IMG/VR virus record: IMGVR_UViG_3300025131_009806 | Span: 1-58,364 of that record | Reading direction: 5' to 3' (one strand) | DNA length: 58,364 nucleotides | DNA from: a virus | Shown: piece after piece, positions 1 to 58,364 of the stretch | Layout: each line of letters opens with the position of its first letter | Numbering within the stretch: the stretch's first letter is position 1 | The notes under the pieces: model-generated | Seen by the model: only the letters and a program-made list of their open reading frames with translations | Told to the model about the DNA's origin: nothing | Database searches by the model: none | Translations under genes and position numbers: made by a program

Positions 1-3000
1 AACGGAGCCACAGGTGTAACTATGTTCGGTGGAGATGTAGTCTTCTCTGGAACGATGTACGCTGATAAGATGGTCGTAGAGCTTGACATGTCAACCACCG
101 GAAGTGTGATGATATCAGGTTCACTCTTTGTATCAAGAAGTGCAACGATAAATCAGGGATTAGAAGTCAATAAGAGTAGTGGTCAAACTTCAGAGCATGA
201 TTTCTATGTGCATACTAACGGATCAGCTGGTGGGTCTTTCTTCAGGGTTGACGTCGACGATGCGGAATACGGATCAGTATTTTTTGGCGATTCAGCAAAG
301 GGTCTAAATGTTCTGCTATACGGCTCAGCCGGTCCGAATTATGTTTATTGGGATCAGAGTGATAATAAGTTTGAAGTTCATGGAGAGCTACTTCAGCAGA
401 GAGGCGATGCCACTTTTAATGAAGCGGCTGGAGACTATGACTTCCGAGCTGAGTCCCAGTCTATTCCAGGTACAATCGTTATCGATTCTGGTACAGACCA
501 GCTCCTTCTCCACTGCTCTGGAACAACAGCGGGAAAGGCGGGCGGTGATCACGCAGGCGCACCCTCTGCTGGATCTGATGTAGCAACATATATCAGCGGA
601 TCAGCTGGATCCAAAAATATAGCAAACACCAAGGGCACGACACTGGTCACTGGAGATCTTGTTATATCTGGCGGCATGGCATTACTCGGCGCCGGTGGGG
701 GCACACTTGAGTTAACTGCTTCAATGATGGATCTCGGCTGGAAACCATCAGATCCAAGTGCTCGAGTCTCTCCGATATTTAGGCTATCTAGTCATAATGA
801 TGAGCAGAAACTGGACGTGCCTCCTGTAGACGTTGGCACCATTGAATTCTGGGGTGGAGATAGTACATATAAAAATGTCGGAGCAAAAATAATAGCTACA
901 CCCGGTGCTTCGTGGATCGCCTCAGATAGATCACCAACAAATATTGAATTCTGGACAAATGATGATACCACGGGTCCCATTAAGCGAAGTATGGAGATCC
1001 ACTATGGTGGAGGAGTCGGAATAGGAGTTGAGGGATCAGGCCCGTCAGAAGTTCTCCATATCAGCGGTACAGCTGCTGGACAAAATGCAGCACTCAGGGT
1101 AGACAGTCCATTTGGAGAAAGTGGAAGAACTGCTTCAAGCAAATATTATGCATATTCTGATAAGTCAACAAATTCTAATAACTACTATGCTTATAAATCT
1201 ACTGGAGCTGTAACTGCCTCAGATATTTCACAATTCAAAAAGTTTGCATTTGATAGAGGTGCTGATGGCAATAACGGATTAGCTACACTCTCCTGGGATG
1301 CACCGTATAAGTCAGAAGGAACTAGCAACTTCGAGCATCTTGATCATCATATCACTTACATCGGTCAGCGAGGAGCTAGCATAGCATTTCTCTCAGCTTT
1401 AGCAGTTGTATCTTCATCATATGGTCTGGGGTATAACTACCCCACAGTAGATCCCGGTGCACAGGTATTAATACTATCTGGAACAACAGATTCTGGAACT
1501 GACATAGTTGATCCTAGAAGATTCACAGATACAAACTTCTTCGTATCTGGATCTCGAGGGACAAGAAATAGCACACTAAGAGGAACATCAGTATTTGGTG
1601 GAGACCTAGTGGTATCTGGAAACACAGAGCTTAAAAGCAGCGTTACTATTAATGAGTCTGCTGCTGATTTTGACTTCCGCGCTGAATCTCAGAATATCCC
1701 TGGAGCCATTGTCATAGATTCCGGTACTGATCAGCTCCTCCTTCACGCTTCAGGTACGATAGCTGCCACCGCAGGCGGTGCTATCGAGGGAGCGGCTGGC
1801 TCCGACGTAGCCACATATATCAGTGGAACAACAGAGTCCCGTGGAATTAGTCGCAGTAAGGGAACTACACTCATCACAGGCGACATGGCACTGAGTGGAA
1901 CAATGCATCTACTGTCAGGTGCAATATTCACAGTAAGTGAGGCACTATCGTGGAACACTGCAGAGAATGTATCTATATTCGGGACTGCTAATTCACTAAA
2001 TCTAAATTCAGATGCATTTCTATATGTCAATGCATCATCAGAAACTAATTTTCAGACAGGCGATGTTAATCTAAATACAACAAATGGTGACTATGACTTT
2101 ACTGTTAGGTCAGGTGAGTCAGGATTAGATGGAATGATCGTCGTAGACGGCGGCACAGATCAGCTTATTCTACATGCATCACAAAGTGTGGCAATATGGG
2201 CCGGCGGCCCAGGAATTCCTGCAGGCACAGATGTTGGCATCTACCTGAGCGGTGCCATCGGTTCAGCAGGTGCGGCAAATAGTAAGGGAGCTGCCTTATT
2301 CACAGGTGATGTCGTCGTGTCTGGATCTCTGTACGGAGGCTACGTCGCCCAGTACGATCAGGAGGTTTTAAAGATTGGCTCTATCCTTCAGATTCAAGGT
2401 TCTAGTTTTTACTTTGATGGAGGGGCAACCGACACCGACACCTCACCTGAAGGAGAAGACATCGTCTTCTCCGTGTCCGGAAGCATCGGTAATAAGGATC
2501 AGCCCTCCTTCGAGGCTAGTGGAGGAACAGCGGTATTCGGCGGTGATCTCGTCGTCTCTGGAAACACATACCTTGCACTACGACAGATAGAAGGCCATGG
2601 TTCTGACCTCGCTAATGTCGGAATAGATGTCAACTTCTTCGTATCCGGATCTGACGGAGGAAAGATAAGCGGTGAGGGCGTCGCAGTCTTCGGAGGAGAT
2701 CTCCAAGTATCGGGTGGTATCTATATAGGTGATCCTGCTGGTTCAGCAAATGCTTCACTTATAGAGACAGATGGCACCGGAAAATTAACAATAGACGGAG
2801 AAAATTACGTTCAGCTCTCTGCTGACTCCGAGGTCATGCTCTTCGCTGGCTACAAGGAGGTATTAACTGCTTATGGCACCGGTGTGGTAGTAAATGAGCT
2901 CGCCCAGGCTGCTGTGGACTTCAGGGTTGAGACTGCCACTAAGGATCACGCTCTCTTCGTTGATGCTGCTCATGATCGTATTTACTTTCTCTCAAGTAGC

Positions 3001-4026
3001 TCTGGAGCAGCTGTAGACATACGAGAAGAGGCCATACTGATACTGTCAGGAGGTAGTCATAATGATCCCATAGGAGATGCACAGAAATACACAGACACAA
3101 ACTTCTTCGTCTCTGGGTCGATCGGTTCAGTAGTTAATGGCTTTGGCGCTGAGCAGGTTGGCAATGGAGATCTGGGCGCAGCAGTCTTTGGCGGAGATGT
3201 GGTTATCTCTGGCACTTTGTTTACCCCGGCATCGACCATTTACGTGGGGGGAGCAAAGCTAGGTTCGACGCCCACCGGTGAGTTTCTCTTCCTCTCAGGC
3301 GGTGCAGCAACAGATCCAGATCCAGCAAATGCTAGTGATGCAAACTTCTTTGTCTCCGGCGCTATTAACTCGATAGGAGGCGAAAATGCTGGAACTGCTG
3401 TCTTTGGTGGTGACATGTTAGTTAGCGGTAACTTGCAGATTCCGGCCGGGCAGAGTATCGTATTCGACAACAAAAACTTCAGAATGGGAAGCAGTAACGG
3501 AAGTGACCTGATGATAACTGCCGGTGGCGAGTTCAGCCTAGAGGCAGATAATTCTAAGATGGCATTTGATGCCGGCTCTGGCCAAGGATTCGATTTTAGA
3601 GGATCATCACAAAACTTCCTAGAGCTCGCTCCTAGTGGTGCACTTAGCTACACATCAGCTGTTGGAACTTTGATGGTCCTATCGGGATCGCAGTCAGGTG
3701 CAACCTCTCCAGATGAGTCAACATATACAGACACATGCTTCTTCGTATCTGGTGCAGTTGGATCGTACGGAACTGGTAATAGAGGAACCGCACTCTTCGG
3801 CGGAGACGTGGTTGTGAGCGGATCATTTTTTCCCGGAGAAGATACTGCATCTAATCTTGGAAGTGAAGATAATCGCTGGGCAAACGTCTACACGGGTGAC
3901 CTTCATCTCAGAAATGAGAAGGGAAGCTGGACAATACAAGAGGATGTTGACAGATTGATAGTTATAAATAACATGACCGGAAAGAGGTACAAGATGGCGC
4001 TCGAGCCACTGGGAGATGAAGAGTAA
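1..4026 (+). CDS. Repeat-rich tail fibre / structural protein, 5' partial
   Basis: Likely a trimeric tail fibre or other virion surface protein. The reading frame is open to base 1 and the residues before the first ATG (base 22) already belong to a repeat unit, so that ATG is internal and the true start lies outside the window; 1341 residues are visible. The protein is built of about ten units ending in a GGDxVVSG-type motif, often preceded by FFVSGS. A longer module of about 80 residues (DFRAES, IDSGTDQLLLH, SDVATYISG) occurs three times. The C-terminus has NLGSEDNRWANVYTGDLHL followed by a short tail, a signature I know from cyanophage structural proteins. It is followed directly by a second fibre gene of the same family (TAATG overlap). 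The exact structural role is inferred. A+T content is clearly lower than in the sugar genes downstream. Confidence 0.75.
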   Translation, partial: NGATGVTMFGGDVVFSGTMYADKMVVELDMSTTGSVMISGSLFVSRSATINQGLEVNKSSGQTSEHDFYVHTNGSAGGSFFRVDVDDAEYGSVFFGDSAKGLNVLLYGSAGPNYVYWDQSDNKFEVHGELLQQRGDATFNEAAGDYDFRAESQSIPGTIVIDSGTDQLLLHCSGTTAGKAGGDHAGAPSAGSDVATYISGSAGSKNIANTKGTTLVTGDLVISGGMALLGAGGGTLELTASMMDLGWKPSDPSARVSPIFRLSSHNDEQKLDVPPVDVGTIEFWGGDSTYKNVGAKIIATPGASWIASDRSPTNIEFWTNDDTTGPIKRSMEIHYGGGVGIGVEGSGPSEVLHISGTAAGQNAALRVDSPFGESGRTASSKYYAYSDKSTNSNNYYAYKSTGAVTASDISQFKKFAFDRGADGNNGLATLSWDAPYKSEGTSNFEHLDHHITYIGQRGASIAFLSALAVVSSSYGLGYNYPTVDPGAQVLILSGTTDSGTDIVDPRRFTDTNFFVSGSRGTRNSTLRGTSVFGGDLVVSGNTELKSSVTINESAADFDFRAESQNIPGAIVIDSGTDQLLLHASGTIAATAGGAIEGAAGSDVATYISGTTESRGISRSKGTTLITGDMALSGTMHLLSGAIFTVSEALSWNTAENVSIFGTANSLNLNSDAFLYVNASSETNFQTGDVNLNTTNGDYDFTVRSGESGLDGMIVVDGGTDQLILHASQSVAIWAGGPGIPAGTDVGIYLSGAIGSAGAANSKGAALFTGDVVVSGSLYGGYVAQYDQEVLKIGSILQIQGSSFYFDGGATDTDTSPEGEDIVFSVSGSIGNKDQPSFEASGGTAVFGGDLVVSGNTYLALRQIEGHGSDLANVGIDVNFFVSGSDGGKISGEGVAVFGGDLQVSGGIYIGDPAGSANASLIETDGTGKLTIDGENYVQLSADSEVMLFAGYKEVLTAYGTGVVVNELAQAAVDFRVETATKDHALFVDAAHDRIYFLSSSSGAAVDIREEAILILSGGSHNDPIGDAQKYTDTNFFVSGSIGSVVNGFGAEQVGNGDLGAAVFGGDVVISGTLFTPASTIYVGGAKLGSTPTGEFLFLSGGAATDPDPANASDANFFVSGAINSIGGENAGTAVFGGDMLVSGNLQIPAGQSIVFDNKNFRMGSSNGSDLMITAGGEFSLEADNSKMAFDAGSGQGFDFRGSSQNFLELAPSGALSYTSAVGTLMVLSGSQSGATSPDESTYTDTCFFVSGAVGSYGTGNRGTALFGGDVVVSGSFFPGEDTASNLGSEDNRWANVYTGDLHLRNEKGSWTIQEDVDRLIVINNMTGKRYKMALEPLGDEE
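430..675 (+). repeat. Fibre module copy A (DFRAES...SDVATYISG...TGD)
   Basis: First of four protein-level copies of an approximately 80-residue module in the two fibre genes. It runs from YDFRAES through IDSGTDQLLLH and SDVATYISG to a TGDLVISG unit. The other copies lie at about 1663-1900, 2086-2325 and 4446-4674. Copies A and B are also alike in DNA (for example GGTAC then CAGCTCCT within the IDSGTDQLLLH part), which points to duplication or recombination inside the locus. Confidence 0.7.
1663..1900 (+). repeat. Fibre module copy B
   Basis: Second copy of the approximately 80-residue module. It reads FDFRAES, IDSGTDQLLLH, SDVATYISG and KGTTLITGD. It is the copy closest to copy A in both residues and bases. 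Confidence 0.7.
2086..2325 (+). repeat. Fibre module copy C (diverged)
   Basis: Third copy of the module. It reads YDFTVRS, VDGGTDQLILH, TDVGIYLSG and KGAALFTGD. It has diverged further from copies A and B but keeps the order and spacing of the conserved blocks. Confidence 0.65.
3755..3806 (+). repeat. 52-base near-identical segment shared by both fibre genes
   Basis: This segment matches 5611-5662 in the next gene with three mismatches by eye. It encodes a VGSYGT...GTALFGGD unit. Synonymous sites are also conserved, so the similarity goes beyond shared protein sequence and suggests recent duplication or gene conversion. Confidence 0.7.
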
Positions 4027-6278
4027 TGGCATTTATAGGTCAATCATTATCGGGCTCTATCGGCCCGCTGTTAATTCAGTCCGGTAGCGGCACAGGCGGC
4101 CAGGTCCTAATACTTTCTGGAGGCGGCGGCGAATCTTATGATGAGTCTACATATACAGACATTAACTTCTTCGTCTCGGGGAGTGTTGGAAAAAAAGACT
4201 CACAGATAATGGGAGTATCTCTCTTCGGCGGAGACCTCCACATATCAGGCAACCTAACAGTAGACGGCACGTCGCCGGAGCCGCCACCGCCGCCGCCGCC
4301 ACCAGACGTGGGATGGTTCGGCATTGCCGATGGTATAATCTTCACAACTGGATCTCTCAATATAGGCACTGCTGGTGATGGAACAAATCCAGATATCAAA
4401 TTTTTCGACGGAGGCTCTGCTACTTTCAATAAGCAGGGCACAGTCGGTGCTTTCGTCGTCACATCACCAGATATACCAGGCTCGATACTGGTAGATGGCT
4501 CAACTAATCAGCTTTTTCTACACTCATCTGGAACAACAGCTACAGAGGCAGGTGGGCAAGATCATCCTGCTGGAACAGATGTAGCAACCTACATAAGTGG
4601 CACAGTTGGATCTGTCGGTGTATCAATGAGCAAGGGAGCAACTCTTATCACAGGAGATACAGTCCTCAGCGGAACTGTCCAGATGCAAGATGGAAAGTCT
4701 CTTGTCTTTAACGGTAGCACGAATACAGCTAAGATAACAAATAACGGATCCAATCTTGATATAAACGCTCCTAGTCTCCTTAATCTTAATGTTGGCTCAT
4801 CAGTAGCTATTGGGGAGCATTCAATAGGAACAGATATCATTCTGTCAGTATCCGGTGCCCTCGGAGGAAAGGCATCACGCAGGGGGGTTTCACTCTTCGC
4901 AGGTGACACATTTATCTCTGGAACACTCATAGTCTCTGGCGCTCAGAGACCAGGAAACGGATATTCTGGTGGGTCCATATCAGGATCAATCCATCACACA
5001 TCACTCGGCTTATCTTATCTAGCTGCTGGTTCTAATGTAACGATCACATCTGCATCTAATGGACAGGTCACGATCGACTCATCAGGAGGGGGAGGAGGAA
5101 TATCATGGTACGGCTCCACAGCTAACGGTGTCGCAACATTTAAGGACGCAGATGAGGCAACCGTAGAAGCAAATCTAACATTCGACGGAACAAACCTTCT
5201 GATCAAAGACCAGGGTCAGATCCAATTTCTTAATGGCGACCAGAGCATCAGTAATGCCGGAACTGATCTATCTATTTTATCTAGTGAAGGTGTGGCCATA
5301 GCAGCAGACGGCGGTGTTCTCAATCTGCAGGGTTCTAATCAAATAAAACTGACAACATCAGGTGGACCAGTTCTGATACTGACAGGTGTGGGTGCATCTA
5401 CAGCGATGTCACCGGACGAGTCAAATTACTCCGATCTAATCTTCTTCGTATCCGGTTCTGCTGGGTCTAAGGACACAGCTAACCCAGGAGTTTCGCTATT
5501 TGGCGGTGACCTCGTGGTCTCCGGTAACACTTACCTTGCGATGAAGAAATCAGGTCCCGGATCTGATCTCGTAGGTGTCGGAACAGACACAAACTTCTTT
5601 GTATCTGGCACAGTTGGATCGTACGGAACTAGCAATAAAGGAACCGCACTCTTCGGCGGAGATGTGGTCATGTCTGGAAGTCTATACGGCGGTGATTATT
5701 CTCAGCATCCGCAGAAGCCGGGAACACGGCTGACAATAAAGTCATCTGTCACCATTAATGCAGCATTATTTGAGTTCACAGGTAATGAAGATGAGGGTCC
5801 AGACGCTGGGAGAGACGCAAGCTTCCTTATCTCTGGTACAATGGATGGTAAGCAGAGTGGTGGCGGAGTAGCAGTTTTCGGAGGTGACACTGTTATCTCT
5901 GGAACCCTGTATGGCGGTGTAATAGATTACGGCGAGGGCGAAATAGAAGAGAAGCTCACAATTGGTACAGCTCTTGAGATTGCAGGTTCTAGATTCTTCT
6001 TTGACGGAGACGATCATGAAAATGAAGAAGCTGCCGCGCCTGACGGCGATGATATTGTATTCTCGGTCTCAGGAAGCATCGGTGGTAAGGGACAAGACGC
6101 ATTCGAGGGAGATGGCGGAGTAGCAGCCTTCGGCGGTGACATGGTGGTATCAGGAAGCATCTATGTCTCACCAGAGGACACAGGTGAGGGTTTTGTCCTA
6201 ATCTCTCCAAGCGGAAAATTGTTCAGGATAAATGTAGCTGACAACGGAGATCTCAGCACAACGGATATAACACCATAA
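4026..6278 (+). CDS. Second repeat-rich tail fibre / structural protein
   Basis: A 750-residue relative of the preceding fibre protein, probably a surface-exposed virion component. It has seven GGD/AGD...SG units preceded by FFVSG, SVSG or YISG, and one copy of the IDSGTDQLLLH-type module at about residues 140-220. A run of eight prolines lies near residue 90, a likely rigid linker. A glycine-rich stretch (SSGGGGGISWYG) near residue 355 begins a domain found once only. The C-terminal part (about 640-715) parallels the YFDGG...DIVFSVSGSIG block of the first protein. Unlike the first protein it lacks the NRWANVYTGDLHL tail and ends in a short polar segment. Its ATG overlaps the upstream stop (TAATG), so the two are probably translated together. 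Confidence 0.75.
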   Translation: MAFIGQSLSGSIGPLLIQSGSGTGGQVLILSGGGGESYDESTYTDINFFVSGSVGKKDSQIMGVSLFGGDLHISGNLTVDGTSPEPPPPPPPPDVGWFGIADGIIFTTGSLNIGTAGDGTNPDIKFFDGGSATFNKQGTVGAFVVTSPDIPGSILVDGSTNQLFLHSSGTTATEAGGQDHPAGTDVATYISGTVGSVGVSMSKGATLITGDTVLSGTVQMQDGKSLVFNGSTNTAKITNNGSNLDINAPSLLNLNVGSSVAIGEHSIGTDIILSVSGALGGKASRRGVSLFAGDTFISGTLIVSGAQRPGNGYSGGSISGSIHHTSLGLSYLAAGSNVTITSASNGQVTIDSSGGGGGISWYGSTANGVATFKDADEATVEANLTFDGTNLLIKDQGQIQFLNGDQSISNAGTDLSILSSEGVAIAADGGVLNLQGSNQIKLTTSGGPVLILTGVGASTAMSPDESNYSDLIFFVSGSAGSKDTANPGVSLFGGDLVVSGNTYLAMKKSGPGSDLVGVGTDTNFFVSGTVGSYGTSNKGTALFGGDVVMSGSLYGGDYSQHPQKPGTRLTIKSSVTINAALFEFTGNEDEGPDAGRDASFLISGTMDGKQSGGGVAVFGGDTVISGTLYGGVIDYGEGEIEEKLTIGTALEIAGSRFFFDGDDHENEEAAAPDGDDIVFSVSGSIGGKGQDAFEGDGGVAAFGGDMVVSGSIYVSPEDTGEGFVLISPSGKLFRINVADNGDLSTTDITP
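4446..4674 (+). repeat. Fibre module copy D
   Basis: Fourth copy of the approximately 80-residue module, here in the second fibre gene. It reads IPGSILVDGSTNQLFLH, TDVATYISG and KGATLITGD. Its presence in both genes supports a common origin. Confidence 0.65.
5611..5662 (+). repeat. Partner of the 52-base near-identical segment at 3755-3806
   Basis: Differs from 3755-3806 at three positions by eye. Encodes VGSYGTSNKGTALFGGD. Confidence 0.7.
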
Positions 6279-6343
6279 AATAAGAGGTGTACAGATATAG
6301 TCCTCCAGGGTAATATACATAAAGATTATTCGGAGAAATTGTC

Positions 6344-8266
6344 GTGTTCACTAGTCCATTTAACACTAATGAGGTCTCTATTCCAGAGAACACTCAGATA
6401 GTTTTTGTATCTGACCTTTTTGTCGAGGATCTCCTCGGCGGAGCTGAGATGACCACTGAGGCCATCGTCAGTAGCTCACCATATAATGTCTTTAAATTGA
6501 GATCTAAGGATGTCAACATGAATACGCTTTCACAGGGACAGGGCTGCTACTGGATTTTTGGAAATTTTTCTGGAATGGACCAACGTCTGATTCCCACCGT
6601 CGTGGCTAACATGAAGTACTCTATAGTAGAGTATGACTATAAGTACTGTCAGCATAGGTCTACAGAAAAACATCTAGCAGTAGAAGGAGAGGCATGTAAC
6701 TGTCACAATGAGAATCACGGAAAGATGATATCTGCATTTTATCACGCAGCTGACTCACTCTGGTGGATGTCTGAGGGCCAGATGAAGAAGTATCACAGTG
6801 TTTTTCCGTTTCTAGCAAGAAATAAAAATACAGTTCTCTCATCTGTTTTTGACAATAGTTTTTTTGAAAAAATTGCATCGCTTTTTAGTAAAAATAATGA
6901 AAATAAAAATGATAAGTGGACAGTCATCGGGTCCACATCCTGGATAAAGGGAACAGATGATGCAGAGGCATACTGCAAGGAAAATGAGTTAGAATATGAT
7001 GTCGTATGGAACTTACCCTATGACGATCTACTTGAGAGACTTTCCCTTTCAAAGGGTCTTGTATTTTTACCTAAGGGAGGTGACACGTGTCCTAGGACTG
7101 TCATCGAGGCAAAGCTCTTAGGGTGCGACCTAATTCTTAATGAAAATGTTCAACACTCAAAAGAGACATGGTTCAACACACCTGACATAAAGGGGACACT
7201 TGATTATCTAATCAGCGCTAGAAAACGATTTTGGACGGGTGTGAGTGATGTCATAAATAAAGCACCAACAATAAGTGGGTACACAACTACAAAGGACTGC
7301 ATAGATCAAAAGTATCCATTTGTATCATCTATAAGATCCCTGATAGGGTTCTGTGACCAAGTCGTCGTCGTAGATGGTGGTTCAACAGATGGAACGTGGG
7401 AACGCCTTCTAGAGCTGCGAGAGACCTATCCAGAGCTGATTATACATCAACAGGGCAGGGACTGGGAGGAAAAAAGATTCGCAGTATTCGATGGGCTTCA
7501 AAAGGCTCTAGCAAGGACACTTTGCACAGGCGAGCTCTGCTGGCAACAGGACTCTGATGAAGTGGTTCATGAGGAAGACTATAAAAAAATTAAAAATTTA
7601 GCGAAGACTCTGACAAAAAATATAGATCTCGTTGCACTTCCAGTTATTGAATTCTGGGGCGGTCCTGAAAAAATTAGAGTGGACATAAATCCCTGGAAGT
7701 GGAGGCTCAGTAGAAATAGACCTCACATAACACACGGTATTCCTGCAGAGCTAAGAAAGTTTGATGATGAAGGAAGGCTTTACTCTAGCCCAGGATCAGA
7801 TGGATGTGATTACATAAGAAGTGACACCTTTGAAAGAATTCCATTTGCAGGATTTTATACAGAGGATGCACATAAGAATAGAGAGCTAGCACTCGCAGGT
7901 GACAATGATGCTCTAGAGAGATATAAGGCATGGTTCGAAGAAATTGCAAATAATCTCCCATCTGTTTATCACTATTCATGGTTTGATATAGATAGAAAGA
8001 TAAAGACATATAAGAACTATTGGTCAAGACACTGGCAGAGCCTATATGATATAGAGCAAGAAGACACAGCTGAAAATAATATGTTCTTTAATAAGCCGTG
8101 GAAGGATGTCACAGAACTAGATATAGAGAGCTTGTCTAAAAGATTATCAGATGATATGGGTGGATGGATTTTTCACCAAAAGATAGACTTTGACAAAAAA
8201 ACACCCTATATAAGATGCGCTACTAAAAACCACCCAGAGATAATAAAAGAGTGGATCAAAAAGTGA
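6344..8266 (+). CDS. Two-domain glycosyltransferase (GT-B-like N-terminus, GT2 C-terminus)
   Basis: A 640-residue protein that looks like two glycosyltransferases in one chain and opens the sugar cassette. Residues about 1-290 resemble a GT4/GT-B enzyme, including a donor-site-like stretch LPKGGDTCPRTVIEAKLLGC. Residues about 315-640 are a GT2/GT-A domain with VVVVDGGSTDGTW near residue 340 and a metal-binding DSDE near 403-406. The start is a GTG with CGGAGAAA a few bases upstream; no ATG occurs in frame nearby. It begins 65 bases after the fibre gene. Such chains typically add two successive sugars, which is inferred here. Donor and acceptor are unknown. Confidence 0.7.
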   Translation: MFTSPFNTNEVSIPENTQIVFVSDLFVEDLLGGAEMTTEAIVSSSPYNVFKLRSKDVNMNTLSQGQGCYWIFGNFSGMDQRLIPTVVANMKYSIVEYDYKYCQHRSTEKHLAVEGEACNCHNENHGKMISAFYHAADSLWWMSEGQMKKYHSVFPFLARNKNTVLSSVFDNSFFEKIASLFSKNNENKNDKWTVIGSTSWIKGTDDAEAYCKENELEYDVVWNLPYDDLLERLSLSKGLVFLPKGGDTCPRTVIEAKLLGCDLILNENVQHSKETWFNTPDIKGTLDYLISARKRFWTGVSDVINKAPTISGYTTTKDCIDQKYPFVSSIRSLIGFCDQVVVVDGGSTDGTWERLLELRETYPELIIHQQGRDWEEKRFAVFDGLQKALARTLCTGELCWQQDSDEVVHEEDYKKIKNLAKTLTKNIDLVALPVIEFWGGPEKIRVDINPWKWRLSRNRPHITHGIPAELRKFDDEGRLYSSPGSDGCDYIRSDTFERIPFAGFYTEDAHKNRELALAGDNDALERYKAWFEEIANNLPSVYHYSWFDIDRKIKTYKNYWSRHWQSLYDIEQEDTAENNMFFNKPWKDVTELDIESLSKRLSDDMGGWIFHQKIDFDKKTPYIRCATKNHPEIIKEWIKK

Positions 8267-8967
8267 AAGTGATTTTTATAGTTCCTTGCTTCAATGCTGA
8301 GAAAAATCTAGATAACTTATTTAAGTCCTTAATCTCTCAAGATGAAGAGGACTGGGTGTGTATTCTTATAGATGATATGTCAGAGGATCACACGGCCAAA
8401 AAAATAATAGAGCTCTCTAGAAATGATAAAAGGTTTCACTGTCACATAAATAGAAGTAAAAAATTTGCATTAAGAAATATTGTTGAAACATCAAGGCTGT
8501 TTCAAGGTATGAGTGATGTTATAATTGCTGTCATCGATGGCGATGATCAACTTTGTAATAATAAGACAATCAGCTTATTAAAGACCGAATATGAAAATGG
8601 TAAAGACGTCGTATGGACAGCCCACAGATGGGATATTAATGAATTAAATATATCAAAAGAGATGCCTATGAATGTAGATCCATATTCGTGGCCGTGGTGT
8701 TCATCACACCTAAGAACATTTTCTTCGACATTGCTTTCTCGCATATCTGATATAAACTTTAAAGATACACTTGGTAATTGGTTTAAAAGAGGGTATGATC
8801 AAGCACTTATGCTTCCCATTTTAAGCCTGACAAAAAATAGAGCGTATATAGATGAGGTTTGTTACAGGTATAATATAAACTCTGTCTCAATTAAAGATAG
8901 ATCATGGGAAGAGAAGGGACAGATTTCTACGATCAATACAGTTAGAGCTAGAGGATTTTTAGAATAG
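8263..8967 (+). CDS. GT2 family glycosyltransferase
   Basis: A 234-residue GT-A fold enzyme. The N-terminus VIFIVPCFNAEKNLDNL and the following LIDDMSEDHT are the classical GT2 nucleotide-binding segments, and VIDGDDQ near residue 90 supplies the DxD-like metal site. I chose GTG 8263, which forms a GTGA overlap with the upstream stop as at other junctions of this cassette; GTG 8251 in the same frame would add four residues. The specific sugar is not predictable. Confidence 0.75.
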   Translation: MKVIFIVPCFNAEKNLDNLFKSLISQDEEDWVCILIDDMSEDHTAKKIIELSRNDKRFHCHINRSKKFALRNIVETSRLFQGMSDVIIAVIDGDDQLCNNKTISLLKTEYENGKDVVWTAHRWDINELNISKEMPMNVDPYSWPWCSSHLRTFSSTLLSRISDINFKDTLGNWFKRGYDQALMLPILSLTKNRAYIDEVCYRYNINSVSIKDRSWEEKGQISTINTVRARGFLE

Positions 8968-8983
8968 ATGGCCAGGAGTTCAA

Positions 8984-9898
8984 GTGAGAATATTTCTTGA
9001 TAATGTAAACCTAGAGTCAACCTCAGGGCCTAATAGCTTTGCAAAGAAGATATCAGGTGAATTAAGAAAAGAACATGAGGTGTACACTTCAATTAATGAC
9101 CTAATAGATGAAAAGAAAAGACCCGAGGTTCAACTGTCTTTTATATCTTCTAACTATCAATTAGCACCCATTGTTCAAAGGCTAGACGGAATATACTTTA
9201 ACTCTGAGCAAGCCTTCAATGAATTAAACCTCCCAATCGAGGCAACATATCAGACAGCTAGTGCAGTAATCTTTCAGTCAGATTTCAATAAAAAATTAAC
9301 TGAAAAATATTTTGGAAAGAAAGAAAATTCTTTTGTAATCAGAAATGGTACATCATTAAAAAAAATATCTGATGCTCCAGAGATAAATCATCCCGTAATT
9401 GATGATTTTGAAGATGTTTGGATGTGTGCATCATCTTGGCGTCCCCACAAGCGACTACAAGAAAATATTAACTATTTTTTGGAATATTCCAAAAAAAAAG
9501 ACTGTCTAATCATTGCAGGAGAAAATCCAGACGTCAGAGTTGCTGATCCCAGAGTTTTCTATGCTGGACATCTTTCTTGGATTGACATGATATCATTAAT
9601 GAAGAGATCATCCTATTTTTTACATTTAGCGTGGCTTGATCATTGTCCAAATGTTGTAGTAGATGCAAGAGCAGCAGGATGTCACATCATCTGTTCTTCA
9701 ACAGGGGGAACTAAAGAGATAGCTGGATTAAGGTCTACTATAATTCTTGAAGATGACTGGGATTATTCACCAGTAAGACTATATGAGCCACCCAAGATGA
9801 ACTTTAATCAAAAAATAGAAAATACTTTTGAGTCTGATATCGAAATTAAAAATGTTACACAAGAATATATCAGCGTATTTGAGAGTGTTAAGCTATGA
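8984..9898 (+). CDS. GT4-like glycosyltransferase
   Basis: A 304-residue probable retaining glycosyltransferase of GT-B fold. The C-terminal half has the usual order: a beta strand with SSWRPHKR, then FYAGHLSWIDM, then CPNVVVDARAAGCHIICSSTGG, which corresponds to the donor-binding helix and the loop after it. The N-terminal half (SGPNSFAKKISGEL) matches the glycine-rich acceptor loop of the family. The GTG start is set by AGGAG at 8974-8978. The stop overlaps the next ATG (ATGA). Confidence 0.7.
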   Translation: MRIFLDNVNLESTSGPNSFAKKISGELRKEHEVYTSINDLIDEKKRPEVQLSFISSNYQLAPIVQRLDGIYFNSEQAFNELNLPIEATYQTASAVIFQSDFNKKLTEKYFGKKENSFVIRNGTSLKKISDAPEINHPVIDDFEDVWMCASSWRPHKRLQENINYFLEYSKKKDCLIIAGENPDVRVADPRVFYAGHLSWIDMISLMKRSSYFLHLAWLDHCPNVVVDARAAGCHIICSSTGGTKEIAGLRSTIILEDDWDYSPVRLYEPPKMNFNQKIENTFESDIEIKNVTQEYISVFESVKL

Positions 9899-10938
9899 GA
9901 TTTTTAATCACTGGAGCTGGTGGACTTATCGGAAGTGAAGCAGCTAGATATTTTTTAAAAAATAATCTTGTCTGGGGAATTGATAATAATATGAGGGCCC
10001 AATTTTTTGGACCACAAGGAGATGTTACACCAGCAATAGACTCTCTAAATAATCTAGATGGATACACTCATTTCTGGGCAGACATAACAAAAGAGGATCA
10101 GATAGAAGATATTTTTAGAAAGATCATGCCAGATGTCATTATTCATTGCGCAGCCCAGCCCTCACATGATAAAGCTGCATCAATTCCACTATTAGATTTT
10201 GATGTGAATGCCAGAGGAACAATTCTTTTATTAGAGTCATTTAGAAAATATTGCAAAGAAGACTCAGTCTTTATACACATGAGTACAAATAAGGTTTATG
10301 GAGATGGACCAAATCATCTTTCTCTAGTAGAGCTAGAAAATAGATGGGAATATACTGATCCAGAGCTATTTGGTATCGGAATATCAGAAACATTTTCAAT
10401 TGATAGGTGCTTACATTCCTTATTTGGAGCTTCAAAGGTGTCTGCAGATATTATTGCACAAGAATATGGTAGATATTTTGGATTAAATGTAGGGATATTT
10501 AGAGGAGGATGTCTTACAGGTCCGCAGCACGCTGGCGTAGAGCTACACGGATTTTTGTCCTATATCATCAAGTGTGCATTAAACAAAAAACATTATACAA
10601 TATTTGGATATGGTGGAAAACAGGTGAGAGATCAAATTCACTCATTTGATGTGATAAGGGCTTTTGAATCTTTTATTCAGCACCCTAAAAAGGGAGAAGT
10701 CTATAATATCGGCGGAGGATATGAAAATAGTGCATCAGTTATTGAGATTATAGAGATTCTAAGAGAGAGATATGGGCTAGTTTTAAATTATTCACTTGAT
10801 GATAAAAATAGAATAGGGGATCATATTTGCTATTACACTGATTTATCAAAATTTAAAAAAGATTTCACTTCTTGGAATATATCTAGATCCCTAGATGATA
10901 TAATTAATGAAATTATATCTAATGAAAGTCAAGGATAA
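9895..10938 (+). CDS. NAD-dependent sugar epimerase, CDP-paratose 2-epimerase-like
   Basis: A 347-residue extended SDR enzyme. The Rossmann motif GAGGLIG is at residues 7-13, followed by NNMRAQFFGPQGDV, which is characteristic of the CDP-paratose/tyvelose 2-epimerase-like group. MSTNKVYGDGPN and RGGCLTGPQHAGVELHGF also fit that group. Where most SDRs have YxxxK, this protein reads F177-G-A-S-K181, so the usual catalytic tyrosine is phenylalanine. In this subgroup such a change may be normal, but the reaction cannot be assigned with confidence. It overlaps the preceding glycosyltransferase by four bases. Confidence 0.7.
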   Translation: MRFLITGAGGLIGSEAARYFLKNNLVWGIDNNMRAQFFGPQGDVTPAIDSLNNLDGYTHFWADITKEDQIEDIFRKIMPDVIIHCAAQPSHDKAASIPLLDFDVNARGTILLLESFRKYCKEDSVFIHMSTNKVYGDGPNHLSLVELENRWEYTDPELFGIGISETFSIDRCLHSLFGASKVSADIIAQEYGRYFGLNVGIFRGGCLTGPQHAGVELHGFLSYIIKCALNKKHYTIFGYGGKQVRDQIHSFDVIRAFESFIQHPKKGEVYNIGGGYENSASVIEIIEILRERYGLVLNYSLDDKNRIGDHICYYTDLSKFKKDFTSWNISRSLDDIINEIISNESQG

Positions 10939-10943
10939 CACTA

Positions 10944-11864
10944 ATGGGAATAGAAGATATTAACAAAAATATTAATGAATTTCCTATTATTTTTAAAGAT
11001 CAAGAACTTTACATCAAAGATACACGCGTCACTTCTGTCATTAATCAAATAATTTGTAGTGGGCAACGACTAGATACTTCGACACTAAGTGATAACCAGC
11101 TAAAATTAATACGATCAGTTGAGAACTCTGTAAATAATGCTGAAATATTTAGGTCCAAATTGAATGATGATATTTTAAATATGAGAGGAGTGACTTCAAC
11201 ATCTCGTAAGATTAGACATTTTTTAAATAATATCTGCGAACTATCTCCAGATTATTTAGAAGTTGGATGTGCATCAGGATCTACATATATTTCTTCACAC
11301 TATTTAAATAATATGAATTCCTCCTATGTGTGTGATTTATTTGCTGAATCTAAAAATGGAGAAAATGGAAAGGATACTTTTTTAAATAATTGTCAAAAAT
11401 ATCTTGAAAAGGATCCAGAAAATTTATTTTCTGAAGATTGTTTTTCCCTTGATTTGTCAAAAATATCCAATAAAATAAATCTCTATTTATATGACGCTAG
11501 ACACAATGTAGATGATCAAGAAAAAGCTTTGACATATTTTGAAGAAGTTTTTGATGATGACGTTATCTTTATAGTTGATGACTGGAATGATAGCAGGGTC
11601 AAGATAGGAACAGTCTTGGGACTGGCAAAGATAGGTTATGATATCATATGGTGGAATAGCCCTCCAGCTCATAGTCAAATTACATATCTATTTAAAAATA
11701 TATTTGCACAAAGGGGACAAGTGAAATTTAGTAAGGATGATCCCTTTGGAGATGAATTTAGGTGGCACAACGGATTGATGATAATGATTCTATCCAAGAG
11801 GAAAAAAAATAAGGATGGTCTTGAAGATAATGAACAATATATTGATGAATGGCTGGAGGGCTAG
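10944..11864 (+). CDS. Class I SAM-dependent methyltransferase-like protein
   Basis: A 306-residue protein with an N-terminal region of about 95 residues of unknown role, followed by a methyltransferase-like Rossmann core. Motif I reads LEVGCASGSTYIS at about 105-117. DARHNVDDQ and VIFIVDDWND near residues 190 and 210 resemble the class with metal-assisted acidic motifs. The extreme C-terminus reads YIDEWLEG, similar to the C-terminus of the next protein. It lies among glycosyltransferases, so a glycan or sugar-nucleotide substrate is likely but not shown. Confidence 0.6.
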   Translation: MGIEDINKNINEFPIIFKDQELYIKDTRVTSVINQIICSGQRLDTSTLSDNQLKLIRSVENSVNNAEIFRSKLNDDILNMRGVTSTSRKIRHFLNNICELSPDYLEVGCASGSTYISSHYLNNMNSSYVCDLFAESKNGENGKDTFLNNCQKYLEKDPENLFSEDCFSLDLSKISNKINLYLYDARHNVDDQEKALTYFEEVFDDDVIFIVDDWNDSRVKIGTVLGLAKIGYDIIWWNSPPAHSQITYLFKNIFAQRGQVKFSKDDPFGDEFRWHNGLMIMILSKRKKNKDGLEDNEQYIDEWLEG

Positions 11865-11866
11865 CA

Positions 11867-12892
11867 GTGAGTAATTTACCTAAAGTCACATTTGGAATAG
11901 TAAACTGTAATAGACTGTATTATTTAAAGAGCTGCTTAGAATCTCTAATTTTTTGTACGAAGAGCTACGAAAACAAAGAGCTAATAGTTGTCGATAATGC
12001 GTCAATAGAAGAAGGAACCTCTGAATACCTAGATGAAATAGAAAAAAATGGAATAATCGTCGTACGGCAAAAGAAGAGAGATCCTAGTAATGAATTTGCA
12101 AAGGCACTTAACATAATATCAGAGATAGCAACAGGAGAGTATATCTGCCCACTACAGGGGGATATGCAATTTATAGTTAGAGGACCGTGGCTTGAAGAAT
12201 ATGTCAGATATTTTCAAAAACATGGAAATAATATAGGATGTATTTCTCTAGATGCTCAAAGAAAAATCACAATTCGTAGGCGTTCACCATATGGAGTTTT
12301 TGACAAAGATGAGCTAGATAACCACTTTAGATTTTTTATAGAGCCAAAAAGACCCCCAATAAGCGGCGCAGCTGATGTGATGTATAGTAAAGAAATAATA
12401 AAGAAAATATATCCGTGGAATGTTAACAATTCAAGCCATGAGGGCGGTGATGATTCAGAAACTGCTATGCTTAAAAAAATTGAAGACTTAGTTAGATCCA
12501 GTGACTTAAAGGATGTTTTCTTCATATCTCCACAAATTCCTGTTTCAGTTGCAATTCAAACTGACAGCCGAGGAACTAATGCAAGAGTTAGAGGGACTAA
12601 AAGATATGGAGACTATTGGCCAGCAAAAAAAGACTTTAGGTATTATGAGATATTTGAAATAGAAGATCTCATTTCTAGCTGTGATAAAAATAGTCCTCCA
12701 CTGGCAATAGACGATCTTGCCAAGGGGGTCGAGTGGAATGTTCCTAAAGACGAACTTGGAAATTGGCTAAAAAATCCAATTCAACCAGAAAGTGCATCTA
12801 TTAATGACTATGTTGACTTAGAAATATCTAATAAGCCCCCAGAAGATTCTTTGTCTCCAGACTACTTGTCTGAATGGTTAGATGATGAGTAA
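11867..12892 (+). CDS. GT2 family glycosyltransferase
   Basis: A 341-residue GT-A enzyme. KVTFGIVNCNRLYYLKSCL and ELIVVDNASIEEGTSEYL are the two N-terminal GT2 segments, and PLQGDMQF near residue 100 is at the metal-site position. I placed the start at GTG 11867 because GGAGGG at 11855-11860 stands six bases upstream; an in-frame ATG at 11849 would bury that site and overlap the previous gene by 16 bases. The C-terminus YLSEWLDDE resembles that of the preceding protein. Confidence 0.7.
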   Translation: MSNLPKVTFGIVNCNRLYYLKSCLESLIFCTKSYENKELIVVDNASIEEGTSEYLDEIEKNGIIVVRQKKRDPSNEFAKALNIISEIATGEYICPLQGDMQFIVRGPWLEEYVRYFQKHGNNIGCISLDAQRKITIRRRSPYGVFDKDELDNHFRFFIEPKRPPISGAADVMYSKEIIKKIYPWNVNNSSHEGGDDSETAMLKKIEDLVRSSDLKDVFFISPQIPVSVAIQTDSRGTNARVRGTKRYGDYWPAKKDFRYYEIFEIEDLISSCDKNSPPLAIDDLAKGVEWNVPKDELGNWLKNPIQPESASINDYVDLEISNKPPEDSLSPDYLSEWLDDE

Positions 12893-13802
12893 GATTTTTG
12901 TACTGCCTCCTAGAGAAAGCTGGATATGTGATAGAATTTCAGCTGAGTGGTATGAAAATTGTCAAGATATTTCAACAAAAAATATCATAGATGCAGACAT
13001 AATATGGCTATTAGCAGGCTGGTGCTGGAAGCAAGTTAATTTAGAGCTTTTAAAGACAAAAAGAGTTGTTGTCACAATTCATCATATTGTTCCAGAAAAG
13101 TTTACGCAAGAAAAATTTAATGACTTTATGTTAAGAGATAAGTTTGTTGATCTTTATCACGTGCCCAATGATAAAGCCTACAAGGCTGTCTCTAGATTAA
13201 CACAAAAACCAATTAAGGTAGTAGGCTACTGGTTTGATAAAAAAAAGTGGTTTCATGAAGAAAGGAGCACTTGTAGGGATAGGCTTGGGTTATCAAATAA
13301 TGATTTCATAGTTGGATCATTTCAAAGAGATACAGAGGGATCTGACCTAATAACACCAAAGCTTGAAAAAGGTCCAGATCAGTTTTGTGATTATGTTGGA
13401 AACATGCAAAGAGATAATTTACATGTTCTCCTCGGCGGATGGCGACGACAATATGTGATATCTAGACTAGAAAAAATGAAAATACCCTACACCTATTTTG
13501 AACTTGCAAACCTTGAAACTTTGCGTTTAATGTACTGTTCTCTAGACTTATATGCAATATCATCTAGATACGAGGGAGGCCCACAGTCAGCTCTAGAGGC
13601 CTCTGGAATGCACATCCCTATAGTATCTACAGATGTGGGTATGGTACCAGATATACTTCACAAAGATTGTATATTTGAAAAATTAGATTCTAATTTCTAT
13701 CCAAGTAAAAATCATGTAGAGTTCAACTTTGAACAAGCAATGAAATTTGAGATATTATTACATAAAGAAAGATATATTGAAATGTTTAAGGGAATATTGT
13801 GA
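12882..13802 (+). CDS. GT4-like glycosyltransferase
   Basis: A 306-residue GT-B type protein. GSFQRDTEGSDL near residue 145 is the start of the C-terminal Rossmann half, and SRYEGGPQSALEASGMHIPI near 230 is the donor-site helix with the glutamates typical of GT4. VVTIHHIVPEKF near residue 65 belongs to the N-terminal half. The start overlaps the upstream stop by 11 bases, with ATG codons at 12882 and 12885. It ends in a GTGA overlap with the next gene. Confidence 0.65.
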   Translation: MMSKIFVLPPRESWICDRISAEWYENCQDISTKNIIDADIIWLLAGWCWKQVNLELLKTKRVVVTIHHIVPEKFTQEKFNDFMLRDKFVDLYHVPNDKAYKAVSRLTQKPIKVVGYWFDKKKWFHEERSTCRDRLGLSNNDFIVGSFQRDTEGSDLITPKLEKGPDQFCDYVGNMQRDNLHVLLGGWRRQYVISRLEKMKIPYTYFELANLETLRLMYCSLDLYAISSRYEGGPQSALEASGMHIPIVSTDVGMVPDILHKDCIFEKLDSNFYPSKNHVEFNFEQAMKFEILLHKERYIEMFKGIL

Positions 13803-14782
13803 AAAAAAAGGTAGCTTTGATAACAGGAATAAACGGGATGGACGGTAGCCATCTAGCAGACTTTCTTCTTGATAGAGACTATGAGATTTTCGGTGTTGAA
13901 AGAAGGTCTTCTGTTAAAAATAGAACAAATACAAAACATCTAGAAGGAAAGGTAACTTTTCTCACAGGCGATCTAACAGACCAAAATTCACTCTTTAGGT
14001 GTCTAAAGCAGAGCAATCCTGATGAGGTTTATAATTTAGCTGCGCAGTCTTTTGTAGGAGAAAGTTGGAATACACCAGAGCAAACATCTGATGTCACAGG
14101 TCTAGGGGCACTAAGAATGCTAGAGGCCCTCAGAGAATATAAAGAGACACGTAGTGATTTACGGTATTATCAAGCCAGTTCATCAGAAATGTTTGGTAGA
14201 ATGGTTGAAAATCCAGCAAGTGAAACTACACCGTTTTATCCTAGAAGTCCATATGGTGTCTCTAAACTATATGCACACTGGATCACTAAAAACTATAGAG
14301 AGTCATACGGTATGTTTAACTGCTCTGGTATACTCTTTAATCATGAGTCTGAAAGGAGAGGATTAGAATTTGTGACTAGAAAAATATCTAATGGTGTTGC
14401 AAAAATAAGTCTAGGAATAGCAGACCATATATCTTTAGGAAATCTTGATGCTAAGCGAGACTGGGGCTATGCACCTGACTATGTTGAATCAATGTGGCTA
14501 ATGCTTCAACAAGATGAACCTGATGATTATGTAGTTGCTACTGGAAAGTGTCACTCTATACGAGACTTTTTAAGTGAAGCATTCTCCTTAGTGGGAATCG
14601 AAGACTGGAAAGATTATATTATTCAAGATCCAAGATTTATGAGACCTGCTGAAGTAGATGTTCTCGTTGGAGATAGCTCAAGGGCGAAGAATAATTTGGG
14701 GTGGGAGCCTAAGACATCTTTTAAGGAATTAGTAAGCATCATGGTTAATAGTGATATTGAAATATTAAAAAAGAGCTTATAG
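13799..14782 (+). CDS. gmd: GDP-mannose 4,6-dehydratase
   Basis: Converts GDP-D-mannose to GDP-4-dehydro-6-deoxy-D-mannose, the first step to GDP-fucose, GDP-rhamnose or GDP-perosamine. The 327-residue protein shows the family hallmarks in order: TGINGMDGSHLADFLL (NADP site, residues 9-24), GVERRSS, NLAAQSFVGESW, ASSSEMFG with the catalytic glutamate near 130, YGVSK at 152-156, and ILFNHESERRG. GTG start in a GTGA overlap. No canonical GDP-fucose synthase follows; the RmlD-like or epimerase genes of the cassette, or host enzymes, may take over. Confidence 0.92.
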   Translation: MKKKVALITGINGMDGSHLADFLLDRDYEIFGVERRSSVKNRTNTKHLEGKVTFLTGDLTDQNSLFRCLKQSNPDEVYNLAAQSFVGESWNTPEQTSDVTGLGALRMLEALREYKETRSDLRYYQASSSEMFGRMVENPASETTPFYPRSPYGVSKLYAHWITKNYRESYGMFNCSGILFNHESERRGLEFVTRKISNGVAKISLGIADHISLGNLDAKRDWGYAPDYVESMWLMLQQDEPDDYVVATGKCHSIRDFLSEAFSLVGIEDWKDYIIQDPRFMRPAEVDVLVGDSSRAKNNLGWEPKTSFKELVSIMVNSDIEILKKSL

Positions 14783-14826
14783 TCACTTTATTTAAATGTG
14801 TGATATGAAATACGAGGGAGTTTTTA

Positions 14827-16467
14827 ATGGTTTCTGAAAAAATGATAGCAGGCGTATGGTCAGGCCATGATTCATCTTATTGTATTCTAGATGGTGGACG
14901 ACCTATCATACACGATGAATATGAGAGATTTATAAGAGAAAAAGAGCCAGCCGGTGACTCTGTAAGATTTCTTTTAGATAACTTTAAAGACCACGGATCA
15001 TTAAAGTATGTAGCAACATGTACACCAACTAATAAGCTAACAGAGCACAAAGAGTCTCTTATAGAGATAAATTCAATAATTTCTAAAAACGGTGGAGGCA
15101 TATATTCAGTTGGACATCATCAAGCACATGCTGCAAATACATTCTTTTCTAGCAATTTCAAAGAATCACTAATCTTGACAATCGACGGCGGCGGAGTCGA
15201 GGATGATGGATTTGAGACAGCATTCACTGTGTGGACAGGCAAAGAAAATGAAATTAACTGTAAGTACAGACTTCCAATGAATGTCTTAAACATAGGTGGG
15301 CTCTGGACACGGGCCACAAGGTATATTTTTGAACTACAGTCAGGGTGGCCACGGGGTCACCAGGCAGGATCTGTGATGGCCATGGCAGCCTTGGGAGATA
15401 GGGAAAAATATGTAAAAGATTTTCATAAAATGCTTACAGAAGACATACAGATAGCTTCTTTTAAGCCTCCAAATCAGCCAAAGGGAGCTTTAATCTTAGG
15501 TAATGATCCAAAGCATCCCTATCTAGACAAATGGAATAAGATAGCAAGAAAAAGTGAGCAAGATAAGTTTGATCTAGCAGCAGGCCTACAATATGCCACA
15601 GAGATCTTCTTTAAAGCTCTTATGACACAAATTATAGGAGAAGTTCCTCAAAAAAATCTTTGTTTAGCTGGCGGCGTATCTCTAAATTGTGTTCTCATAG
15701 GAAAGATAAAAGAATGGTTTCCGCAGATAGAAAATATATTTGCAACAACAGTTCCACATGACGGCGGCATAGCTATAGGGGCAGCTCAGTATGTCTGGCA
15801 TCAAGTCTTAAGAAACGAAAGAATTAAGTGGAAGGATAATTTCACTCCATATCTAGGCAAAACATACTCAGAGCAAGAAGTGATGAAGTCGATATCAGAT
15901 AAAGATAGCGTCGAAATAAAAAAAGTTTCAGACAGCGATGTTATTGATCTTCTCGATCACCAGAAAATTATCTCGGTATTTGGACAAGGTTCAGAATCAG
16001 GTCGTCGTGCACTAGGAAATAGAAGCATATTAGCAGATCCCCGCTCATCTAAAATGAAAGAAATAATAAATGATAAGGTGAAGCACAGGCAGTGGTATAG
16101 ACCATTTGCTCCCTCAATCTTAGAGGAAGAGGGGAAAAATTGGTTTGAAAACTATCAAGAGAGTCCATATATGAGCTTTGCACTACACTTCAAAGAGGAA
16201 AAGAAGGAACTAGTTCCAGCTGTTGTTCACGTAGATGGAACAGCTAGATTGCAGACAGTTACAAGTAATGATAATAATTGGTATCATAATTTTTTAAAGA
16301 TGTGGCACAAAAAATCTGGTGTTCCTATTTTACTTAATACGAGCTTTAATGATAGAGAGCCAATATGTGAAACACCAGACCATGCAATTAATTGTTTTTT
16401 AGGTACAGATATTGACTATCTATACTTTTATGATTATGGATTTTTGCTTTCAAAGGTAGACAAATGA
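14827..16467 (+). CDS. NodU/CmcH-type O-carbamoyltransferase
   Basis: Transfers a carbamoyl group from carbamoyl phosphate to a hydroxyl, in this setting most likely on a sugar. The 546-residue length and layout match the TobZ/NodU family. The N-terminal Kae1-like domain has GVWSGHDSSYCIL, GHHQAHAANTFFSS (residues about 96-109) and LTIDGGG; LAGGVSLNC follows near 280. The C-terminal domain has GSESGRRALGNRSILADPR and WYRPFAPSIL. The start is set by GAGGGAG at 14813-14819. Its position next to the sialic-type module suggests it modifies a sugar of that pathway, which is inferred. Confidence 0.88.
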   Translation: MVSEKMIAGVWSGHDSSYCILDGGRPIIHDEYERFIREKEPAGDSVRFLLDNFKDHGSLKYVATCTPTNKLTEHKESLIEINSIISKNGGGIYSVGHHQAHAANTFFSSNFKESLILTIDGGGVEDDGFETAFTVWTGKENEINCKYRLPMNVLNIGGLWTRATRYIFELQSGWPRGHQAGSVMAMAALGDREKYVKDFHKMLTEDIQIASFKPPNQPKGALILGNDPKHPYLDKWNKIARKSEQDKFDLAAGLQYATEIFFKALMTQIIGEVPQKNLCLAGGVSLNCVLIGKIKEWFPQIENIFATTVPHDGGIAIGAAQYVWHQVLRNERIKWKDNFTPYLGKTYSEQEVMKSISDKDSVEIKKVSDSDVIDLLDHQKIISVFGQGSESGRRALGNRSILADPRSSKMKEIINDKVKHRQWYRPFAPSILEEEGKNWFENYQESPYMSFALHFKEEKKELVPAVVHVDGTARLQTVTSNDNNWYHNFLKMWHKKSGVPILLNTSFNDREPICETPDHAINCFLGTDIDYLYFYDYGFLLSKVDK

Positions 16468-17057
16468 AAGTATGCATAGTTGGAAATTCACCTAATCTTT
16501 TAGATAAAGACTTAGGTGATAAAATAGACATGTGTGACCATGTCATTAGAATTAATGATTTTGTAATAGAGGGATTTGAAAAACAGATAGGCTCTAAAAC
16601 AACTATTATTGCAGCAGGTTTTAGTTCTATTTCTAAGATGCTAAAGGGTGATTACACAACAAGTCATCTTATGAATACGTGTGATATATGGGTTCTTCAT
16701 CCAGAACCAGGAAGGATTAGCAGTGTTGTCAACTATGGAGTGAGTAAAGATAGAATATTTGTAATAGATGGAGATGCTTATAGCTTTTTAAAAAATGTCA
16801 TTTATGAAAATTTTTGGAGAAAGATACCTTCTTGTGGAATAGCAACTATTCAAATGTCACTTAATCACTTTAAAAGTGATGAAATATTTATCGTGGGATT
16901 TGATGAAAATACTGGAAAAGAAGGAAAAGGTCACTATTATGAAAAAGACTTTCTTGATATAGACCTTCCAGGTGACCCAGTAGGTCATGATTTCGCATCC
17001 GAAAATTCTTACATACAGAGACTTGTCGATAAAGAAAGAATTAAAAGGCTTGAATAA
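16464..17057 (+). CDS. Compact GT29-like sialyltransferase
   Basis: Probably moves a CMP-activated nonulosonic acid onto a glycan. All four GT29 sialylmotifs can be read in 197 residues. L is VGNSPNLLDKDLGDKIDMCD plus HVIRIND at about 6-32. S is IPSCGIATIQMSL...DEIFIVGFDE from about 121. Motif III is H157-Y-Y-E160. VS is H175 followed four residues later by E180. It is much shorter than animal enzymes and has no membrane anchor. ATGA overlap with the carbamoyltransferase; CMP-sugar synthase and NeuB genes follow. An older 'DUF115-like' label would be the alternative. Confidence 0.72.
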   Translation: MKVCIVGNSPNLLDKDLGDKIDMCDHVIRINDFVIEGFEKQIGSKTTIIAAGFSSISKMLKGDYTTSHLMNTCDIWVLHPEPGRISSVVNYGVSKDRIFVIDGDAYSFLKNVIYENFWRKIPSCGIATIQMSLNHFKSDEIFIVGFDENTGKEGKGHYYEKDFLDIDLPGDPVGHDFASENSYIQRLVDKERIKRLE

Positions 17058-17093
17058 AAGAGCTTTGTATTGAAAATCTTTATTAATTTTAAA

Positions 17094-17099
17094 TATAAT
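17094..17099 (+). promoter_or_regulatory. TATAAT element before the NeuA-fusion gene
   Basis: The 62-base gap 17058-17119 is very A+T-rich and carries AAATATAATT, with TATAAT 20 bases before the ATG. A CGGAGG ribosome site follows at about 17109. Similar elements precede several other genes after true gaps, so this may start a transcript of the nonulosonic-acid genes. Confidence 0.4.
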
Positions 17100-17119
17100 T
17101 CTATTGTTCGGAGGCTTGA

Positions 17120-18358
17120 ATGAATACGTGGTATGTCATACCTGCACGCAAGGGTTCTAAGGGGCTCAAGTTTAAAAATAGAAGACTGTTGCCAATAACA
17201 GTAAATCAGATACCTGATCATGAAAAAGATAATATCATAGTATCTACTGATGACGAAGCTCTAATTGATTTCTGTAAAGAGAAAAATATTTTATTTAGAG
17301 ATAGGCCTCGCCATCTATCTAGTGATGAAGCATCTTTAAAGGATGTGATTTTAGATACTGTACAGTATTTTAAAATGGATTCAGATGATATAGTTGTAAT
17401 TCTTTTTCCAACATTTCCACAAAGAACATTTGATGATATCAGAGAAGCCTTAGCTTTTCTAGATAAAAATAACTTAAAGTCTTGCACAGGAAAAAGAGTC
17501 ATAGAAGATAATCATCCGTATCTGTGCTTTGAAAAGTCTGGGAGCATACTGGGAAAAAAGGTCGTAGATCATCCACACTATAGAAGACAAGACTATCCAG
17601 ACTGTTTTGGACTTTGTCATCTTGTATGTGTTGCAAAGGCATCAGAGGTATCAAGGCTTGATGATCTTTTGGTAAATTCTGAAACAGGCTACATGTGGTG
17701 TAGAGATGATCTCATAGATGTTGATTATGAAGAAGATTTTTTAAAGTATTCTGAAAAAATGACATCTGGAATTGAAAGATTTAATCCTAGGGCTTTTGAA
17801 ATAGAATTTTCTCCATTTATAAGACACTTTGATAGATACTTTGATGCAATAAAGCTTTTGGGAAAAACAGGAGATAGAGAGTCTTGGCTAGACTGTGCCT
17901 GTGGCAGTGGATATGGAACATCTTTTTTAACAAATTTTACTAGTAATGTATGGGGGTATGATAGAGATAAAGAGGCTATCATGCATGCTAACTGCTTCTA
18001 TAAGAATAGATTTTGCAATTTTACTTCTAGTATAAATGACCTTAGTGATAAAAGATTTGATATAATTTTTTCAATTGAAACCATAGAGCACATGCCTATA
18101 GAGGAAGCAAAAGTCTTTTTAAGGCAGTGCAATGATATGCTTGTAGATGATGGGCACCTATTAATCACAACACCAATTGTTGAAAAAACAAATTTAAATC
18201 CTACTAATGAATTTCATTTTTTTGAATGTTCACTGAGTGATTTTGTTAGTCTCTTAGCTGATGGTGGATTTAATGTGGTCGATACATTATTAAAAGAAAC
18301 AACTTTTACAGATGGTGAAACAAAAGACCAGGGATATTTTAAGTGTCAAAAATCGTAG
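17120..18358 (+). CDS. CMP-sialate-type cytidylyltransferase fused to a methyltransferase
   Basis: A 412-residue two-domain protein. Residues 1 to about 215 match CMP-N-acylneuraminate cytidylyltransferases: IPARKGSKGLKFKNRRL at 6-22 is the nucleotide-binding signature, IIVSTDDEAL follows, and RPRHLSSDEASLKDV fits the usual RPxxLSxDxAxxxDV block. Residues about 230-412 are a class I SAM methyltransferase with WLDCACGSGYGTSFL near 252, YDRD as the acidic motif II, and SIETIEHM near 315. No stop or frame change separates the domains. The fusion suggests methylation of the activated sugar or its precursor, which is inferred. The NeuB gene follows. Confidence 0.8.
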   Translation: MNTWYVIPARKGSKGLKFKNRRLLPITVNQIPDHEKDNIIVSTDDEALIDFCKEKNILFRDRPRHLSSDEASLKDVILDTVQYFKMDSDDIVVILFPTFPQRTFDDIREALAFLDKNNLKSCTGKRVIEDNHPYLCFEKSGSILGKKVVDHPHYRRQDYPDCFGLCHLVCVAKASEVSRLDDLLVNSETGYMWCRDDLIDVDYEEDFLKYSEKMTSGIERFNPRAFEIEFSPFIRHFDRYFDAIKLLGKTGDRESWLDCACGSGYGTSFLTNFTSNVWGYDRDKEAIMHANCFYKNRFCNFTSSINDLSDKRFDIIFSIETIEHMPIEEAKVFLRQCNDMLVDDGHLLITTPIVEKTNLNPTNEFHFFECSLSDFVSLLADGGFNVVDTLLKETTFTDGETKDQGYFKCQKS

Positions 18359-18389
18359 TAAATTTTTATAAATCTTAAAGCTTATAACT

Positions 18390-18395
18390 TATAAT
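18390..18395 (+). promoter_or_regulatory. TATAAT element before neuB
   Basis: TATAAT lies 20 bases before the GTG start of the NeuB gene in the 57-base gap 18359-18415. A second T4-late-like element, TATAAATC, is at 18367-18374. Either could be the promoter core. Confidence 0.4.
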
Positions 18396-18415
18396 TCATA
18401 TAGTAGGAGACAAAA

Positions 18416-19285
18416 GTGAAAAGCAATAGAAAAAATGTGTTTGTTATCGCAGAAATTGGTATCAATCACAATGGTGATCTCGAAATAGCAAAGCGATTAA
18501 TAGATGAAGCTAATAAGGCAGGATTCAATGCTGTAAAATTTCAAAAGAGAACAGTAGAAGATGTGTATGCTCCTGAAGAGCTTGACAGACTACGAGAAAG
18601 TCCATTTGGAACAACAAATAGAGAACAAAAAAACGGACTAGAGTTTAGAGAAGCAGACTATGATGAAATTGATAGATACTGTAAGACTCTATGTATTGAA
18701 TGGTTTGCATCTTCTTGGGATATTAAGAGTCAAGAATTTATTAGGAAGTATGACTTAAAGTACAATAAAGTTGCTTCTGCAATGTTAACCGTAACACCTC
18801 TTCTTCATAAGATCGCTGAAGAAAGAAAGCACACATTTATATCTACTGGAATGAGTACTCTTAGAGAAATTGATGAAGCTGTAAGAGTTTTTAGAAAATA
18901 TGACTGTCCATTTGAATTGATGCACTGTAACTCATCTTATCCCATGAAGGATGAAGAAGCAAATCTTTTAGTTATTAAAACTCTAAGAAACAGATACAGT
19001 TGTGATGTTGGGTATAGCGGACATGAAAGGGGTGTTAGTGTGACTCTAGCTGCAACAGCAATTGGAGCTACTAGCATTGAAAGACATATAACTCTAGATA
19101 GAACGATGTATGGGTCTGATCAAGCTGCATCTCTTGGACTTCCAGCAGTAAGAAAGCTTGTGAGAGATATTAGGGTTATTGAATCTGCTATGGGTGATGG
19201 TGAAAAAAGAATATATGAGAGCGAGAAATCTTGTAGAGAGAAGCTATCAAATCCTTACTGGTTGAAGAAAATGCGAGGTGAATAG
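18416..19285 (+). CDS. neuB: NeuB-family nonulosonic acid synthase without SAF domain
   Basis: Condenses phosphoenolpyruvate with an N-acyl-hexosamine-type sugar to a nine-carbon nonulosonic acid. The 289 residues cover the TIM barrel only: FVIAEIGINHNGDLEIAK at 9-26, GFNAVKFQKR, FASSWD, FISTGMSTLREI, CNSSYPMKDEEANL, GYSGHERG and ERHITLDR are all present in family order. The protein ends at SNPYWLKKMRGE, where classical NeuB (about 345 residues) continues into the antifreeze-like SAF domain. GTG start, set by TAGGAGA at 18403-18409. Between the CMP-sugar synthase and an aminotransferase gene. Product (sialic, legionaminic or pseudaminic type) not resolved. Confidence 0.88.
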   Translation: MKSNRKNVFVIAEIGINHNGDLEIAKRLIDEANKAGFNAVKFQKRTVEDVYAPEELDRLRESPFGTTNREQKNGLEFREADYDEIDRYCKTLCIEWFASSWDIKSQEFIRKYDLKYNKVASAMLTVTPLLHKIAEERKHTFISTGMSTLREIDEAVRVFRKYDCPFELMHCNSSYPMKDEEANLLVIKTLRNRYSCDVGYSGHERGVSVTLAATAIGATSIERHITLDRTMYGSDQAASLGLPAVRKLVRDIRVIESAMGDGEKRIYESEKSCREKLSNPYWLKKMRGE

Positions 19286-19287
19286 TG

Positions 19288-20466
19288 ATGGGTGATCCGA
19301 AGTGGACCTCGGGAAATGAATTAAAGTATTTAAAAGAAGTTCTTAGTAATGAGCACAAGTCAAATCCATTTACTGACAGGCTTGAATCATCTTTTTGTGA
19401 GCTTTATAGCACAAAGTATGCCATAGCGATGAACTCTGCAACTAGTGCAATTCATACAGCCCTGGTTGCAGCAGGTGTTGGTCCCGGTGATGAAGTTATT
19501 ACAACTCCATACACTGTTCTTGTAGATAGTAGCATGGCGATGATAGTTGGAGCAACTCCTGTTTTTGCAGATATTGACTATAACACTCATAATATTTGCC
19601 CAAAGTCTATTTCTGAAAGAATTACTGATAAGACAAAGGCAATTATTGCTGTTTCTTATCATGGTCTTCCCACTGATATTGATCCAATTATGGACCTAGT
19701 AAAGGGAACAGATATAGTTGTAATTGAAGACAATGCTCAAACACAATGTGCACTATATAAGAATAGAAATATTGGAAATACTGCTCATTTTTCTCTTTGG
19801 TCTTTTGAGAGAACAAAACATCTTTCAACCGGCGAGGGAGGAATTCTGTGTACAAATGATGAAAATCTGGCCACAGAAGCAAGAAAGTTTGCAGGAATGG
19901 GATTTAAGAATCTAACAGCTGGAAAAAGTAAAATGGTAGCAATCACACCAAAAGATTTTCAGAGACCAGATTATACACGTCATGATCGAATTGGATTAAA
20001 CTATCGCTACAATGAATTTTGTGCAGCAGTAGCACTTGCACAATTTGAAAGGCTAGAAGAGATTGTCAGGCTAAGGCAAGATGTAGCAAAGCTTTATGAT
20101 GATGCATTTGCTGACACAGACTTCGAACCTCAGCTTGTTCCTGAAGGGTATACTAGTGCATACTTTACATATTGTGCTAAGTCTCCATTTAATAATACAC
20201 GAGAGTGGTTAGCATTTTATAACTATCATCATAATAATTGTGGAGATGATTTTTATGGGATGATGCAGCCTTCTTATTTTGAACCGATCATGGTTGAAAA
20301 AGGTTTCGCTGAAAAGTATGGGGGTACCTGTCCTGTAGCAGAAGAAGTTCAAAGAAGAAGTATGTTATTTAAGACAAATTATAGAAGTCTTGAAGAGGCA
20401 AATCGATATATTGATATTCTTAAACTGACCCTCTGTGCACATATGGAGGGAAAAATAAGAGCATGA
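19288..20466 (+). CDS. DegT/DnrJ/EryC1/StrS sugar aminotransferase
   Basis: A PLP enzyme of 392 residues that would put an amino group on a keto-sugar nucleotide. AMNSATSAIHTAL, GDEVITTPYTVL, VIEDNAQ and SFERTKHLSTGEGG are family landmarks, with K177 in the last as the expected Schiff-base lysine; HDRIGLNYRYNEFCAA follows. It lies next to NeuB, like the PseC/LegC aminotransferases of pseudaminic and legionaminic acid clusters, so a UDP-4-keto sugar is a plausible substrate. ATG 19288 is preferred to GTG 19285 because GAGGTG at 19275-19280 is well spaced. ATGA overlap with the SDR gene. Confidence 0.85.
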   Translation: MGDPKWTSGNELKYLKEVLSNEHKSNPFTDRLESSFCELYSTKYAIAMNSATSAIHTALVAAGVGPGDEVITTPYTVLVDSSMAMIVGATPVFADIDYNTHNICPKSISERITDKTKAIIAVSYHGLPTDIDPIMDLVKGTDIVVIEDNAQTQCALYKNRNIGNTAHFSLWSFERTKHLSTGEGGILCTNDENLATEARKFAGMGFKNLTAGKSKMVAITPKDFQRPDYTRHDRIGLNYRYNEFCAAVALAQFERLEEIVRLRQDVAKLYDDAFADTDFEPQLVPEGYTSAYFTYCAKSPFNNTREWLAFYNYHHNNCGDDFYGMMQPSYFEPIMVEKGFAEKYGGTCPVAEEVQRRSMLFKTNYRSLEEANRYIDILKLTLCAHMEGKIRA

Positions 20467-21284
20467 AATTATTTGATCTATCAGGCAAAAAATGTTTAAT
20501 TACAGGAGCTGGGGGACTTCTAGGAAGGTATCATGCAGAAGCTATTATTGAGGCTGGAGGGTCTGTTATTTTAACTGATATTGATCGTAATAGTGTAGTA
20601 TCATTAGCAGAAGATCTAAAAGAAGGATATGAAAAAGAGTGTGCATCCTGGGCAGTTATGGATGTGACAGATCACAAGTCAATTTCTGGGGTATTAAATC
20701 GTATGGGACCTATTGATATTTTAATTAATAATGCTGCCAAAGATCCAAAAGTAGATAGCACTGGATTAAATGATTCAATTCCACAGTCAAGATTTGAAGT
20801 CATGTCTCTTAAATCATGGAAGGAAGGATTAGATGTATCTTTAAATGGTACATTTTTGGTGACACAAGCTGTTATTAATAAAATGATAAAGAATAATACA
20901 GCTGGAGTTATACTGAATATCTCGTCAGATCTTAGTGTTATAGCACCTGATCAAAGAATATATAAGAATTTATCTGAATCATTTTCTGAACAAAATGTTA
21001 AGCCTATATTTTATTCTGCTTCAAAGTGGGCTATTGTTGGGATGACTAAATATCTTGCCACATATTTTGCATCAAAAAATATAAGAGTTAACTCTATAAG
21101 CCCTGGCGGAGTATTCAATGATCACCCAAAAGGTTTTGTAGAAAAAATATCTAATTTGATACCTATGTCACGAATGGCAAATGTTGATGAGTATAAGGGA
21201 GCAGTTATCTTTGCTTGTTCTGACGCTAGTTCGTATATGACTGGCCATAATCTTATTTTAGATGGTGGAAGAAGCCTATGGTAG
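20463..21284 (+). CDS. Short-chain dehydrogenase/reductase
   Basis: A classical SDR of 273 residues. The cofactor motif TGAGGLLG is at 14-21, followed by NNAAKDP, NISSD with the catalytic serine, and Y184-S-A-S-K188. SISPGG and MTGHNLILDGG close the fold. SDRs of this kind occur next to neuA and neuB in bacterial flagellin or surface sialic-type gene sets (PtmA-like), which fits its position. The substrate is unknown. It overlaps both neighbours by a few bases. Confidence 0.8.
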   Translation: MKLFDLSGKKCLITGAGGLLGRYHAEAIIEAGGSVILTDIDRNSVVSLAEDLKEGYEKECASWAVMDVTDHKSISGVLNRMGPIDILINNAAKDPKVDSTGLNDSIPQSRFEVMSLKSWKEGLDVSLNGTFLVTQAVINKMIKNNTAGVILNISSDLSVIAPDQRIYKNLSESFSEQNVKPIFYSASKWAIVGMTKYLATYFASKNIRVNSISPGGVFNDHPKGFVEKISNLIPMSRMANVDEYKGAVIFACSDASSYMTGHNLILDGGRSLW

Positions 21285-21610
21285 TCTATGTAGACATTGA
21301 TGAAACAATTTGTAGATATGCTGGAGAGAGAGTCTATCATCTTGCAATTCCAATTTTAGAAAGAATAGAAAAGATTAATTTTTTATATGATGAGGGTAAC
21401 ACTATTGTTTATTGGACAGCTCGCGGCGCCACCACAAAAATTGATTGGACAGAGCTGACAAAAAAACAGCTTAGTGAGTGGGGTGCAAAGTACACTGATC
21501 TCAAAATGAATCATAAGCCACACTATGATCTTTTAATATGTGATAAAGCAATAAATTCTACCGTTTTTTTTAGTGATGTTGAGGAGGTAAAAAATGAAAT
21601 CTCTTCCTAA
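21278..21610 (+). CDS. Small HAD-family phosphatase-like protein
   Basis: A 110-residue protein with the HAD nucleophile motif YVDIDETIC (D6 and D8), YWTARG as motif II near residue 48, and HKPHYDLLICDKA as a short motif III/IV region. The size matches small cap-less HAD phosphatases found in capsule and surface sugar clusters. It may remove a phosphate from a sugar intermediate, for example one made by the NeuB branch, but this is inferred. Overlaps the SDR gene by 7 bases and the cupin gene by 17. Confidence 0.65.
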   Translation: MVVYVDIDETICRYAGERVYHLAIPILERIEKINFLYDEGNTIVYWTARGATTKIDWTELTKKQLSEWGAKYTDLKMNHKPHYDLLICDKAINSTVFFSDVEEVKNEISS

Positions 21611-21968
21611 AAAAATTGATTTAGAAATGAAGTTTGTACCCAAGGGATGGGGTTTTGAAAAGTGGATTGTCAATTGTGAGGAATACTGTGGAAAATTACT
21701 TTACTTTGTTAAGGGAAAAAGATGTTCCTGGCATTACCACAAATTAAAAGACGAAGTATTCTACATTCAGTCTGGAAAGATATTAGTAAAGTATTCTGAC
21801 AGAGATGACCTCAATTGTTCAAGTGAAAAAACATTGTCAAGAGGCGATAGCTTTCATGTGTATAGGGGTTTACGTCATCAGATGATAGCACTAGAAGATA
21901 CAGAGCTATTTGAGTTTTCTACAACTCACTATGATTCAGATAGTCATAGGATCAAAAAAGGAGATTAG
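21594..21968 (+). CDS. Cupin-domain protein
   Basis: A 124-residue single-domain cupin. KGWGFEKWIVNCEEYCGKLL is followed by SWHYHKLKDEVFYIQSGKI, a cupin motif 1 with two histidines and a glutamate, and by the second motif GDSFHVYRGLRHQM. Proteins of this type sit in sugar-nucleotide clusters as isomerases or epimerases, or bind a metal with no known reaction. A strong GGAGG lies seven bases before the ATG. Function within the cassette is open. Confidence 0.65.
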   Translation: MKSLPKKIDLEMKFVPKGWGFEKWIVNCEEYCGKLLYFVKGKRCSWHYHKLKDEVFYIQSGKILVKYSDRDDLNCSSEKTLSRGDSFHVYRGLRHQMIALEDTELFEFSTTHYDSDSHRIKKGD

Positions 21969-21971
21969 TTT

Positions 21972-22877
21972 TTGAAAGCTTTGGTCAATAGAGAACCCTT
22001 AAGAGATAGACCGTGGGGCGGCGGAAATCTATTTCTTATCGCTCTATGCGATAGTCTTTTAAAGAATAACATAGAAGTAACACACAGGCTAGATGAGGAT
22101 ATAGACATAATTTTTATGCAAGATCCAAGATACAGTGATCTACAAATATCAGTAAATGAAATAGCATCATATAAAACTTTTAAGCCTGATACCAAGATAA
22201 TACATCGAGTAAATGAATGTGATGCGAGAAAGAATACAGATGATATGGATAATCTCTTAAGAGAGTGTAGCAGAATAACTGACCATACAGTTTTTGTTTC
22301 TGACTGGATGAGAGAGTATCACATCGCACGAGGGTGGAATTGTCTAAGAACTAGTGTGATACATAATGGAGTAGACCTGAACCATTTCTCTCCGCGTGAC
22401 AAGATTGATAATGGAAAAATTAATATTGTCACACATCACTGGTCTAATAATAGGATGAAGGGTTTTGATATCTATGAAAAACTAGATAGATTTGTTAAAG
22501 ACAGTGAGTTATTTACTTTTACTTATATTGGACGTCACAATAACACGTTTAAGAACACAAAGACTATAGATCCGCTATGTGGAATTGATCTTGGTAAAGA
22601 GCTATCTAAGTACAGTGTTTATATAAGCGGATCTGTATATGATCCCGGCCCTAATCATATTTTAGAAAGTATCGCTTGCAAAATTCCAACATATGTTATT
22701 TCTACAGGCGGCGGTGCTGTTGAGTTTGCAGGCCAAGATCACACCTACGATACTTTTGAAGAGTTGATAGAGATTTTAAAATCTAGAGTGTATAAAGCAA
22801 ATGATTATAATGCTAGATCATGGAGTGAATGCATAGATGACTACATGTCGATTATAGAACAGTGTAGAGGAAAATAA
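21972..22877 (+). CDS. GT4-like glycosyltransferase
   Basis: A 301-residue GT-B type enzyme. WGGGNLFLIALCDSL is the acceptor-side glycine loop. VSDWMREYH and VIHNGVDLNHF are typical GT4 segments at the domain boundary, THHWSNNRMKGFD starts the donor half, and DPGPNHILESIACKIPTYV is the donor-binding helix. The start is a TTG with AAGGAG some ten bases upstream; no ATG or GTG is nearer. The stop is overlapped by the next ATG (TAATG). Confidence 0.7.
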   Translation: MKALVNREPLRDRPWGGGNLFLIALCDSLLKNNIEVTHRLDEDIDIIFMQDPRYSDLQISVNEIASYKTFKPDTKIIHRVNECDARKNTDDMDNLLRECSRITDHTVFVSDWMREYHIARGWNCLRTSVIHNGVDLNHFSPRDKIDNGKINIVTHHWSNNRMKGFDIYEKLDRFVKDSELFTFTYIGRHNNTFKNTKTIDPLCGIDLGKELSKYSVYISGSVYDPGPNHILESIACKIPTYVISTGGGAVEFAGQDHTYDTFEELIEILKSRVYKANDYNARSWSECIDDYMSIIEQCRGK

Positions 22878-24058
22878 TGGCAAAAATAAATTTTTTAGAT
22901 CTGGGAATGCAGCCCATAGCAAATAACTTCTTATCAGATAAGTCTGAAATAGATGATGAATATAAGTTCCACTTAACTGTTGTATTTGATGACGAGAGCA
23001 AGCTAGTATCATTGTCAGACTTTGTCCCCCCTGATCTAATGTTCAATGATTCTTATGTGTATCACTCTTCTCTCTCTAAAACGATGAGAGATCATTTCAA
23101 AGAGATAGCTACTAGTCTAACTAAAGAATTTTCACCCAAAAAGATTCTTGAGATAGGCAGCAATGATGGCGTGTTTTTGAAAAATTTTAATAAAAATGAT
23201 GCAATATCAGTTGAACCATGTGGAAATTTTGCTAAGATGACATGTGCTATGGGATATAGCACATATCAAAAATTTTGGAATGCACAGCTAGCAGAAGATA
23301 TAGTGGAAAATCATGGAAAGCAAGATCTCATTTTTTCAGCAAATTGTATATGTCATATTCACAATTTAGAAGAGGCATTTGAATCAATATCCAGGGTGAT
23401 GTCAGAAAGAGGAACTTTTATATTTGAAGATCCCTCTCTTTTAAAGATGATGAGTAGAAGATCTTATGATCAGATATATGATGAACATGCACATATTTTT
23501 TCTGTACTAGCATTAAAGAACCTTCTTTTAAAGCACAGTCTTGAAATATTTAGAGTAGAAAATTTAAATGTTCACGGTGGATCAAATAGAATATTTGTAT
23601 GTCACTCTAATTCTAGATCTATCGAATATAGTGTTCAAGAAAATTTATTTAGAGAGAGAGAAGCAGGTCTTGATACGATAGATGCATATAAAAGATTTTC
23701 ATATGATGTTGAAAAATCAAAAAATCAGCTAGTTGATCTATTAAATGAGCTAAAAAGAAAAGATTATAAAATTATAAGCTACGGTGCGACCTCTAAGTCG
23801 ACAACTGTATTTAATTATTGTGAAATAGACACTAGTATTATTGATTATATTGTAGATACAACACCTGCAAAACAAGGAAAGCTATCTCCTGGCATGCATA
23901 TTCCTGTTAAGTCACCCGAGCCAGGGTTTGATGAAACTGTCGACTATGCTTTTTTAGGAGCATGGAACTATGAAAAAGAAATAGCAGATAAAGAAAAAGA
24001 ATTTTTAAAAAATAAAAGGTTTATAACTCATGTGCCCTACGTCAGATTTATCAAGTAA
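22877..24058 (+). CDS. NDP-sugar C-methyltransferase-like protein lacking the N-terminal zinc cysteines
   Basis: A 393-residue relative of the TylC3/NovU/TcaB9 sugar C-methyltransferases. It shows DLGMQPIANNFL at 7-18, the SAM motif LEIGSNDGVFLKNF near 91-104, YDEHAHIFS (the E-H catalytic region), VHGGSNRIFV, and the C-terminal domain with SYGATSKSTTVFNYC near 300. Family members begin with a zinc-binding domain carrying two Cys pairs; here the first pair's region is absent and the place of the second reads VVFDDESKL, so the zinc site appears lost. Likely substrate is a dTDP-4-keto sugar, inferred from the RmlA/RmlB, FdtA-like and RmlC-like genes nearby. Confidence 0.75.
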   Translation: MAKINFLDLGMQPIANNFLSDKSEIDDEYKFHLTVVFDDESKLVSLSDFVPPDLMFNDSYVYHSSLSKTMRDHFKEIATSLTKEFSPKKILEIGSNDGVFLKNFNKNDAISVEPCGNFAKMTCAMGYSTYQKFWNAQLAEDIVENHGKQDLIFSANCICHIHNLEEAFESISRVMSERGTFIFEDPSLLKMMSRRSYDQIYDEHAHIFSVLALKNLLLKHSLEIFRVENLNVHGGSNRIFVCHSNSRSIEYSVQENLFREREAGLDTIDAYKRFSYDVEKSKNQLVDLLNELKRKDYKIISYGATSKSTTVFNYCEIDTSIIDYIVDTTPAKQGKLSPGMHIPVKSPEPGFDETVDYAFLGAWNYEKEIADKEKEFLKNKRFITHVPYVRFIK

Positions 24059-24470
24059 AGTAGAGCAACTCAGTGTTGATTATCACGAAGATGACAGGGC
24101 TCAAAGAATATTTGACCTATTCAATCTAGAAAATGGTCAAATAAACATATCTCATGTAAATTCTACATCTCACATAGTAGCGTGGCACGTTCATAAAATA
24201 CAGACAGACTATTGGTTTTGTCCAAAGGGTTCATTTAAGGTGGGTCTAGCCGAGCCCCAGCCAGACGGAGGTCACAAAGTTAGGTGGGAATATCTCTCAG
24301 ATAAGAACTTAAAAGCGCTAAGAATACCTCCGGGAACATATCATGGCTATAGGGCGTTACAGCCTGAATCCATAATGCTATATTTTTTAACTGAGAAATA
24401 TGATCCAGAAGATGAAGAGAAAGTGTCTCCAGGAACGTTTGGTGAATCGTGGGAGATAGAAGATAAATGA
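24030..24470 (+). CDS. RmlC-like dTDP-4-keto-sugar epimerase
   Basis: A 146-residue cupin similar to dTDP-4-dehydrorhamnose 3,5-epimerase. AWHVHKIQTDYWFCPKGSF carries the histidine pair and the strand that follows, and RIPPGTYHGYRAL is the second cupin motif with its conserved histidine. It is shorter than RmlC (about 180 residues), so a single-site epimerase is possible. The ATG lies inside the end of the methyltransferase gene (29-base overlap), and the stop is part of an ATGA overlap. Confidence 0.65.
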   Translation: MCPTSDLSSKVEQLSVDYHEDDRAQRIFDLFNLENGQINISHVNSTSHIVAWHVHKIQTDYWFCPKGSFKVGLAEPQPDGGHKVRWEYLSDKNLKALRIPPGTYHGYRALQPESIMLYFLTEKYDPEDEEKVSPGTFGESWEIEDK

Positions 24471-24880
24471 ATACGACAGTTGAGGATTTAAAGATTATAA
24501 ATCTATTGAGACACTGTGACAGTAGTGGAGACCTTGTAGCAATTGAGTCATTAAAAGATATTCCGATCAATATATCTAGAATTTTTTATGTGTTTGGATC
24601 TGATGGAGAAAATAGAGGAAACCATGCGCACTTTAAAACAAGACAAGTTTTAATATGTGTAAATGGATCTGTTATTGTGACTTGTAAAGATGGCACCAAT
24701 ACAATATCATTTAATCTAGACAGTAAAGATAAAGCTCTCTTTATACCGGAAATGATATGGGACTCAGTAAGCTATACTGGAAAGAATACAATTTTACTAG
24801 TTCTTTCTGATTCACAGTATGATAGAGATGACTATATAGAAGACTTTGATATATTCAAGAATATAAAGTCTCAGCTTTGA
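24467..24880 (+). CDS. FdtA/QdtA-like dTDP-4-keto-6-deoxyhexose isomerase
   Basis: A 137-residue cupin of the FdtA/WxcM type, which shifts the keto group of dTDP-4-keto-6-deoxyglucose from C4 to C3 before amination. GNHAHFKTRQVLICVNGSV is the signature block (the HAH pair sits in the active site), and SQYDRDDYIEDFDIF is the typical C-terminal block. With RmlA, RmlB and a DegT aminotransferase in the same cassette, a dTDP-3-amino-sugar route is complete on paper. The choice between the 3,4-ketoisomerase variants cannot be made by eye. Confidence 0.75.
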   Translation: MNTTVEDLKIINLLRHCDSSGDLVAIESLKDIPINISRIFYVFGSDGENRGNHAHFKTRQVLICVNGSVIVTCKDGTNTISFNLDSKDKALFIPEMIWDSVSYTGKNTILLVLSDSQYDRDDYIEDFDIFKNIKSQL

Positions 24881-24883
24881 CAG

Positions 24884-24889
24884 TATAAT
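24884..24889 (+). promoter_or_regulatory. TATAAT element before the epimerase gene at 24916
   Basis: The 35-base gap 24881-24915 reads CAGTATAATATAAAG, with TATAAT 27 bases before the next ATG. It recalls the elements in other gaps but has no clear -35. Confidence 0.35.
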
Positions 24890-24915
24890 ATAAAGTAGAA
24901 TAGTGAGATAGCATT

Positions 24916-25803
24916 ATGAAAATCATGATAACTGGAGGTCTTGGACACATAGGCTCAGCTCTTGTAGAAAGCATTAAAAAAGATCTTGATCTAACAGTTG
25001 TCGATGACATGCACTCTCAAAGATACTGTTCATTATTTAATAGAGATAGAAAATTTAATTTTTGGGAGAGAGATTTTTCAACAATATCAGTTGATGAATT
25101 AAAAAAGTTTGATGTGATTGTTCACCTAGCAGCGATAACTGATGCGGCAAAAAGCATGAGTGAAAAAGAAAAAGTTTTTGACGTGAATGTGACAAAAACT
25201 ACATCTTTTATCAAGGCTGCAAAGCTAGCAGGCATTAGTCTTTTTATTTTTCCATCTTCAACTAGTGTATACGGAAAGGGTCAAGATGTCATGTATGAAA
25301 AAGATGACAACGTGCTTCCCCAAAGCCCATATGCAGAATCTAAGGCAATTATTGAAAACAAACTCAGAGAATTATCAGTTCCTCACGTAATATTAAGATT
25401 TGGAACAATCTTCGGTTGTAGCAAAGGAATGAGATTTCACACAGCTATTAATAAGTTTAGTTTTCAATCTTCGGTGGGCCAAAGTATAACTGTATGGAAG
25501 CAAAACTATGAATATTTTCGCCCATACTTGGGAATAAATGATGCAATTCTTTCAATTAATTTAGCCATATCTAATCTGCTAAAAATCAATGAGACATACA
25601 ATGTATTAACAGATAACTTTCGTCTCTCTGAAATTGTAAAAATGATTCAGAATATAAAAGAGACAAAAGTTAGATTTGTTGACACGCCGCTTCTAAATCA
25701 GAACACATACTTTGTAAACGACGAAAAAATCAAATCAATGGGCTTTTCACCATCAGACTCTTTAGAGTCAGAAATTTTAAAAACAATGGAGATGTTAGGA
25801 TGA
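24916..25803 (+). CDS. NAD-dependent sugar epimerase/dehydratase
   Basis: A 295-residue extended SDR. TGGLGHIG at 6-13 binds NAD(P). VHLAAITD, FPSSTSVYG and SPYAESKAIIE (YxxxK) are in the expected order, and LRFGTIFG leads into a short substrate domain. It belongs to the GalE/WcaG superfamily; the epimerised position cannot be read off. First gene after a real gap; it ends in an ATGA overlap with the oxygenase gene. Confidence 0.75.
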   Translation: MKIMITGGLGHIGSALVESIKKDLDLTVVDDMHSQRYCSLFNRDRKFNFWERDFSTISVDELKKFDVIVHLAAITDAAKSMSEKEKVFDVNVTKTTSFIKAAKLAGISLFIFPSSTSVYGKGQDVMYEKDDNVLPQSPYAESKAIIENKLRELSVPHVILRFGTIFGCSKGMRFHTAINKFSFQSSVGQSITVWKQNYEYFRPYLGINDAILSINLAISNLLKINETYNVLTDNFRLSEIVKMIQNIKETKVRFVDTPLLNQNTYFVNDEKIKSMGFSPSDSLESEILKTMEMLG

Positions 25804-26459
25804 AAATAACAAGGATACATTCACCATTCCCAGCAATATCAATAGATGATTTCACACCATCAGTAGCAATTGTGAGAGCAGCTGCTGAAAGCTTTAATGA
25901 TGTCAACGATTGGGTAAGCTATTCTGCAGAAAATAATCAAATACAGCATTGCTCAAAATTAGGAAGAGAAAATATTCCCCCACCGGCATTAATTCTCTTA
26001 GATTACATAGCTACTCACTTTGATCCGAATAGTGCATTTAATGGACTAACTGACAATGCTTTTCCAGATACTTCTCACTATGGTGGTGGGATGATGGTTA
26101 CACCCAATTCTAGCGGTGAAGGTGGATATCTTGGAATGCATGTTGACGCAACATCACACGGATTAAATCACAGATGGAGAAGAGAGTATAGTGCAATTTT
26201 ATGTCTGTCTGAAGAGTATGATTCATCTTTTGATCTTTTGATACATGACGGAAATGATTCTCATGCCAGAATTCCATATAAGTTTAATAGACTTAATGTG
26301 TTTAAGTGCTCAGATAGTTCTTGGCACGGCTTTCCTGAAATCACAAAGGGAATGGATAGAAAAACTTTAGGTGTAATGTATTGGTCAATTATGTCAGAAG
26401 AGGAACAAAAAGTTGCAAGAGTTAAAGCAAAATTTAATAATTCATTAGAATTTTTATAA
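25800..26459 (+). CDS. 2-oxoglutarate/Fe(II)-dependent oxygenase-like protein
   Basis: A 219-residue protein with a 2OG-Fe(II) dioxygenase core. GMHVDATSH gives the H114-x-D116 pair, SSWHGFPEI the distal H176, and R187/K188 in DRKTLGVMYWS could bind 2-oxoglutarate. The stretch between (YSAILCLSEEYD, HDGN) fits the prolyl-hydroxylase-like branch. In T4-like aquatic phages such enzymes are common; here it lies among sugar genes, so a hydroxylated sugar or a fibre residue could be its target. Both are guesses. Confidence 0.65.
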   Translation: MKITRIHSPFPAISIDDFTPSVAIVRAAAESFNDVNDWVSYSAENNQIQHCSKLGRENIPPPALILLDYIATHFDPNSAFNGLTDNAFPDTSHYGGGMMVTPNSSGEGGYLGMHVDATSHGLNHRWRREYSAILCLSEEYDSSFDLLIHDGNDSHARIPYKFNRLNVFKCSDSSWHGFPEITKGMDRKTLGVMYWSIMSEEEQKVARVKAKFNNSLEFL

Positions 26460-26462
26460 AGT

Positions 26463-27182
26463 ATGAGTATTAAAAAAATATTAATTTCTGGAGGGGAAGG
26501 AGATTTTGCAAATCAACTCTGTGATTTAAATGATAGCAAATTTATAATTTTTTCCATTAAAAAAGATGAAATGGACGTCACAGATATTTCTCAAATTGAT
26601 AAAGTGATAGAAAAGATAAATCCTGACTATTTTATTCATGCAGCTGCTCTAACAAGACCGATGGAAATTCATGAAAGTCATCCAGATAAAAGTATTCTTA
26701 ATAATATTATTGGAACAGCAAATGTTGTTCTCTCGTGTATGAAAAAGAACATAAAGCTTATTTATCTTTCAACTGATCATGTCTATCCAGGGACAAATGG
26801 AAATTATTCTGAAGAAGATCCAGTCATGCCTATTAATAACTATGCATGGTCAAAGCTAGGGGGAGAATGCTCTGTGACACTCTATAAGAATTCTTGTATT
26901 CTTCGTCTTGCAATGATAAAGTATCCATTTCCTCACAAGTCAGCAATTGTAGACTCTTATAAGAGCTCTATTTTTATTAATGATGTTGCAAAAATAACAT
27001 TTAAATTTCTTGATATGACTGGAACATATAATGTAGGGGGAGACAAGATGTCAATCTATGATTTTGTAAAGAAGATAAATCCAGACATTAAAAAAATATT
27101 CTTAAAAGAAATTAAAGATGTCAAAATGCCAGCTGATGTCAGCATGAATTTAGAAAAAATGAAAAGAGTTGTGAGCAAGTGA
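26463..27182 (+). CDS. RmlD-like NAD(P)-dependent reductase
   Basis: A 239-residue protein resembling dTDP-4-dehydrorhamnose reductase. ISGGEGDFANQL binds the cofactor, MDVTD follows, and LSTDHVYPGTNGNYSEEDPV plus YAWSKLGGE are diagnostic of the RmlD branch. It is shorter than RmlD (about 290) because the substrate domain is reduced. It may reduce the 4-keto group of one of the dTDP or GDP sugars made in the cassette. GTGA overlap with the next gene. Confidence 0.7.
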   Translation: MSIKKILISGGEGDFANQLCDLNDSKFIIFSIKKDEMDVTDISQIDKVIEKINPDYFIHAAALTRPMEIHESHPDKSILNNIIGTANVVLSCMKKNIKLIYLSTDHVYPGTNGNYSEEDPVMPINNYAWSKLGGECSVTLYKNSCILRLAMIKYPFPHKSAIVDSYKSSIFINDVAKITFKFLDMTGTYNVGGDKMSIYDFVKKINPDIKKIFLKEIKDVKMPADVSMNLEKMKRVVSK

Positions 27183-28093
27183 TTAATCTATTTAATATTA
27201 ATCATTATACACTAAATACAGCGACATTTGATAATGTTTTAAACGGTGCTGTAGTTAAAGAATTTGAGAAAGATTTTGCAGAATATGTAGGAGCAAATCA
27301 TGCATGCGGAGTTAATAGTGCAACTAATGCAATTTTTTTATCACTTTTAGGCAAGAATGTAGACGTCACCGTTCCTAGCATTATACCGCCAGTTGTTTTA
27401 AATGCAATAATACTGTCAGGAAATAGAATATTGTTTAAAGATGACACAGATTGGGTGGGAGGATCTTATACCCTTCACAACTTTAAAAGCTACAAGATCA
27501 TAGATTCTGCACAAAAAGTAGAGAGAGATCAGTTTAGAAGAGAAGCAAATCCAGAAGATTTGATGATATTTAGCTTTTATCCCACAAAACCAATAGGCTC
27601 TATCGATGGTGGAATGATTGTGTCTAATGATCTAGAAAAAATAGAGTGGTTCCAAAAAGCAGTTTTAAATGGTACTAGTATGTCTCAAGAAAGCTGGAAA
27701 AGAGAAATTCATTTTCCTGGATGGAAGTCTTATCTTAGTTCATGTCAAGCACAAATAGCTTCAAAAAATTTAAAGAAGCTAGATTTTAAAAATAGACGAC
27801 TAGATGAAATAAGAAAGTATTATAATGAGTCACTTAATTATCGTAATACAAGCGGCCACTTATATAGAATATCTGTAGGGGAGAGACCCACTTTTATTTC
27901 TGAGATGAAAAAAAGAAAGATATCTTGTGGAATTCACTATAGAGCGACCCACCTACATAGGGTGTATAAACAAAATATTTCTCTTCCTAATTCTGAAAAG
28001 ATAGATAGGGAAACAGTCAGTCTCCCCTTTCATGAAATGTTAACTGATGATCAAGTCGAGTATATAGTTGAGTGTTGCAAGGAGCTCAATTGA
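27179..28093 (+). CDS. Short DegT-like PLP aminotransferase
   Basis: A 304-residue relative of the DegT/DnrJ/StrS family. VKEFEKDFAEYVGANHACGV and NSATNAIFLSL, IIDSAQ, and FSFYPTKPIGSIDGG with K137 as the presumed PLP lysine are recognisable. It is about 60-90 residues shorter than normal members; the loss appears in the stretch before IIDSAQ and near the C-terminus. Its neighbours (FdtA-like, RmlB) suggest a dTDP-3-keto-sugar substrate. GTG start in a GTGA overlap; the 3' end holds the AAGGAG site used by rmlB. Confidence 0.7.
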   Translation: MINLFNINHYTLNTATFDNVLNGAVVKEFEKDFAEYVGANHACGVNSATNAIFLSLLGKNVDVTVPSIIPPVVLNAIILSGNRILFKDDTDWVGGSYTLHNFKSYKIIDSAQKVERDQFRREANPEDLMIFSFYPTKPIGSIDGGMIVSNDLEKIEWFQKAVLNGTSMSQESWKREIHFPGWKSYLSSCQAQIASKNLKKLDFKNRRLDEIRKYYNESLNYRNTSGHLYRISVGERPTFISEMKKRKISCGIHYRATHLHRVYKQNISLPNSEKIDRETVSLPFHEMLTDDQVEYIVECCKELN

Positions 28094-29007
28094 ATATTTT
28101 GGTAACAGGTTGCGCAGGATTTATTGGAAGTCATGCCGTTGACTTATTTCTAAGTATGGGATATTCTGTTACGGGTGTAGATTGTTTGACATATGCTGGA
28201 TCAATTAAAAATATTGAAAAAGCGATATCTCATAAAAATTTTAGGTGGTATAAAAATGATATATGTGACACTAAAAGTGTTATAGATCACTGTCTGAAAC
28301 ATGAAGTTGAATGGATTATTAATTTTGCAGCCGAGACACATGTTGATAATTCCATTGAGTCATGTGAAAGATTTATTCACTCTAATATAGTCGGAGTTCA
28401 GTCTCTTTTAGAGTGCTGCAGAAGACTCAATATAAGTCTTTTTCATGTATCAACTGATGAAGTCTATGGCTCTATACTAGAGGGGTCATTTTGTGAGACA
28501 TCTAAGCTAAATCCCAAAAATCCATATTCGGCGACCAAGGCTGCTGCAGAGCATCTTATAACTGCTTATTCTAATACATACGGAGTAAATTATATCATTG
28601 TGAGACCAAGCAATAATTTTGGACCGAGACAGCACGTTGAAAAATTGTTACCTACAGTCCTAAGAAGCCTTAGAGCCGGGGAAAAAATTCCTGTGTATGG
28701 AGATGGAAAAAATATAAGAGACTGGCTATATGTTAAAAATAATGTAAAAATGATGGAAATAATTCTTAGGAAAAGTGACGTAAATCAGGTTTATAATATT
28801 ACAAATGGCAATGAATTTGAAAATATCGAAATAATTCGTAAAATTATAGATATTCTTAAAATAGACTTCGAATCAAGTGTGAAGTTTACAAAAGATAGAC
28901 TTGGGCATGATTTTAGATATTCTATTTCTGATAGAAAAATAAAAGGTTTAAATTTTCAGGTGAATTCAAATTTTAATGATGATTTAAAAGAAACAATAAG
29001 AGGGTAA
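28090..29007 (+). CDS. rmlB: dTDP-glucose 4,6-dehydratase
   Basis: Makes dTDP-4-keto-6-deoxyglucose, the branch point for rhamnose and amino-deoxysugars. Features of RmlB in 305 residues: TGCAGFIGSHAVDLFL, LTYAGSIKNI, AAETHVDNSI, VSTDEVYGS (D123, E124), YSATKAAAEHL (Y146, K150), RPSNNFGPRQ and YGDGKNIRDWLYV. I set the start at TTG 28090, in a TTGA overlap, because AAGGAG at 28079-28084 is spaced for it; a GTG at 28072 would lie upstream of that site and add residues unlike the family. RmlA is encoded 3.5 kb downstream. Confidence 0.9.
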   Translation: MNILVTGCAGFIGSHAVDLFLSMGYSVTGVDCLTYAGSIKNIEKAISHKNFRWYKNDICDTKSVIDHCLKHEVEWIINFAAETHVDNSIESCERFIHSNIVGVQSLLECCRRLNISLFHVSTDEVYGSILEGSFCETSKLNPKNPYSATKAAAEHLITAYSNTYGVNYIIVRPSNNFGPRQHVEKLLPTVLRSLRAGEKIPVYGDGKNIRDWLYVKNNVKMMEIILRKSDVNQVYNITNGNEFENIEIIRKIIDILKIDFESSVKFTKDRLGHDFRYSISDRKIKGLNFQVNSNFNDDLKETIRG

Positions 29008-29008
29008 A

Positions 29009-29842
29009 GTGGATAAATTGTGTATAGGACTTTTAACTTATTGCAACAGTGATACACATCCAGAAAGATATGAGATATTTAAAATGTGCTTATCTAGTCT
29101 TAGGAATATAGCGTGTGAAAATGTTTATATCTATGCTTTAGATAATGGCTCGTCACAGAATGTGATTGATGACTTAAATAGTTCTTCATATATAGATGCT
29201 GTATATTTGTCAAGAAATAATTTATATGATTTTCTAGCGGTAAACTTTTTAGTGAAAAAAGCAAACAGCATAGATGCCAAGTATGTAATGCATCTAGAAG
29301 ATGATTTTTTATTTTATAAAGGTGATTTTTTAGATAGCTGCATTAATTTTTTGAAAAAAAATAATGACTGTGGGTATCTAAGAATACTAAAATATGACTT
29401 TAATAATAAGCTAGTATATGACAAGATAGGAAATCATAAGAATAAGGACATGCAGAATTGTCAACGACACTATAATAATATTTCTAAAGATCCACTAATG
29501 TGGTCAGAAAAGCAGCGAATAGCTTCGTTTGATTTTTATAAAACTAACTGGCACTGGTATAATTTTGCAAATATATGCAGACTGTCTGTATTTGAAAAGA
29601 TAGTACCACAATATGACTGTTATCCGCTTCAGCTGCTTGAATTAGAAATGATGAAAAATTATCATCGCTTAAGTCTATTATCTGGTGTAATGGATGTGGG
29701 TGTAGTAAGTCATATGGGAAGATTCAATAAAAAAACTTCAACAAGGTTGTCTTTTAGGAATGAGTCACCTCATGAACCTAAAAAAGAATTTCCGCTTTTA
29801 AAGATACAGGATATACTAGATGAAATAGAGTATCTCTTATGA
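29009..29842 (+). CDS. GT-A fold glycosyltransferase (GT2-like)
   Basis: A 277-residue protein with LCIGLLTYCNSDTHPERY and IYALDNGSSQNVIDDL, the two nucleotide-binding segments of GT-A enzymes, and MHLEDDFLFY near residue 95 as the DxD-like site. The C-terminal half (WHWYNFANICRLSVFE) is not specific. GTG start one base after the rmlB stop. It ends in ATGA with the radical SAM gene. Confidence 0.65.
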   Translation: MDKLCIGLLTYCNSDTHPERYEIFKMCLSSLRNIACENVYIYALDNGSSQNVIDDLNSSSYIDAVYLSRNNLYDFLAVNFLVKKANSIDAKYVMHLEDDFLFYKGDFLDSCINFLKKNNDCGYLRILKYDFNNKLVYDKIGNHKNKDMQNCQRHYNNISKDPLMWSEKQRIASFDFYKTNWHWYNFANICRLSVFEKIVPQYDCYPLQLLELEMMKNYHRLSLLSGVMDVGVVSHMGRFNKKTSTRLSFRNESPHEPKKEFPLLKIQDILDEIEYLL

Positions 29843-31911
29843 AAATATGGATGGCAGACTTAACGTATACTCAGCAAACACTTTCTTCAGATGTGTTTCC
29901 AGCTGCAGTTGCAGGAATGATTGAGTATGTGAAAAACTCACTTATTTTTGAAATAGATGCAAAAGTTTTTAAATTTCCAGAAAATTTATCTAAAGCATTA
30001 GATACTGATACACCAGATATAATTGGATTTTCAAACTATATCTGGAATTGTAATCTGGGCTTAAGTTTTGCAAAGATAATTAAGCAAACATATCCTGATA
30101 TTCCAATTGTGATGGGCGGTCCTAATTTTCCAGTGACAGCTGATCGCCAAGAAAGATTTTTAAAAGATAATCCCCAGATAGACTTTTATGTCTATAAGGA
30201 GGGAGAAGATGGCTGGCTCAAGATAATAGAATTACTTAATGAAAATATTAAAAGAGAAGATAGGATTTTAAAAATTCAAGAAAGGTCTTCTGAGCTAATA
30301 AATACATTATTTATTGACAAAGAAGATAATTTTGTTATCTCTCAAACAACTTCTAGGCTATCTAGTCTGGCACAAATGACATCACCCTATGTTAATGGCC
30401 GCTTAGATAAGTTCTTTGGAGGAAGATTATTACCGATCATTCAGACTAATAGGGGTTGTCCATTTACTTGTACATTTTGTACAGAGGGACAGTCATATTG
30501 GAGCAAAGTAAGAAAAAAATCTCAAGATGTCATTAACTCTGAAATTGAATATATTTCAAAAAAAATTAGTGAATTTCCTGATGATCAAAAAAGATATGAA
30601 CTTTATATTTCTGATTCTAATTTTGGAATGTTTAAAGAGGACTTAAGCACTTGCTTATTTATTTCTCAAATGCAAGAAAAGTATAGCTATCCAAAGTATA
30701 TTAATGTTACAACAGGTAAGAATAATAAGGAAAGAGTATTAGATGCTGCAAAACTAGTCAATGGTGCAATGCGAGTAAATGGATCTGTTCAAAGTCTAGA
30801 TGAAGAAGTTTTAATTAATATAAAAAGAAATAATATCTCTACAGATAAGCTACTTGATGTGGCAAAGCAAGCACAAAAGGTTAATTCTAATGTGACATCA
30901 GAGGTAATACTGGGATTACCCACAGACTCTAGAGAGAAGCATTTTGAAACATTAAGGAAATTAGTTGATAGTAGATTTAATACAATAGCAATGTATCAGT
31001 TGATGATGCTCCCCGGAACAGAAATGAATATTCTAGAATCTAGAGAAAAATTCAAGCTTGAGACAAAGTTTAGAGTTCTTCCAAGATGTTTTGGATATTT
31101 TAATGTGCTAGGGGAGGAAATAGTTTCAGCAGAAATAGAAGAGATAGCAGTTCAAAATTCCACTCTAAGCTTTCAGCATTACTTAGAATGCAGAAGGATG
31201 AATCTTATAATTAATATTTTTTATAATGAAGGAATTTTTGAGGAAGTAGTCAAGCTTTTAGAAAATCTAAATATTTCACCCTTTTTGTGGCTTGAGAAAA
31301 TATATGAAAATAGACAGATTGAGAGATTCAATGGGCTAATAGAACAATTTACTGATGAATCAGTAAGTGAATTATGGGAATCTAGGAAAGATCTTTCACT
31401 ATTTACCCATGATAAGGAAAATATCCAAAAATATATCTCAGGAGATTATGGTAATAATCTATTAGCAAAGTACAAAGTATTATCTCTAACACATTATTTA
31501 GATGTTATCTGTAAAGTAGCTGTGATGTCAATTAAAGATATAATAAGTGAAAGAGATGAAATAGACAGTGAAATAATTGATTTGATGTCTGAAATTATAA
31601 GATTTAAATCGCTTCGTATTTCTAACATATTTGATTTGAGCTTTGATGAGTGCAGGGATGAATTTAAATATGATATAATGAATGATTCATTAAAGATATC
31701 AGAAGATGCAGATGAGAAGTTTAATGTCAAAAATATAAAATATGATAATGCTGTATTGTTTTCTTTTACACTAAATAAAGAGCAGAAGTCAATGATTAAA
31801 AGCTATGTTGATCTATTTGGAAATGATCTTGCTGGACTTTCAAAGATACTTTCTCGCGTGTATCTCAGACAATTTTTTAGAGATGTAAGCATACTATCGA
31901 GGGATACATGA
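29839..31911 (+). CDS. B12-binding-domain radical SAM enzyme
   Basis: A 690-residue protein. Residues about 1-150 form a cobalamin-binding-like domain (DIIGFSNYIWN, IPIVMGGPNFP). The radical SAM core starts at RGCPFTCTFC, with C207, C211 and C214 holding the 4Fe-4S cluster, and continues through SDSNFGM and VILGLPTDS. About 250 further residues after roughly 430 match nothing I recognise. Such enzymes perform radical methylations or rearrangements on unactivated carbons; a sugar or lipid-linked sugar is a possible target given the context. ATGA overlaps on both sides tie it to its neighbours. Confidence 0.78.
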   Translation: MKIWMADLTYTQQTLSSDVFPAAVAGMIEYVKNSLIFEIDAKVFKFPENLSKALDTDTPDIIGFSNYIWNCNLGLSFAKIIKQTYPDIPIVMGGPNFPVTADRQERFLKDNPQIDFYVYKEGEDGWLKIIELLNENIKREDRILKIQERSSELINTLFIDKEDNFVISQTTSRLSSLAQMTSPYVNGRLDKFFGGRLLPIIQTNRGCPFTCTFCTEGQSYWSKVRKKSQDVINSEIEYISKKISEFPDDQKRYELYISDSNFGMFKEDLSTCLFISQMQEKYSYPKYINVTTGKNNKERVLDAAKLVNGAMRVNGSVQSLDEEVLINIKRNNISTDKLLDVAKQAQKVNSNVTSEVILGLPTDSREKHFETLRKLVDSRFNTIAMYQLMMLPGTEMNILESREKFKLETKFRVLPRCFGYFNVLGEEIVSAEIEEIAVQNSTLSFQHYLECRRMNLIINIFYNEGIFEEVVKLLENLNISPFLWLEKIYENRQIERFNGLIEQFTDESVSELWESRKDLSLFTHDKENIQKYISGDYGNNLLAKYKVLSLTHYLDVICKVAVMSIKDIISERDEIDSEIIDLMSEIIRFKSLRISNIFDLSFDECRDEFKYDIMNDSLKISEDADEKFNVKNIKYDNAVLFSFTLNKEQKSMIKSYVDLFGNDLAGLSKILSRVYLRQFFRDVSILSRDT

Positions 31912-32495
31912 ACTCACTAGAGATAATCAATAATCTATATAAGGGAGTAAAGTCTTCATACTCAGAAAATGACTTGGGTATTTCAATATACAACTATGTC
32001 ATAAGCACAAAGCCAGAAATAGTAGTAGAGTTAGGAACACTTCACGGATATTCAGCTATTTGTATAGGCCTAGCCCTTAGAGACAACGGCTTCGGAAAAT
32101 TAACCTGTTATGATCTGTGGGAGGATTATGAATTCACACATACAACTATGAATAGCACAATGGAAACTATAAGAAGACATGGCTTAGATGACATTATATC
32201 ATTAAATAAGAGCAGTGCATTTAGATGGTGTGAAAAGGTTGAAAAATTTGATCTTCTTCATGTAGACATATCAAATGATGGAGAAAAGATTAAAAAAATA
32301 TTTAACCTTTTATCTTCTAGGGTAAGGGAGGGATCAGAGATATTATTTGAAGGAGGGACAAGAGAGAGAGATGAAAATAGCTGGATTAATACTTTTGGTT
32401 TCATGCCTATAGAATCTGTTAGGGAAGAGACAGGATATCATGTTTTAGATGAGAGGTGGCCCGGTCTTTCATTAATTTCAATAAGGAATAAATAA
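31908..32495 (+). CDS. Class I SAM methyltransferase-like protein
   Basis: A 195-residue protein with motif I VVELGTLHGYSAICI near 35-49, CYDLWED as motif II, and LLHVDISNDGEK near 117, as in the methyltransferase family with a metal-binding aspartate. The end resembles TGYHVLDERWPGLSLI of no known family. It overlaps the radical SAM gene by ATGA and the RmlA gene by TAATG, so the three are likely co-translated. Confidence 0.6.
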   Translation: MNSLEIINNLYKGVKSSYSENDLGISIYNYVISTKPEIVVELGTLHGYSAICIGLALRDNGFGKLTCYDLWEDYEFTHTTMNSTMETIRRHGLDDIISLNKSSAFRWCEKVEKFDLLHVDISNDGEKIKKIFNLLSSRVREGSEILFEGGTRERDENSWINTFGFMPIESVREETGYHVLDERWPGLSLISIRNK

Positions 32496-33409
32496 TGAAA
32501 GGAATAATACTTGCTGCCGGGTCCGGATCACGACTTTTTCCCATAACACATTCTTCCTCAAAGGCATTATTGCCAGTGTATAATAAGCCAATGATTTACT
32601 ATCCGTTGTCTACACTAATGCTAGCAGGAATTACTGATATATTGATTATTTGCTCTGATAGATTTTTAGAACTATATAAAAATCTTTTAGGCGACGGCAC
32701 TAGTTTTGGGATATCAATAAAATATGATGTACAAGAAAAGCCAGACGGAATTGCTCAGGCACTTCAGATCGGAAAAGACTTTATAGGAGATGATAGTGTA
32801 TGCTTGATTCTTGGTGATAATTTATTTTATGGTCATGCATTACCTGAGCTCCTGGTGGGTGCGAAAAGAAAAATTGAAATATCTGGTGGAGCCATGGTTT
32901 TTGGCTATTACGTTTCTGATCCTACAAAATATGGTGTTGCAGAAATAGTTAAAGAAAATATAGTTGGATTAGTTGAAAAACCAAGCATTCCAAAGTCTAA
33001 CTGGGCTGTGACTGGCCTCTATATGTATGATAATTTAGCTGTAGATATCGTAAATTCTATAAAGCCCTCTAAACGGGGAGAGCTAGAGATCACAGATGTA
33101 AACATCGTATACTTGAATAATGATAGTTTATCAATAACAACTATGGGAAGAGGCTTTACGTGGTTTGACACAGGAAATTCAGAGGATCTTTTTTGCGCGT
33201 CATCATTTGTTAGAATGGTTGAAAATAGACAGAGCTTAAAGATCGCATGTCTAGAAGAGATAGCATACTATATGGGATATATTGACAGAAAAGAGCTTGC
33301 CATACTAGCAAAAGGCTTATCTAATACTTCTTATGGGCAATATTTACAACAATTAGTTGAGTATGAAAATAAAACAAAAGAGGATATTTTTAGATATGAG
33401 CAAAGATAA
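32495..33409 (+). CDS. rmlA: Glucose-1-phosphate thymidylyltransferase
   Basis: Joins dTTP and glucose-1-phosphate to give dTDP-glucose, the substrate of RmlB. The 304 residues carry LAAGSGSRLFPITHSSSKAL (G9-R13 nucleotide loop, K23), LPVYNKPMIYYPLSTLMLAG, EKPDGIAQAL, LILGDNLFYG and VEKPS, in RmlA order. WFDTGNSEDL closes the catalytic part. Typical RmlA is about 290 residues. The 3' end overlaps the UDP-sugar dehydrogenase gene by 14 bases. Confidence 0.92.
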   Translation: MKGIILAAGSGSRLFPITHSSSKALLPVYNKPMIYYPLSTLMLAGITDILIICSDRFLELYKNLLGDGTSFGISIKYDVQEKPDGIAQALQIGKDFIGDDSVCLILGDNLFYGHALPELLVGAKRKIEISGGAMVFGYYVSDPTKYGVAEIVKENIVGLVEKPSIPKSNWAVTGLYMYDNLAVDIVNSIKPSKRGELEITDVNIVYLNNDSLSITTMGRGFTWFDTGNSEDLFCASSFVRMVENRQSLKIACLEEIAYYMGYIDRKELAILAKGLSNTSYGQYLQQLVEYENKTKEDIFRYEQR

Positions 33410-34244
33410 ACTTACAGTTGGTATAATAGGCCAGGGCTTTGTAGGCTCATCAATCTATGAAGGGTTGAAGAATTTTTATGAGATTCTGACTTATGACATC
33501 GATAAAACAAAGTGCAATAGTTCCCACGCAGAAGTGTGTAAAGAGTCAGATATAATTTTTGTATGCATACCCACACCCATGAGGCTATCCGGTGAGTGTG
33601 ATACCAGACTACTTGAGAGCGTTGTAGACAAACTTCAGAAAGAATGTATCTCTTCGGGAGCATTTCCAACGATAGTAATAAAATCGACAGTTCCTCCTGG
33701 TACAACAACAAGAATACATAATAAGGGGCATCTTGACGTGTGTTTCAGCCCAGAATTTTTGACAGAAGCAAATTCATTTGAAGACTTTAGGAATCAAGAT
33801 CGTATTATTATCGGTGGTACTGGAGCTAAGAAAGTCAAAAGGATGTTCCGTAAACCATTTCCCGGGATACCGATTGTTGTAACTAAGTCTGAGACAGCTG
33901 AGATGATTAAGTACTTTACAAATTGCTTTCTTGCAACCAAGGTAACATTTGCAAATGAACTATATGATATATGTCAGTCTTCAGGTGTCGATTATGATAA
34001 GGTATGTGAATATGCTCTTTATGATATGAGAATAGGAAAAAGTCATCTTGCAGTACCGGGACCAGACGGAGATAGAGGGTTTGGCGGTCACTGCTTTCCA
34101 AAAGATCTAGCAGCAATGATTTATTTTTCAGAAACAAATGATTGTGAAGCTTCACTATTAAGGGAGGTTTTTGATAAAAATAATAAGATAAGAGAAAACA
34201 GAGACTGGGAAAGAATGAAAGGCAGGGCTGTAAGTGATGATTAA
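33396..34244 (+). CDS. UDP-glucose/GDP-mannose dehydrogenase-like, lacking the C-terminal domain
   Basis: Resembles enzymes that oxidise UDP-sugars to uronic acids in two steps. The 282 residues include VGIIGQGFVGSSIYEGL (G12-x-G14-x-x-G17), FVCIPTPM, KSTVPPGTT, SPEFLTEANSFEDF, the central helix with TEMIKY-like ETAEMIKYFTNCF, and GGHCFPKD with catalytic C233. Family members have about 390-450 residues; the third, nucleotide-sugar-binding domain is missing here. ATG 33396 is chosen (AGAGGA upstream); an upstream in-frame start at 33357 would add residues unlike the family. Similar short forms may occur in other phages. Confidence 0.78.
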   Translation: MSKDKLTVGIIGQGFVGSSIYEGLKNFYEILTYDIDKTKCNSSHAEVCKESDIIFVCIPTPMRLSGECDTRLLESVVDKLQKECISSGAFPTIVIKSTVPPGTTTRIHNKGHLDVCFSPEFLTEANSFEDFRNQDRIIIGGTGAKKVKRMFRKPFPGIPIVVTKSETAEMIKYFTNCFLATKVTFANELYDICQSSGVDYDKVCEYALYDMRIGKSHLAVPGPDGDRGFGGHCFPKDLAAMIYFSETNDCEASLLREVFDKNNKIRENRDWERMKGRAVSDD

Positions 34245-35079
34245 AGATATTTCTGAAAAAACTAAACAAAAGCTTAGAAAGAGCTATATTGATCGTTATA
34301 TAGAAGAATTCAATAATGATAATTGGGCCGGGTATAGAGATAAAGGAGGTAAAAGAAAAAGATTTCAAATTCAAGAAAAGTTAATACAGTTTATTGGAAA
34401 TAAGAAGGTTTTTATCCCAATAGAAAGTGAATATTACCTAAACTTACAAGAGTCTCGGGGAATTGGCATAACCAAAGATACAACCATTGACAAGATAATA
34501 GATGAATCTATGAAATCGATAAATGAACTCATCGAGAGTGATATAGTAAGATTAGATGAATTAGATAAGCTCATAAGAGAATTATCCGCCAGTCAGCCCA
34601 GAAAGAATTTTTTAGAAATAGGCTTTAGAATACCAAAAATTCAATCTTACTATAAGAATACATTTGAAATGGAAGCATATGGAGTCGATATAAACACTTT
34701 TAATGTAGATCTTTTTTCAGAGATGGGCTTTAATTGTTTTTCACTTGACCTAATGAAAAATGAAAGCATTAGTGAGAAGCTTAATAAAAAATTTGATGTA
34801 GTCGTCTGTTACCATGTTTTAGAGCACATCACAAATCCAGATGAGGCTGTTAAAAATATTTTTGATAGTATGAACTCTAATGGAATTTTTCATGTAGAGG
34901 TTCCAATTGAACCAGGGCAGCCAAGACTAGAATATGGTCATCTCATCTCATATGATCCCTATGATATGTCTAATCTATTGTCAGGAGTTGGATTCAAGAT
35001 AGTTCATGCAACTAATAAGACACACTCCGATGGACCATGGATAGAAAGATATATTGCTATAAAGCCTTTTGGATTGTAA
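34237..35079 (+). CDS. Class I methyltransferase-like protein
   Basis: A 280-residue protein. Residues 1-115 are charged and alpha-helical in character (QEKLIQFIGNKKVF, ESMKSINELIESD). A methyltransferase-like core follows: FLEIGFRIPKIQSYY stands where motif I should be, VVVCYHVLEHITNPDEAV is the typical post-II block, and GIFHVEVPIEPGQ follows. Motif I lacks the usual GxGxG, so SAM binding is uncertain. ATG 34237 is taken instead of GTG 34234. Overlaps the dehydrogenase gene by eight bases. Confidence 0.6.
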   Translation: MIKDISEKTKQKLRKSYIDRYIEEFNNDNWAGYRDKGGKRKRFQIQEKLIQFIGNKKVFIPIESEYYLNLQESRGIGITKDTTIDKIIDESMKSINELIESDIVRLDELDKLIRELSASQPRKNFLEIGFRIPKIQSYYKNTFEMEAYGVDINTFNVDLFSEMGFNCFSLDLMKNESISEKLNKKFDVVVCYHVLEHITNPDEAVKNIFDSMNSNGIFHVEVPIEPGQPRLEYGHLISYDPYDMSNLLSGVGFKIVHATNKTHSDGPWIERYIAIKPFGL

Positions 35080-35092
35080 TGTATGCGCTGTA

Positions 35093-35107
35093 TTTGATAT
35101 AATTAAT
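35093..35107 (+). promoter_or_regulatory. Extended -10 element TTTGATATAATTAAT (copy 1)
   Basis: This 15-base sequence recurs exactly at 46064-46078, before the baseplate wedge gene. It contains TGATATAAT, an extended -10 box. TTGTAA at 35074-35079 is a weak -35 at 18-base spacing. TATAAT is 28 bases before the ATG at 35131. Likely a promoter for the PseB-like gene and those after it. Confidence 0.55.
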
Positions 35108-35130
35108 ATATTCATATTTAAGACCTTAAA

Positions 35131-36153
35131 ATGACTCATTCACCTATTAAAAATTCCAAAATTCTTATATTTGGGGGAACCGGCTCTCTTGGAAAGGTTC
35201 TCATCAAGAAATATATTGATAATAATTCTGTATGTGTGTATTCTAGAGATGAGTCTAAGCATTGGACCATAAGAAATGAGATGTCGCATGATAATCTATC
35301 ATTTATCATAGGTGACATAAGAGATAAACAGAGATGTAAAGATGCGATACTTCAATTTAAGCCAAAACACATAATATTGGCTTCTGCTCTCAAACATGTT
35401 GATGTTTGTGAGATATCTCCTGAAGAGAGTATAAAGACAAATATCGAAGGGATATCTAATGTTATAAGTGTTATCAAAGATAATTTTAGAATTTTAGAGA
35501 ATTTAAAAACTGTCTTGATGGTGAGCACAGACAAGGCATGCTCTCCTATTAATGTATATGGAATGTGTAAATCAATTGCAGAAAGAGTTGTGACATCTGC
35601 TGCTGAGCTGTCTATTCCAGTAAAATTTATCGCAGTAAGATACGGAAATGTTCTAGAGTCTAGAGGGAGCATAATACCACTGTTTAAGTATCAATCAGAA
35701 AATTGTAACGAAATTACTGTTACAGATAGAAGAATGACACGATTCGTTATGACACTTGATGAGAGTGCTAGACTAATTGATGCAACGATACAAAATGGAG
35801 ATTCGGGACAGACATGGGTGCCAAGGCTTCCTGCAATGAAAGTATTAGATCTAGCAGAAATATATTCAGAAATGTCAGGTAAGCCCATAAAGATAATTGG
35901 AATGCGCCCTGGTGAAAAGCTTCATGAAGACCTAATCAATATTTCTGAGTCGATGAGAACAAGACAGATTGAAAAATACTTTGCAATTAGCTCTTCTTTT
36001 ACGACGCCTTTTCAAAGTGATGACTATGTTATGAAAAGTAATATGAACCTAATGACAAAAGAAGGGCTAAGAAATCACTTAGAGTCACTAGATATCTTGC
36101 ACAAGCCTCTTTCACAATTTTTAGGAAAGTCTATTGAGGAGTTAAAAAAATAA
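35131..36153 (+). CDS. PseB/FlaA1-like UDP-GlcNAc 4,6-dehydratase
   Basis: A 340-residue extended SDR of the PseB/FlaA1/CapD family, which turns UDP-GlcNAc into a 4-keto-6-deoxy product. FGGTGSLG at 14-21 binds NADP. VSTDKACSPINVYGMCKSIAE supplies D134, K135 and Y143/K147, the residues used by PseB-type enzymes; retaining homologues often have Met where Y143 is. RYGNVLESRGSIIPLF and RMTRFVMTLDE are also family blocks. This could be the first step towards the sugar used by the NeuB gene 16 kb upstream, with the aminotransferase at 19288 as second step, but the link is inferred. Confidence 0.85.
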   Translation: MTHSPIKNSKILIFGGTGSLGKVLIKKYIDNNSVCVYSRDESKHWTIRNEMSHDNLSFIIGDIRDKQRCKDAILQFKPKHIILASALKHVDVCEISPEESIKTNIEGISNVISVIKDNFRILENLKTVLMVSTDKACSPINVYGMCKSIAERVVTSAAELSIPVKFIAVRYGNVLESRGSIIPLFKYQSENCNEITVTDRRMTRFVMTLDESARLIDATIQNGDSGQTWVPRLPAMKVLDLAEIYSEMSGKPIKIIGMRPGEKLHEDLINISESMRTRQIEKYFAISSSFTTPFQSDDYVMKSNMNLMTKEGLRNHLESLDILHKPLSQFLGKSIEELKK

Positions 36154-36177
36154 AGCGGAAGTTATGGAATAATTGTG

Positions 36178-36987
36178 ATGAAAATAATGATTGTTGGAAG
36201 CACGGGAATGCTTGGAAATGCCGTTGGTAGTTACTTTTTAAATAATTGTTTTGACGTAACACTAACATATAGAAAAGAAAATCTCAAATACGGTAAAAAT
36301 AATATCAAATTTGATATTTTATATGATGACATCGAAAATCTATTTAGTGAACCGCATGATTATTATATTAATTGTGCAGGATCGATTAAGCAAAAAATCA
36401 TCAAAGAGAACAAGGAAGACATATTAATTAACGCCATATTTCCGTGGAAGCTTTCAGAGATGTGTGAAAAATTTGGAAGCAGATTAATACACATAACAAC
36501 TGACTGTGTTTTTTCAGGTCAAAATGGAAAATATATAGAAGAAGATATTCATGACTGTTTAGATTTTTATGGAAGGACTAAATCATTAGGAGAGCCAACA
36601 AACGCTATGGTGCTTAGGACAAGCATCATTGGTGAAGAGCTCGAGGGCAGTTCTAGCCTTATAGAATGGGCAAAATCAAATTCTAGACAGAAGGTAAGGG
36701 GATTCACAAATCACATGTGGAATGGTATAACTACATCACAATATGCTAAAATTTGTCGAACTATCATAGAAGACGATAGCTATCAAAAAAATAAGTTTCA
36801 TATTTTTTCTCCAGGAGATGTTTCTAAGTATAGTTTATTGAAGATGATAAATAATAAATTTAATCTAGACTTAGATATTCAGCCCTTTAGAGCACAAACA
36901 AGTGTAGATAGAACACTTAGGTCAAATAAGAGTCTTGTTGAAAAATTAAAAATAGATCCAATAGACATTCAGTTAAGGGATTTTTAA
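36178..36987 (+). CDS. RmlD-like sugar reductase/epimerase
   Basis: A 269-residue NAD(P) enzyme of the RmlD branch. VGSTGMLGNAV is the cofactor loop, NCAGSIKQK follows, ITTDCVFSGQNGKYIEED and FYGRTKSLGE (YxxxK) are diagnostic. It usually reduces a 4-keto sugar nucleotide. It follows the PseB-like dehydratase by 24 bases, so its substrate may be that product. ATG 36178 is used; a GTG directly before it is also in frame. Confidence 0.72.
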   Translation: MKIMIVGSTGMLGNAVGSYFLNNCFDVTLTYRKENLKYGKNNIKFDILYDDIENLFSEPHDYYINCAGSIKQKIIKENKEDILINAIFPWKLSEMCEKFGSRLIHITTDCVFSGQNGKYIEEDIHDCLDFYGRTKSLGEPTNAMVLRTSIIGEELEGSSSLIEWAKSNSRQKVRGFTNHMWNGITTSQYAKICRTIIEDDSYQKNKFHIFSPGDVSKYSLLKMINNKFNLDLDIQPFRAQTSVDRTLRSNKSLVEKLKIDPIDIQLRDF

Positions 36988-37038
36988 TAATGGCTAGAGG
37001 AAAGACGATAAATTGAATTTTTTATTGTGTGTGCATAA

Positions 37039-37674
37039 ATGATTAACAAGATTATAATTTCTCCTCATGTAGATGATGAAGTTTTGGGCTGCGGGGGAGT
37101 AATTGATGATAAAACACTAGTTCTTCATTGCGGTCTAGCGAAGTTGCAGAATCATGGAAATAGTATTTTTTCTAAAGAGGCGAGATTAAAAGAGTTTGAA
37201 AAAATTAAGATAGAGACTGGATGTAGTTCTATTCTTTTAGATAATGCTGTTAATCAATATTGTGCAGCTGACTTGATTTCTGACATAGAGAAAGTACTTA
37301 ATGAGTATAAGCCTAGGACTGTGTTTATTCCAACACCATCATATAATCAAGACCACAAGGAGGTATACAAAGCGTCAATCATTGCATTAAGACCGCATGA
37401 CATCAATTACTTTGTGTCGAGAGTATTGATGTATGAGCAACCTCAAGATTTGTGGGCAGGAGTGGATGATCAATTCAATCCTAGCTTTTTTGTCAGGATT
37501 GATATTGATAGAAAGCTGAGACTCTATTCACTTCTTGAGTCTCAAGTTCGGGATCATAGAAGCATAGACCTCTTAAGGAATATTGCTGCTATAAGAGGAA
37601 GTCAATCATGCTGTGAATATGCAGAGGCATTTCAAGTAATAAGGTGGGTAGCATATTCAGGTGATGAGATATAA
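37039..37674 (+). CDS. PIG-L family deacetylase
   Basis: A 211-residue LmbE/PIG-L zinc hydrolase, which removes acetyl groups from GlcNAc-type sugars. ISPHVDDEVLGCGGV at 7-21 carries the HxDD zinc motif (H10, D12, D13), and NQDHKEVY contains D105 and H106. Substrates are often N-acetylated sugar lipids or sugar nucleotides, which fits a glycan cassette. It starts 51 bases after the previous gene in an A+T-rich gap. Confidence 0.82.
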   Translation: MINKIIISPHVDDEVLGCGGVIDDKTLVLHCGLAKLQNHGNSIFSKEARLKEFEKIKIETGCSSILLDNAVNQYCAADLISDIEKVLNEYKPRTVFIPTPSYNQDHKEVYKASIIALRPHDINYFVSRVLMYEQPQDLWAGVDDQFNPSFFVRIDIDRKLRLYSLLESQVRDHRSIDLLRNIAAIRGSQSCCEYAEAFQVIRWVAYSGDEI

Positions 37675-37693
37675 ACATCAAAATAAGTAAGAA

Positions 37694-37699
37694 TATAAT
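37694..37699 (+). promoter_or_regulatory. TATAAT element before the GT at 37705
   Basis: The 30-base gap 37675-37704 reads GAATATAATAGAG. TATAAT ends five bases before ATG 37705 and 23 before the in-frame ATG 37723, so if it is a promoter the second ATG is the better start. Confidence 0.35.
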
Positions 37700-37704
37700 A
37701 GAGC

Positions 37705-38490
37705 ATGAGATACAATAAAAGTATGAGGGGATGTATAGTAATTCCCGTTTTTTTTGGGTACAGATCAAGACGACCTGATAATCATTTTAAAAATATCGAT
37801 AGCGTGGTAGAGCTGACAAAATATCTCATAGCGCATTATCGTCAATTAGATACAGGAATTCACACAGATATTATTTTTGTCAATAACTCACCCGATGAAC
37901 CAATTGCAAATTCGTTATTTGCATCAATCAATAACACTCCTGTTATAAATGGCATATTTAAAGTGATCGATGGTGACAATATTGGAATGTCATTTGGAGC
38001 CTATAACAAGGCATTCCAGGCATTTCAAAACGATTATGACATCTGGTGTTTTACAGAAGATGATACAATTTATAGCTTGCCAAATTTTCTTAATGGTGTA
38101 ATCAAACAGTTTGAAAGTGATTCATCTCTAGGCTTTGCAGCTCTAATTGGTGTCGGAAGTGAGAATAATCTAAATTCGGCTCATTCTCATGGAGGCTGCG
38201 GCGTGACAACACGAGAAAAATTATCAGAGGTGTTCGATAAGCTGGGTGAGCTACCTCACGGTCATGAGATTCCCACTTTAGAGGCAGATAAATATGACCA
38301 TGCACACTTTAAAAAAATTCACATGATCGGTGGTGAGGTTGCTTTTACTAATTGTTATTGTCAGCTAGGATATAAAATAGCCAAAATGAACTGTCCAGAT
38401 AAGCCCTATACAAGATGGCATCACGATTATCAGGAATTAGACATCGAATCATGGGGCTCTTATAGCTATATAAAAAAGGTAATTTCATGA
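37705..38490 (+). CDS. GT-A fold glycosyltransferase-like protein
   Basis: A 261-residue protein with CIVIPVFFGYRSRRPDN, DIIFVNNSPDEP and CFTEDDTIY near residue 115, which match the nucleotide-binding strands and DxD position of GT-A enzymes. GDNIGMSFGAYNKAF resembles the helix that follows in GT2 members. Its exact family is not clear. The start may be ATG 37723 (255 residues), as a TATAAT element stands just before 37705. It overlaps the sulfotransferase gene (ATGA). Confidence 0.6.
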   Translation: MRYNKSMRGCIVIPVFFGYRSRRPDNHFKNIDSVVELTKYLIAHYRQLDTGIHTDIIFVNNSPDEPIANSLFASINNTPVINGIFKVIDGDNIGMSFGAYNKAFQAFQNDYDIWCFTEDDTIYSLPNFLNGVIKQFESDSSLGFAALIGVGSENNLNSAHSHGGCGVTTREKLSEVFDKLGELPHGHEIPTLEADKYDHAHFKKIHMIGGEVAFTNCYCQLGYKIAKMNCPDKPYTRWHHDYQELDIESWGSYSYIKKVIS

Positions 38491-39242
38491 AAAAGAAACA
38501 TATATTTATTGGAGGACACCATAATAGTTGTACCACAATAGTACGTAAGCTCATTCTTTGCAAAGATTACATGGAAGCCGATAGATATCCTGACTATATG
38601 GGAAAATATTTTCATAGTGAATTTTTTAAACGATGGCATGCTAAGAAAGATAATTTTGAATTTTTTGAAAATAAAGTTCGAAGAGACACAGGTGGCCTCG
38701 AATACTGGGTTATCAAGCACAACCACTTGATGTTGATGATACCTGAGCTTAAAAAGGCATTTCCAGGCTCAGTATTTATAATGTGTATCAGAAATCCAAT
38801 TGATCAATTACGAAAACCACAAATGAATTATGAGTGGTACGGAAATGCTAGAAGTTGGGATCCACCGCTTGTAGAAAAATTTGGACTCTATGGGGAGTGG
38901 GTAGATGAGGGAATAAAAAATGCTGACCATATTATTCGACTTGAAGATCTCTTATTTGATACAAAAGATACAATTAAAAAGCTATATCAATTTTTAAAAT
39001 GTGATGATAGAGTAGATGATGATATTTTACAAATGATTCTTCCTCCATCCTCAACTGTTTTAGATGGGCATAGACCCGCTAAGAGCACTGGGAGTGACCC
39101 ATTAAGCATCCTAAAGGTCACTGAGGCAGAATTAGATAATTACATTATAGATTCGTCTGGGACAATACTGCGTGATGCACTCAAAGAGTATTGTATCCGT
39201 TTAGGCTATGATATGCCCGAATACTTGAAAAGAAAAAAATAA
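38487..39242 (+). CDS. Sulfotransferase-like protein
   Basis: A 251-residue protein likely to move a sulfuryl group from PAPS to a hydroxyl. FIGGHHNSCTTIVRKLI at 7-23 fits the 5'-phosphosulfate loop (S14, T16, T17), and FIMCIRNPIDQLRKP near 97-111 fits the 3'-phosphate motif with R102 and a following aspartate. IIRLEDLLFDT corresponds to the later conserved block. It closes the sugar cassette and is followed by a terminator, so sulfation may be a final step. The catalytic base is not identified. Confidence 0.7.
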   Translation: MKKKHIFIGGHHNSCTTIVRKLILCKDYMEADRYPDYMGKYFHSEFFKRWHAKKDNFEFFENKVRRDTGGLEYWVIKHNHLMLMIPELKKAFPGSVFIMCIRNPIDQLRKPQMNYEWYGNARSWDPPLVEKFGLYGEWVDEGIKNADHIIRLEDLLFDTKDTIKKLYQFLKCDDRVDDDILQMILPPSSTVLDGHRPAKSTGSDPLSILKVTEAELDNYIIDSSGTILRDALKEYCIRLGYDMPEYLKRKK

Positions 39243-39245
39243 ATG

Positions 39246-39273
39246 AAAGCATGTGTAATTCTATGCTTTTTTT
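39246..39273 (+). terminator. Rho-independent terminator after the sugar cassette
   Basis: AAAGCAT (39246-39252) pairs with ATGCTTT (39263-39269) across a ten-base loop, and a run of seven T ends the structure at 39273. It stands four bases after the sulfotransferase stop and would end the long + strand transcript. Confidence 0.75.
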
Positions 39274-39276
39274 GTT

Positions 39277-39282
39277 TATAAT
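39277..39282 (+). promoter_or_regulatory. TATAAT element right after the terminator
   Basis: TTTATAATAGAGG lies between the terminator and the ATG at 39289, with TATAAT only six bases before that ATG. A transcript from here would be almost leaderless, so the promoter reading is tentative. Confidence 0.3.
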
Positions 39283-39288
39283 AGAGGT

Positions 39289-40128
39289 ATGAGTAAAATA
39301 GAAAAAACTTTCCCAACAGGAAAGCAACATGTATCATTTTCTGAGATCAAATGCTGGAAAGAGTGCACATGGCGACATAAGCTAGTTCATATAGACAAAG
39401 TTGATATTTTTGAGCCCTCTCCTTACTTAGATTTTGGAACTGCCGTTCACTCTGGATGTGAGGTCCTTTTAGAAAAGAATGATCTTGATTATGATAGCCT
39501 CTTAAAAGATATTGTGGATGCTTGGGATAAGCATGGGTTTGGAAAGCCAGAGTGGTATGAAAAAATGCCTGGCTGGTACAAGCATGTTCCTGTAGAAGAG
39601 TGGTGTACATGGGCATCTAATATGTGGAGCGAGATTCCAAAATTTTTAGATGAGACGTTTCCAGGCTGGGAGTTTGTATCTGCTGAGGAAATGTTATATG
39701 AGCCTGTTGAAAATAAGGATATTAACTTCAAAGGATACATAGACGGGATTATAAGAGTTCCTAATAAAGCTGGCAATGGGTACAAGTACTGGATCATTGA
39801 CTGGAAAACAGCGCAGTCTTATGGGTGGAGAAGGTCTAAAAAGCAAGATATTTTAATGACTGCACAGTTAATGCTATATAAGCACTTTTGGTCTAAGAAG
39901 CACTCTGTTGAACTTAAAGACATAAGATGTGGTTTTATATTATTAAAGCGCGGCGGTAAGCCAGGCAAGGTCTGTGAGCTTGTGACAGTATCTGTGGGAC
40001 CTAAGTCTCTAGAAAAAGCCCTAAAGATAATGAATAATATGATAACATCTGTTAGAAGAAAAATGTTTCTAAAGAATAGAGATTCTTGCAGGTACTGTCA
40101 GTTTAAAGACACAGAACACTGTACGTAA
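39289..40128 (+). CDS. PD-(D/E)XK nuclease with Cas4/AddB-like cysteines
   Basis: A 279-residue RecB-type nuclease. FSEIKCWKECTWRHKL opens the domain with C22 and C26, GTAVHSGCE carries the conserved histidine, D152 in GYIDGII and D171-W-K173 in WIIDWKTAQ form the catalytic site, and TAQLMLYKHF is the QxxxY-like motif. C267, C270 and C278 at the C-terminus, with one N-terminal cysteine, suggest a 4Fe-4S cluster as in Cas4 and AddB. It is set apart from the sugar genes by a terminator. A role in phage recombination or DNA processing is likely. No CRISPR genes are nearby. Confidence 0.82.
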   Translation: MSKIEKTFPTGKQHVSFSEIKCWKECTWRHKLVHIDKVDIFEPSPYLDFGTAVHSGCEVLLEKNDLDYDSLLKDIVDAWDKHGFGKPEWYEKMPGWYKHVPVEEWCTWASNMWSEIPKFLDETFPGWEFVSAEEMLYEPVENKDINFKGYIDGIIRVPNKAGNGYKYWIIDWKTAQSYGWRRSKKQDILMTAQLMLYKHFWSKKHSVELKDIRCGFILLKRGGKPGKVCELVTVSVGPKSLEKALKIMNNMITSVRRKMFLKNRDSCRYCQFKDTEHCT

Positions 40129-40174
40129 TTTACTAGTTTTTTTTACCACAGTAATATTTTAGAGAAGGCAATCT

Positions 40175-41425
40175 ATGACCCAAAAGAAAAAAATTCTTGT
40201 TCTATCTGATCATGCACTATCAACTTCTGGAGTTGGCTGTCAGACAAGACACTTAATTAACGGACTGTTAAATAAAGATGGACACTGGACATTTCGACAG
40301 TTTGGTGCGGCTCTCAAGCACATAGATTATGAAACTGTTGTTGTCAATGAAGATTTTATCATCAAGCCCATTGATGGATTTGGAGATAGAAATCTTATAA
40401 GGATCACTTTAGCAGCTGAGAAGCCTGACATACTATTAATCTTCACTGATCCTAGATTTTTTATATGGTTGTTTGAGATGGAAGACGAAATACACCAGAT
40501 TTGTCCAATTGTTTGGTGGCATGTGTGGGATAACTATCCTTATCCAAAATTTAATGAATCTCTCTATGAGGCAACTGACTCAATTAACTGTCACTCTCAC
40601 CTGACATATGAAATGGTTAGCAACGTTTTTCCAGAAAAGACAAACTTCATACCTCACACACTGCCCGACGAGATCTTTCACCCCATCAGTGAAAAAGAGA
40701 AGAGAGAATTTAAGGGTAATGTTCTAGGTGAATCTAGAAAAGATCACTTCATTGCGTTTTGGGTTAATAGAAATGCAAAGAGAAAAAGACCAAATGATGT
40801 ACTTTTTTCGTGGAAGCTATTTTTAGACATGCTAGAAGAAAATCATGGGCATAGAAATGCAACACTTATAATGCACACTGATCCCTATGATCAAGAGGGC
40901 CCAAATCTAATCACAACAGCTGAGATGTTTAAAATACATGAAAATGTATTTTTCTCAACAGATAGACTAGAATTTGAGAAAATGAATATACTTTACAATA
41001 TATCAGATGTGACATTAAATGTGAGTTATGCTGAAGGATTTGGTCTTTCTACACTAGAATCAATGCAGTCTGGGACACCTATAATTGCTGTTAAAACAGG
41101 TGGGCTAACTAGGCAGGTCGTTGATCACAGAGACGGAACAGAAAACGGTGTAGCCCTAGATGTCGAGTGTAAGACACTTGTGGGTTCACAACAGGTGCCT
41201 TACATATATGAGGACTACTCACGTCCAGAAAGTATAGCAGGTGCTATTTTAAAGATCTATAATCTTTCTCCCGAAGAATCAATAAGTCTATCTAACAAAG
41301 TAAGAGAATATGCATTAAGTGAATTCTCTCACCAAGACATGATAGATAAGTGGCATGATACACTTTTAGATGTGTCTGATAATTGGGAGAAGAGATATAA
41401 AAGATGGGAATATTTTTCTCTATAA
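40175..41425 (+). CDS. GT4 family glycosyltransferase
   Basis: A 416-residue GT-B enzyme. LSDHALSTSGVGCQTRHL is the acceptor-side loop, FWVNRNAKRKRPNDVL starts the donor half, and SYAEGFGLSTLESMQSGTPI with AVKTGGLTRQVV is the donor site with the E-x7-E spacing. WWHVWDNYPYPKF is of a type I associate with T4-like aquatic phage glycosyltransferases. It lies outside the terminated sugar cassette and close to structural genes, so it may glycosylate a virion part or phage DNA; neither is shown. AGAGAAGG stands upstream of the start. Confidence 0.82.
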   Translation: MTQKKKILVLSDHALSTSGVGCQTRHLINGLLNKDGHWTFRQFGAALKHIDYETVVVNEDFIIKPIDGFGDRNLIRITLAAEKPDILLIFTDPRFFIWLFEMEDEIHQICPIVWWHVWDNYPYPKFNESLYEATDSINCHSHLTYEMVSNVFPEKTNFIPHTLPDEIFHPISEKEKREFKGNVLGESRKDHFIAFWVNRNAKRKRPNDVLFSWKLFLDMLEENHGHRNATLIMHTDPYDQEGPNLITTAEMFKIHENVFFSTDRLEFEKMNILYNISDVTLNVSYAEGFGLSTLESMQSGTPIIAVKTGGLTRQVVDHRDGTENGVALDVECKTLVGSQQVPYIYEDYSRPESIAGAILKIYNLSPEESISLSNKVREYALSEFSHQDMIDKWHDTLLDVSDNWEKRYKRWEYFSL

Positions 41426-41443
41426 GAAGGGAGTTTTAAAAGA

Positions 41444-42631
41444 ATGATTGAAAATTCTTTTGTAGTAAAGAAAAAGGTAATAATCAGAGCTCCGCTGCTA
41501 TCAATAAGTGGCTATGGAGTTCATTCAAGACAGATATTCAAGTGGCTTGAAACAAGAGATGACCTTGATGTTCGAACACAGATAGTCCAGTGGGGAAATA
41601 CAAGCTGGATGATTAATTCAGAATTTGAATCAGGAGCCGTTGGTAAGATAATGAGCTTATCATCAAATCATGATTCTCAGCCTGACATATCATTTCAGGT
41701 TCAGTTGCCTGACGAGTGGGATACTGAACTAGCAAAGCTCAATATAGGAATTTCTGCTGTTGTTGAAACTGATAGGTGTAACCCTGCATGGATAGAAAAT
41801 ATAAATAAGATGGATCACGTCATTGTTCCGTCTGAGCACATAAAAAATACTATTTTATCGACAGGAACCGTCACAACACCGTTACACGTGATACCAGAGT
41901 GGTACATAGAAGAAATAGATAAAGACAGTGTAGCCGAATTAGACATAGAGGTTAGTACATCATTTAACTTTATATCAATTGCTCAATTTACTGGAAATGA
42001 TCCTGAAAATGATAGAAAAAATCTCTTCTATACAGTTAAGTGGTTTTGTGAGGCATTTAAAGGTGACGAGGATGTGGGACTCATACTAAAAATAAATCAC
42101 GGAAGAGGAACCACAATTGATAGACACATAACAAGAAATAAAATGAGACAGCTTGTGTCTGAGGTGAGGGATGGAGAATTTCCAAAGATTCATATAATCC
42201 ACGGAAATTTATCATCTGAAGAGATGTCATCACTATACAGATTGCCAACTATCAAAGGCTTGATAAGTCTAACAAGAGGTGAGGGATTTGGCCTCCCTCT
42301 TCTTGAGGCAGCAGCGTCTGGAATTCCTGTCATCGCAACTAATTGGTCAGCTCATCTTGATTTTCTAAATCTTGGAAAATTTATACCTATTGACTATAGC
42401 ATGGTAGAAATACCAGAGTCTCGAATTGATAATAGAATATTTTTAAAGGGCATGTGCTGGGCTGAGCCAATTGAGGCTGATTTTAAAAAGAAGATTATTA
42501 AGCTGAGACATAAGCATGACATACCAAAGCGCTGGGCACTAGATCTGTCTAGTCGAGTGAGAGATATTTTTTGTTCAAAGTCTATAATTTCACAATATGA
42601 CAGCATGATAAATGCCATCTTAGAAGATTAA
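41444..42631 (+). CDS. GT4 family glycosyltransferase
   Basis: A 395-residue GT-B enzyme that pairs with the preceding one. VIIRAPLLSISGYGVHSRQI is the acceptor loop, DHVIVPSEHIKNTIL and VIPEWYIEE mark the domain boundary, SIAQFTGNDPENDRKNLFY starts the donor half, and LTRGEGFGLPLLEAAASGI with VIATNWSAH is the donor site. A GGGAG ribosome site lies upstream. It stops right before the small membrane protein gene. Confidence 0.82.
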   Translation: MIENSFVVKKKVIIRAPLLSISGYGVHSRQIFKWLETRDDLDVRTQIVQWGNTSWMINSEFESGAVGKIMSLSSNHDSQPDISFQVQLPDEWDTELAKLNIGISAVVETDRCNPAWIENINKMDHVIVPSEHIKNTILSTGTVTTPLHVIPEWYIEEIDKDSVAELDIEVSTSFNFISIAQFTGNDPENDRKNLFYTVKWFCEAFKGDEDVGLILKINHGRGTTIDRHITRNKMRQLVSEVRDGEFPKIHIIHGNLSSEEMSSLYRLPTIKGLISLTRGEGFGLPLLEAAASGIPVIATNWSAHLDFLNLGKFIPIDYSMVEIPESRIDNRIFLKGMCWAEPIEADFKKKIIKLRHKHDIPKRWALDLSSRVRDIFCSKSIISQYDSMINAILED

Positions 42632-42964
42632 ATGCTTTCTCTTTCTGTCTTGACCTCTAGCTTATGCGTTTTTTTAACACTTATTCTATCTGCGTCTATT
42701 TATTTTAACATTAAGCATGCATTGTTGATAATAAAAATGCAAGAAGCAATAGAGGAATCTCTGGACATATTAGATAAAAAATATGAGAAAATAGATGCAA
42801 TTCTTAAAACTCCTGTTTTTTTTGATTCTATTGAAATAAGACAGGTCATAACTGAAATTAGATCATCTCGAGACTCTATACTCTATCTTGCTAATATTCT
42901 TGCTGCTGTTACACAGGATGAAAATTATGATGAACAGCCGGAGAAAGAAATTAATGAGAGGTAA
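42632..42964 (+). CDS. Small single-pass membrane protein
   Basis: A 110-residue protein with a hydrophobic segment at about 5-27 (SVLTSSLCVFLTLILSASIY) and a polar, probably coiled-coil remainder (MQEAIEESLDILDKKYEKID). No known family is recognised. The size and the place before the late sigma factor gene recall small conserved proteins of T4-like aquatic phages. Its 3' end overlaps the sigma factor gene by 11 bases. Confidence 0.65.
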   Translation: MLSLSVLTSSLCVFLTLILSASIYFNIKHALLIIKMQEAIEESLDILDKKYEKIDAILKTPVFFDSIEIRQVITEIRSSRDSILYLANILAAVTQDENYDEQPEKEINER

Positions 42965-43682
42965 AAGAGTTAAGAGAGTTGGTAGAAAAAAGGGAAGCAA
43001 GAATCTTTATTTTAATAAAGATACACATGACGCAATAGTTCGATACCAGATAGAGACCGACACATCAGCTAGAGAAAAAATATATGTAAGTGAAATCTTG
43101 CCAGCATTTGATAAGTTGGCAGAAAATCTTATCTTTATTCATGGTTTTGCAAAAAATGCTGACTCTTATGAGTCACTAAAGAGTGACTGTGTCGCATTTC
43201 TATATGAAACTTTAGAAAAGTTTGACCCATCAAGGGGAACAAAAGCATTCTCTTATTTCAATGTAGTTGCAAAAAACTGGCTAATTATACAGAGTAAAAA
43301 GAGGACTAAGAGCAATCAGCGTCTCGTAAGTATTGATGATTCAACTCGCCTTAGTAGTCATGACGTAGAGAAAATTGAAAACTTTTCGGTATCTCCCCCT
43401 CAAGATTTTTTTATGATCAAGAAAGAATCTATAGCAGAGTTATTTTCTCTAATGGAGATAATAAGGCTAAGGCTTAAAAGTGAAAATGAGATAGCATGCA
43501 TGGATGCTATAATTACGCTATTTAAGAAAATAGATGATCTTGATCTTTTAAATAAGCGCGCAGTGTTTGTTTATATGAGAAGTCTTTCTAATTTAAATCC
43601 AAAACAATTATCAGTTGCAATGTCAACAATCAGAAAACACTACAGAGACCTAATTAAAGATGGGGAGTTTGATATATTTTAA
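42954..43682 (+). CDS. gp55-like late-transcription sigma factor
   Basis: A 242-residue protein similar to T4 gp55, the sigma factor that directs host RNA polymerase to late promoters. LKSDCVAFLYETLEKFDPSRG then AFSYFNVVAKNWLIIQSKKR is the sigma region-2 block known from this family, followed by LVSIDDSTRL. The N-terminus is basic (RGKRVKRVGRKKGSKN). I chose ATG 42954 because CGGAGA stands ten bases upstream and the residues before it are hydrophobic and unlike the family. It is larger than T4 gp55 (185). Likely reader of the TATAAT-type elements found in gaps of this window. Confidence 0.8.
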   Translation: MRGKRVKRVGRKKGSKNLYFNKDTHDAIVRYQIETDTSAREKIYVSEILPAFDKLAENLIFIHGFAKNADSYESLKSDCVAFLYETLEKFDPSRGTKAFSYFNVVAKNWLIIQSKKRTKSNQRLVSIDDSTRLSSHDVEKIENFSVSPPQDFFMIKKESIAELFSLMEIIRLRLKSENEIACMDAIITLFKKIDDLDLLNKRAVFVYMRSLSNLNPKQLSVAMSTIRKHYRDLIKDGEFDIF

Positions 43683-43691
43683 GGAGGGATC

Positions 43692-44063
43692 ATGTCAAAG
43701 GTAGTTGAAAAACTTATAGACAGAGCTGCAGCTAAAGAGATAAAAATAGAAAAATTTTCTGATCTATTAGAGTCTTTAGAGAACACAGAAGATAAAAAGA
43801 AGATGCTATGGAAAGAGATATATGAAAACTCTCTTAATGATAGAGAGAGTGCTGGAATATTATTCACTGACCTCTTAGCACAGTCAAAAGGAAATGCAGC
43901 TAATCACGCAATGTTTGGCCAGATTATGTCTAAATATCTGGAGAGAATGTGTAAGTCAAATGATCAAATATTAAAGCTAGCAGAGCTAATAGCTAAAGAA
44001 GACACTAATAGCGATGTTCTCACGCCCGATGACATATTTAATCAGATAGACAAGAAAGAATAA
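43692..44063 (+). CDS. Conserved phage protein of unknown function
   Basis: A 123-residue, mostly helical protein. KKKMLWKEIYENSLNDRESA, LFTDLLAQSKGNAANHAMFG and YLERMCKSNDQILKLAELIA are reminiscent of a small protein that I believe recurs beside baseplate genes in T4-like aquatic phages, without known role. GGAGGG precedes the ATG. It overlaps the hub gene by TAATG, so it may be needed for baseplate assembly. Confidence 0.65.
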   Translation: MSKVVEKLIDRAAAKEIKIEKFSDLLESLENTEDKKKMLWKEIYENSLNDRESAGILFTDLLAQSKGNAANHAMFGQIMSKYLERMCKSNDQILKLAELIAKEDTNSDVLTPDDIFNQIDKKE

Positions 44064-45781
44064 TGGGAATAACAGGCCTAGGACAGCTATATACTCCTGG
44101 AGGATTGGGTGATAACACTCACGGTGTAAATGTTGGAAAAAGACCTGCTAATTTTTTCTATACAGCTGTTGTTATAAACTATATATCAAATCCAGTACTA
44201 GATCTAGAGCAAGTGGCACCCAATCAAGAGCCTAATTCAGAAACAGGAGAGTTTGCAACCTATAGGTCATCCCTGAAGAATGGCAAAAATAGAGTCTTGA
44301 ATGTGAGTCGTGTAGATAAGATGCCGAGAAATAGCATCATTGCACAGATCGTCACCGGCGGTGAGGGAAGATATGGGATGGCTGAGATATTTTATCCCTT
44401 CTTCTCTCCTCACCTCTCTCTTCCCCTCAAGGCAGGAGAGCAAGTCTGGGTTTTTTATGAGGAAGTTGGACGAGGTACAAGAAGATCTGATACAGTTGGG
44501 TACTGGATAAGCAGAAAGTCATCAGATATACAGGTAGATGACATAAACTATACTCACCAAGATAGAGTTACACTAGGCTTGCCAAACCAGGGAGCGTCCT
44601 CTTCAGCTAGATCAAATCAAGAAGGAGAGTCTACATCTGGTGTTGATGCATATGGCTTTCCTCTTGGCGGGCGAAGAGATAGTGGGTCTAATACACTAGG
44701 TGGGACAGCCCCCTATGATTCCATAATAGATAATTCGTATTCTTACGTGGGAGACTTCACACCTGAGCCAGTTCCCAGGTATAGTAAGCGTTCGTCTGAG
44801 CTAGCTATCCAGGGGTCTAATAATACGCTCATATCTCTGGGAGAGGATCTTGGATTCAATGAAGATAGGCTTCTCGTAGGAGATAGGCTAGTAAGTCAGG
44901 ATGGAGCTGGAAAGTTAATATTTAGCCAGCCTGTCATGGGCCGCGGCACCATTGATATGGTCGTCGGACGTGGAGTTACTCTGTCTGACGGGACTACTAT
45001 ATTTGATAAGGACCCAGAGGAGTCCAAGTCAGATGCACTAGATCCGTCTACAGGTAGCTCTGGAGACCCACCGGGAGTTCCTATAGGAATTGCCAAAAAT
45101 ACAAGAGAGTATATAGAGGTTGATAAGACACCAGATATAAGTGAGGTCGCTCAAAAAAGTAATTATTATGAGGGAACTCCAGACTTTATCAACGACTTAT
45201 CTAGAGCATACATTTCTATGAAAACGAGTGGAGATGAGAACTTTGCGATAGACAGCATAACAAATGTCGGATCCTCTACTGAAAATTCATCTGTTGACAC
45301 CGATCCGCGTTCAGAGGAGCCCTACATCATATTAAAGTCAACAAATCCTAGGATCATAGCAAGAGATGACGGAAGCATCAAGATAGTCCATGAGGCTGGA
45401 TCATCTATCGTGATGGATGACAGCGGAAGGATACAGATACAGGGTGGCAGCATATGTATAGGTTCAGATACTGCAGATCAGCCCTACATCAGATATGATG
45501 AGTGGAAGCAGGTGATGAAGAATGTCATAGAGGACATAAATGAGCTTGCCCTAGCTGTGATGCAGATCAACTTAATGCTATATACTTGCTCACAGGTCGG
45601 AGGCGCCAATTCATTTTCTGGAATGGCTGCGTGGAAAGCACTTAATGGAATGATATCAGCTCTTCAGGATACCACTGCTAGCGATATGTATATATACGAA
45701 CTATTTGCAAATACAATAGGTGAACAAGTCCGAGAATATGACATAAAGAATGTTCAGTCCGAAATAATATCAGGAGAATAA
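44063..45781 (+). CDS. Baseplate hub protein, gp5-like with OB fold
   Basis: A 572-residue candidate for the central hub/spike subunit. IIAQIVTGGEGRYGMAEIFY and LPLKAGEQVWVFYEEVG at about 93-140 match the OB-fold of gp5/gpV proteins. The middle is low in complexity. IIARDDGSIKIVHEAGSSIV and MDDSGRIQIQGG near 430-465 look like strands of a triple beta-helix. No lysozyme domain such as that of T4 gp5 can be seen. TAATG overlap with the gene before. Membrane-piercing spike function is inferred from family. Confidence 0.78.
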   Translation: MGITGLGQLYTPGGLGDNTHGVNVGKRPANFFYTAVVINYISNPVLDLEQVAPNQEPNSETGEFATYRSSLKNGKNRVLNVSRVDKMPRNSIIAQIVTGGEGRYGMAEIFYPFFSPHLSLPLKAGEQVWVFYEEVGRGTRRSDTVGYWISRKSSDIQVDDINYTHQDRVTLGLPNQGASSSARSNQEGESTSGVDAYGFPLGGRRDSGSNTLGGTAPYDSIIDNSYSYVGDFTPEPVPRYSKRSSELAIQGSNNTLISLGEDLGFNEDRLLVGDRLVSQDGAGKLIFSQPVMGRGTIDMVVGRGVTLSDGTTIFDKDPEESKSDALDPSTGSSGDPPGVPIGIAKNTREYIEVDKTPDISEVAQKSNYYEGTPDFINDLSRAYISMKTSGDENFAIDSITNVGSSTENSSVDTDPRSEEPYIILKSTNPRIIARDDGSIKIVHEAGSSIVMDDSGRIQIQGGSICIGSDTADQPYIRYDEWKQVMKNVIEDINELALAVMQINLMLYTCSQVGGANSFSGMAAWKALNGMISALQDTTASDMYIYELFANTIGEQVREYDIKNVQSEIISGE

Positions 45782-45782
45782 C

Positions 45783-46013
45783 ATGGTAGTAGAGACAGAA
45801 ACATCAGGAACAAACGAGGATCTTGAGCCAGAAGAGCAGCTTTATAATGACATAAAAATAGCATTTGGATATCCCGAAACAAGTGATATGCCAACAACAG
45901 TTGAAGGAACAGATGATAATCCCAAGCAACAGGCACGAGATAGCATCGAAGATATCTCAGAAAAACTAAGAGATGCTATAGTTGCGTATGTAGAGACACA
46001 GTTAGACGAATAA
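45783..46013 (+). CDS. Small acidic protein of unknown function
   Basis: A 76-residue acidic protein with a helical C-terminus (SIEDISEKLRDAIVAYVETQ) and a disordered, acidic N-terminus. It follows the hub gene by one base and precedes a promoter-like gap. The coding call rests on position and tight spacing; no family is recognised. Confidence 0.55.
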   Translation: MVVETETSGTNEDLEPEEQLYNDIKIAFGYPETSDMPTTVEGTDDNPKQQARDSIEDISEKLRDAIVAYVETQLDE

Positions 46014-46063
46014 TTATGTCCCGTGTGAGATAATTAATATAATATCACCTTACAGCTCTCGTT

Positions 46064-46078
46064 TTTGATATAATTAAT
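46064..46078 (+). promoter_or_regulatory. Extended -10 element TTTGATATAATTAAT (copy 2)
   Basis: Identical over 15 bases to 35093-35107. TGATATAAT (46066-46074) ends 18 bases before the ATG of the gp25-like gene, and AGGAG lies between. Another TATAAT is at 46038-46043 in the same 79-base gap, within AATTAATATAATATCACC. Likely start of a late baseplate transcript. Confidence 0.6.
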
Positions 46079-46092
46079 CTTAGGAGTGTGTG

Positions 46093-46581
46093 ATGTCAGA
46101 AGAGCTCAGCTTTAAAAGTGTTGGAATCAAGTCTAACGATCCTGATCTATTTAGAGCAGTACAGATAAAGCCTGTCGGGATTAAGACACCGCTAGAGGTG
46201 GGCACTGGAAGATCAGGGATTTTTCAGATGCACTTTGATGTTGCTAATCAATTGATGGATAATCTTAGAAACCTAATACTAACAAATCATGGCGAGAGGC
46301 TTGGTGTCTATGACTACGGTGCAAATCTTCGACCTCTAACATTTGACGTGACAGCAAAAGATGACTGGGATGCAGAGGCGATGCTAAGGATTAATACAGC
46401 TGTGTCTAAGTTTATGCCACAAATGGATCTAGAGACATTTTCGTCGTCACTTTCTTCGAGAAGCGAATCAAACATAATTGGCGAGTGGCTAGCACATGTT
46501 AGACTAGTCTTAAAATTTAATATACCCATGCTTGGTGTCACAAATAGAACGATGGCAGTTGACCTGTGGTGCGTAGGATAA
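46093..46581 (+). CDS. gp25-like baseplate wedge protein
   Basis: A 162-residue member of the gpW/gp25 family, which joins the baseplate wedge to the tail sheath. LRNLILTNHGERLGVYDYGA followed by NLRPLTFD is the family core (T4: a conserved E-R-x-x-x-P-x-x-G region). An extra 35-residue N-terminus precedes it. ATG 46093 is chosen because AGGAG at 46082-46086 is well spaced; GTG 46090 is also in frame. It leads the baseplate genes after a promoter-like gap. Confidence 0.88.
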   Translation: MSEELSFKSVGIKSNDPDLFRAVQIKPVGIKTPLEVGTGRSGIFQMHFDVANQLMDNLRNLILTNHGERLGVYDYGANLRPLTFDVTAKDDWDAEAMLRINTAVSKFMPQMDLETFSSSLSSRSESNIIGEWLAHVRLVLKFNIPMLGVTNRTMAVDLWCVG

Positions 46582-46585
46582 CAAT

Positions 46586-48445
46586 ATGGCACAATCAAAA
46601 AAAATAAAAAATGTGAGATCTAACCAGAGAACATACCTTGCAAGAGATTTTGACTCTTTAAGGGCTGAGCTAACTCAATACGCAAAGATATATTTCAGTG
46701 ATCAGATGACAGACTTTTCTGAAAACGGTGTAGGGGGACTGCTCATTGAGATGGCAGCGTTTGTGGGTGATACACTATCTTATTACCTAGATCATCAATT
46801 TAATGAGTTAGACATACAGACTGCTGTTGAAAGTCAAAACATAGAGAAACTCATAAGAGCATCAGGTGTGAAAATAACTGGAGCATCTCCCGCAACTGCA
46901 ACTATAAATTTTTATCTAGAGGCTCCAGCAGCCTATTCAAATAATGAGTATGTTCCGGATGTAATAGCTCTTCCCATAGTCAAGGCGGGCACACTTTTAA
47001 CATCGACATCTGGTGTGCTTTTTGAGCTTGGAAAAGATATTAACTTTGCTGAAACTGATGCAGCTGGAAAGACTGTTGCAACATATCAGCAGATGAAGAC
47101 CTCAACTGATTCGTCTGGAAATATAGTACCAGTAACTTTTTCTGTCATGCTATCTGGAGAGTGTAAGTCTGGAATATTAAAGACTCAGTCATTTATAATT
47201 CCAGACACATTTTCTCCGTTCATGACAGTCATGCTCAATGATGTTGATGTGACCGAAATCATCTCAGTCAGAGACTCAGATGGAAATACTTATCACGAGG
47301 TTAGTGCTCTGACACAGGATGTAGTCTATAAGCGAGTATTAAATGTTGCTTCAGACAGTGATCTAGCACCTGAGAATCTAGAGCTTGTGCCTGCACCGTA
47401 TAGGTTTATTTCGACTATGAGTAGAAGATCAGGAAAAACAACAATTAGATTTGGTGGGGGCAGTGCTAGCTCTACAGATGATGATATCATTCCTGATCCT
47501 AGTGAAGTTGCTATCTCACTTTTTGGAGAGAGAAAGACATTTTCAAGATTCACAATAGATCCAAACTCACTTCTAGAGACAAGAACACTTGGAATTGCTC
47601 CCAGAAATACAACAATAACAGTAAAGTATAGGGCTGGCGGAGGTCTATCACATAATGTCCCAGCAGGATCAATTAATACTATTTCTACACTCTTTACACG
47701 GTTTTCATCAGGTGCTCCATCTAGCACGATTTCTTCAGTTAGATCCTCCATTGAGTGTTCAAATATAAACCCCTCAGCTGGAGGTGAGGCTCCATTGACG
47801 CTAAATGAGATGAGATCTACAGCACTAGCTTACAGAAATTCTCAAGCAAGAATTGTGACTAGAGAAGATCTTATTGCAAGAGTCTATGCAATGCCATCTA
47901 ACTTTGGAAGAGTTTTTAGAGTAGGAGTTCATACAAACCCAAATAATCCTCAAGCAGTGACAATGTGCATTATAAGCAGAAACTCAAGTGGAAATCTAGT
48001 CACCTCACCAGATGCTTTAAAACAAAGTCTGAGGCTATATATCAATCAATACAGGCTGATATCAGATGCAATTGATATATGTGAGGCACGAGTAATTAAT
48101 GTGGGAATAGATTACGGTGTTGTAATAGACGAAGTATCTAACAAAAATCTAACAATACAAAATATCAATAAGTCATTACAAGACTATATGGTAATTGAAA
48201 ATTTTCAAATTGATCAACCAATAATCACATCTGATCTTGTATCTTTAATAATAAACACTGTAGGTGTTGTGTCACTGGTGAACTTTAAAGTTAAAAACAC
48301 ATCTGGAGTAGTTGACGGCAGAAGGTATAGTCAGGAATTATTTTCTATTCCGTACAATACAGACAGGGGTATTATCATGCCCACTCCAGGTTCAATTTTT
48401 GAGTTAAAATATCCTAAAGATGATATTGTTGGTTTTGCGAGATAA
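46586..48445 (+). CDS. gp6-like baseplate wedge protein
   Basis: A 619-residue wedge subunit of the gp6/baseplate-J family. YLARDFDSLRAELTQYAKIY, FSENGVGGLLIEMAAFVGDT and LSYYLDHQFNELDIQTAVE are the conserved N-terminal blocks. Near 415, REDLIARVYAMPSNFGRVFR is the J-type motif, with VGVHTNPNNP after. In T4, gp6 forms the ring that holds wedges together. It starts four bases after the gp25-like gene, the same order as T4-like phages. Confidence 0.88.
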   Translation: MAQSKKIKNVRSNQRTYLARDFDSLRAELTQYAKIYFSDQMTDFSENGVGGLLIEMAAFVGDTLSYYLDHQFNELDIQTAVESQNIEKLIRASGVKITGASPATATINFYLEAPAAYSNNEYVPDVIALPIVKAGTLLTSTSGVLFELGKDINFAETDAAGKTVATYQQMKTSTDSSGNIVPVTFSVMLSGECKSGILKTQSFIIPDTFSPFMTVMLNDVDVTEIISVRDSDGNTYHEVSALTQDVVYKRVLNVASDSDLAPENLELVPAPYRFISTMSRRSGKTTIRFGGGSASSTDDDIIPDPSEVAISLFGERKTFSRFTIDPNSLLETRTLGIAPRNTTITVKYRAGGGLSHNVPAGSINTISTLFTRFSSGAPSSTISSVRSSIECSNINPSAGGEAPLTLNEMRSTALAYRNSQARIVTREDLIARVYAMPSNFGRVFRVGVHTNPNNPQAVTMCIISRNSSGNLVTSPDALKQSLRLYINQYRLISDAIDICEARVINVGIDYGVVIDEVSNKNLTIQNINKSLQDYMVIENFQIDQPIITSDLVSLIINTVGVVSLVNFKVKNTSGVVDGRRYSQELFSIPYNTDRGIIMPTPGSIFELKYPKDDIVGFAR

Positions 48446-48447
48446 AG

Positions 48448-50028
48448 ATGTATAGAATATTAACTGCTAGTAAAGATACATACATTACAGATAAAATCAT
48501 TGACAACAGTTTCAGAGCAACTGATGCAAATGTAGGGCAAGCTGCAACTCTAGATTTATTTAAGCTCTACGCTGAATCAACATCAGGATCAGTCACATCT
48601 CCTATGGAGATAAGTCGGGCACTGATAAAATTCGACCTGGATCCTCTGAGAAGATTGACAGGCTCTTTTCTAGACATCAGCCACTCTTCTTTTAGGTGCA
48701 CATTAAATCTGTCTGATGTGTATGGTGGCCAAACTTGTCCTTCAAATTTTAAACTAATTGTTTTCCCACTTTCCCAGTCATTTGATGAGGGAATGGGTAG
48801 AGATATTGTTAGCTTTTCTGATTTAGATTCTTGCAACTTCATAACAGCTTCTACTAATGGCGGAACAGCAGTTCCGTGGTTTGTTTCAGGAGCTAATAAA
48901 CAGGGCCTTCTACATTCAGACAATATTGATATTATATCTAGCGGAAATCTTCTTGATGGAAATGGAGTTGTTAACTTGTGGAGACAAAAAACTTTTTCAA
49001 CAGGGGAGGAAAATCTATCTGTTGATGTCACAACAATTATTTCTGCAACTCTTGCAAATAGAATGCCAGACCATGGATTCAGAATCTCATATTCAGGATC
49101 TCAAGAAACTGACACTATCACTAGATTTGTTAAGAGATTTGGTTCTCGAAATAATACATCATTTTTTAATAGACCTCAGCTTATTGTTAAATTTAATGAT
49201 TCAATTCAGGACAATCATAGCTCATTTCTTTTTAATGTATCTGGATCACTTTTCTTAAATAATTTTCACAGAGGCAGGTACGCAAATATTTTAACAGGAA
49301 CCCGAGGAAAGATGCATGGTGTTTCTGGAAGTAATTCTCTACTTCTCAGGCTCACATCAGGGTCAATTGGAGCTTCAGGGACATTTTTTCAAAAGATAAT
49401 AACAGCATCCCAGCATCAGATAGGACAAAACTATATTACAGGAATTTATTCTGCATCTTTTTGTGTATCACAATTCACAGGAACAAATCCGCCAAATCGA
49501 GGAGAAATTAGATTCAATAGTGCCCTAGCTAATGAGATTAAAAATGCAGGATCTGCAACATTCACACAGATCTGGTCATCTTTAGATCAAACTGTTGCAT
49601 TTTTAACAGGAAGCTTAGTTATTAATACTGTCAATAGAAACTCATTTAGCAATCGAGCAAAGAGGCTTTTAACATCTATAACAAATATGAAAGATGAGTT
49701 TGGAATAGATGATAAATACAGATTTAGAGTTTTTGTAGAAGATATAGACAGGCCAGTCAGATATAAAAAAGTACCATTTGAAACTAAAAGCTCAATCTTT
49801 GATAGAATGTTTTATCAGATAAAAGACTTCAAGTCAGGAAAAATTGTTATTCCATTTGATACAACATATAACTCTACACTTCTTTCAACTGATAAGGATG
49901 GAATGTATTTTGATATTTATATGGACACGCTTTTTAAGGGAACCGTGTTCACTGTAGATTTTCTTATCAAGGCAGAGGGGTCAGATCTAATTTTTACTGA
50001 TGTTGCAGCAAAGTTTAGAGTTGTCTGA
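48448..50028 (+). CDS. Baseplate/tail structural protein with DNRLRE-like N-terminus
   Basis: A 526-residue protein, probably a wedge or fibre-attachment part given its place between gp6-like and large baseplate genes. Residues 5-75 (ASKDTYITDKIIDNSF, SRALIKFDLDPL) resemble DNRLRE-type jelly-roll domains, but I cannot prove it. The rest is beta-rich, with repeated SGS turns. The C-terminal 120 residues (YKKVPFETKSSIFDRMFYQI) look globular. T4 gp8 or gp7 could be analogues by position only. Confidence 0.6.
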   Translation: MYRILTASKDTYITDKIIDNSFRATDANVGQAATLDLFKLYAESTSGSVTSPMEISRALIKFDLDPLRRLTGSFLDISHSSFRCTLNLSDVYGGQTCPSNFKLIVFPLSQSFDEGMGRDIVSFSDLDSCNFITASTNGGTAVPWFVSGANKQGLLHSDNIDIISSGNLLDGNGVVNLWRQKTFSTGEENLSVDVTTIISATLANRMPDHGFRISYSGSQETDTITRFVKRFGSRNNTSFFNRPQLIVKFNDSIQDNHSSFLFNVSGSLFLNNFHRGRYANILTGTRGKMHGVSGSNSLLLRLTSGSIGASGTFFQKIITASQHQIGQNYITGIYSASFCVSQFTGTNPPNRGEIRFNSALANEIKNAGSATFTQIWSSLDQTVAFLTGSLVINTVNRNSFSNRAKRLLTSITNMKDEFGIDDKYRFRVFVEDIDRPVRYKKVPFETKSSIFDRMFYQIKDFKSGKIVIPFDTTYNSTLLSTDKDGMYFDIYMDTLFKGTVFTVDFLIKAEGSDLIFTDVAAKFRVV

Positions 50029-50036
50029 GGTGGTCG

Positions 50037-53000
50037 GTGTCGAATTTTAAAATAAACTCAAGACCTAGACTATTCAACCCATCAGTTGTCCGTGGTCAGT
50101 TCAAAGTTGCTAAGCCTTCAAAAATATCTCTATCTCAGCTAGGAGATACAAATTTTCAAAGCACATCATCTTTTAGATATGACACTGCTCGCTCACCCCT
50201 CAAGTCTACGCAAGAGATCTCGCTAGACTGGTCAAGATTTGAAAATCACACATTTTTTAACTCAGCAGAATCAAAAGTCAACATAGCTTTTCAGAGAATT
50301 ATAAATGAATATCCCTTTGATGGAACTTTGAAAGAGGTAGAGGCATTTGAAGACTCTCTCACCGGATATGAAAAATATATCTTGGATATATTTCCTAAGT
50401 CTGCTGGATTTCTAAATTTTTCTGGAACATCAGAAAGTGAAAATCCAGCATCTGGATATGGTGAAAAATTAGGAACATACATATCAGTTCAAGACAGAGC
50501 GGGAGTTCTATTTCCAGATTTTTCTAAGAATAGAACAGCAGAATCAATTCTTGATTTCGGAAAAGATAGCTTTTCTATCGAGCTAGAGCTATATCCGGCC
50601 CCCAGAGAAAATGAAAATCAAATAATCTGTCAAAAGAGATCAAATTCTAATGACTCAATAACTGTTGCGCTATCAGAATCTTCTTCGACATCTAAGTGTG
50701 ATCTCATATTTTCAGTGACATCAGGATCTGCAACATTATTTGCAAGCTCTTCAATAGAAAAGGGAAGATTCAATCATATCTGTACAACATTTGACAGATC
50801 TCCCGGTCAAGGTATCTTAAAGATATTTGTAAGTGAATCTCTCAGGGTGACATCTTCAATGGCTTTTGAAATGGGAAGTCTTTCTTTTGGCAGAGCAAAT
50901 TTTATAATAGGCTCTGGTTCTTCTGTAAAGACCCCAGAGTGGAGCACTCCCCACGGAGAAAAAGAATTTATTCCCAAGGTAACATTTTCTGGATCGATGG
51001 ATGAGGTTCGAGTTTTTCACTCTACTAGAAGTGATATTGATCAAAAAAGAGATTCACGCCGTGGAATATATGCCAGCAATGACCTCAAGCTATATTTTAA
51101 ATTTAATGAACCCACTGGATCTTTTAATCTGAAGTCTGTTGTCCTAGATAGTTCTGGAAACTCTCTTCATAGTGAGATTAAAAATTTTGAGATAGGGCTA
51201 AGAATTTCAGGATCTATTTCTAACCCTCTGTCTTCTGAAAATCTAAAGAGAAATCCTATTCTCTTTCCCTCCTACTATAAAATTTCTAACCTCAATAGAA
51301 AACTTTTAGTATCTGCTAGCTTATATGATAGAGAAAATCCAAATTTAATCACTAGTTTGATTCCTATGCACTTCTTACTAGAGGGACAGTATAATCAAGG
51401 ATTAGATAGTGAGAAGGGTGACATAGGCTCACCTATTTCTGGAAAATCTATTCCTGGATCTGCTAGGATCGGGTCAGCTCAATACCTAACAGCATTTCTT
51501 CTCATATGGGCTAAGTTTTATGATGAGATGAAGATATTTGTTGATCATTTTTCACGAGTGCTCTCAGTTGACTATGATGATAATCTTTCAATCACTGATA
51601 AATTTTTACCGTTTGTTGCGGATTATTATGGATTTACGTTGCCGTCACTTTTTTCAAATGTTGATCCAGTACAGTTTATTAACGGTGATGACATACAAAA
51701 GACATATTCTCAATCAACTAATTCTATAAAGTATGTTCAAAGTCAAATCTGGAAAAGAATTCTAATAAACCTTAATGATATAACTACGTCGAAAGGAACA
51801 ACTTACAGCATACGGTCTCTTTTAAGATCAGCAGGAATTAATCCAGATAATATATTCAATATTCGAGAATATGGTGGTCCAACTAAAAGATCTCTAGCGG
51901 GTCGTAGGCAGACCAAGTCTGAAACTGCAACAAGCCTTGATTTCTCAGGTAGCCTTAACCCATCTTCTTTCACTCCAGATACCCAGGGATTTTCTAGTGA
52001 TATTCCACACCTGGTGTCACCATTTCTATCTGCCTCTAGGGTAGAGGTGGGATATCCAGAACAGGTTGGTACGATGGTCTCTAAAGTTAGATATCCGCCA
52101 CATGGAATATCTAGTGATCCCAGTGATGGGCTATTAACATCAGGATCATTTACATATGAGGCAATCTATCAGTTTGAAAAAAATAAGGATCATCCCGGAG
52201 AACAAAGTCTTGTACGATTCCATGTAACTGGTACTTCATCTCCGTCTAATGTAAACGGTGTCCTGGCAAACGTGACTGTTGTTTCTGGAGCTCAGAATTC
52301 AATGACATCTAGTGGTGATGATTTAAAACTATTTGTCAGGTCTGACTCTAATTCTTCAACTTCACCAACACTAGCACTTATATTGACCGGACTTAATATT
52401 TTTGATGGAAACCTGTGGAATGTATCTTTTGGACGAACACGGTCTGATGATAGACCCGAAACAGATTCACAAACATATCTTACTAAGAGGTCATCAGCTG
52501 TTCAGTCTTCTTCTTATTTTTTAAGATGTGCAAGACAATCTTACGGAAGCGTGAGTCAAATATTTATGACATCGTCATATTTTATGTCTGCACCAGTTGT
52601 AGCATCATCAGATGATTCATTTCAAAAGATCTCGACAGCATATAATGTTTCTGGTGCATTTATTGCAATAGGCTCTCAGTCACTAGGCGGAGCAGCTTCT
52701 GGTCGCTTTCTTAATTCTGTAGATGATTCTGGCCAATATAGAAATGCCCTATTTACTAAATTTTCAGGACAGGTGTCTCAAATAAGATTTTGGTCTAACG
52801 CCCTCAGTGAAAGATCATGGATAGAACATGTCCGAAGCTTCAAGTCACTCGGAGTAGAAAATCCTCTTATTAATTTTAACTTTAATGATTTCTCAACAGG
52901 TTCATTTGGGAGACTCCGTGTCAATGCATCAACAGATCAGAGAATTTTAACTGCAGGATCAGATAGAAAGATAAGAATATTTGATTTCTCACAAAACGGA

Positions 53001-53639
53001 TATCACCTTAGCGGCTCTGGATTTGAAAAAAATACAGATGCAATAGGATCTGAAACATTTTATTTTAGTTATCTATCACCTGCATTTGACATCTCTCAGA
53101 CAGACAATAAGGTCAGAGTGAGAAGTTACCAAGATCCAGAGCTGATATCTCTCAGTGAATATGCAACATCTACACCTACATATGAGGTGAGAAAAAGTGA
53201 GGAACCTGATGACGATGCAAGATTTAGAATAGAGATGTCATCAGTTAGTGGCCTTAATGAGGATATCATGAGAATATTTGGCTCGCTAGACTTTTTTGAT
53301 GATGCTCTCGGAAGGCCTAATCTTTTATTTGATGAGTTCTACCCTGACCTCGACCAGATCAGAAAGATCTACTTTAATAGACTCAAAGAGAAGCCTGACT
53401 TACAAATCTTTTTTGACATGTTTAAATGGTTCAGTTCAGCATATGGTGATCTTTTAGGCCAGCTTATACCAAAGAGAACAAAATTTTTAGGCGTAAACTT
53501 TGTAATAGAGTCGCATGTAATAGAAAGAAGTAAGTTTAGATACTTATTTGATGAAATTTATCTAAAAGCACTCTTCAGAGACAATGATAGGGGAAATCTA
53601 TTACTTTCTCAGATTGTTGGACACTTATGTAAATTTTAG
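50037..53639 (+). CDS. Large baseplate protein with two laminin-G-like domains
   Basis: A 1200-residue structural protein. A ConA/LamG-like domain spans about 160-360 (SFSIELELYPAP, GRFNHICTTFD, FSGSMDEVRVFHSTRSDID). A second lies at about 700-960 (GSFTYEAIYQF, FSGQVSQIRFWSNALSERSW). Between and after these are parts shared with wedge-type proteins (AQYLTAFLLIWAKFYDEMKI; FFDMFKWFSSAYGDLLGQLI). Such domains often bind glycans. It starts at GTG 50037. By position and size it could take the role of T4 gp7 (about 1030 residues), which is inferred. Confidence 0.68.
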   Translation: MSNFKINSRPRLFNPSVVRGQFKVAKPSKISLSQLGDTNFQSTSSFRYDTARSPLKSTQEISLDWSRFENHTFFNSAESKVNIAFQRIINEYPFDGTLKEVEAFEDSLTGYEKYILDIFPKSAGFLNFSGTSESENPASGYGEKLGTYISVQDRAGVLFPDFSKNRTAESILDFGKDSFSIELELYPAPRENENQIICQKRSNSNDSITVALSESSSTSKCDLIFSVTSGSATLFASSSIEKGRFNHICTTFDRSPGQGILKIFVSESLRVTSSMAFEMGSLSFGRANFIIGSGSSVKTPEWSTPHGEKEFIPKVTFSGSMDEVRVFHSTRSDIDQKRDSRRGIYASNDLKLYFKFNEPTGSFNLKSVVLDSSGNSLHSEIKNFEIGLRISGSISNPLSSENLKRNPILFPSYYKISNLNRKLLVSASLYDRENPNLITSLIPMHFLLEGQYNQGLDSEKGDIGSPISGKSIPGSARIGSAQYLTAFLLIWAKFYDEMKIFVDHFSRVLSVDYDDNLSITDKFLPFVADYYGFTLPSLFSNVDPVQFINGDDIQKTYSQSTNSIKYVQSQIWKRILINLNDITTSKGTTYSIRSLLRSAGINPDNIFNIREYGGPTKRSLAGRRQTKSETATSLDFSGSLNPSSFTPDTQGFSSDIPHLVSPFLSASRVEVGYPEQVGTMVSKVRYPPHGISSDPSDGLLTSGSFTYEAIYQFEKNKDHPGEQSLVRFHVTGTSSPSNVNGVLANVTVVSGAQNSMTSSGDDLKLFVRSDSNSSTSPTLALILTGLNIFDGNLWNVSFGRTRSDDRPETDSQTYLTKRSSAVQSSSYFLRCARQSYGSVSQIFMTSSYFMSAPVVASSDDSFQKISTAYNVSGAFIAIGSQSLGGAASGRFLNSVDDSGQYRNALFTKFSGQVSQIRFWSNALSERSWIEHVRSFKSLGVENPLINFNFNDFSTGSFGRLRVNASTDQRILTAGSDRKIRIFDFSQNGYHLSGSGFEKNTDAIGSETFYFSYLSPAFDISQTDNKVRVRSYQDPELISLSEYATSTPTYEVRKSEEPDDDARFRIEMSSVSGLNEDIMRIFGSLDFFDDALGRPNLLFDEFYPDLDQIRKIYFNRLKEKPDLQIFFDMFKWFSSAYGDLLGQLIPKRTKFLGVNFVIESHVIERSKFRYLFDEIYLKALFRDNDRGNLLLSQIVGHLCKF

Positions 53640-53647
53640 GATCAGAT

Positions 53648-54571
53648 ATGTCAATAAAACCATTTGTAGATAGACCAAAAGTTGATATAGGCCAGGATGT
53701 CACTATTCTGCCTGCCTCTGGCGGGATGAATACTAGTGAGATAGATAGATTTAGGCAGGGAGTCAGCATGCGGCACTGGCGTGACTTTAAGTGCTCTCTA
53801 GTTCCAATGATCACGTCTAAGGGGTTTATACACAATGCTAGTGCAAGGATGGATTTTTCGCTCAACAAGTCAGACTACGGTCAGCCAAAACTATTTGAAG
53901 ATCTAGGAAACAACGGTGTATTCAATGGAATCTTCTCTCCTTTTGATGACATAGTAGGTGTATTCAGCGGAAAAGACTTCATAGAGGATCCAGGGACTCA
54001 GATGTATCCTAATGTTATGGTCAGCCCAAATTGGCTAGATCCTGCTATGATGGACGGAGTATTAGACCCACTTCAGATAAGACATCAGATGAGCAATACT
54101 AATGCTGAAGGACCGTTTTCAGCTCATGGCATAAGAGGTGCCCTGATGCCGAATATTGGAAATGAGATACTTGGCAGGGGAACCTTTATATGGTCTGTTA
54201 TTCCATTTGAACCAGAAGCTAAGAATCCACCGTATTATGACTCACAGGATGTACCTATGGAAATTACGTCTCCGACAGGAGATAAATTTGTATTATCATT
54301 TCCTGGATTTGACTATCCTGAGGAGACACAAGTCGAGCCATTTGATGACACTGTTCTCTCTGAGAAGATAGAAAGTCAGCAATTTAATATACTTAACACA
54401 CTATCTGGCTCTGTATTAGGAGCCGGCGAGTTCGGAATATATCAGAAGTCTGCAACAGTCGGGTTTATCTATAGGGACGGAAACTATATCATAAAGAAAG
54501 GCCAGATAGAGACTGGTGTGAAACGAGTCATGGGAACTGACTCTATAGCATTTGGAGGGTTCCTTAAGTAA
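53648..54571 (+). CDS. Tail/baseplate-associated protein of unknown function
   Basis: A 307-residue protein without a recognised family. VTILPASGGMNTSEIDRFRQ, GFIHNASARMDFSLNKSDYG and GTFIWSVIPFEPEAKNPPYY suggest a beta-rich, soluble structural part. It lies between two large baseplate-type genes and ends in a TAATG overlap with the next, so it is probably made with them. AGGATCAG lies upstream of the ATG. Confidence 0.6.
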   Translation: MSIKPFVDRPKVDIGQDVTILPASGGMNTSEIDRFRQGVSMRHWRDFKCSLVPMITSKGFIHNASARMDFSLNKSDYGQPKLFEDLGNNGVFNGIFSPFDDIVGVFSGKDFIEDPGTQMYPNVMVSPNWLDPAMMDGVLDPLQIRHQMSNTNAEGPFSAHGIRGALMPNIGNEILGRGTFIWSVIPFEPEAKNPPYYDSQDVPMEITSPTGDKFVLSFPGFDYPEETQVEPFDDTVLSEKIESQQFNILNTLSGSVLGAGEFGIYQKSATVGFIYRDGNYIIKKGQIETGVKRVMGTDSIAFGGFLK

Positions 54572-57500
54572 TGCCACGATTACAATTAGCCTCATATGAC
54601 CTAAGTGATACGTTTCAAGACTCGAGTGGAAATGTCTACTCATACCATAGCGGACAGGATCTAAAAGTCTGGATTCGTCCCGCTCCTGACGAACCAAAAG
54701 ATCTGAGTAGAAATAATCTATCTTGCGAGTACGATGATGATCCGCCTATCTCTGATGCAACAATTGGTAGTAAGTCTTATCCTGTGATAGGTGATCAGGC
54801 CAGCAGCCCTGGTGTTATAGAAGTCTCGAACTCGACCGGAGACCTCTCATTTACCAGCCTGCCAAGCGCGGGAACGCCAACGACATCTTCAGATAGACCA
54901 TTTTCAATAAGTATGTGGGTGAAAGTAGATTCGCCGCACGCTTCGGGCACAGGATATATAGCCTGGAAGCCAAGCTTATCATACGGAGAGTATGGGCTCA
55001 TCATAGCCACCGACGACTCGCTGCGATTCCAGCTCTACGACGACGATAACGATGCCTCCCAGTTCGTGCTCACCACCGGGGAAATCCCATTAGGTCAGTG
55101 GAATCACATAGTTGTAACATATGACGGTCGAGGGGGAACCGGTGCAGCGACCGTCACCGCTGCCCTGGGCCTGAAAATCTATATGAATGGATCAGACTAC
55201 TCTGGGTCCCGGACCTACGCCGGCAGCTACAAAGGAATGCAGCCTAATTGGGGTGCTGATCTAGTCATACGAAATTTCGCGCCCGCGAACTCGGCTGTTT
55301 TTAAGGGTGAGATTGCAGAGATCGCTCTGTGGAATAGAGAGCTACCTGAAGTAGATATTCTCACAATATATAACGCAACACGAAACGGTGCCTATGATCT
55401 ATTTACCGGATATCTCAATAATCCAGTTAGAACAATCGTAAGAAGCAGAGACAATGCGACAGGATCATACCCATCAGTTCTAAGAACCACTGGATTTAAG
55501 CAGAGCACACCAGATCCATTTGATGATAACAGGACAGTTGTATTTCACACGATAAAAAAGTTTAGAAAGTTGGGCGCTAATAGGCAGGCGGTCTTCACAG
55601 ATCCGCTCATGGATGTCCACTATCCGGTCATGCTCACAAAGGTAGATCACGACAAGTACTATAGGAACTGGGTATCAACACCTAACACATCTGGGTCAAT
55701 CATCGCATCAGGTAGTGTGGGACCATTCATATCTCTACAGGGACTAGAGCCATCAATAAATCAGCACAGAGACTTCACACCGTTTAATGAGAGCAGGGTC
55801 TACATAGACCCAGGAAGCACATTTTACATGACAGGAACGAAGAGGACAACCTATCCTGGCTTCACATCTCCACTAGAGGACAAGGTCCAGATAGTGATAC
55901 CCCTTCCAAATGTAAGTGATAAGATCTGTAGCAGGTGGAATAGTGACTTCGGCGGTGATGCGGTTGCCGGCACAAACTTTATTGAGCCAGGTGTGACAGA
56001 TTCAACAGATGTAGAGGTCACACCGACATCACAGTATAGTGGATTTAGCTACTACAACTGGATTAATGGAAGATGGGAGGACATAGGCCTCTATGATCCT
56101 GCGACTGGGATAGCACGCAAGACACACATGTTCTATCTAGCTGCTGAGAAAAGACAGGGCAGCACTTATCTATATCCAGAGTTTCTTCCATATGCGAGTG
56201 ATGGGAAGCACAAGCAGCCGTGGCACATCCAGCCACCGTCTTATCAGTTTAAGATGTCACATCACACAATGTACATGACAAGGACATATAATGACTTAAT
56301 CATGACAGGTGCCTATGGAAAGATAGGCGCGCCCACAATTGCAGCCGCCGCTCCGCAGCATCCTAGGTATCACGCAACTTCATCACAAGCCCTGTCTCTC
56401 TCTAGTTACATAAAGCATCCATTCCTGCTTGAGAAGGCAGTTATTGAGATACCGGTCATCGTCAGAAGAAAGAATGGTGCGTCATACCCACCTGGGGGTT
56501 CATATAAGGTCGACGGCGGTGACAGAGACATAGATAATTACACATTTTTCATGTACAGACAGCAGAGAAGACCGTCATTTAAGATCAATATGCCGACTAG
56601 TCCCTCTGATCAGCAGAACTATATAGAAAGAGATAGCGCAGCAGATGTAAGCGGTAGCACAAGGTTTCTAGTCATGAGTGCTTCAGCTGCTTTTTATAAT
56701 AGCCCCTCGATAAGATCGTCAGCCCTACAAAGTGAAATATCATCTCTAGGGCTACCACACACACCATCCTTTGAATATGACTTTAACCTAGAGGTAGACA
56801 GTGACAGCATCCCGAGCGAAGGTGCTGAAGCAGCATTCACAGGATCTATTCGTCTAGAGTTTATTCCAGCAGTTGCAAATAGAGGAGACTGGGGAGGATC
56901 CCGATTCGCAATCAGGAGCGGTACAGTTCCGGGTGAAGCCACCAAATTCCCCAGCACGTCGTGGCAGCCGATCTCAGCATATACCTCAGCGGTCATACAA
57001 GATTTCTGGCCAGGCGGCACCACAGACACCTCCCAGATGCAATTACACTCGAGCTCCTGGGCATACATGCAAGCTGCAGGAGAATGGCGAGTAGCAGGGC
57101 CCATCCCGACAACGAATGATGCCGGGCCTTATTCTCTATCTCCCTTCGAGGCTAGGTGGGGGAATCTAATTCAGGTGACCCAGCACTCGACAGAGAATAC
57201 AGACCCTGAAATTATTATCTCAGAACCGGGTGCTAACAGACCGTTCACGGGTCGTGCAGGCTTCAGCACTGATGAGCGGTCCACAGGCTCATTGGGCTAT
57301 TACCCCGAGACTGGGGCTGGTGCTGGCGACAACTTCCCGAGGACAGGGTACATATGCCGAGGAATCAAGGTTGATCAGATATCTCCAAATACACCCTCTC
57401 CATACCTGCTACTTCCTGAGGATGAGATAGTCATTGGGATCGATGCAAGCATATCATCTACGATGGTGTCTGGGACACAGGACCAGCTTGGATTTGATAA

Positions 57501-58364
57501 GAGTAACCATGACATGACCCACGCGGCCGGAAAGACCAGGTGCAATGCTCTTAACATCATGTCTGGATCATTCATGAAGATCATGGCTGGAGAGGCAAAG
57601 CTCACGCTCTTTGGCTCGCTCATAAAGGAGGACAAGGAGCACATGTCGAGCCTCGACCAGAACCTCACGTCAGATGCCATTCACCATGACATCCATCAGG
57701 TCGGTCCGCTTGATCAGTACATGATAGGGTCAGCTAAAGACTATCGAGGTACTTACATCGATAGATACATAACTGGATCAATGAGCGTTCGAGGGAGACC
57801 TCTCGCTGACGGAAGAGCTGGAACACGTGGTGTCAGCATGCTTTTTTCGTCAGAGGATGATATCGTGCCCAATTTCAAGGGTCCCGTTTCAAGACTGTCA
57901 AGGGGAGGTCTCAATTACCTAACTTCACAAAATTTATCTGGAAGTCTTCTTCGAGGTGTCAAGCTAGTTGACAAGTCTGAGAGATTTTATGACACACTTC
58001 TTCCAGACTATGTTGAGTATGCTAGTCTTCACAACGTCGACAGCGACGGTGACAAGACCGCGCTCGGAGTCTTCTATGTATCTAATAATTTATCTAGAGG
58101 AGTAACTAAGGTAAACAGACAGGGACATACGGTAATATATGCGTTTAGTAGCATGTGGGAGGGACTCTGGGGTAGGCCAGTTATCGAAGACACCGGTCAA
58201 GATCCTTATACCGCACAACCGACCCTAAGATCATATGATGATGGGAGGATCCTCCGGTACAGATCAGGCAGAGAGCTTCCATATGCCACCAACCCTACAA
58301 GAATGTCTTCAGATAGATTTATATCTATAGGTGCGAGATATGATGATGCGATCTGGGAGGCACC
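54571..58364 (+). CDS. Large tail/baseplate protein with laminin-G-like domain, 3' partial
   Basis: The frame is open from ATG 54571 to the right edge: I read 1264 codons without a stop. Residues about 60-260 are a ConA/LamG-like domain (FSISMWVKVDS, LGQWNHIVVTYDG, FKGEIAEIALWNRELPEVDI). The rest contains beta-rich parts (FHTIKKFRKLGANRQAVFTD, YLLLPEDEIVIGIDASISST) that look like a virion surface protein. It is visibly more G+C-rich than the neighbouring baseplate genes, most of all in the LamG part. Start overlaps the previous stop (TAATG). Length and C-terminus are unknown, as the gene continues outside the window. Confidence 0.78.
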   Translation, partial: MPRLQLASYDLSDTFQDSSGNVYSYHSGQDLKVWIRPAPDEPKDLSRNNLSCEYDDDPPISDATIGSKSYPVIGDQASSPGVIEVSNSTGDLSFTSLPSAGTPTTSSDRPFSISMWVKVDSPHASGTGYIAWKPSLSYGEYGLIIATDDSLRFQLYDDDNDASQFVLTTGEIPLGQWNHIVVTYDGRGGTGAATVTAALGLKIYMNGSDYSGSRTYAGSYKGMQPNWGADLVIRNFAPANSAVFKGEIAEIALWNRELPEVDILTIYNATRNGAYDLFTGYLNNPVRTIVRSRDNATGSYPSVLRTTGFKQSTPDPFDDNRTVVFHTIKKFRKLGANRQAVFTDPLMDVHYPVMLTKVDHDKYYRNWVSTPNTSGSIIASGSVGPFISLQGLEPSINQHRDFTPFNESRVYIDPGSTFYMTGTKRTTYPGFTSPLEDKVQIVIPLPNVSDKICSRWNSDFGGDAVAGTNFIEPGVTDSTDVEVTPTSQYSGFSYYNWINGRWEDIGLYDPATGIARKTHMFYLAAEKRQGSTYLYPEFLPYASDGKHKQPWHIQPPSYQFKMSHHTMYMTRTYNDLIMTGAYGKIGAPTIAAAAPQHPRYHATSSQALSLSSYIKHPFLLEKAVIEIPVIVRRKNGASYPPGGSYKVDGGDRDIDNYTFFMYRQQRRPSFKINMPTSPSDQQNYIERDSAADVSGSTRFLVMSASAAFYNSPSIRSSALQSEISSLGLPHTPSFEYDFNLEVDSDSIPSEGAEAAFTGSIRLEFIPAVANRGDWGGSRFAIRSGTVPGEATKFPSTSWQPISAYTSAVIQDFWPGGTTDTSQMQLHSSSWAYMQAAGEWRVAGPIPTTNDAGPYSLSPFEARWGNLIQVTQHSTENTDPEIIISEPGANRPFTGRAGFSTDERSTGSLGYYPETGAGAGDNFPRTGYICRGIKVDQISPNTPSPYLLLPEDEIVIGIDASISSTMVSGTQDQLGFDKSNHDMTHAAGKTRCNALNIMSGSFMKIMAGEAKLTLFGSLIKEDKEHMSSLDQNLTSDAIHHDIHQVGPLDQYMIGSAKDYRGTYIDRYITGSMSVRGRPLADGRAGTRGVSMLFSSEDDIVPNFKGPVSRLSRGGLNYLTSQNLSGSLLRGVKLVDKSERFYDTLLPDYVEYASLHNVDSDGDKTALGVFYVSNNLSRGVTKVNRQGHTVIYAFSSMWEGLWGRPVIEDTGQDPYTAQPTLRSYDDGRILRYRSGRELPYATNPTRMSSDRFISIGARYDDAIWEA

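Follow-up and report, generated by a model that had tools for sequence, protein, structure and literature searches.

Genomic context

The analysed DNA (referred to as the window; 58,364 nucleotides of an IMG/VR virus record, the contig being a fragment) contains between about 6 and 43 kb a glycan cluster of roughly 35 kb and roughly 35 ORFs. It encodes glycosyltransferases of families GT2 and GT4, a GDP-mannose dehydratase, epimerases, aminotransferases, methyltransferases, a carbamoyltransferase, a sulfotransferase, a nucleotidyltransferase and a UDP-glucose/GDP-mannose dehydrogenase. Within this cluster an ORF of 197 aa occupies exactly positions 16464-17057 of the + strand. The relevant genes are as follows:

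13799-14782, + strand: GDP-mannose 4,6-dehydratase (TIGR01472, 426 bits, cut-off 415)
14827-16467, + strand: carbamoyltransferase of the NodU/CmcH type (PF16861, PF02543), stop overlapping the GT29 start
16464-17057, + strand: GT29 (sialyltransferase-type) glycosyltransferase, soluble, 197 aa (PF00777, PDB phmmer, AF2 fold)
17120-18358, + strand: CMP-sugar synthetase domain (residues about 1-215; PF02348, 33 bits) fused to a methyltransferase domain (about 240-386; PF13489)
18416-19285, + strand: NeuB-type nonulosonic acid synthase, 289 aa (PF03102, 228 bits)
19285-20466, + strand: DegT/DnrJ/EryC1/StrS sugar aminotransferase (PF01041, 250 bits)
20463-21284, + strand: short-chain dehydrogenase (PF13561, 133 bits)
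46090-46581, + strand: baseplate wedge subunit (gp25-like), weak match (phrog_43, E 0.01)
46586-48445, + strand: baseplate wedge protein, gp6-like (phrog_219, E 5.9e-12)

The start codon of the GT29 gene overlaps the stop codon of the upstream carbamoyltransferase gene (ATGA), the CMP-sugar synthetase gene begins 62 bp downstream, and NeuB follows on the same strand. In the PDB the product of 17120-18358 matches CMP-NeuAc synthetases best (6ifd, 1e-10; 1eyr, 2e-9); its fusion to a SAM methyltransferase suggests methylation of the CMP-sugar or of its precursor. The NeuB-type protein is related to a sialic acid synthetase (PDB 6ncs, 1.5e-42) and scores 250 bits against NCBIfam NeuB_NnaB, which is under the equivalog cut-off of 400. 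The usual sialic acid synthases carry a C-terminal antifreeze-like (SAF) domain, for which the NeuB protein of the window gave no match.

Judged by its genes, the contig is a tailed phage with T4-type baseplate genes because it encodes the gp6-like wedge protein (46586-48445), which shares 33% full-length identity with a protein annotated as baseplate wedge in Flavobacterium phage immuto, and 31% with a protein of the huge phage LR756508. The weaker gp25-like match in front of it lies in the same gene order as the baseplate assembly and wedge genes of immuto. The virus record and its baseplate wedge genes thus agree with the initial annotation, which had described the glycosyltransferase as phage-borne. 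Two large ORFs, 22-4026 (1334 aa) and 4026-6278 (750 aa), are located directly upstream of the glycan cluster; neither has a match in PHROGs or Pfam, and 22-4026 has none in the PDB either.

Family and fold of the GT29 protein

The product of 16464-17057 is a member of glycosyltransferase family 29, as the initial annotation had proposed. It matches PF00777 with 72 bits (E 6.8e-20) compared to a curated cut-off of 23 bits, and the Pfam scan revealed no second family at E<=1; PHROGs holds no family for it. A phmmer search of the PDB found mammalian ST3Gal1 as best match (5e-9), followed by ST6GalNAc2, ST8SiaIII and ST6Gal1, and all eight top distinct PDB sequences belong to GT29. The profile of the viral GT29 set reaches ST3Gal1 at 1.6e-30. 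The protein was also claimed to be soluble, which is corroborated by hydropathy analysis: no hydrophobic segment was found (maximal 19-residue Kyte-Doolittle mean 0.89), and the type II membrane anchor of animal GT29 enzymes is lacking.

An AF2 model was calculated from an alignment of the window protein and 27 viral relatives, leaving out sequences of the annotated phage/plasmid collection (mean pLDDT 84.6, pTM 0.85); confidence is lowest in the loop that connects motifs III and VS (pLDDT 55). The predicted structure adopts the GT-A variant fold of sialyltransferases, its 30 top PDB fold matches being without exception GT29 enzymes, and superimposes on all four solved mammalian subfamilies with TM-scores of 0.66-0.78, normalized by query length.

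Another family of the same fold, either GT42 with the Campylobacter enzymes Cst-I and Cst-II or the MptE/DUF115 type, had to be considered. GT42 enzymes have a related GT-A variant fold, CstII is reached by the viral GT29 profile (4e-5) and likewise has nothing in front of the first motif (its chain residue 1 is aligned to profile position 28), and Cst-I is the next fold match of the model after GT29; MptE-like phage proteins are also found among the fold matches, at greater distance. However, GT29 is far ahead in sequence (profile E 1.6e-30 vs 4e-5) and in fold (E 4.5e-11 vs 4e-4; TM 0.78 for the best GT29 match vs 0.60 for Cst-I), GT42 was not found by the single-sequence PDB search, and PF00777 is matched by all 34 scanned members of the viral set, none of which convincingly matches any other family. 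An assignment to GT42 or to the MptE/DUF115 type is accordingly extremely improbable. The better match to another family, named in the initial annotation as a refuting result, was not encountered. Moreover, sialylmotifs are only weakly conserved in GT42 (PMC5811610), and the link between GT29 and GT42 is already known from fold and published phylogeny (PMC8433944, PMC5811610).

Sialylmotifs and active-site residues

All four sialylmotifs of the GT29 family are present in the order initially annotated:

16470-16616, + strand: sialylmotif L, residues about 3-51 (VCIVGNS...GDKID...RIND...IGSKT; alignment to 2wnb)
16824-16904, + strand: sialylmotif S, residues 121-147, IPSCGIATIQMSLNHFKSDEIFIVGFD (S123, G125 and F146 conserved)
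16932-16943, + strand: sialylmotif III, H157-Y-Y-E160, with the equivalent of the catalytic acid H299
16986-17003, + strand: sialylmotif VS, H175-x4-E180, with the equivalent of the catalytic base H316

The roles of the active-site residues were derived from those of ST3Gal1 (Ortiz-Soto et al., PMC6884586), in which N147, S148 and N170 bind CMP, H299 serves as catalytic acid and H316 as catalytic base. The alignment relates N147, S148, N170, S268 and F289 of human ST3Gal1 to N8, S9, N31, S123 and F146 of the window protein, and H299, Y300, H316 and E321 to H157, Y158, H175 and E180. The CMP-binding N-S and N of motif L are therefore retained (N8, S9, N31), as are the S-x-G ... G-F pattern of motif S (S123, G125, G145, F146) and the H-x4-E pattern of motif VS, whose H175 and E180 are at least 90% conserved among 28 viral sequences. 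HYYE (157-160) fits the motif III consensus (H/y)-Y-(Y/W/F/h)-(D/E/...) (PMC8433944). Spacings are identical between N147 and N170 (23) and between H316 and E321 (5), and differ by one residue between H299 and H316 (17 in ST3Gal1 vs 18 in the window protein). Most residues of the ST3Gal1 CMP site are present. Three residues of the substrate site are not kept, T269 being replaced by C124, W297 by K155 and Y191 by G52 or F53. With respect to the position of the histidines at the CMP site, sequence alignment and superposition of the model agree at the level of the whole fold rather than of interatomic distances.

The cysteine pair joining motifs L and S in animal GT29 enzymes is absent; the only cysteines are at positions 4, 24, 73 and 124, and the site of the disulphide partner in motif S is occupied by another residue. 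As this pair is, like the membrane anchor, also missing in bacterial GT29 proteins (PMC5811610), it is no general requirement for GT29 membership.

Relatives and size

No near relative came up when the protein alone was searched against genome and viral contigs, and the best identity to any relative is about 31%. Distant GT29-like genes, some of them shorter, are present in about 49 IMG/VR viral contigs, partly near-copies, and in two huge phages: LR756508 contains at least five PF00777 genes, four of them in one array, and LR756500 contains one, none annotated in the deposited records. The array of LR756508.1 (L002:9183-14001) consists of GT29 genes for 210, 227, 226 and 249 aa, with NeuB and a further ORF lying between them. 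Like the window protein, the GT29 proteins of both huge phages are phage-borne, those examined having 206-249 aa, and the GT29 of LR756508 adjoins GDP-mannose dehydratase and NeuB in a phage that shares the baseplate wedge protein of the window. In contrast, they are at most 28% identical to the window protein over the whole alignment, and the GT29 of LR756508 is multi-copy. In a tree of 44 relatives the window protein is placed on a long, unsupported branch beside another long branch, and no phylogenetic claim is made.

A weak PF00777 match in the cultured Stenotrophomonas phage DLP6 (31.8 bits, motif L only) was discarded as support; the gene next to it is not a CMP-synthetase by Pfam. PF00777 was detected in one of 299 Bacillota genomes, namely the seed genome, and hence no host is inferred. 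This sole match in 299 genomes of the phylum is a GT29 domain forming part of an open frame of 832 aa in a metagenome-derived Ruminiclostridium genome (L044:6174-8669).

The initial view of GT29 as a mainly eukaryotic family has to be revised. Petit et al. 2018 (PMC5811610) described 23 GT29 proteins from bacteria, most of them Alphaproteobacteria, that have neither a transmembrane segment nor the L-S disulphide. In BFVD/UniProt, one phage protein (A0A6J5NLG3) already bears the name 'Glycosyl transferase family 29'. The bacterial proteins resemble the window protein in possessing motifs L, S, III and VS and in lacking both the anchor and a conserved L-S cysteine pair, but are cellular and, as exemplified by WP_114294753.1 of Pseudosulfitobacter (333 vs 197 aa), can be considerably larger. 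Mammalian ST3Gal1 (2wnb) and ST6GalNAc2 (6apl), the best sequence and fold matches, share the catalytic histidine pair and the CMP-phosphate asparagines, yet are longer, contain a disulphide and reside in the Golgi as type II membrane proteins. A paper treating GT29 in phages was not found in the open-licence full-text literature, and GT29 in viruses of bacteria appears to be undescribed in the literature searched. The window gene is well supported as a new member of GT29 from a bacterial virus. Its product is a genuine but not a unique phage GT29, and the greater interest lies in the phage cassette.

The suggestion that the protein represents the catalytic minimum of the fold was abandoned. 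From motif L to the C-terminus it comprises 196 residues, compared to 181, 186, 189 and 193 in relatives with an H-Y-[YW] motif III, and a divergent relative of 168 aa is still modelled as GT29 (pLDDT 91; GT29 in 23 of 23 PDB matches at E<=0.001). It belongs to a still shorter viral set of 159-178 residues with a changed motif III (WTDP, WHEK, FHDK). Short GT29-like proteins of about 167-190 aa are also encoded as tandem pairs in several viral contigs (L018:9489-10561, L025:9998-11067, L035:10446-11515); in these, motif III is replaced by the same sequences, and no NeuB was found in the records tested.

Linkage to CMP-synthetase and NeuB

Virus records gathered with GT29 seeds were inspected for genes of sugar activation. 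Among the 18 with a GT29 match of at least 50 bits, 16 contain a CMP-synthetase (CTP_transf_3) and 12 a NeuB. The distance to GT29 is at most 5 kb for the CMP-synthetase in 13 of these 16 records (3.6 expected, p 5e-5) and for NeuB in 10 of these 12 (3.3 expected, p 1e-4), the p-values being based on shuffled positions and thus on an assumed random placement, while sugar genes cluster anyway. Of thirteen records with weaker, mostly short GT29 proteins, five contain a CMP-synthetase and none a NeuB. In four unlike records the GT29 and synthetase matches are separated by no more than 21, 26, 81 and 91 bp, which suggests that the two proteins function as a pair.

Proposed pathway and acceptor

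Beyond the observed family, fold, catalytic residues, solubility, phage context and recurrent gene linkage, we infer the activity, exact sugar, linkage and acceptor of the GT29 protein. We consider it rather probable that a phage-run pathway makes and activates a nonulosonic acid and transfers it via GT29, most likely to a glycan on a virion protein. NeuB (18416-19285) would condense phosphoenolpyruvate with a six-carbon sugar to a nonulosonic acid, which the CMP-synthetase domain (17120-18358) would activate with CMP. The soluble GT29 protein, presumably metal-independent and inverting, would then take the nonulosonic (sialic-acid-like) sugar from the CMP-sugar in the one-step His/His mechanism of its family, H175 serving as base and H157 as acid, and add it in the host cytoplasm to a growing glycan. 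Most likely, this glycan would be attached to a phage (virion) protein, its assembly being the task of the remaining cytoplasmic glycosyltransferases encoded in the cluster.

NCBIfam did not decide between the possible nonulosonic acids, as both NeuB and the synthetase score under the equivalog cut-offs. This fact, together with the inclusion of CMP-Kdo synthetases in CTP_transf_3 and the lack of a detected NeuB in 6 of the 18 clear GT29 records, would also be compatible with CMP-Kdo or another CMP-activated sugar acid as donor. Such a donor is nevertheless unlikely, since the neighbouring gene encodes NeuB (PF03102) and not KdsA, and the best PDB matches are NeuAc, pseudaminate or spore-coat synthases for NeuB and CMP-NeuAc synthetases for the synthetase. 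It is likewise quite unlikely that the GT29 protein is a relic that has lost its catalytic activity, or is no enzyme at all, and simply persists in the cluster. Phage genomes do contain short, divergent GT29-like proteins that lack HYYE, but the window protein has kept both histidines of catalysis, the asparagines of the CMP-phosphate site and the glutamate of motif VS, and its gene is uninterrupted, with metabolic genes closely adjoining on either side.

Of all steps in the proposed mechanism, the acceptor is the least secure. A cytoplasmic acceptor is favoured because neither domain searches nor hydropathy revealed a Wzx/Wzy-like multi-spanning membrane protein (flippase/polymerase) in the cluster with its roughly 35 ORFs. 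It is on this absence of export machinery that our preference for a virion protein, to which we give slightly less than an even chance, is based; in a fragmentary contig, export genes may lie elsewhere or be provided by the host. A precedent for direct cytoplasmic transfer of a nonulosonate to a protein, flagellin, is FlmG (PMC7591256), although it belongs to a different enzyme class from GT29. Alternatively, the same enzyme might modify a host surface glycan (LPS, capsule or exopolysaccharide), and the recoded surface would block superinfection. Modification of O-antigen or capsule by phages is well known. For Acinetobacter, phage-encoded enzymes are reported to change pseudaminic acid (PMC12053666). 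The cluster also encodes a GtrB-like GT2 (8251-8967, phrog_841), and flippase and polymerase could come from the host. As neither these two nor a lipid-linked initiating transferase was recognised in the cluster, we regard a host surface acceptor as possible but rather unlikely, and tentatively retain the virion protein.

The repeated occurrence of linked genes for GT29, CMP-sugar synthetase and NeuB among many phages offers a testable pathway for making and attaching a sialic-acid-like sugar. If virions carry this sugar, it would have a bearing on adsorption, on host and immune recognition and on the origin of eukaryotic sialyltransferases. As a speculative and somewhat doubtful generalization, tailed phages might possess a large, fast-diverging set of soluble GT29 proteins with their own NeuB and CMP-synthetase, which sialylate virion proteins in the cytoplasm and include the closest sequence bridge between animal GT29 and bacterial GT42. 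Animal GT29 enzymes depend on disulphides, and therefore small soluble GT29 proteins without them could serve as useful enzymes.

Two further genes of the glycan cluster are worth recording. A PD-(D/E)XK nuclease (PF12705, 39289-40128) is inserted among the glycan genes, and a B12-binding radical SAM protein (29839-31911) has its best match in a KedN5-type C-methyltransferase.

Follow-up and report, generated by a model that had tools for sequence, protein, structure and literature searches.

A NeuA-type domain and a SAM methyltransferase domain in one open reading frame of a phage contig

Known systems and the fused open reading frame

In the CMP-NeuAc synthetase (NeuA) of Neisseria, D209, D211, R165 and Q166 are reported to be important, with D209/D211 acting at the metal and R165 at the sugar carboxylate, and Q104, K142, N175 and Y179 surround Neu5Ac (PMC2901514). 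NeuA domains are also found fused to other enzymes. A sample of 498 bacterial genomes was surveyed (299 Pseudomonadota, 91 with matches, and 199 Planctomycetota, 57 with matches), from which all frames long enough for a methyltransferase (MT)-sized second domain were retrieved. The fusion partners in these genomes are GDSL hydrolase, SDR, KdsC-like HAD, cupin and NeuB, and the layout is NeuA at the N-terminal end and the partner enzyme at the C-terminal end. Among the best 80 of at least 551 viral contigs that match a canonical NeuA profile, three carry fusions, one with a HAD-like partner and two identical ones with a class-IV aminotransferase-like partner. Cyanophages and jumbo phages are described as having large polysaccharide clusters in which carbamoyltransferases and methyltransferases accompany glycosyltransferases, epimerases and cupins, and for the cyanophage clusters it is argued that the phage glycan alters the host surface (available text of PMC7824862).

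The window analyzed here is the whole stretch of 58,364 bases of a virus record and is a tailed-phage contig. Like the cyanophage and jumbo-phage clusters, it has a large cluster with glycosyltransferases, epimerases and cupins, but the available text of PMC7824862 describes neither a NeuA/NeuB/GT29 set nor a NeuA-MT fusion. In the window a single unbroken frame of 412 aa on the plus strand extends from an ATG at 17120 to a TAG ending at 18358, with a strong Shine-Dalgarno sequence at its start (−9.5 kcal/mol). Positions 17120–17758 (213 aa) encode a NeuA-type domain of a divergent clade known from phages, thaumarchaea, SAR202 and SAR11, and positions 17759–18358 (199 aa) encode an MT domain. 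The N-terminal half matches the Pfam CMP-ulosonate synthetase superfamily model CTP_transf_3 (PF02348; 5e-8, residues 6–117), and the C-terminal half matches five MT models, Methyltransf_23, 11, 25, 12 and 31 (best 1.6e-11, residues 238–386), all above gathering cut-offs. An AlphaFold2 model, for which the input alignment consisted of the window and locus proteins only, shows two confident domains (mean pLDDT 89.8, pTM 0.60). The stretch between them is weakly predicted, with lowest confidence at residues 216–233.

The sequence-only reading had placed a NeuA-like domain and a complete SAM methyltransferase in one frame at exactly these coordinates, and the frame, Pfam matches and folds confirm it. 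That picture lacked two features: a phage carries the gene, and the two parts joined in it are separate neighboring genes in relatives. The same reading did not know the architecture as a standard one, in agreement with the sampling, as no NeuA-MT fusion was found among matches in the 498 bacterial genomes, the best 80 of at least 551 viral canonical-motif loci, or 32 assessable relatives. The other NeuA fusions share the layout of the window gene but none has an MT partner. A literature search gave nothing direct on a NeuA-MT fusion or on phage NeuA/GT29. Since fusions of NeuA to enzymes of its pathway are common, the gene combines known domains in a new way but is not a new principle.

The survey yielded other observations on viral NeuA genes. 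NeuA relatives occur in at least 551 IMG/VR contigs, and a NeuB of approximately 270–290 aa lies near many of the 80 examined, so that viral contigs commonly carry putative nonulosonate modules. An unusual pairing is seen in two phage contigs (L159:2495–4132 and L160:1220–2857), where a 545-aa protein consists of NeuA fused to an apparent PLP class-IV aminotransferase domain. The top viral structural match, A0A6J5PJY0 (545 aa), was considered as a second NeuA-MT fusion and rejected; it is probably of this same kind.

The C-terminal half shows a Rossmann MT fold with an intact SAM motif I (LDxxxGxG, here WLDCACGSGYG) and is thus a class I SAM methyltransferase. Structural matches include YcgJ, RebM, NodS, AtmM and others (Z = 17.6–19.0); the sugar methyltransferases RebM (3bus) and AtmM (6uvq), and NodS (3ofk), match over the whole domain with Z = 17.7–18.4. 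The score against the UbiG ubiquinone O-methyltransferase model (TIGR01983) is 40.7 bits, below its cut-off of 102.95 bits. These structural relatives act on many types of acceptor, and as many unrelated methyltransferases score equally well, the fold match gives no pointer to the acceptor.

Gene neighborhood and the possible methyl acceptor

The fused gene lies in a glycan-biosynthesis cluster of approximately 33 kb (6344–39242; this cluster, the fused gene and the genes from GT29 to the PseB-like dehydratase listed below are on the plus strand). A large repetitive gene pair at 22–6278, probably tail-fibre-like, flanks the sugar genes on one side, and further phage genes, read as structural, are found from approximately 44 kb onward. 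Immediately upstream of the fusion is a GT29 sialyltransferase-like gene (16464–17057; PF00777, 7e-20), the probable user of the CMP-sugar. Downstream is a NeuB-type nonulosonate synthase (18416–19285, 289 aa; Pfam NeuB 2e-67), and a NeuB-family synthase next to a NeuA-family synthetase marks a nonulosonic acid operon. A canonical NeuB has a C-terminal SAF domain, but no SAF domain was detected in the window protein, in which, as in that of contig L010, the NeuB domain is the only one found; by sequence, this points away from the textbook enzyme. There follow a DegT/PseC-like aminotransferase (19285–20466), an SDR oxidoreductase with PtmA among its weaker NCBIfam matches (20463–21284), a small HAD-like protein assigned by eye and with no Pfam match (21278–21610), and a cupin protein (21594–21968) whose homolog adjoins NeuB in contig L027. 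A PseB-like UDP-GlcNAc 4,6-dehydratase is found at 35131–36153.

The cluster has additional sugar-modifying genes. A NodU/Nol-type carbamoyltransferase (14827–16467) is just upstream of the GT29 gene, which suggests that carbamoyl groups may be added to the phage glycan as well. At the cluster end are a PIG-L type deacetylase (37039–37674, Pfam) and a gene that appears sulfotransferase-like by eye (38487–39242), i.e. more sugar-modifying steps.

Relatives were collected with a profile of the N-terminal half and its homolog from the 484-kb phage LR756508, which gave 19 IMG/VR contigs. Two of these carry canonical NeuA, and two were left uncounted, since in each the NeuA frame extends past the end of the stored sequence. 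Adding L025 and LR756508 to the remaining 15 gives a set of 17 assessable phage contigs that have the divergent NeuA, with 14 distinct sequences. NeuA is a standalone gene of 207–225 aa in all 17, and no MT is attached to NeuA in 15 further genome loci, which include marine thaumarchaea, SAR202 and SAR11. In three phage contigs, an MT similar to the window domain is found nearby as a separate gene. L010 and L020 display the gene order NeuA-MT-NeuB, with an MT 56% identical to the C-terminal half of the fusion. L025 has GT29, NeuB-SAF, MT, a radical-SAM-like protein and NeuA within one cluster; its NeuA groups with that of the window (support 0.91), and identity to the window MT is 52–56% over the three contigs. 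In L027, the MT that adjoins NeuB is more distantly related. In six contigs (e.g. L018), NeuA is followed directly by NeuB with no MT, and in four contigs MT-like genes adjoin a canonical phage NeuA.

Other members of the set recur as well. GT29 genes are found beside NeuA or NeuB in L012, L025 and LR756508, and the small HAD-like gene occurs with NeuA/NeuB in L008, L009, L010, L018, L027 and LR756508. At 300–332 kb of LR756508.1 (loci L002 and L003), at least five GT29 sialyltransferase-like genes are clustered with NeuA, NeuB and a small HAD-like gene; to our knowledge, GT29 in phages is little described. In L025 (2518–3987) and L012 (4584–6107), two phage contigs that also encode GT29 and NeuA of the divergent type, NeuB carries a C-terminal cupin-like domain, and SAF is also detected in the L025 NeuB-cupin protein.

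Searches of IMG/VR with the window MT domain alone, and with the whole 412-aa protein, gave no relative. A search of genome_contigs with an MT alignment showed no locus with a window-type MT, so within the data searched the MT clade looks phage-borne.

The mechanism proposed from these data is that of a bifunctional phage enzyme. The neighboring NeuB would make a nonulosonic (sialic-acid-like) sugar, probably not Neu5Ac. The N-terminal half would convert it with CTP and Mg2+ to the CMP-activated form, and the C-terminal half would methylate the same sugar with SAM, either ahead of activation or following it. Transfer of the methylated product to a glycan, which may be a host surface polysaccharide or a virion decoration, would then fall to the GT29-like enzyme encoded upstream, and the fusion would hold activation and methylation at a fixed ratio. 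We regard the case for such an enzyme, acting on one and the same sugar ahead of GT29-like transfer, as evenly balanced. A methylated nonulosonic acid had already been suggested by the sequence-only reading. The suggestion fits the recurrent neighborhood, NeuA-MT-NeuB in L010 and L020 and GT29/NeuB/MT/NeuA in L025, and it is from this neighborhood that we infer methylation of the sugar. Most NeuA partners elsewhere belong to the NeuA pathway, and by analogy the MT may belong to it too.

Alternatively, the fusion could be real but its MT half could act on another sugar or on the glycan as it grows, having been joined to NeuA only as a gene neighbor. Genes for several other sugars lie in the 33-kb cluster (RmlA, RmlB and GDP-mannose dehydratase-like genes), and the fold is that of methyltransferases with diverse acceptors. 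As glycan clusters often contain MT genes, linkage alone is a weak argument for the acceptor. But the MT clade occurs together with NeuA and NeuB in the window and in three other contigs, a distant MT adjoins NeuB in L027, and the pathway character of most NeuA partners argues in the same direction. Another acceptor is thus rather unlikely.

The seam between the two domains

The seam falls at residue 213/214 (base 17758/17759), which is exactly the MT start codon. Residue 213 is where a standalone NeuA would end, and the standalone MTs start with MGSIADERF or MDKIADERF while the window sequence MTSGIERF follows in frame right after residue 213. At 17754–17762, a run of six A (17754–17759) merges into the ATG at 17759–17761. 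The DNA at 17750–17764 is TCT GAA AAA ATG ACA; with one A less it reads TCT GAA AAA TGA, and the stop overlaps the ATG. Thus one base separates the fused gene from two genes, and the fusion was found in one contig only. A missed stop near 17780 was a concern of the sequence-only reading; the concern is real, but the critical position is 17758/17759.

If the A-run contains a sequencing or assembly error of one base, the true arrangement is two successively translated genes with an ATGA overlap, NeuA with 213 aa and MT with 199 aa. Consistent with this, the MT start methionine is retained, the relatives have two genes, and four-base overlaps are frequent in the window, where approximately 10 other gene pairs overlap by exactly four bases. 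However, the window genes in such overlaps have ribosome sites of −2.4 to −9.8 kcal/mol, whereas the internal ATG at 17759 has none (−0.4 kcal/mol, rank 47 of 50). The same MT start in L010 and L020 has a ribosome site (−5.8 and −6.4 kcal/mol); the L025 MT also has none, which weakens this argument. Two further points speak against an error: the genes of this contig contain 156 homopolymers of at least six bases, yet none of the others is visibly broken, and NeuA fusions in nature are not rare. No closely related contig for checking the seam was found by the whole-protein IMG/VR search or by a search for the junction pattern with 0–4 variable bases at the A-run, which gave no second copy, although near-identical records may be hidden from the latter. 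An error is unlikely. From the missing ribosome site, the otherwise unbroken genes and the readiness with which NeuA fuses, the fusion is probably real. Slippage of the transcript at the A-run to produce both forms was set aside because the run is short.

We infer a natural origin in which adjacent NeuA and MT genes of an operon became fused through loss of the intervening stop. In L010, the NeuA and MT genes overlap by 13 bases in different frames. L020 displays a scar at 4606–4720, in which an L018-like NeuA is followed first by the beginning of a NeuB (approximately 15 codons), next by the 3′ end from an L010-like NeuA, and finally by MT and NeuB. Recombination probably carried the MT block into L020 along with the end of a different NeuA. 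As read from the sequence, this scar shows an apparent exchange of modules in phage nonulosonate operons.

The sugar probably activated by the NeuA-type half

The cytidylyltransferase domain is full length, and residues 6–214 align with CMP-NeuAc synthetases of known structure. Structural alignment gives Z = 22.3 over 198 residues with the Neisseria enzyme 1eyr (VIA-align 2), 21.7 with V. cholerae NeuA (6ifd) and 20.6 with CMP-Pse5Ac7Ac synthetase (9ftc). Thus by its modeled structure the N-terminal half is a CMP-nonulosonate synthetase, and the domain model and full-domain fold together place it in the CMP-ulosonate synthetase superfamily. It shares with the N. meningitidis and V. cholerae enzymes the fold, the P-A-R-x-G-S-K...KN nucleotide motif (R10, S13, K14, K19, N20), the two metal-binding aspartates (D200/D202) and the carboxylate-binding arginine. 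D200, D202, R156 and Q157 correspond to Neisseria D209, D211, R165 and Q166, and these four as well as R10, K14, K19 and N20 are retained throughout the NeuA clade.

The window protein differs from these enzymes, apart from the added MT domain, in one loop and in the contacts to Neu5Ac. The alignment shows a shortening of approximately 7 residues, relative to the Neisseria enzyme, in the segment that leads from the KN motif to the STDD strand. Q104, K142, N175 and Y179 are replaced by F96, L135, C166 and C170, and so the protein lacks the strict signature of a CMP-Neu5Ac synthetase; much of the clade likewise replaces these residues. As the CTP, metal and carboxylate residues are kept, the N-terminal half probably activates an ulosonic acid other than Neu5Ac, most likely another nonulosonate.

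The best NCBIfam model for this half is PseF (TIGR03584), which matches 14 of 14 clade members, and the structure 9ftc (with 9ftb, PseF) is similar, but at 37.6 bits against a cut-off of 205.7 the protein is not assignable to PseF. Pseudaminic or legionaminic acid is a lead and not a result, because the PseB-like (271 bits against a curated cut-off of 408), PseC-like and SDR/PtmA matches of the cluster are all under curated cut-offs. That the N-terminal half instead activates an ulosonic acid that is not a nonulosonate (e.g. a Kdo-like 8-carbon sugar), or is inactive, is very unlikely: the replaced contacts, the shorter loop, the weak KdsB-model matches in 10 of 14 clade members and the adjoining NeuB with no detectable SAF could be read in this way, but the CTP, metal and carboxylate residues do not vary across the clade, CMP-NeuAc synthetases and PseF outscore KdsB, and the gene adjoins NeuB and GT29.

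The interpretation put forward by the sequence-only reading is thus partly supported. Taken further, and only tentatively, the phage bifunctional enzyme may make a CMP-activated methylated nonulosonic acid that is not yet described, which a recurrent module of the NeuA clade, MT, NeuB and GT29 would write on host or virion glycans. If true, this would be genetic evidence for phages that make and activate methylated sialic-acid-like sugars, testable on one protein. The divergent NeuA clade with its MT, NeuB and GT29 neighbors would represent a recurrent and little-described phage module for changing surface sugars, relevant to superinfection exclusion and host recognition.
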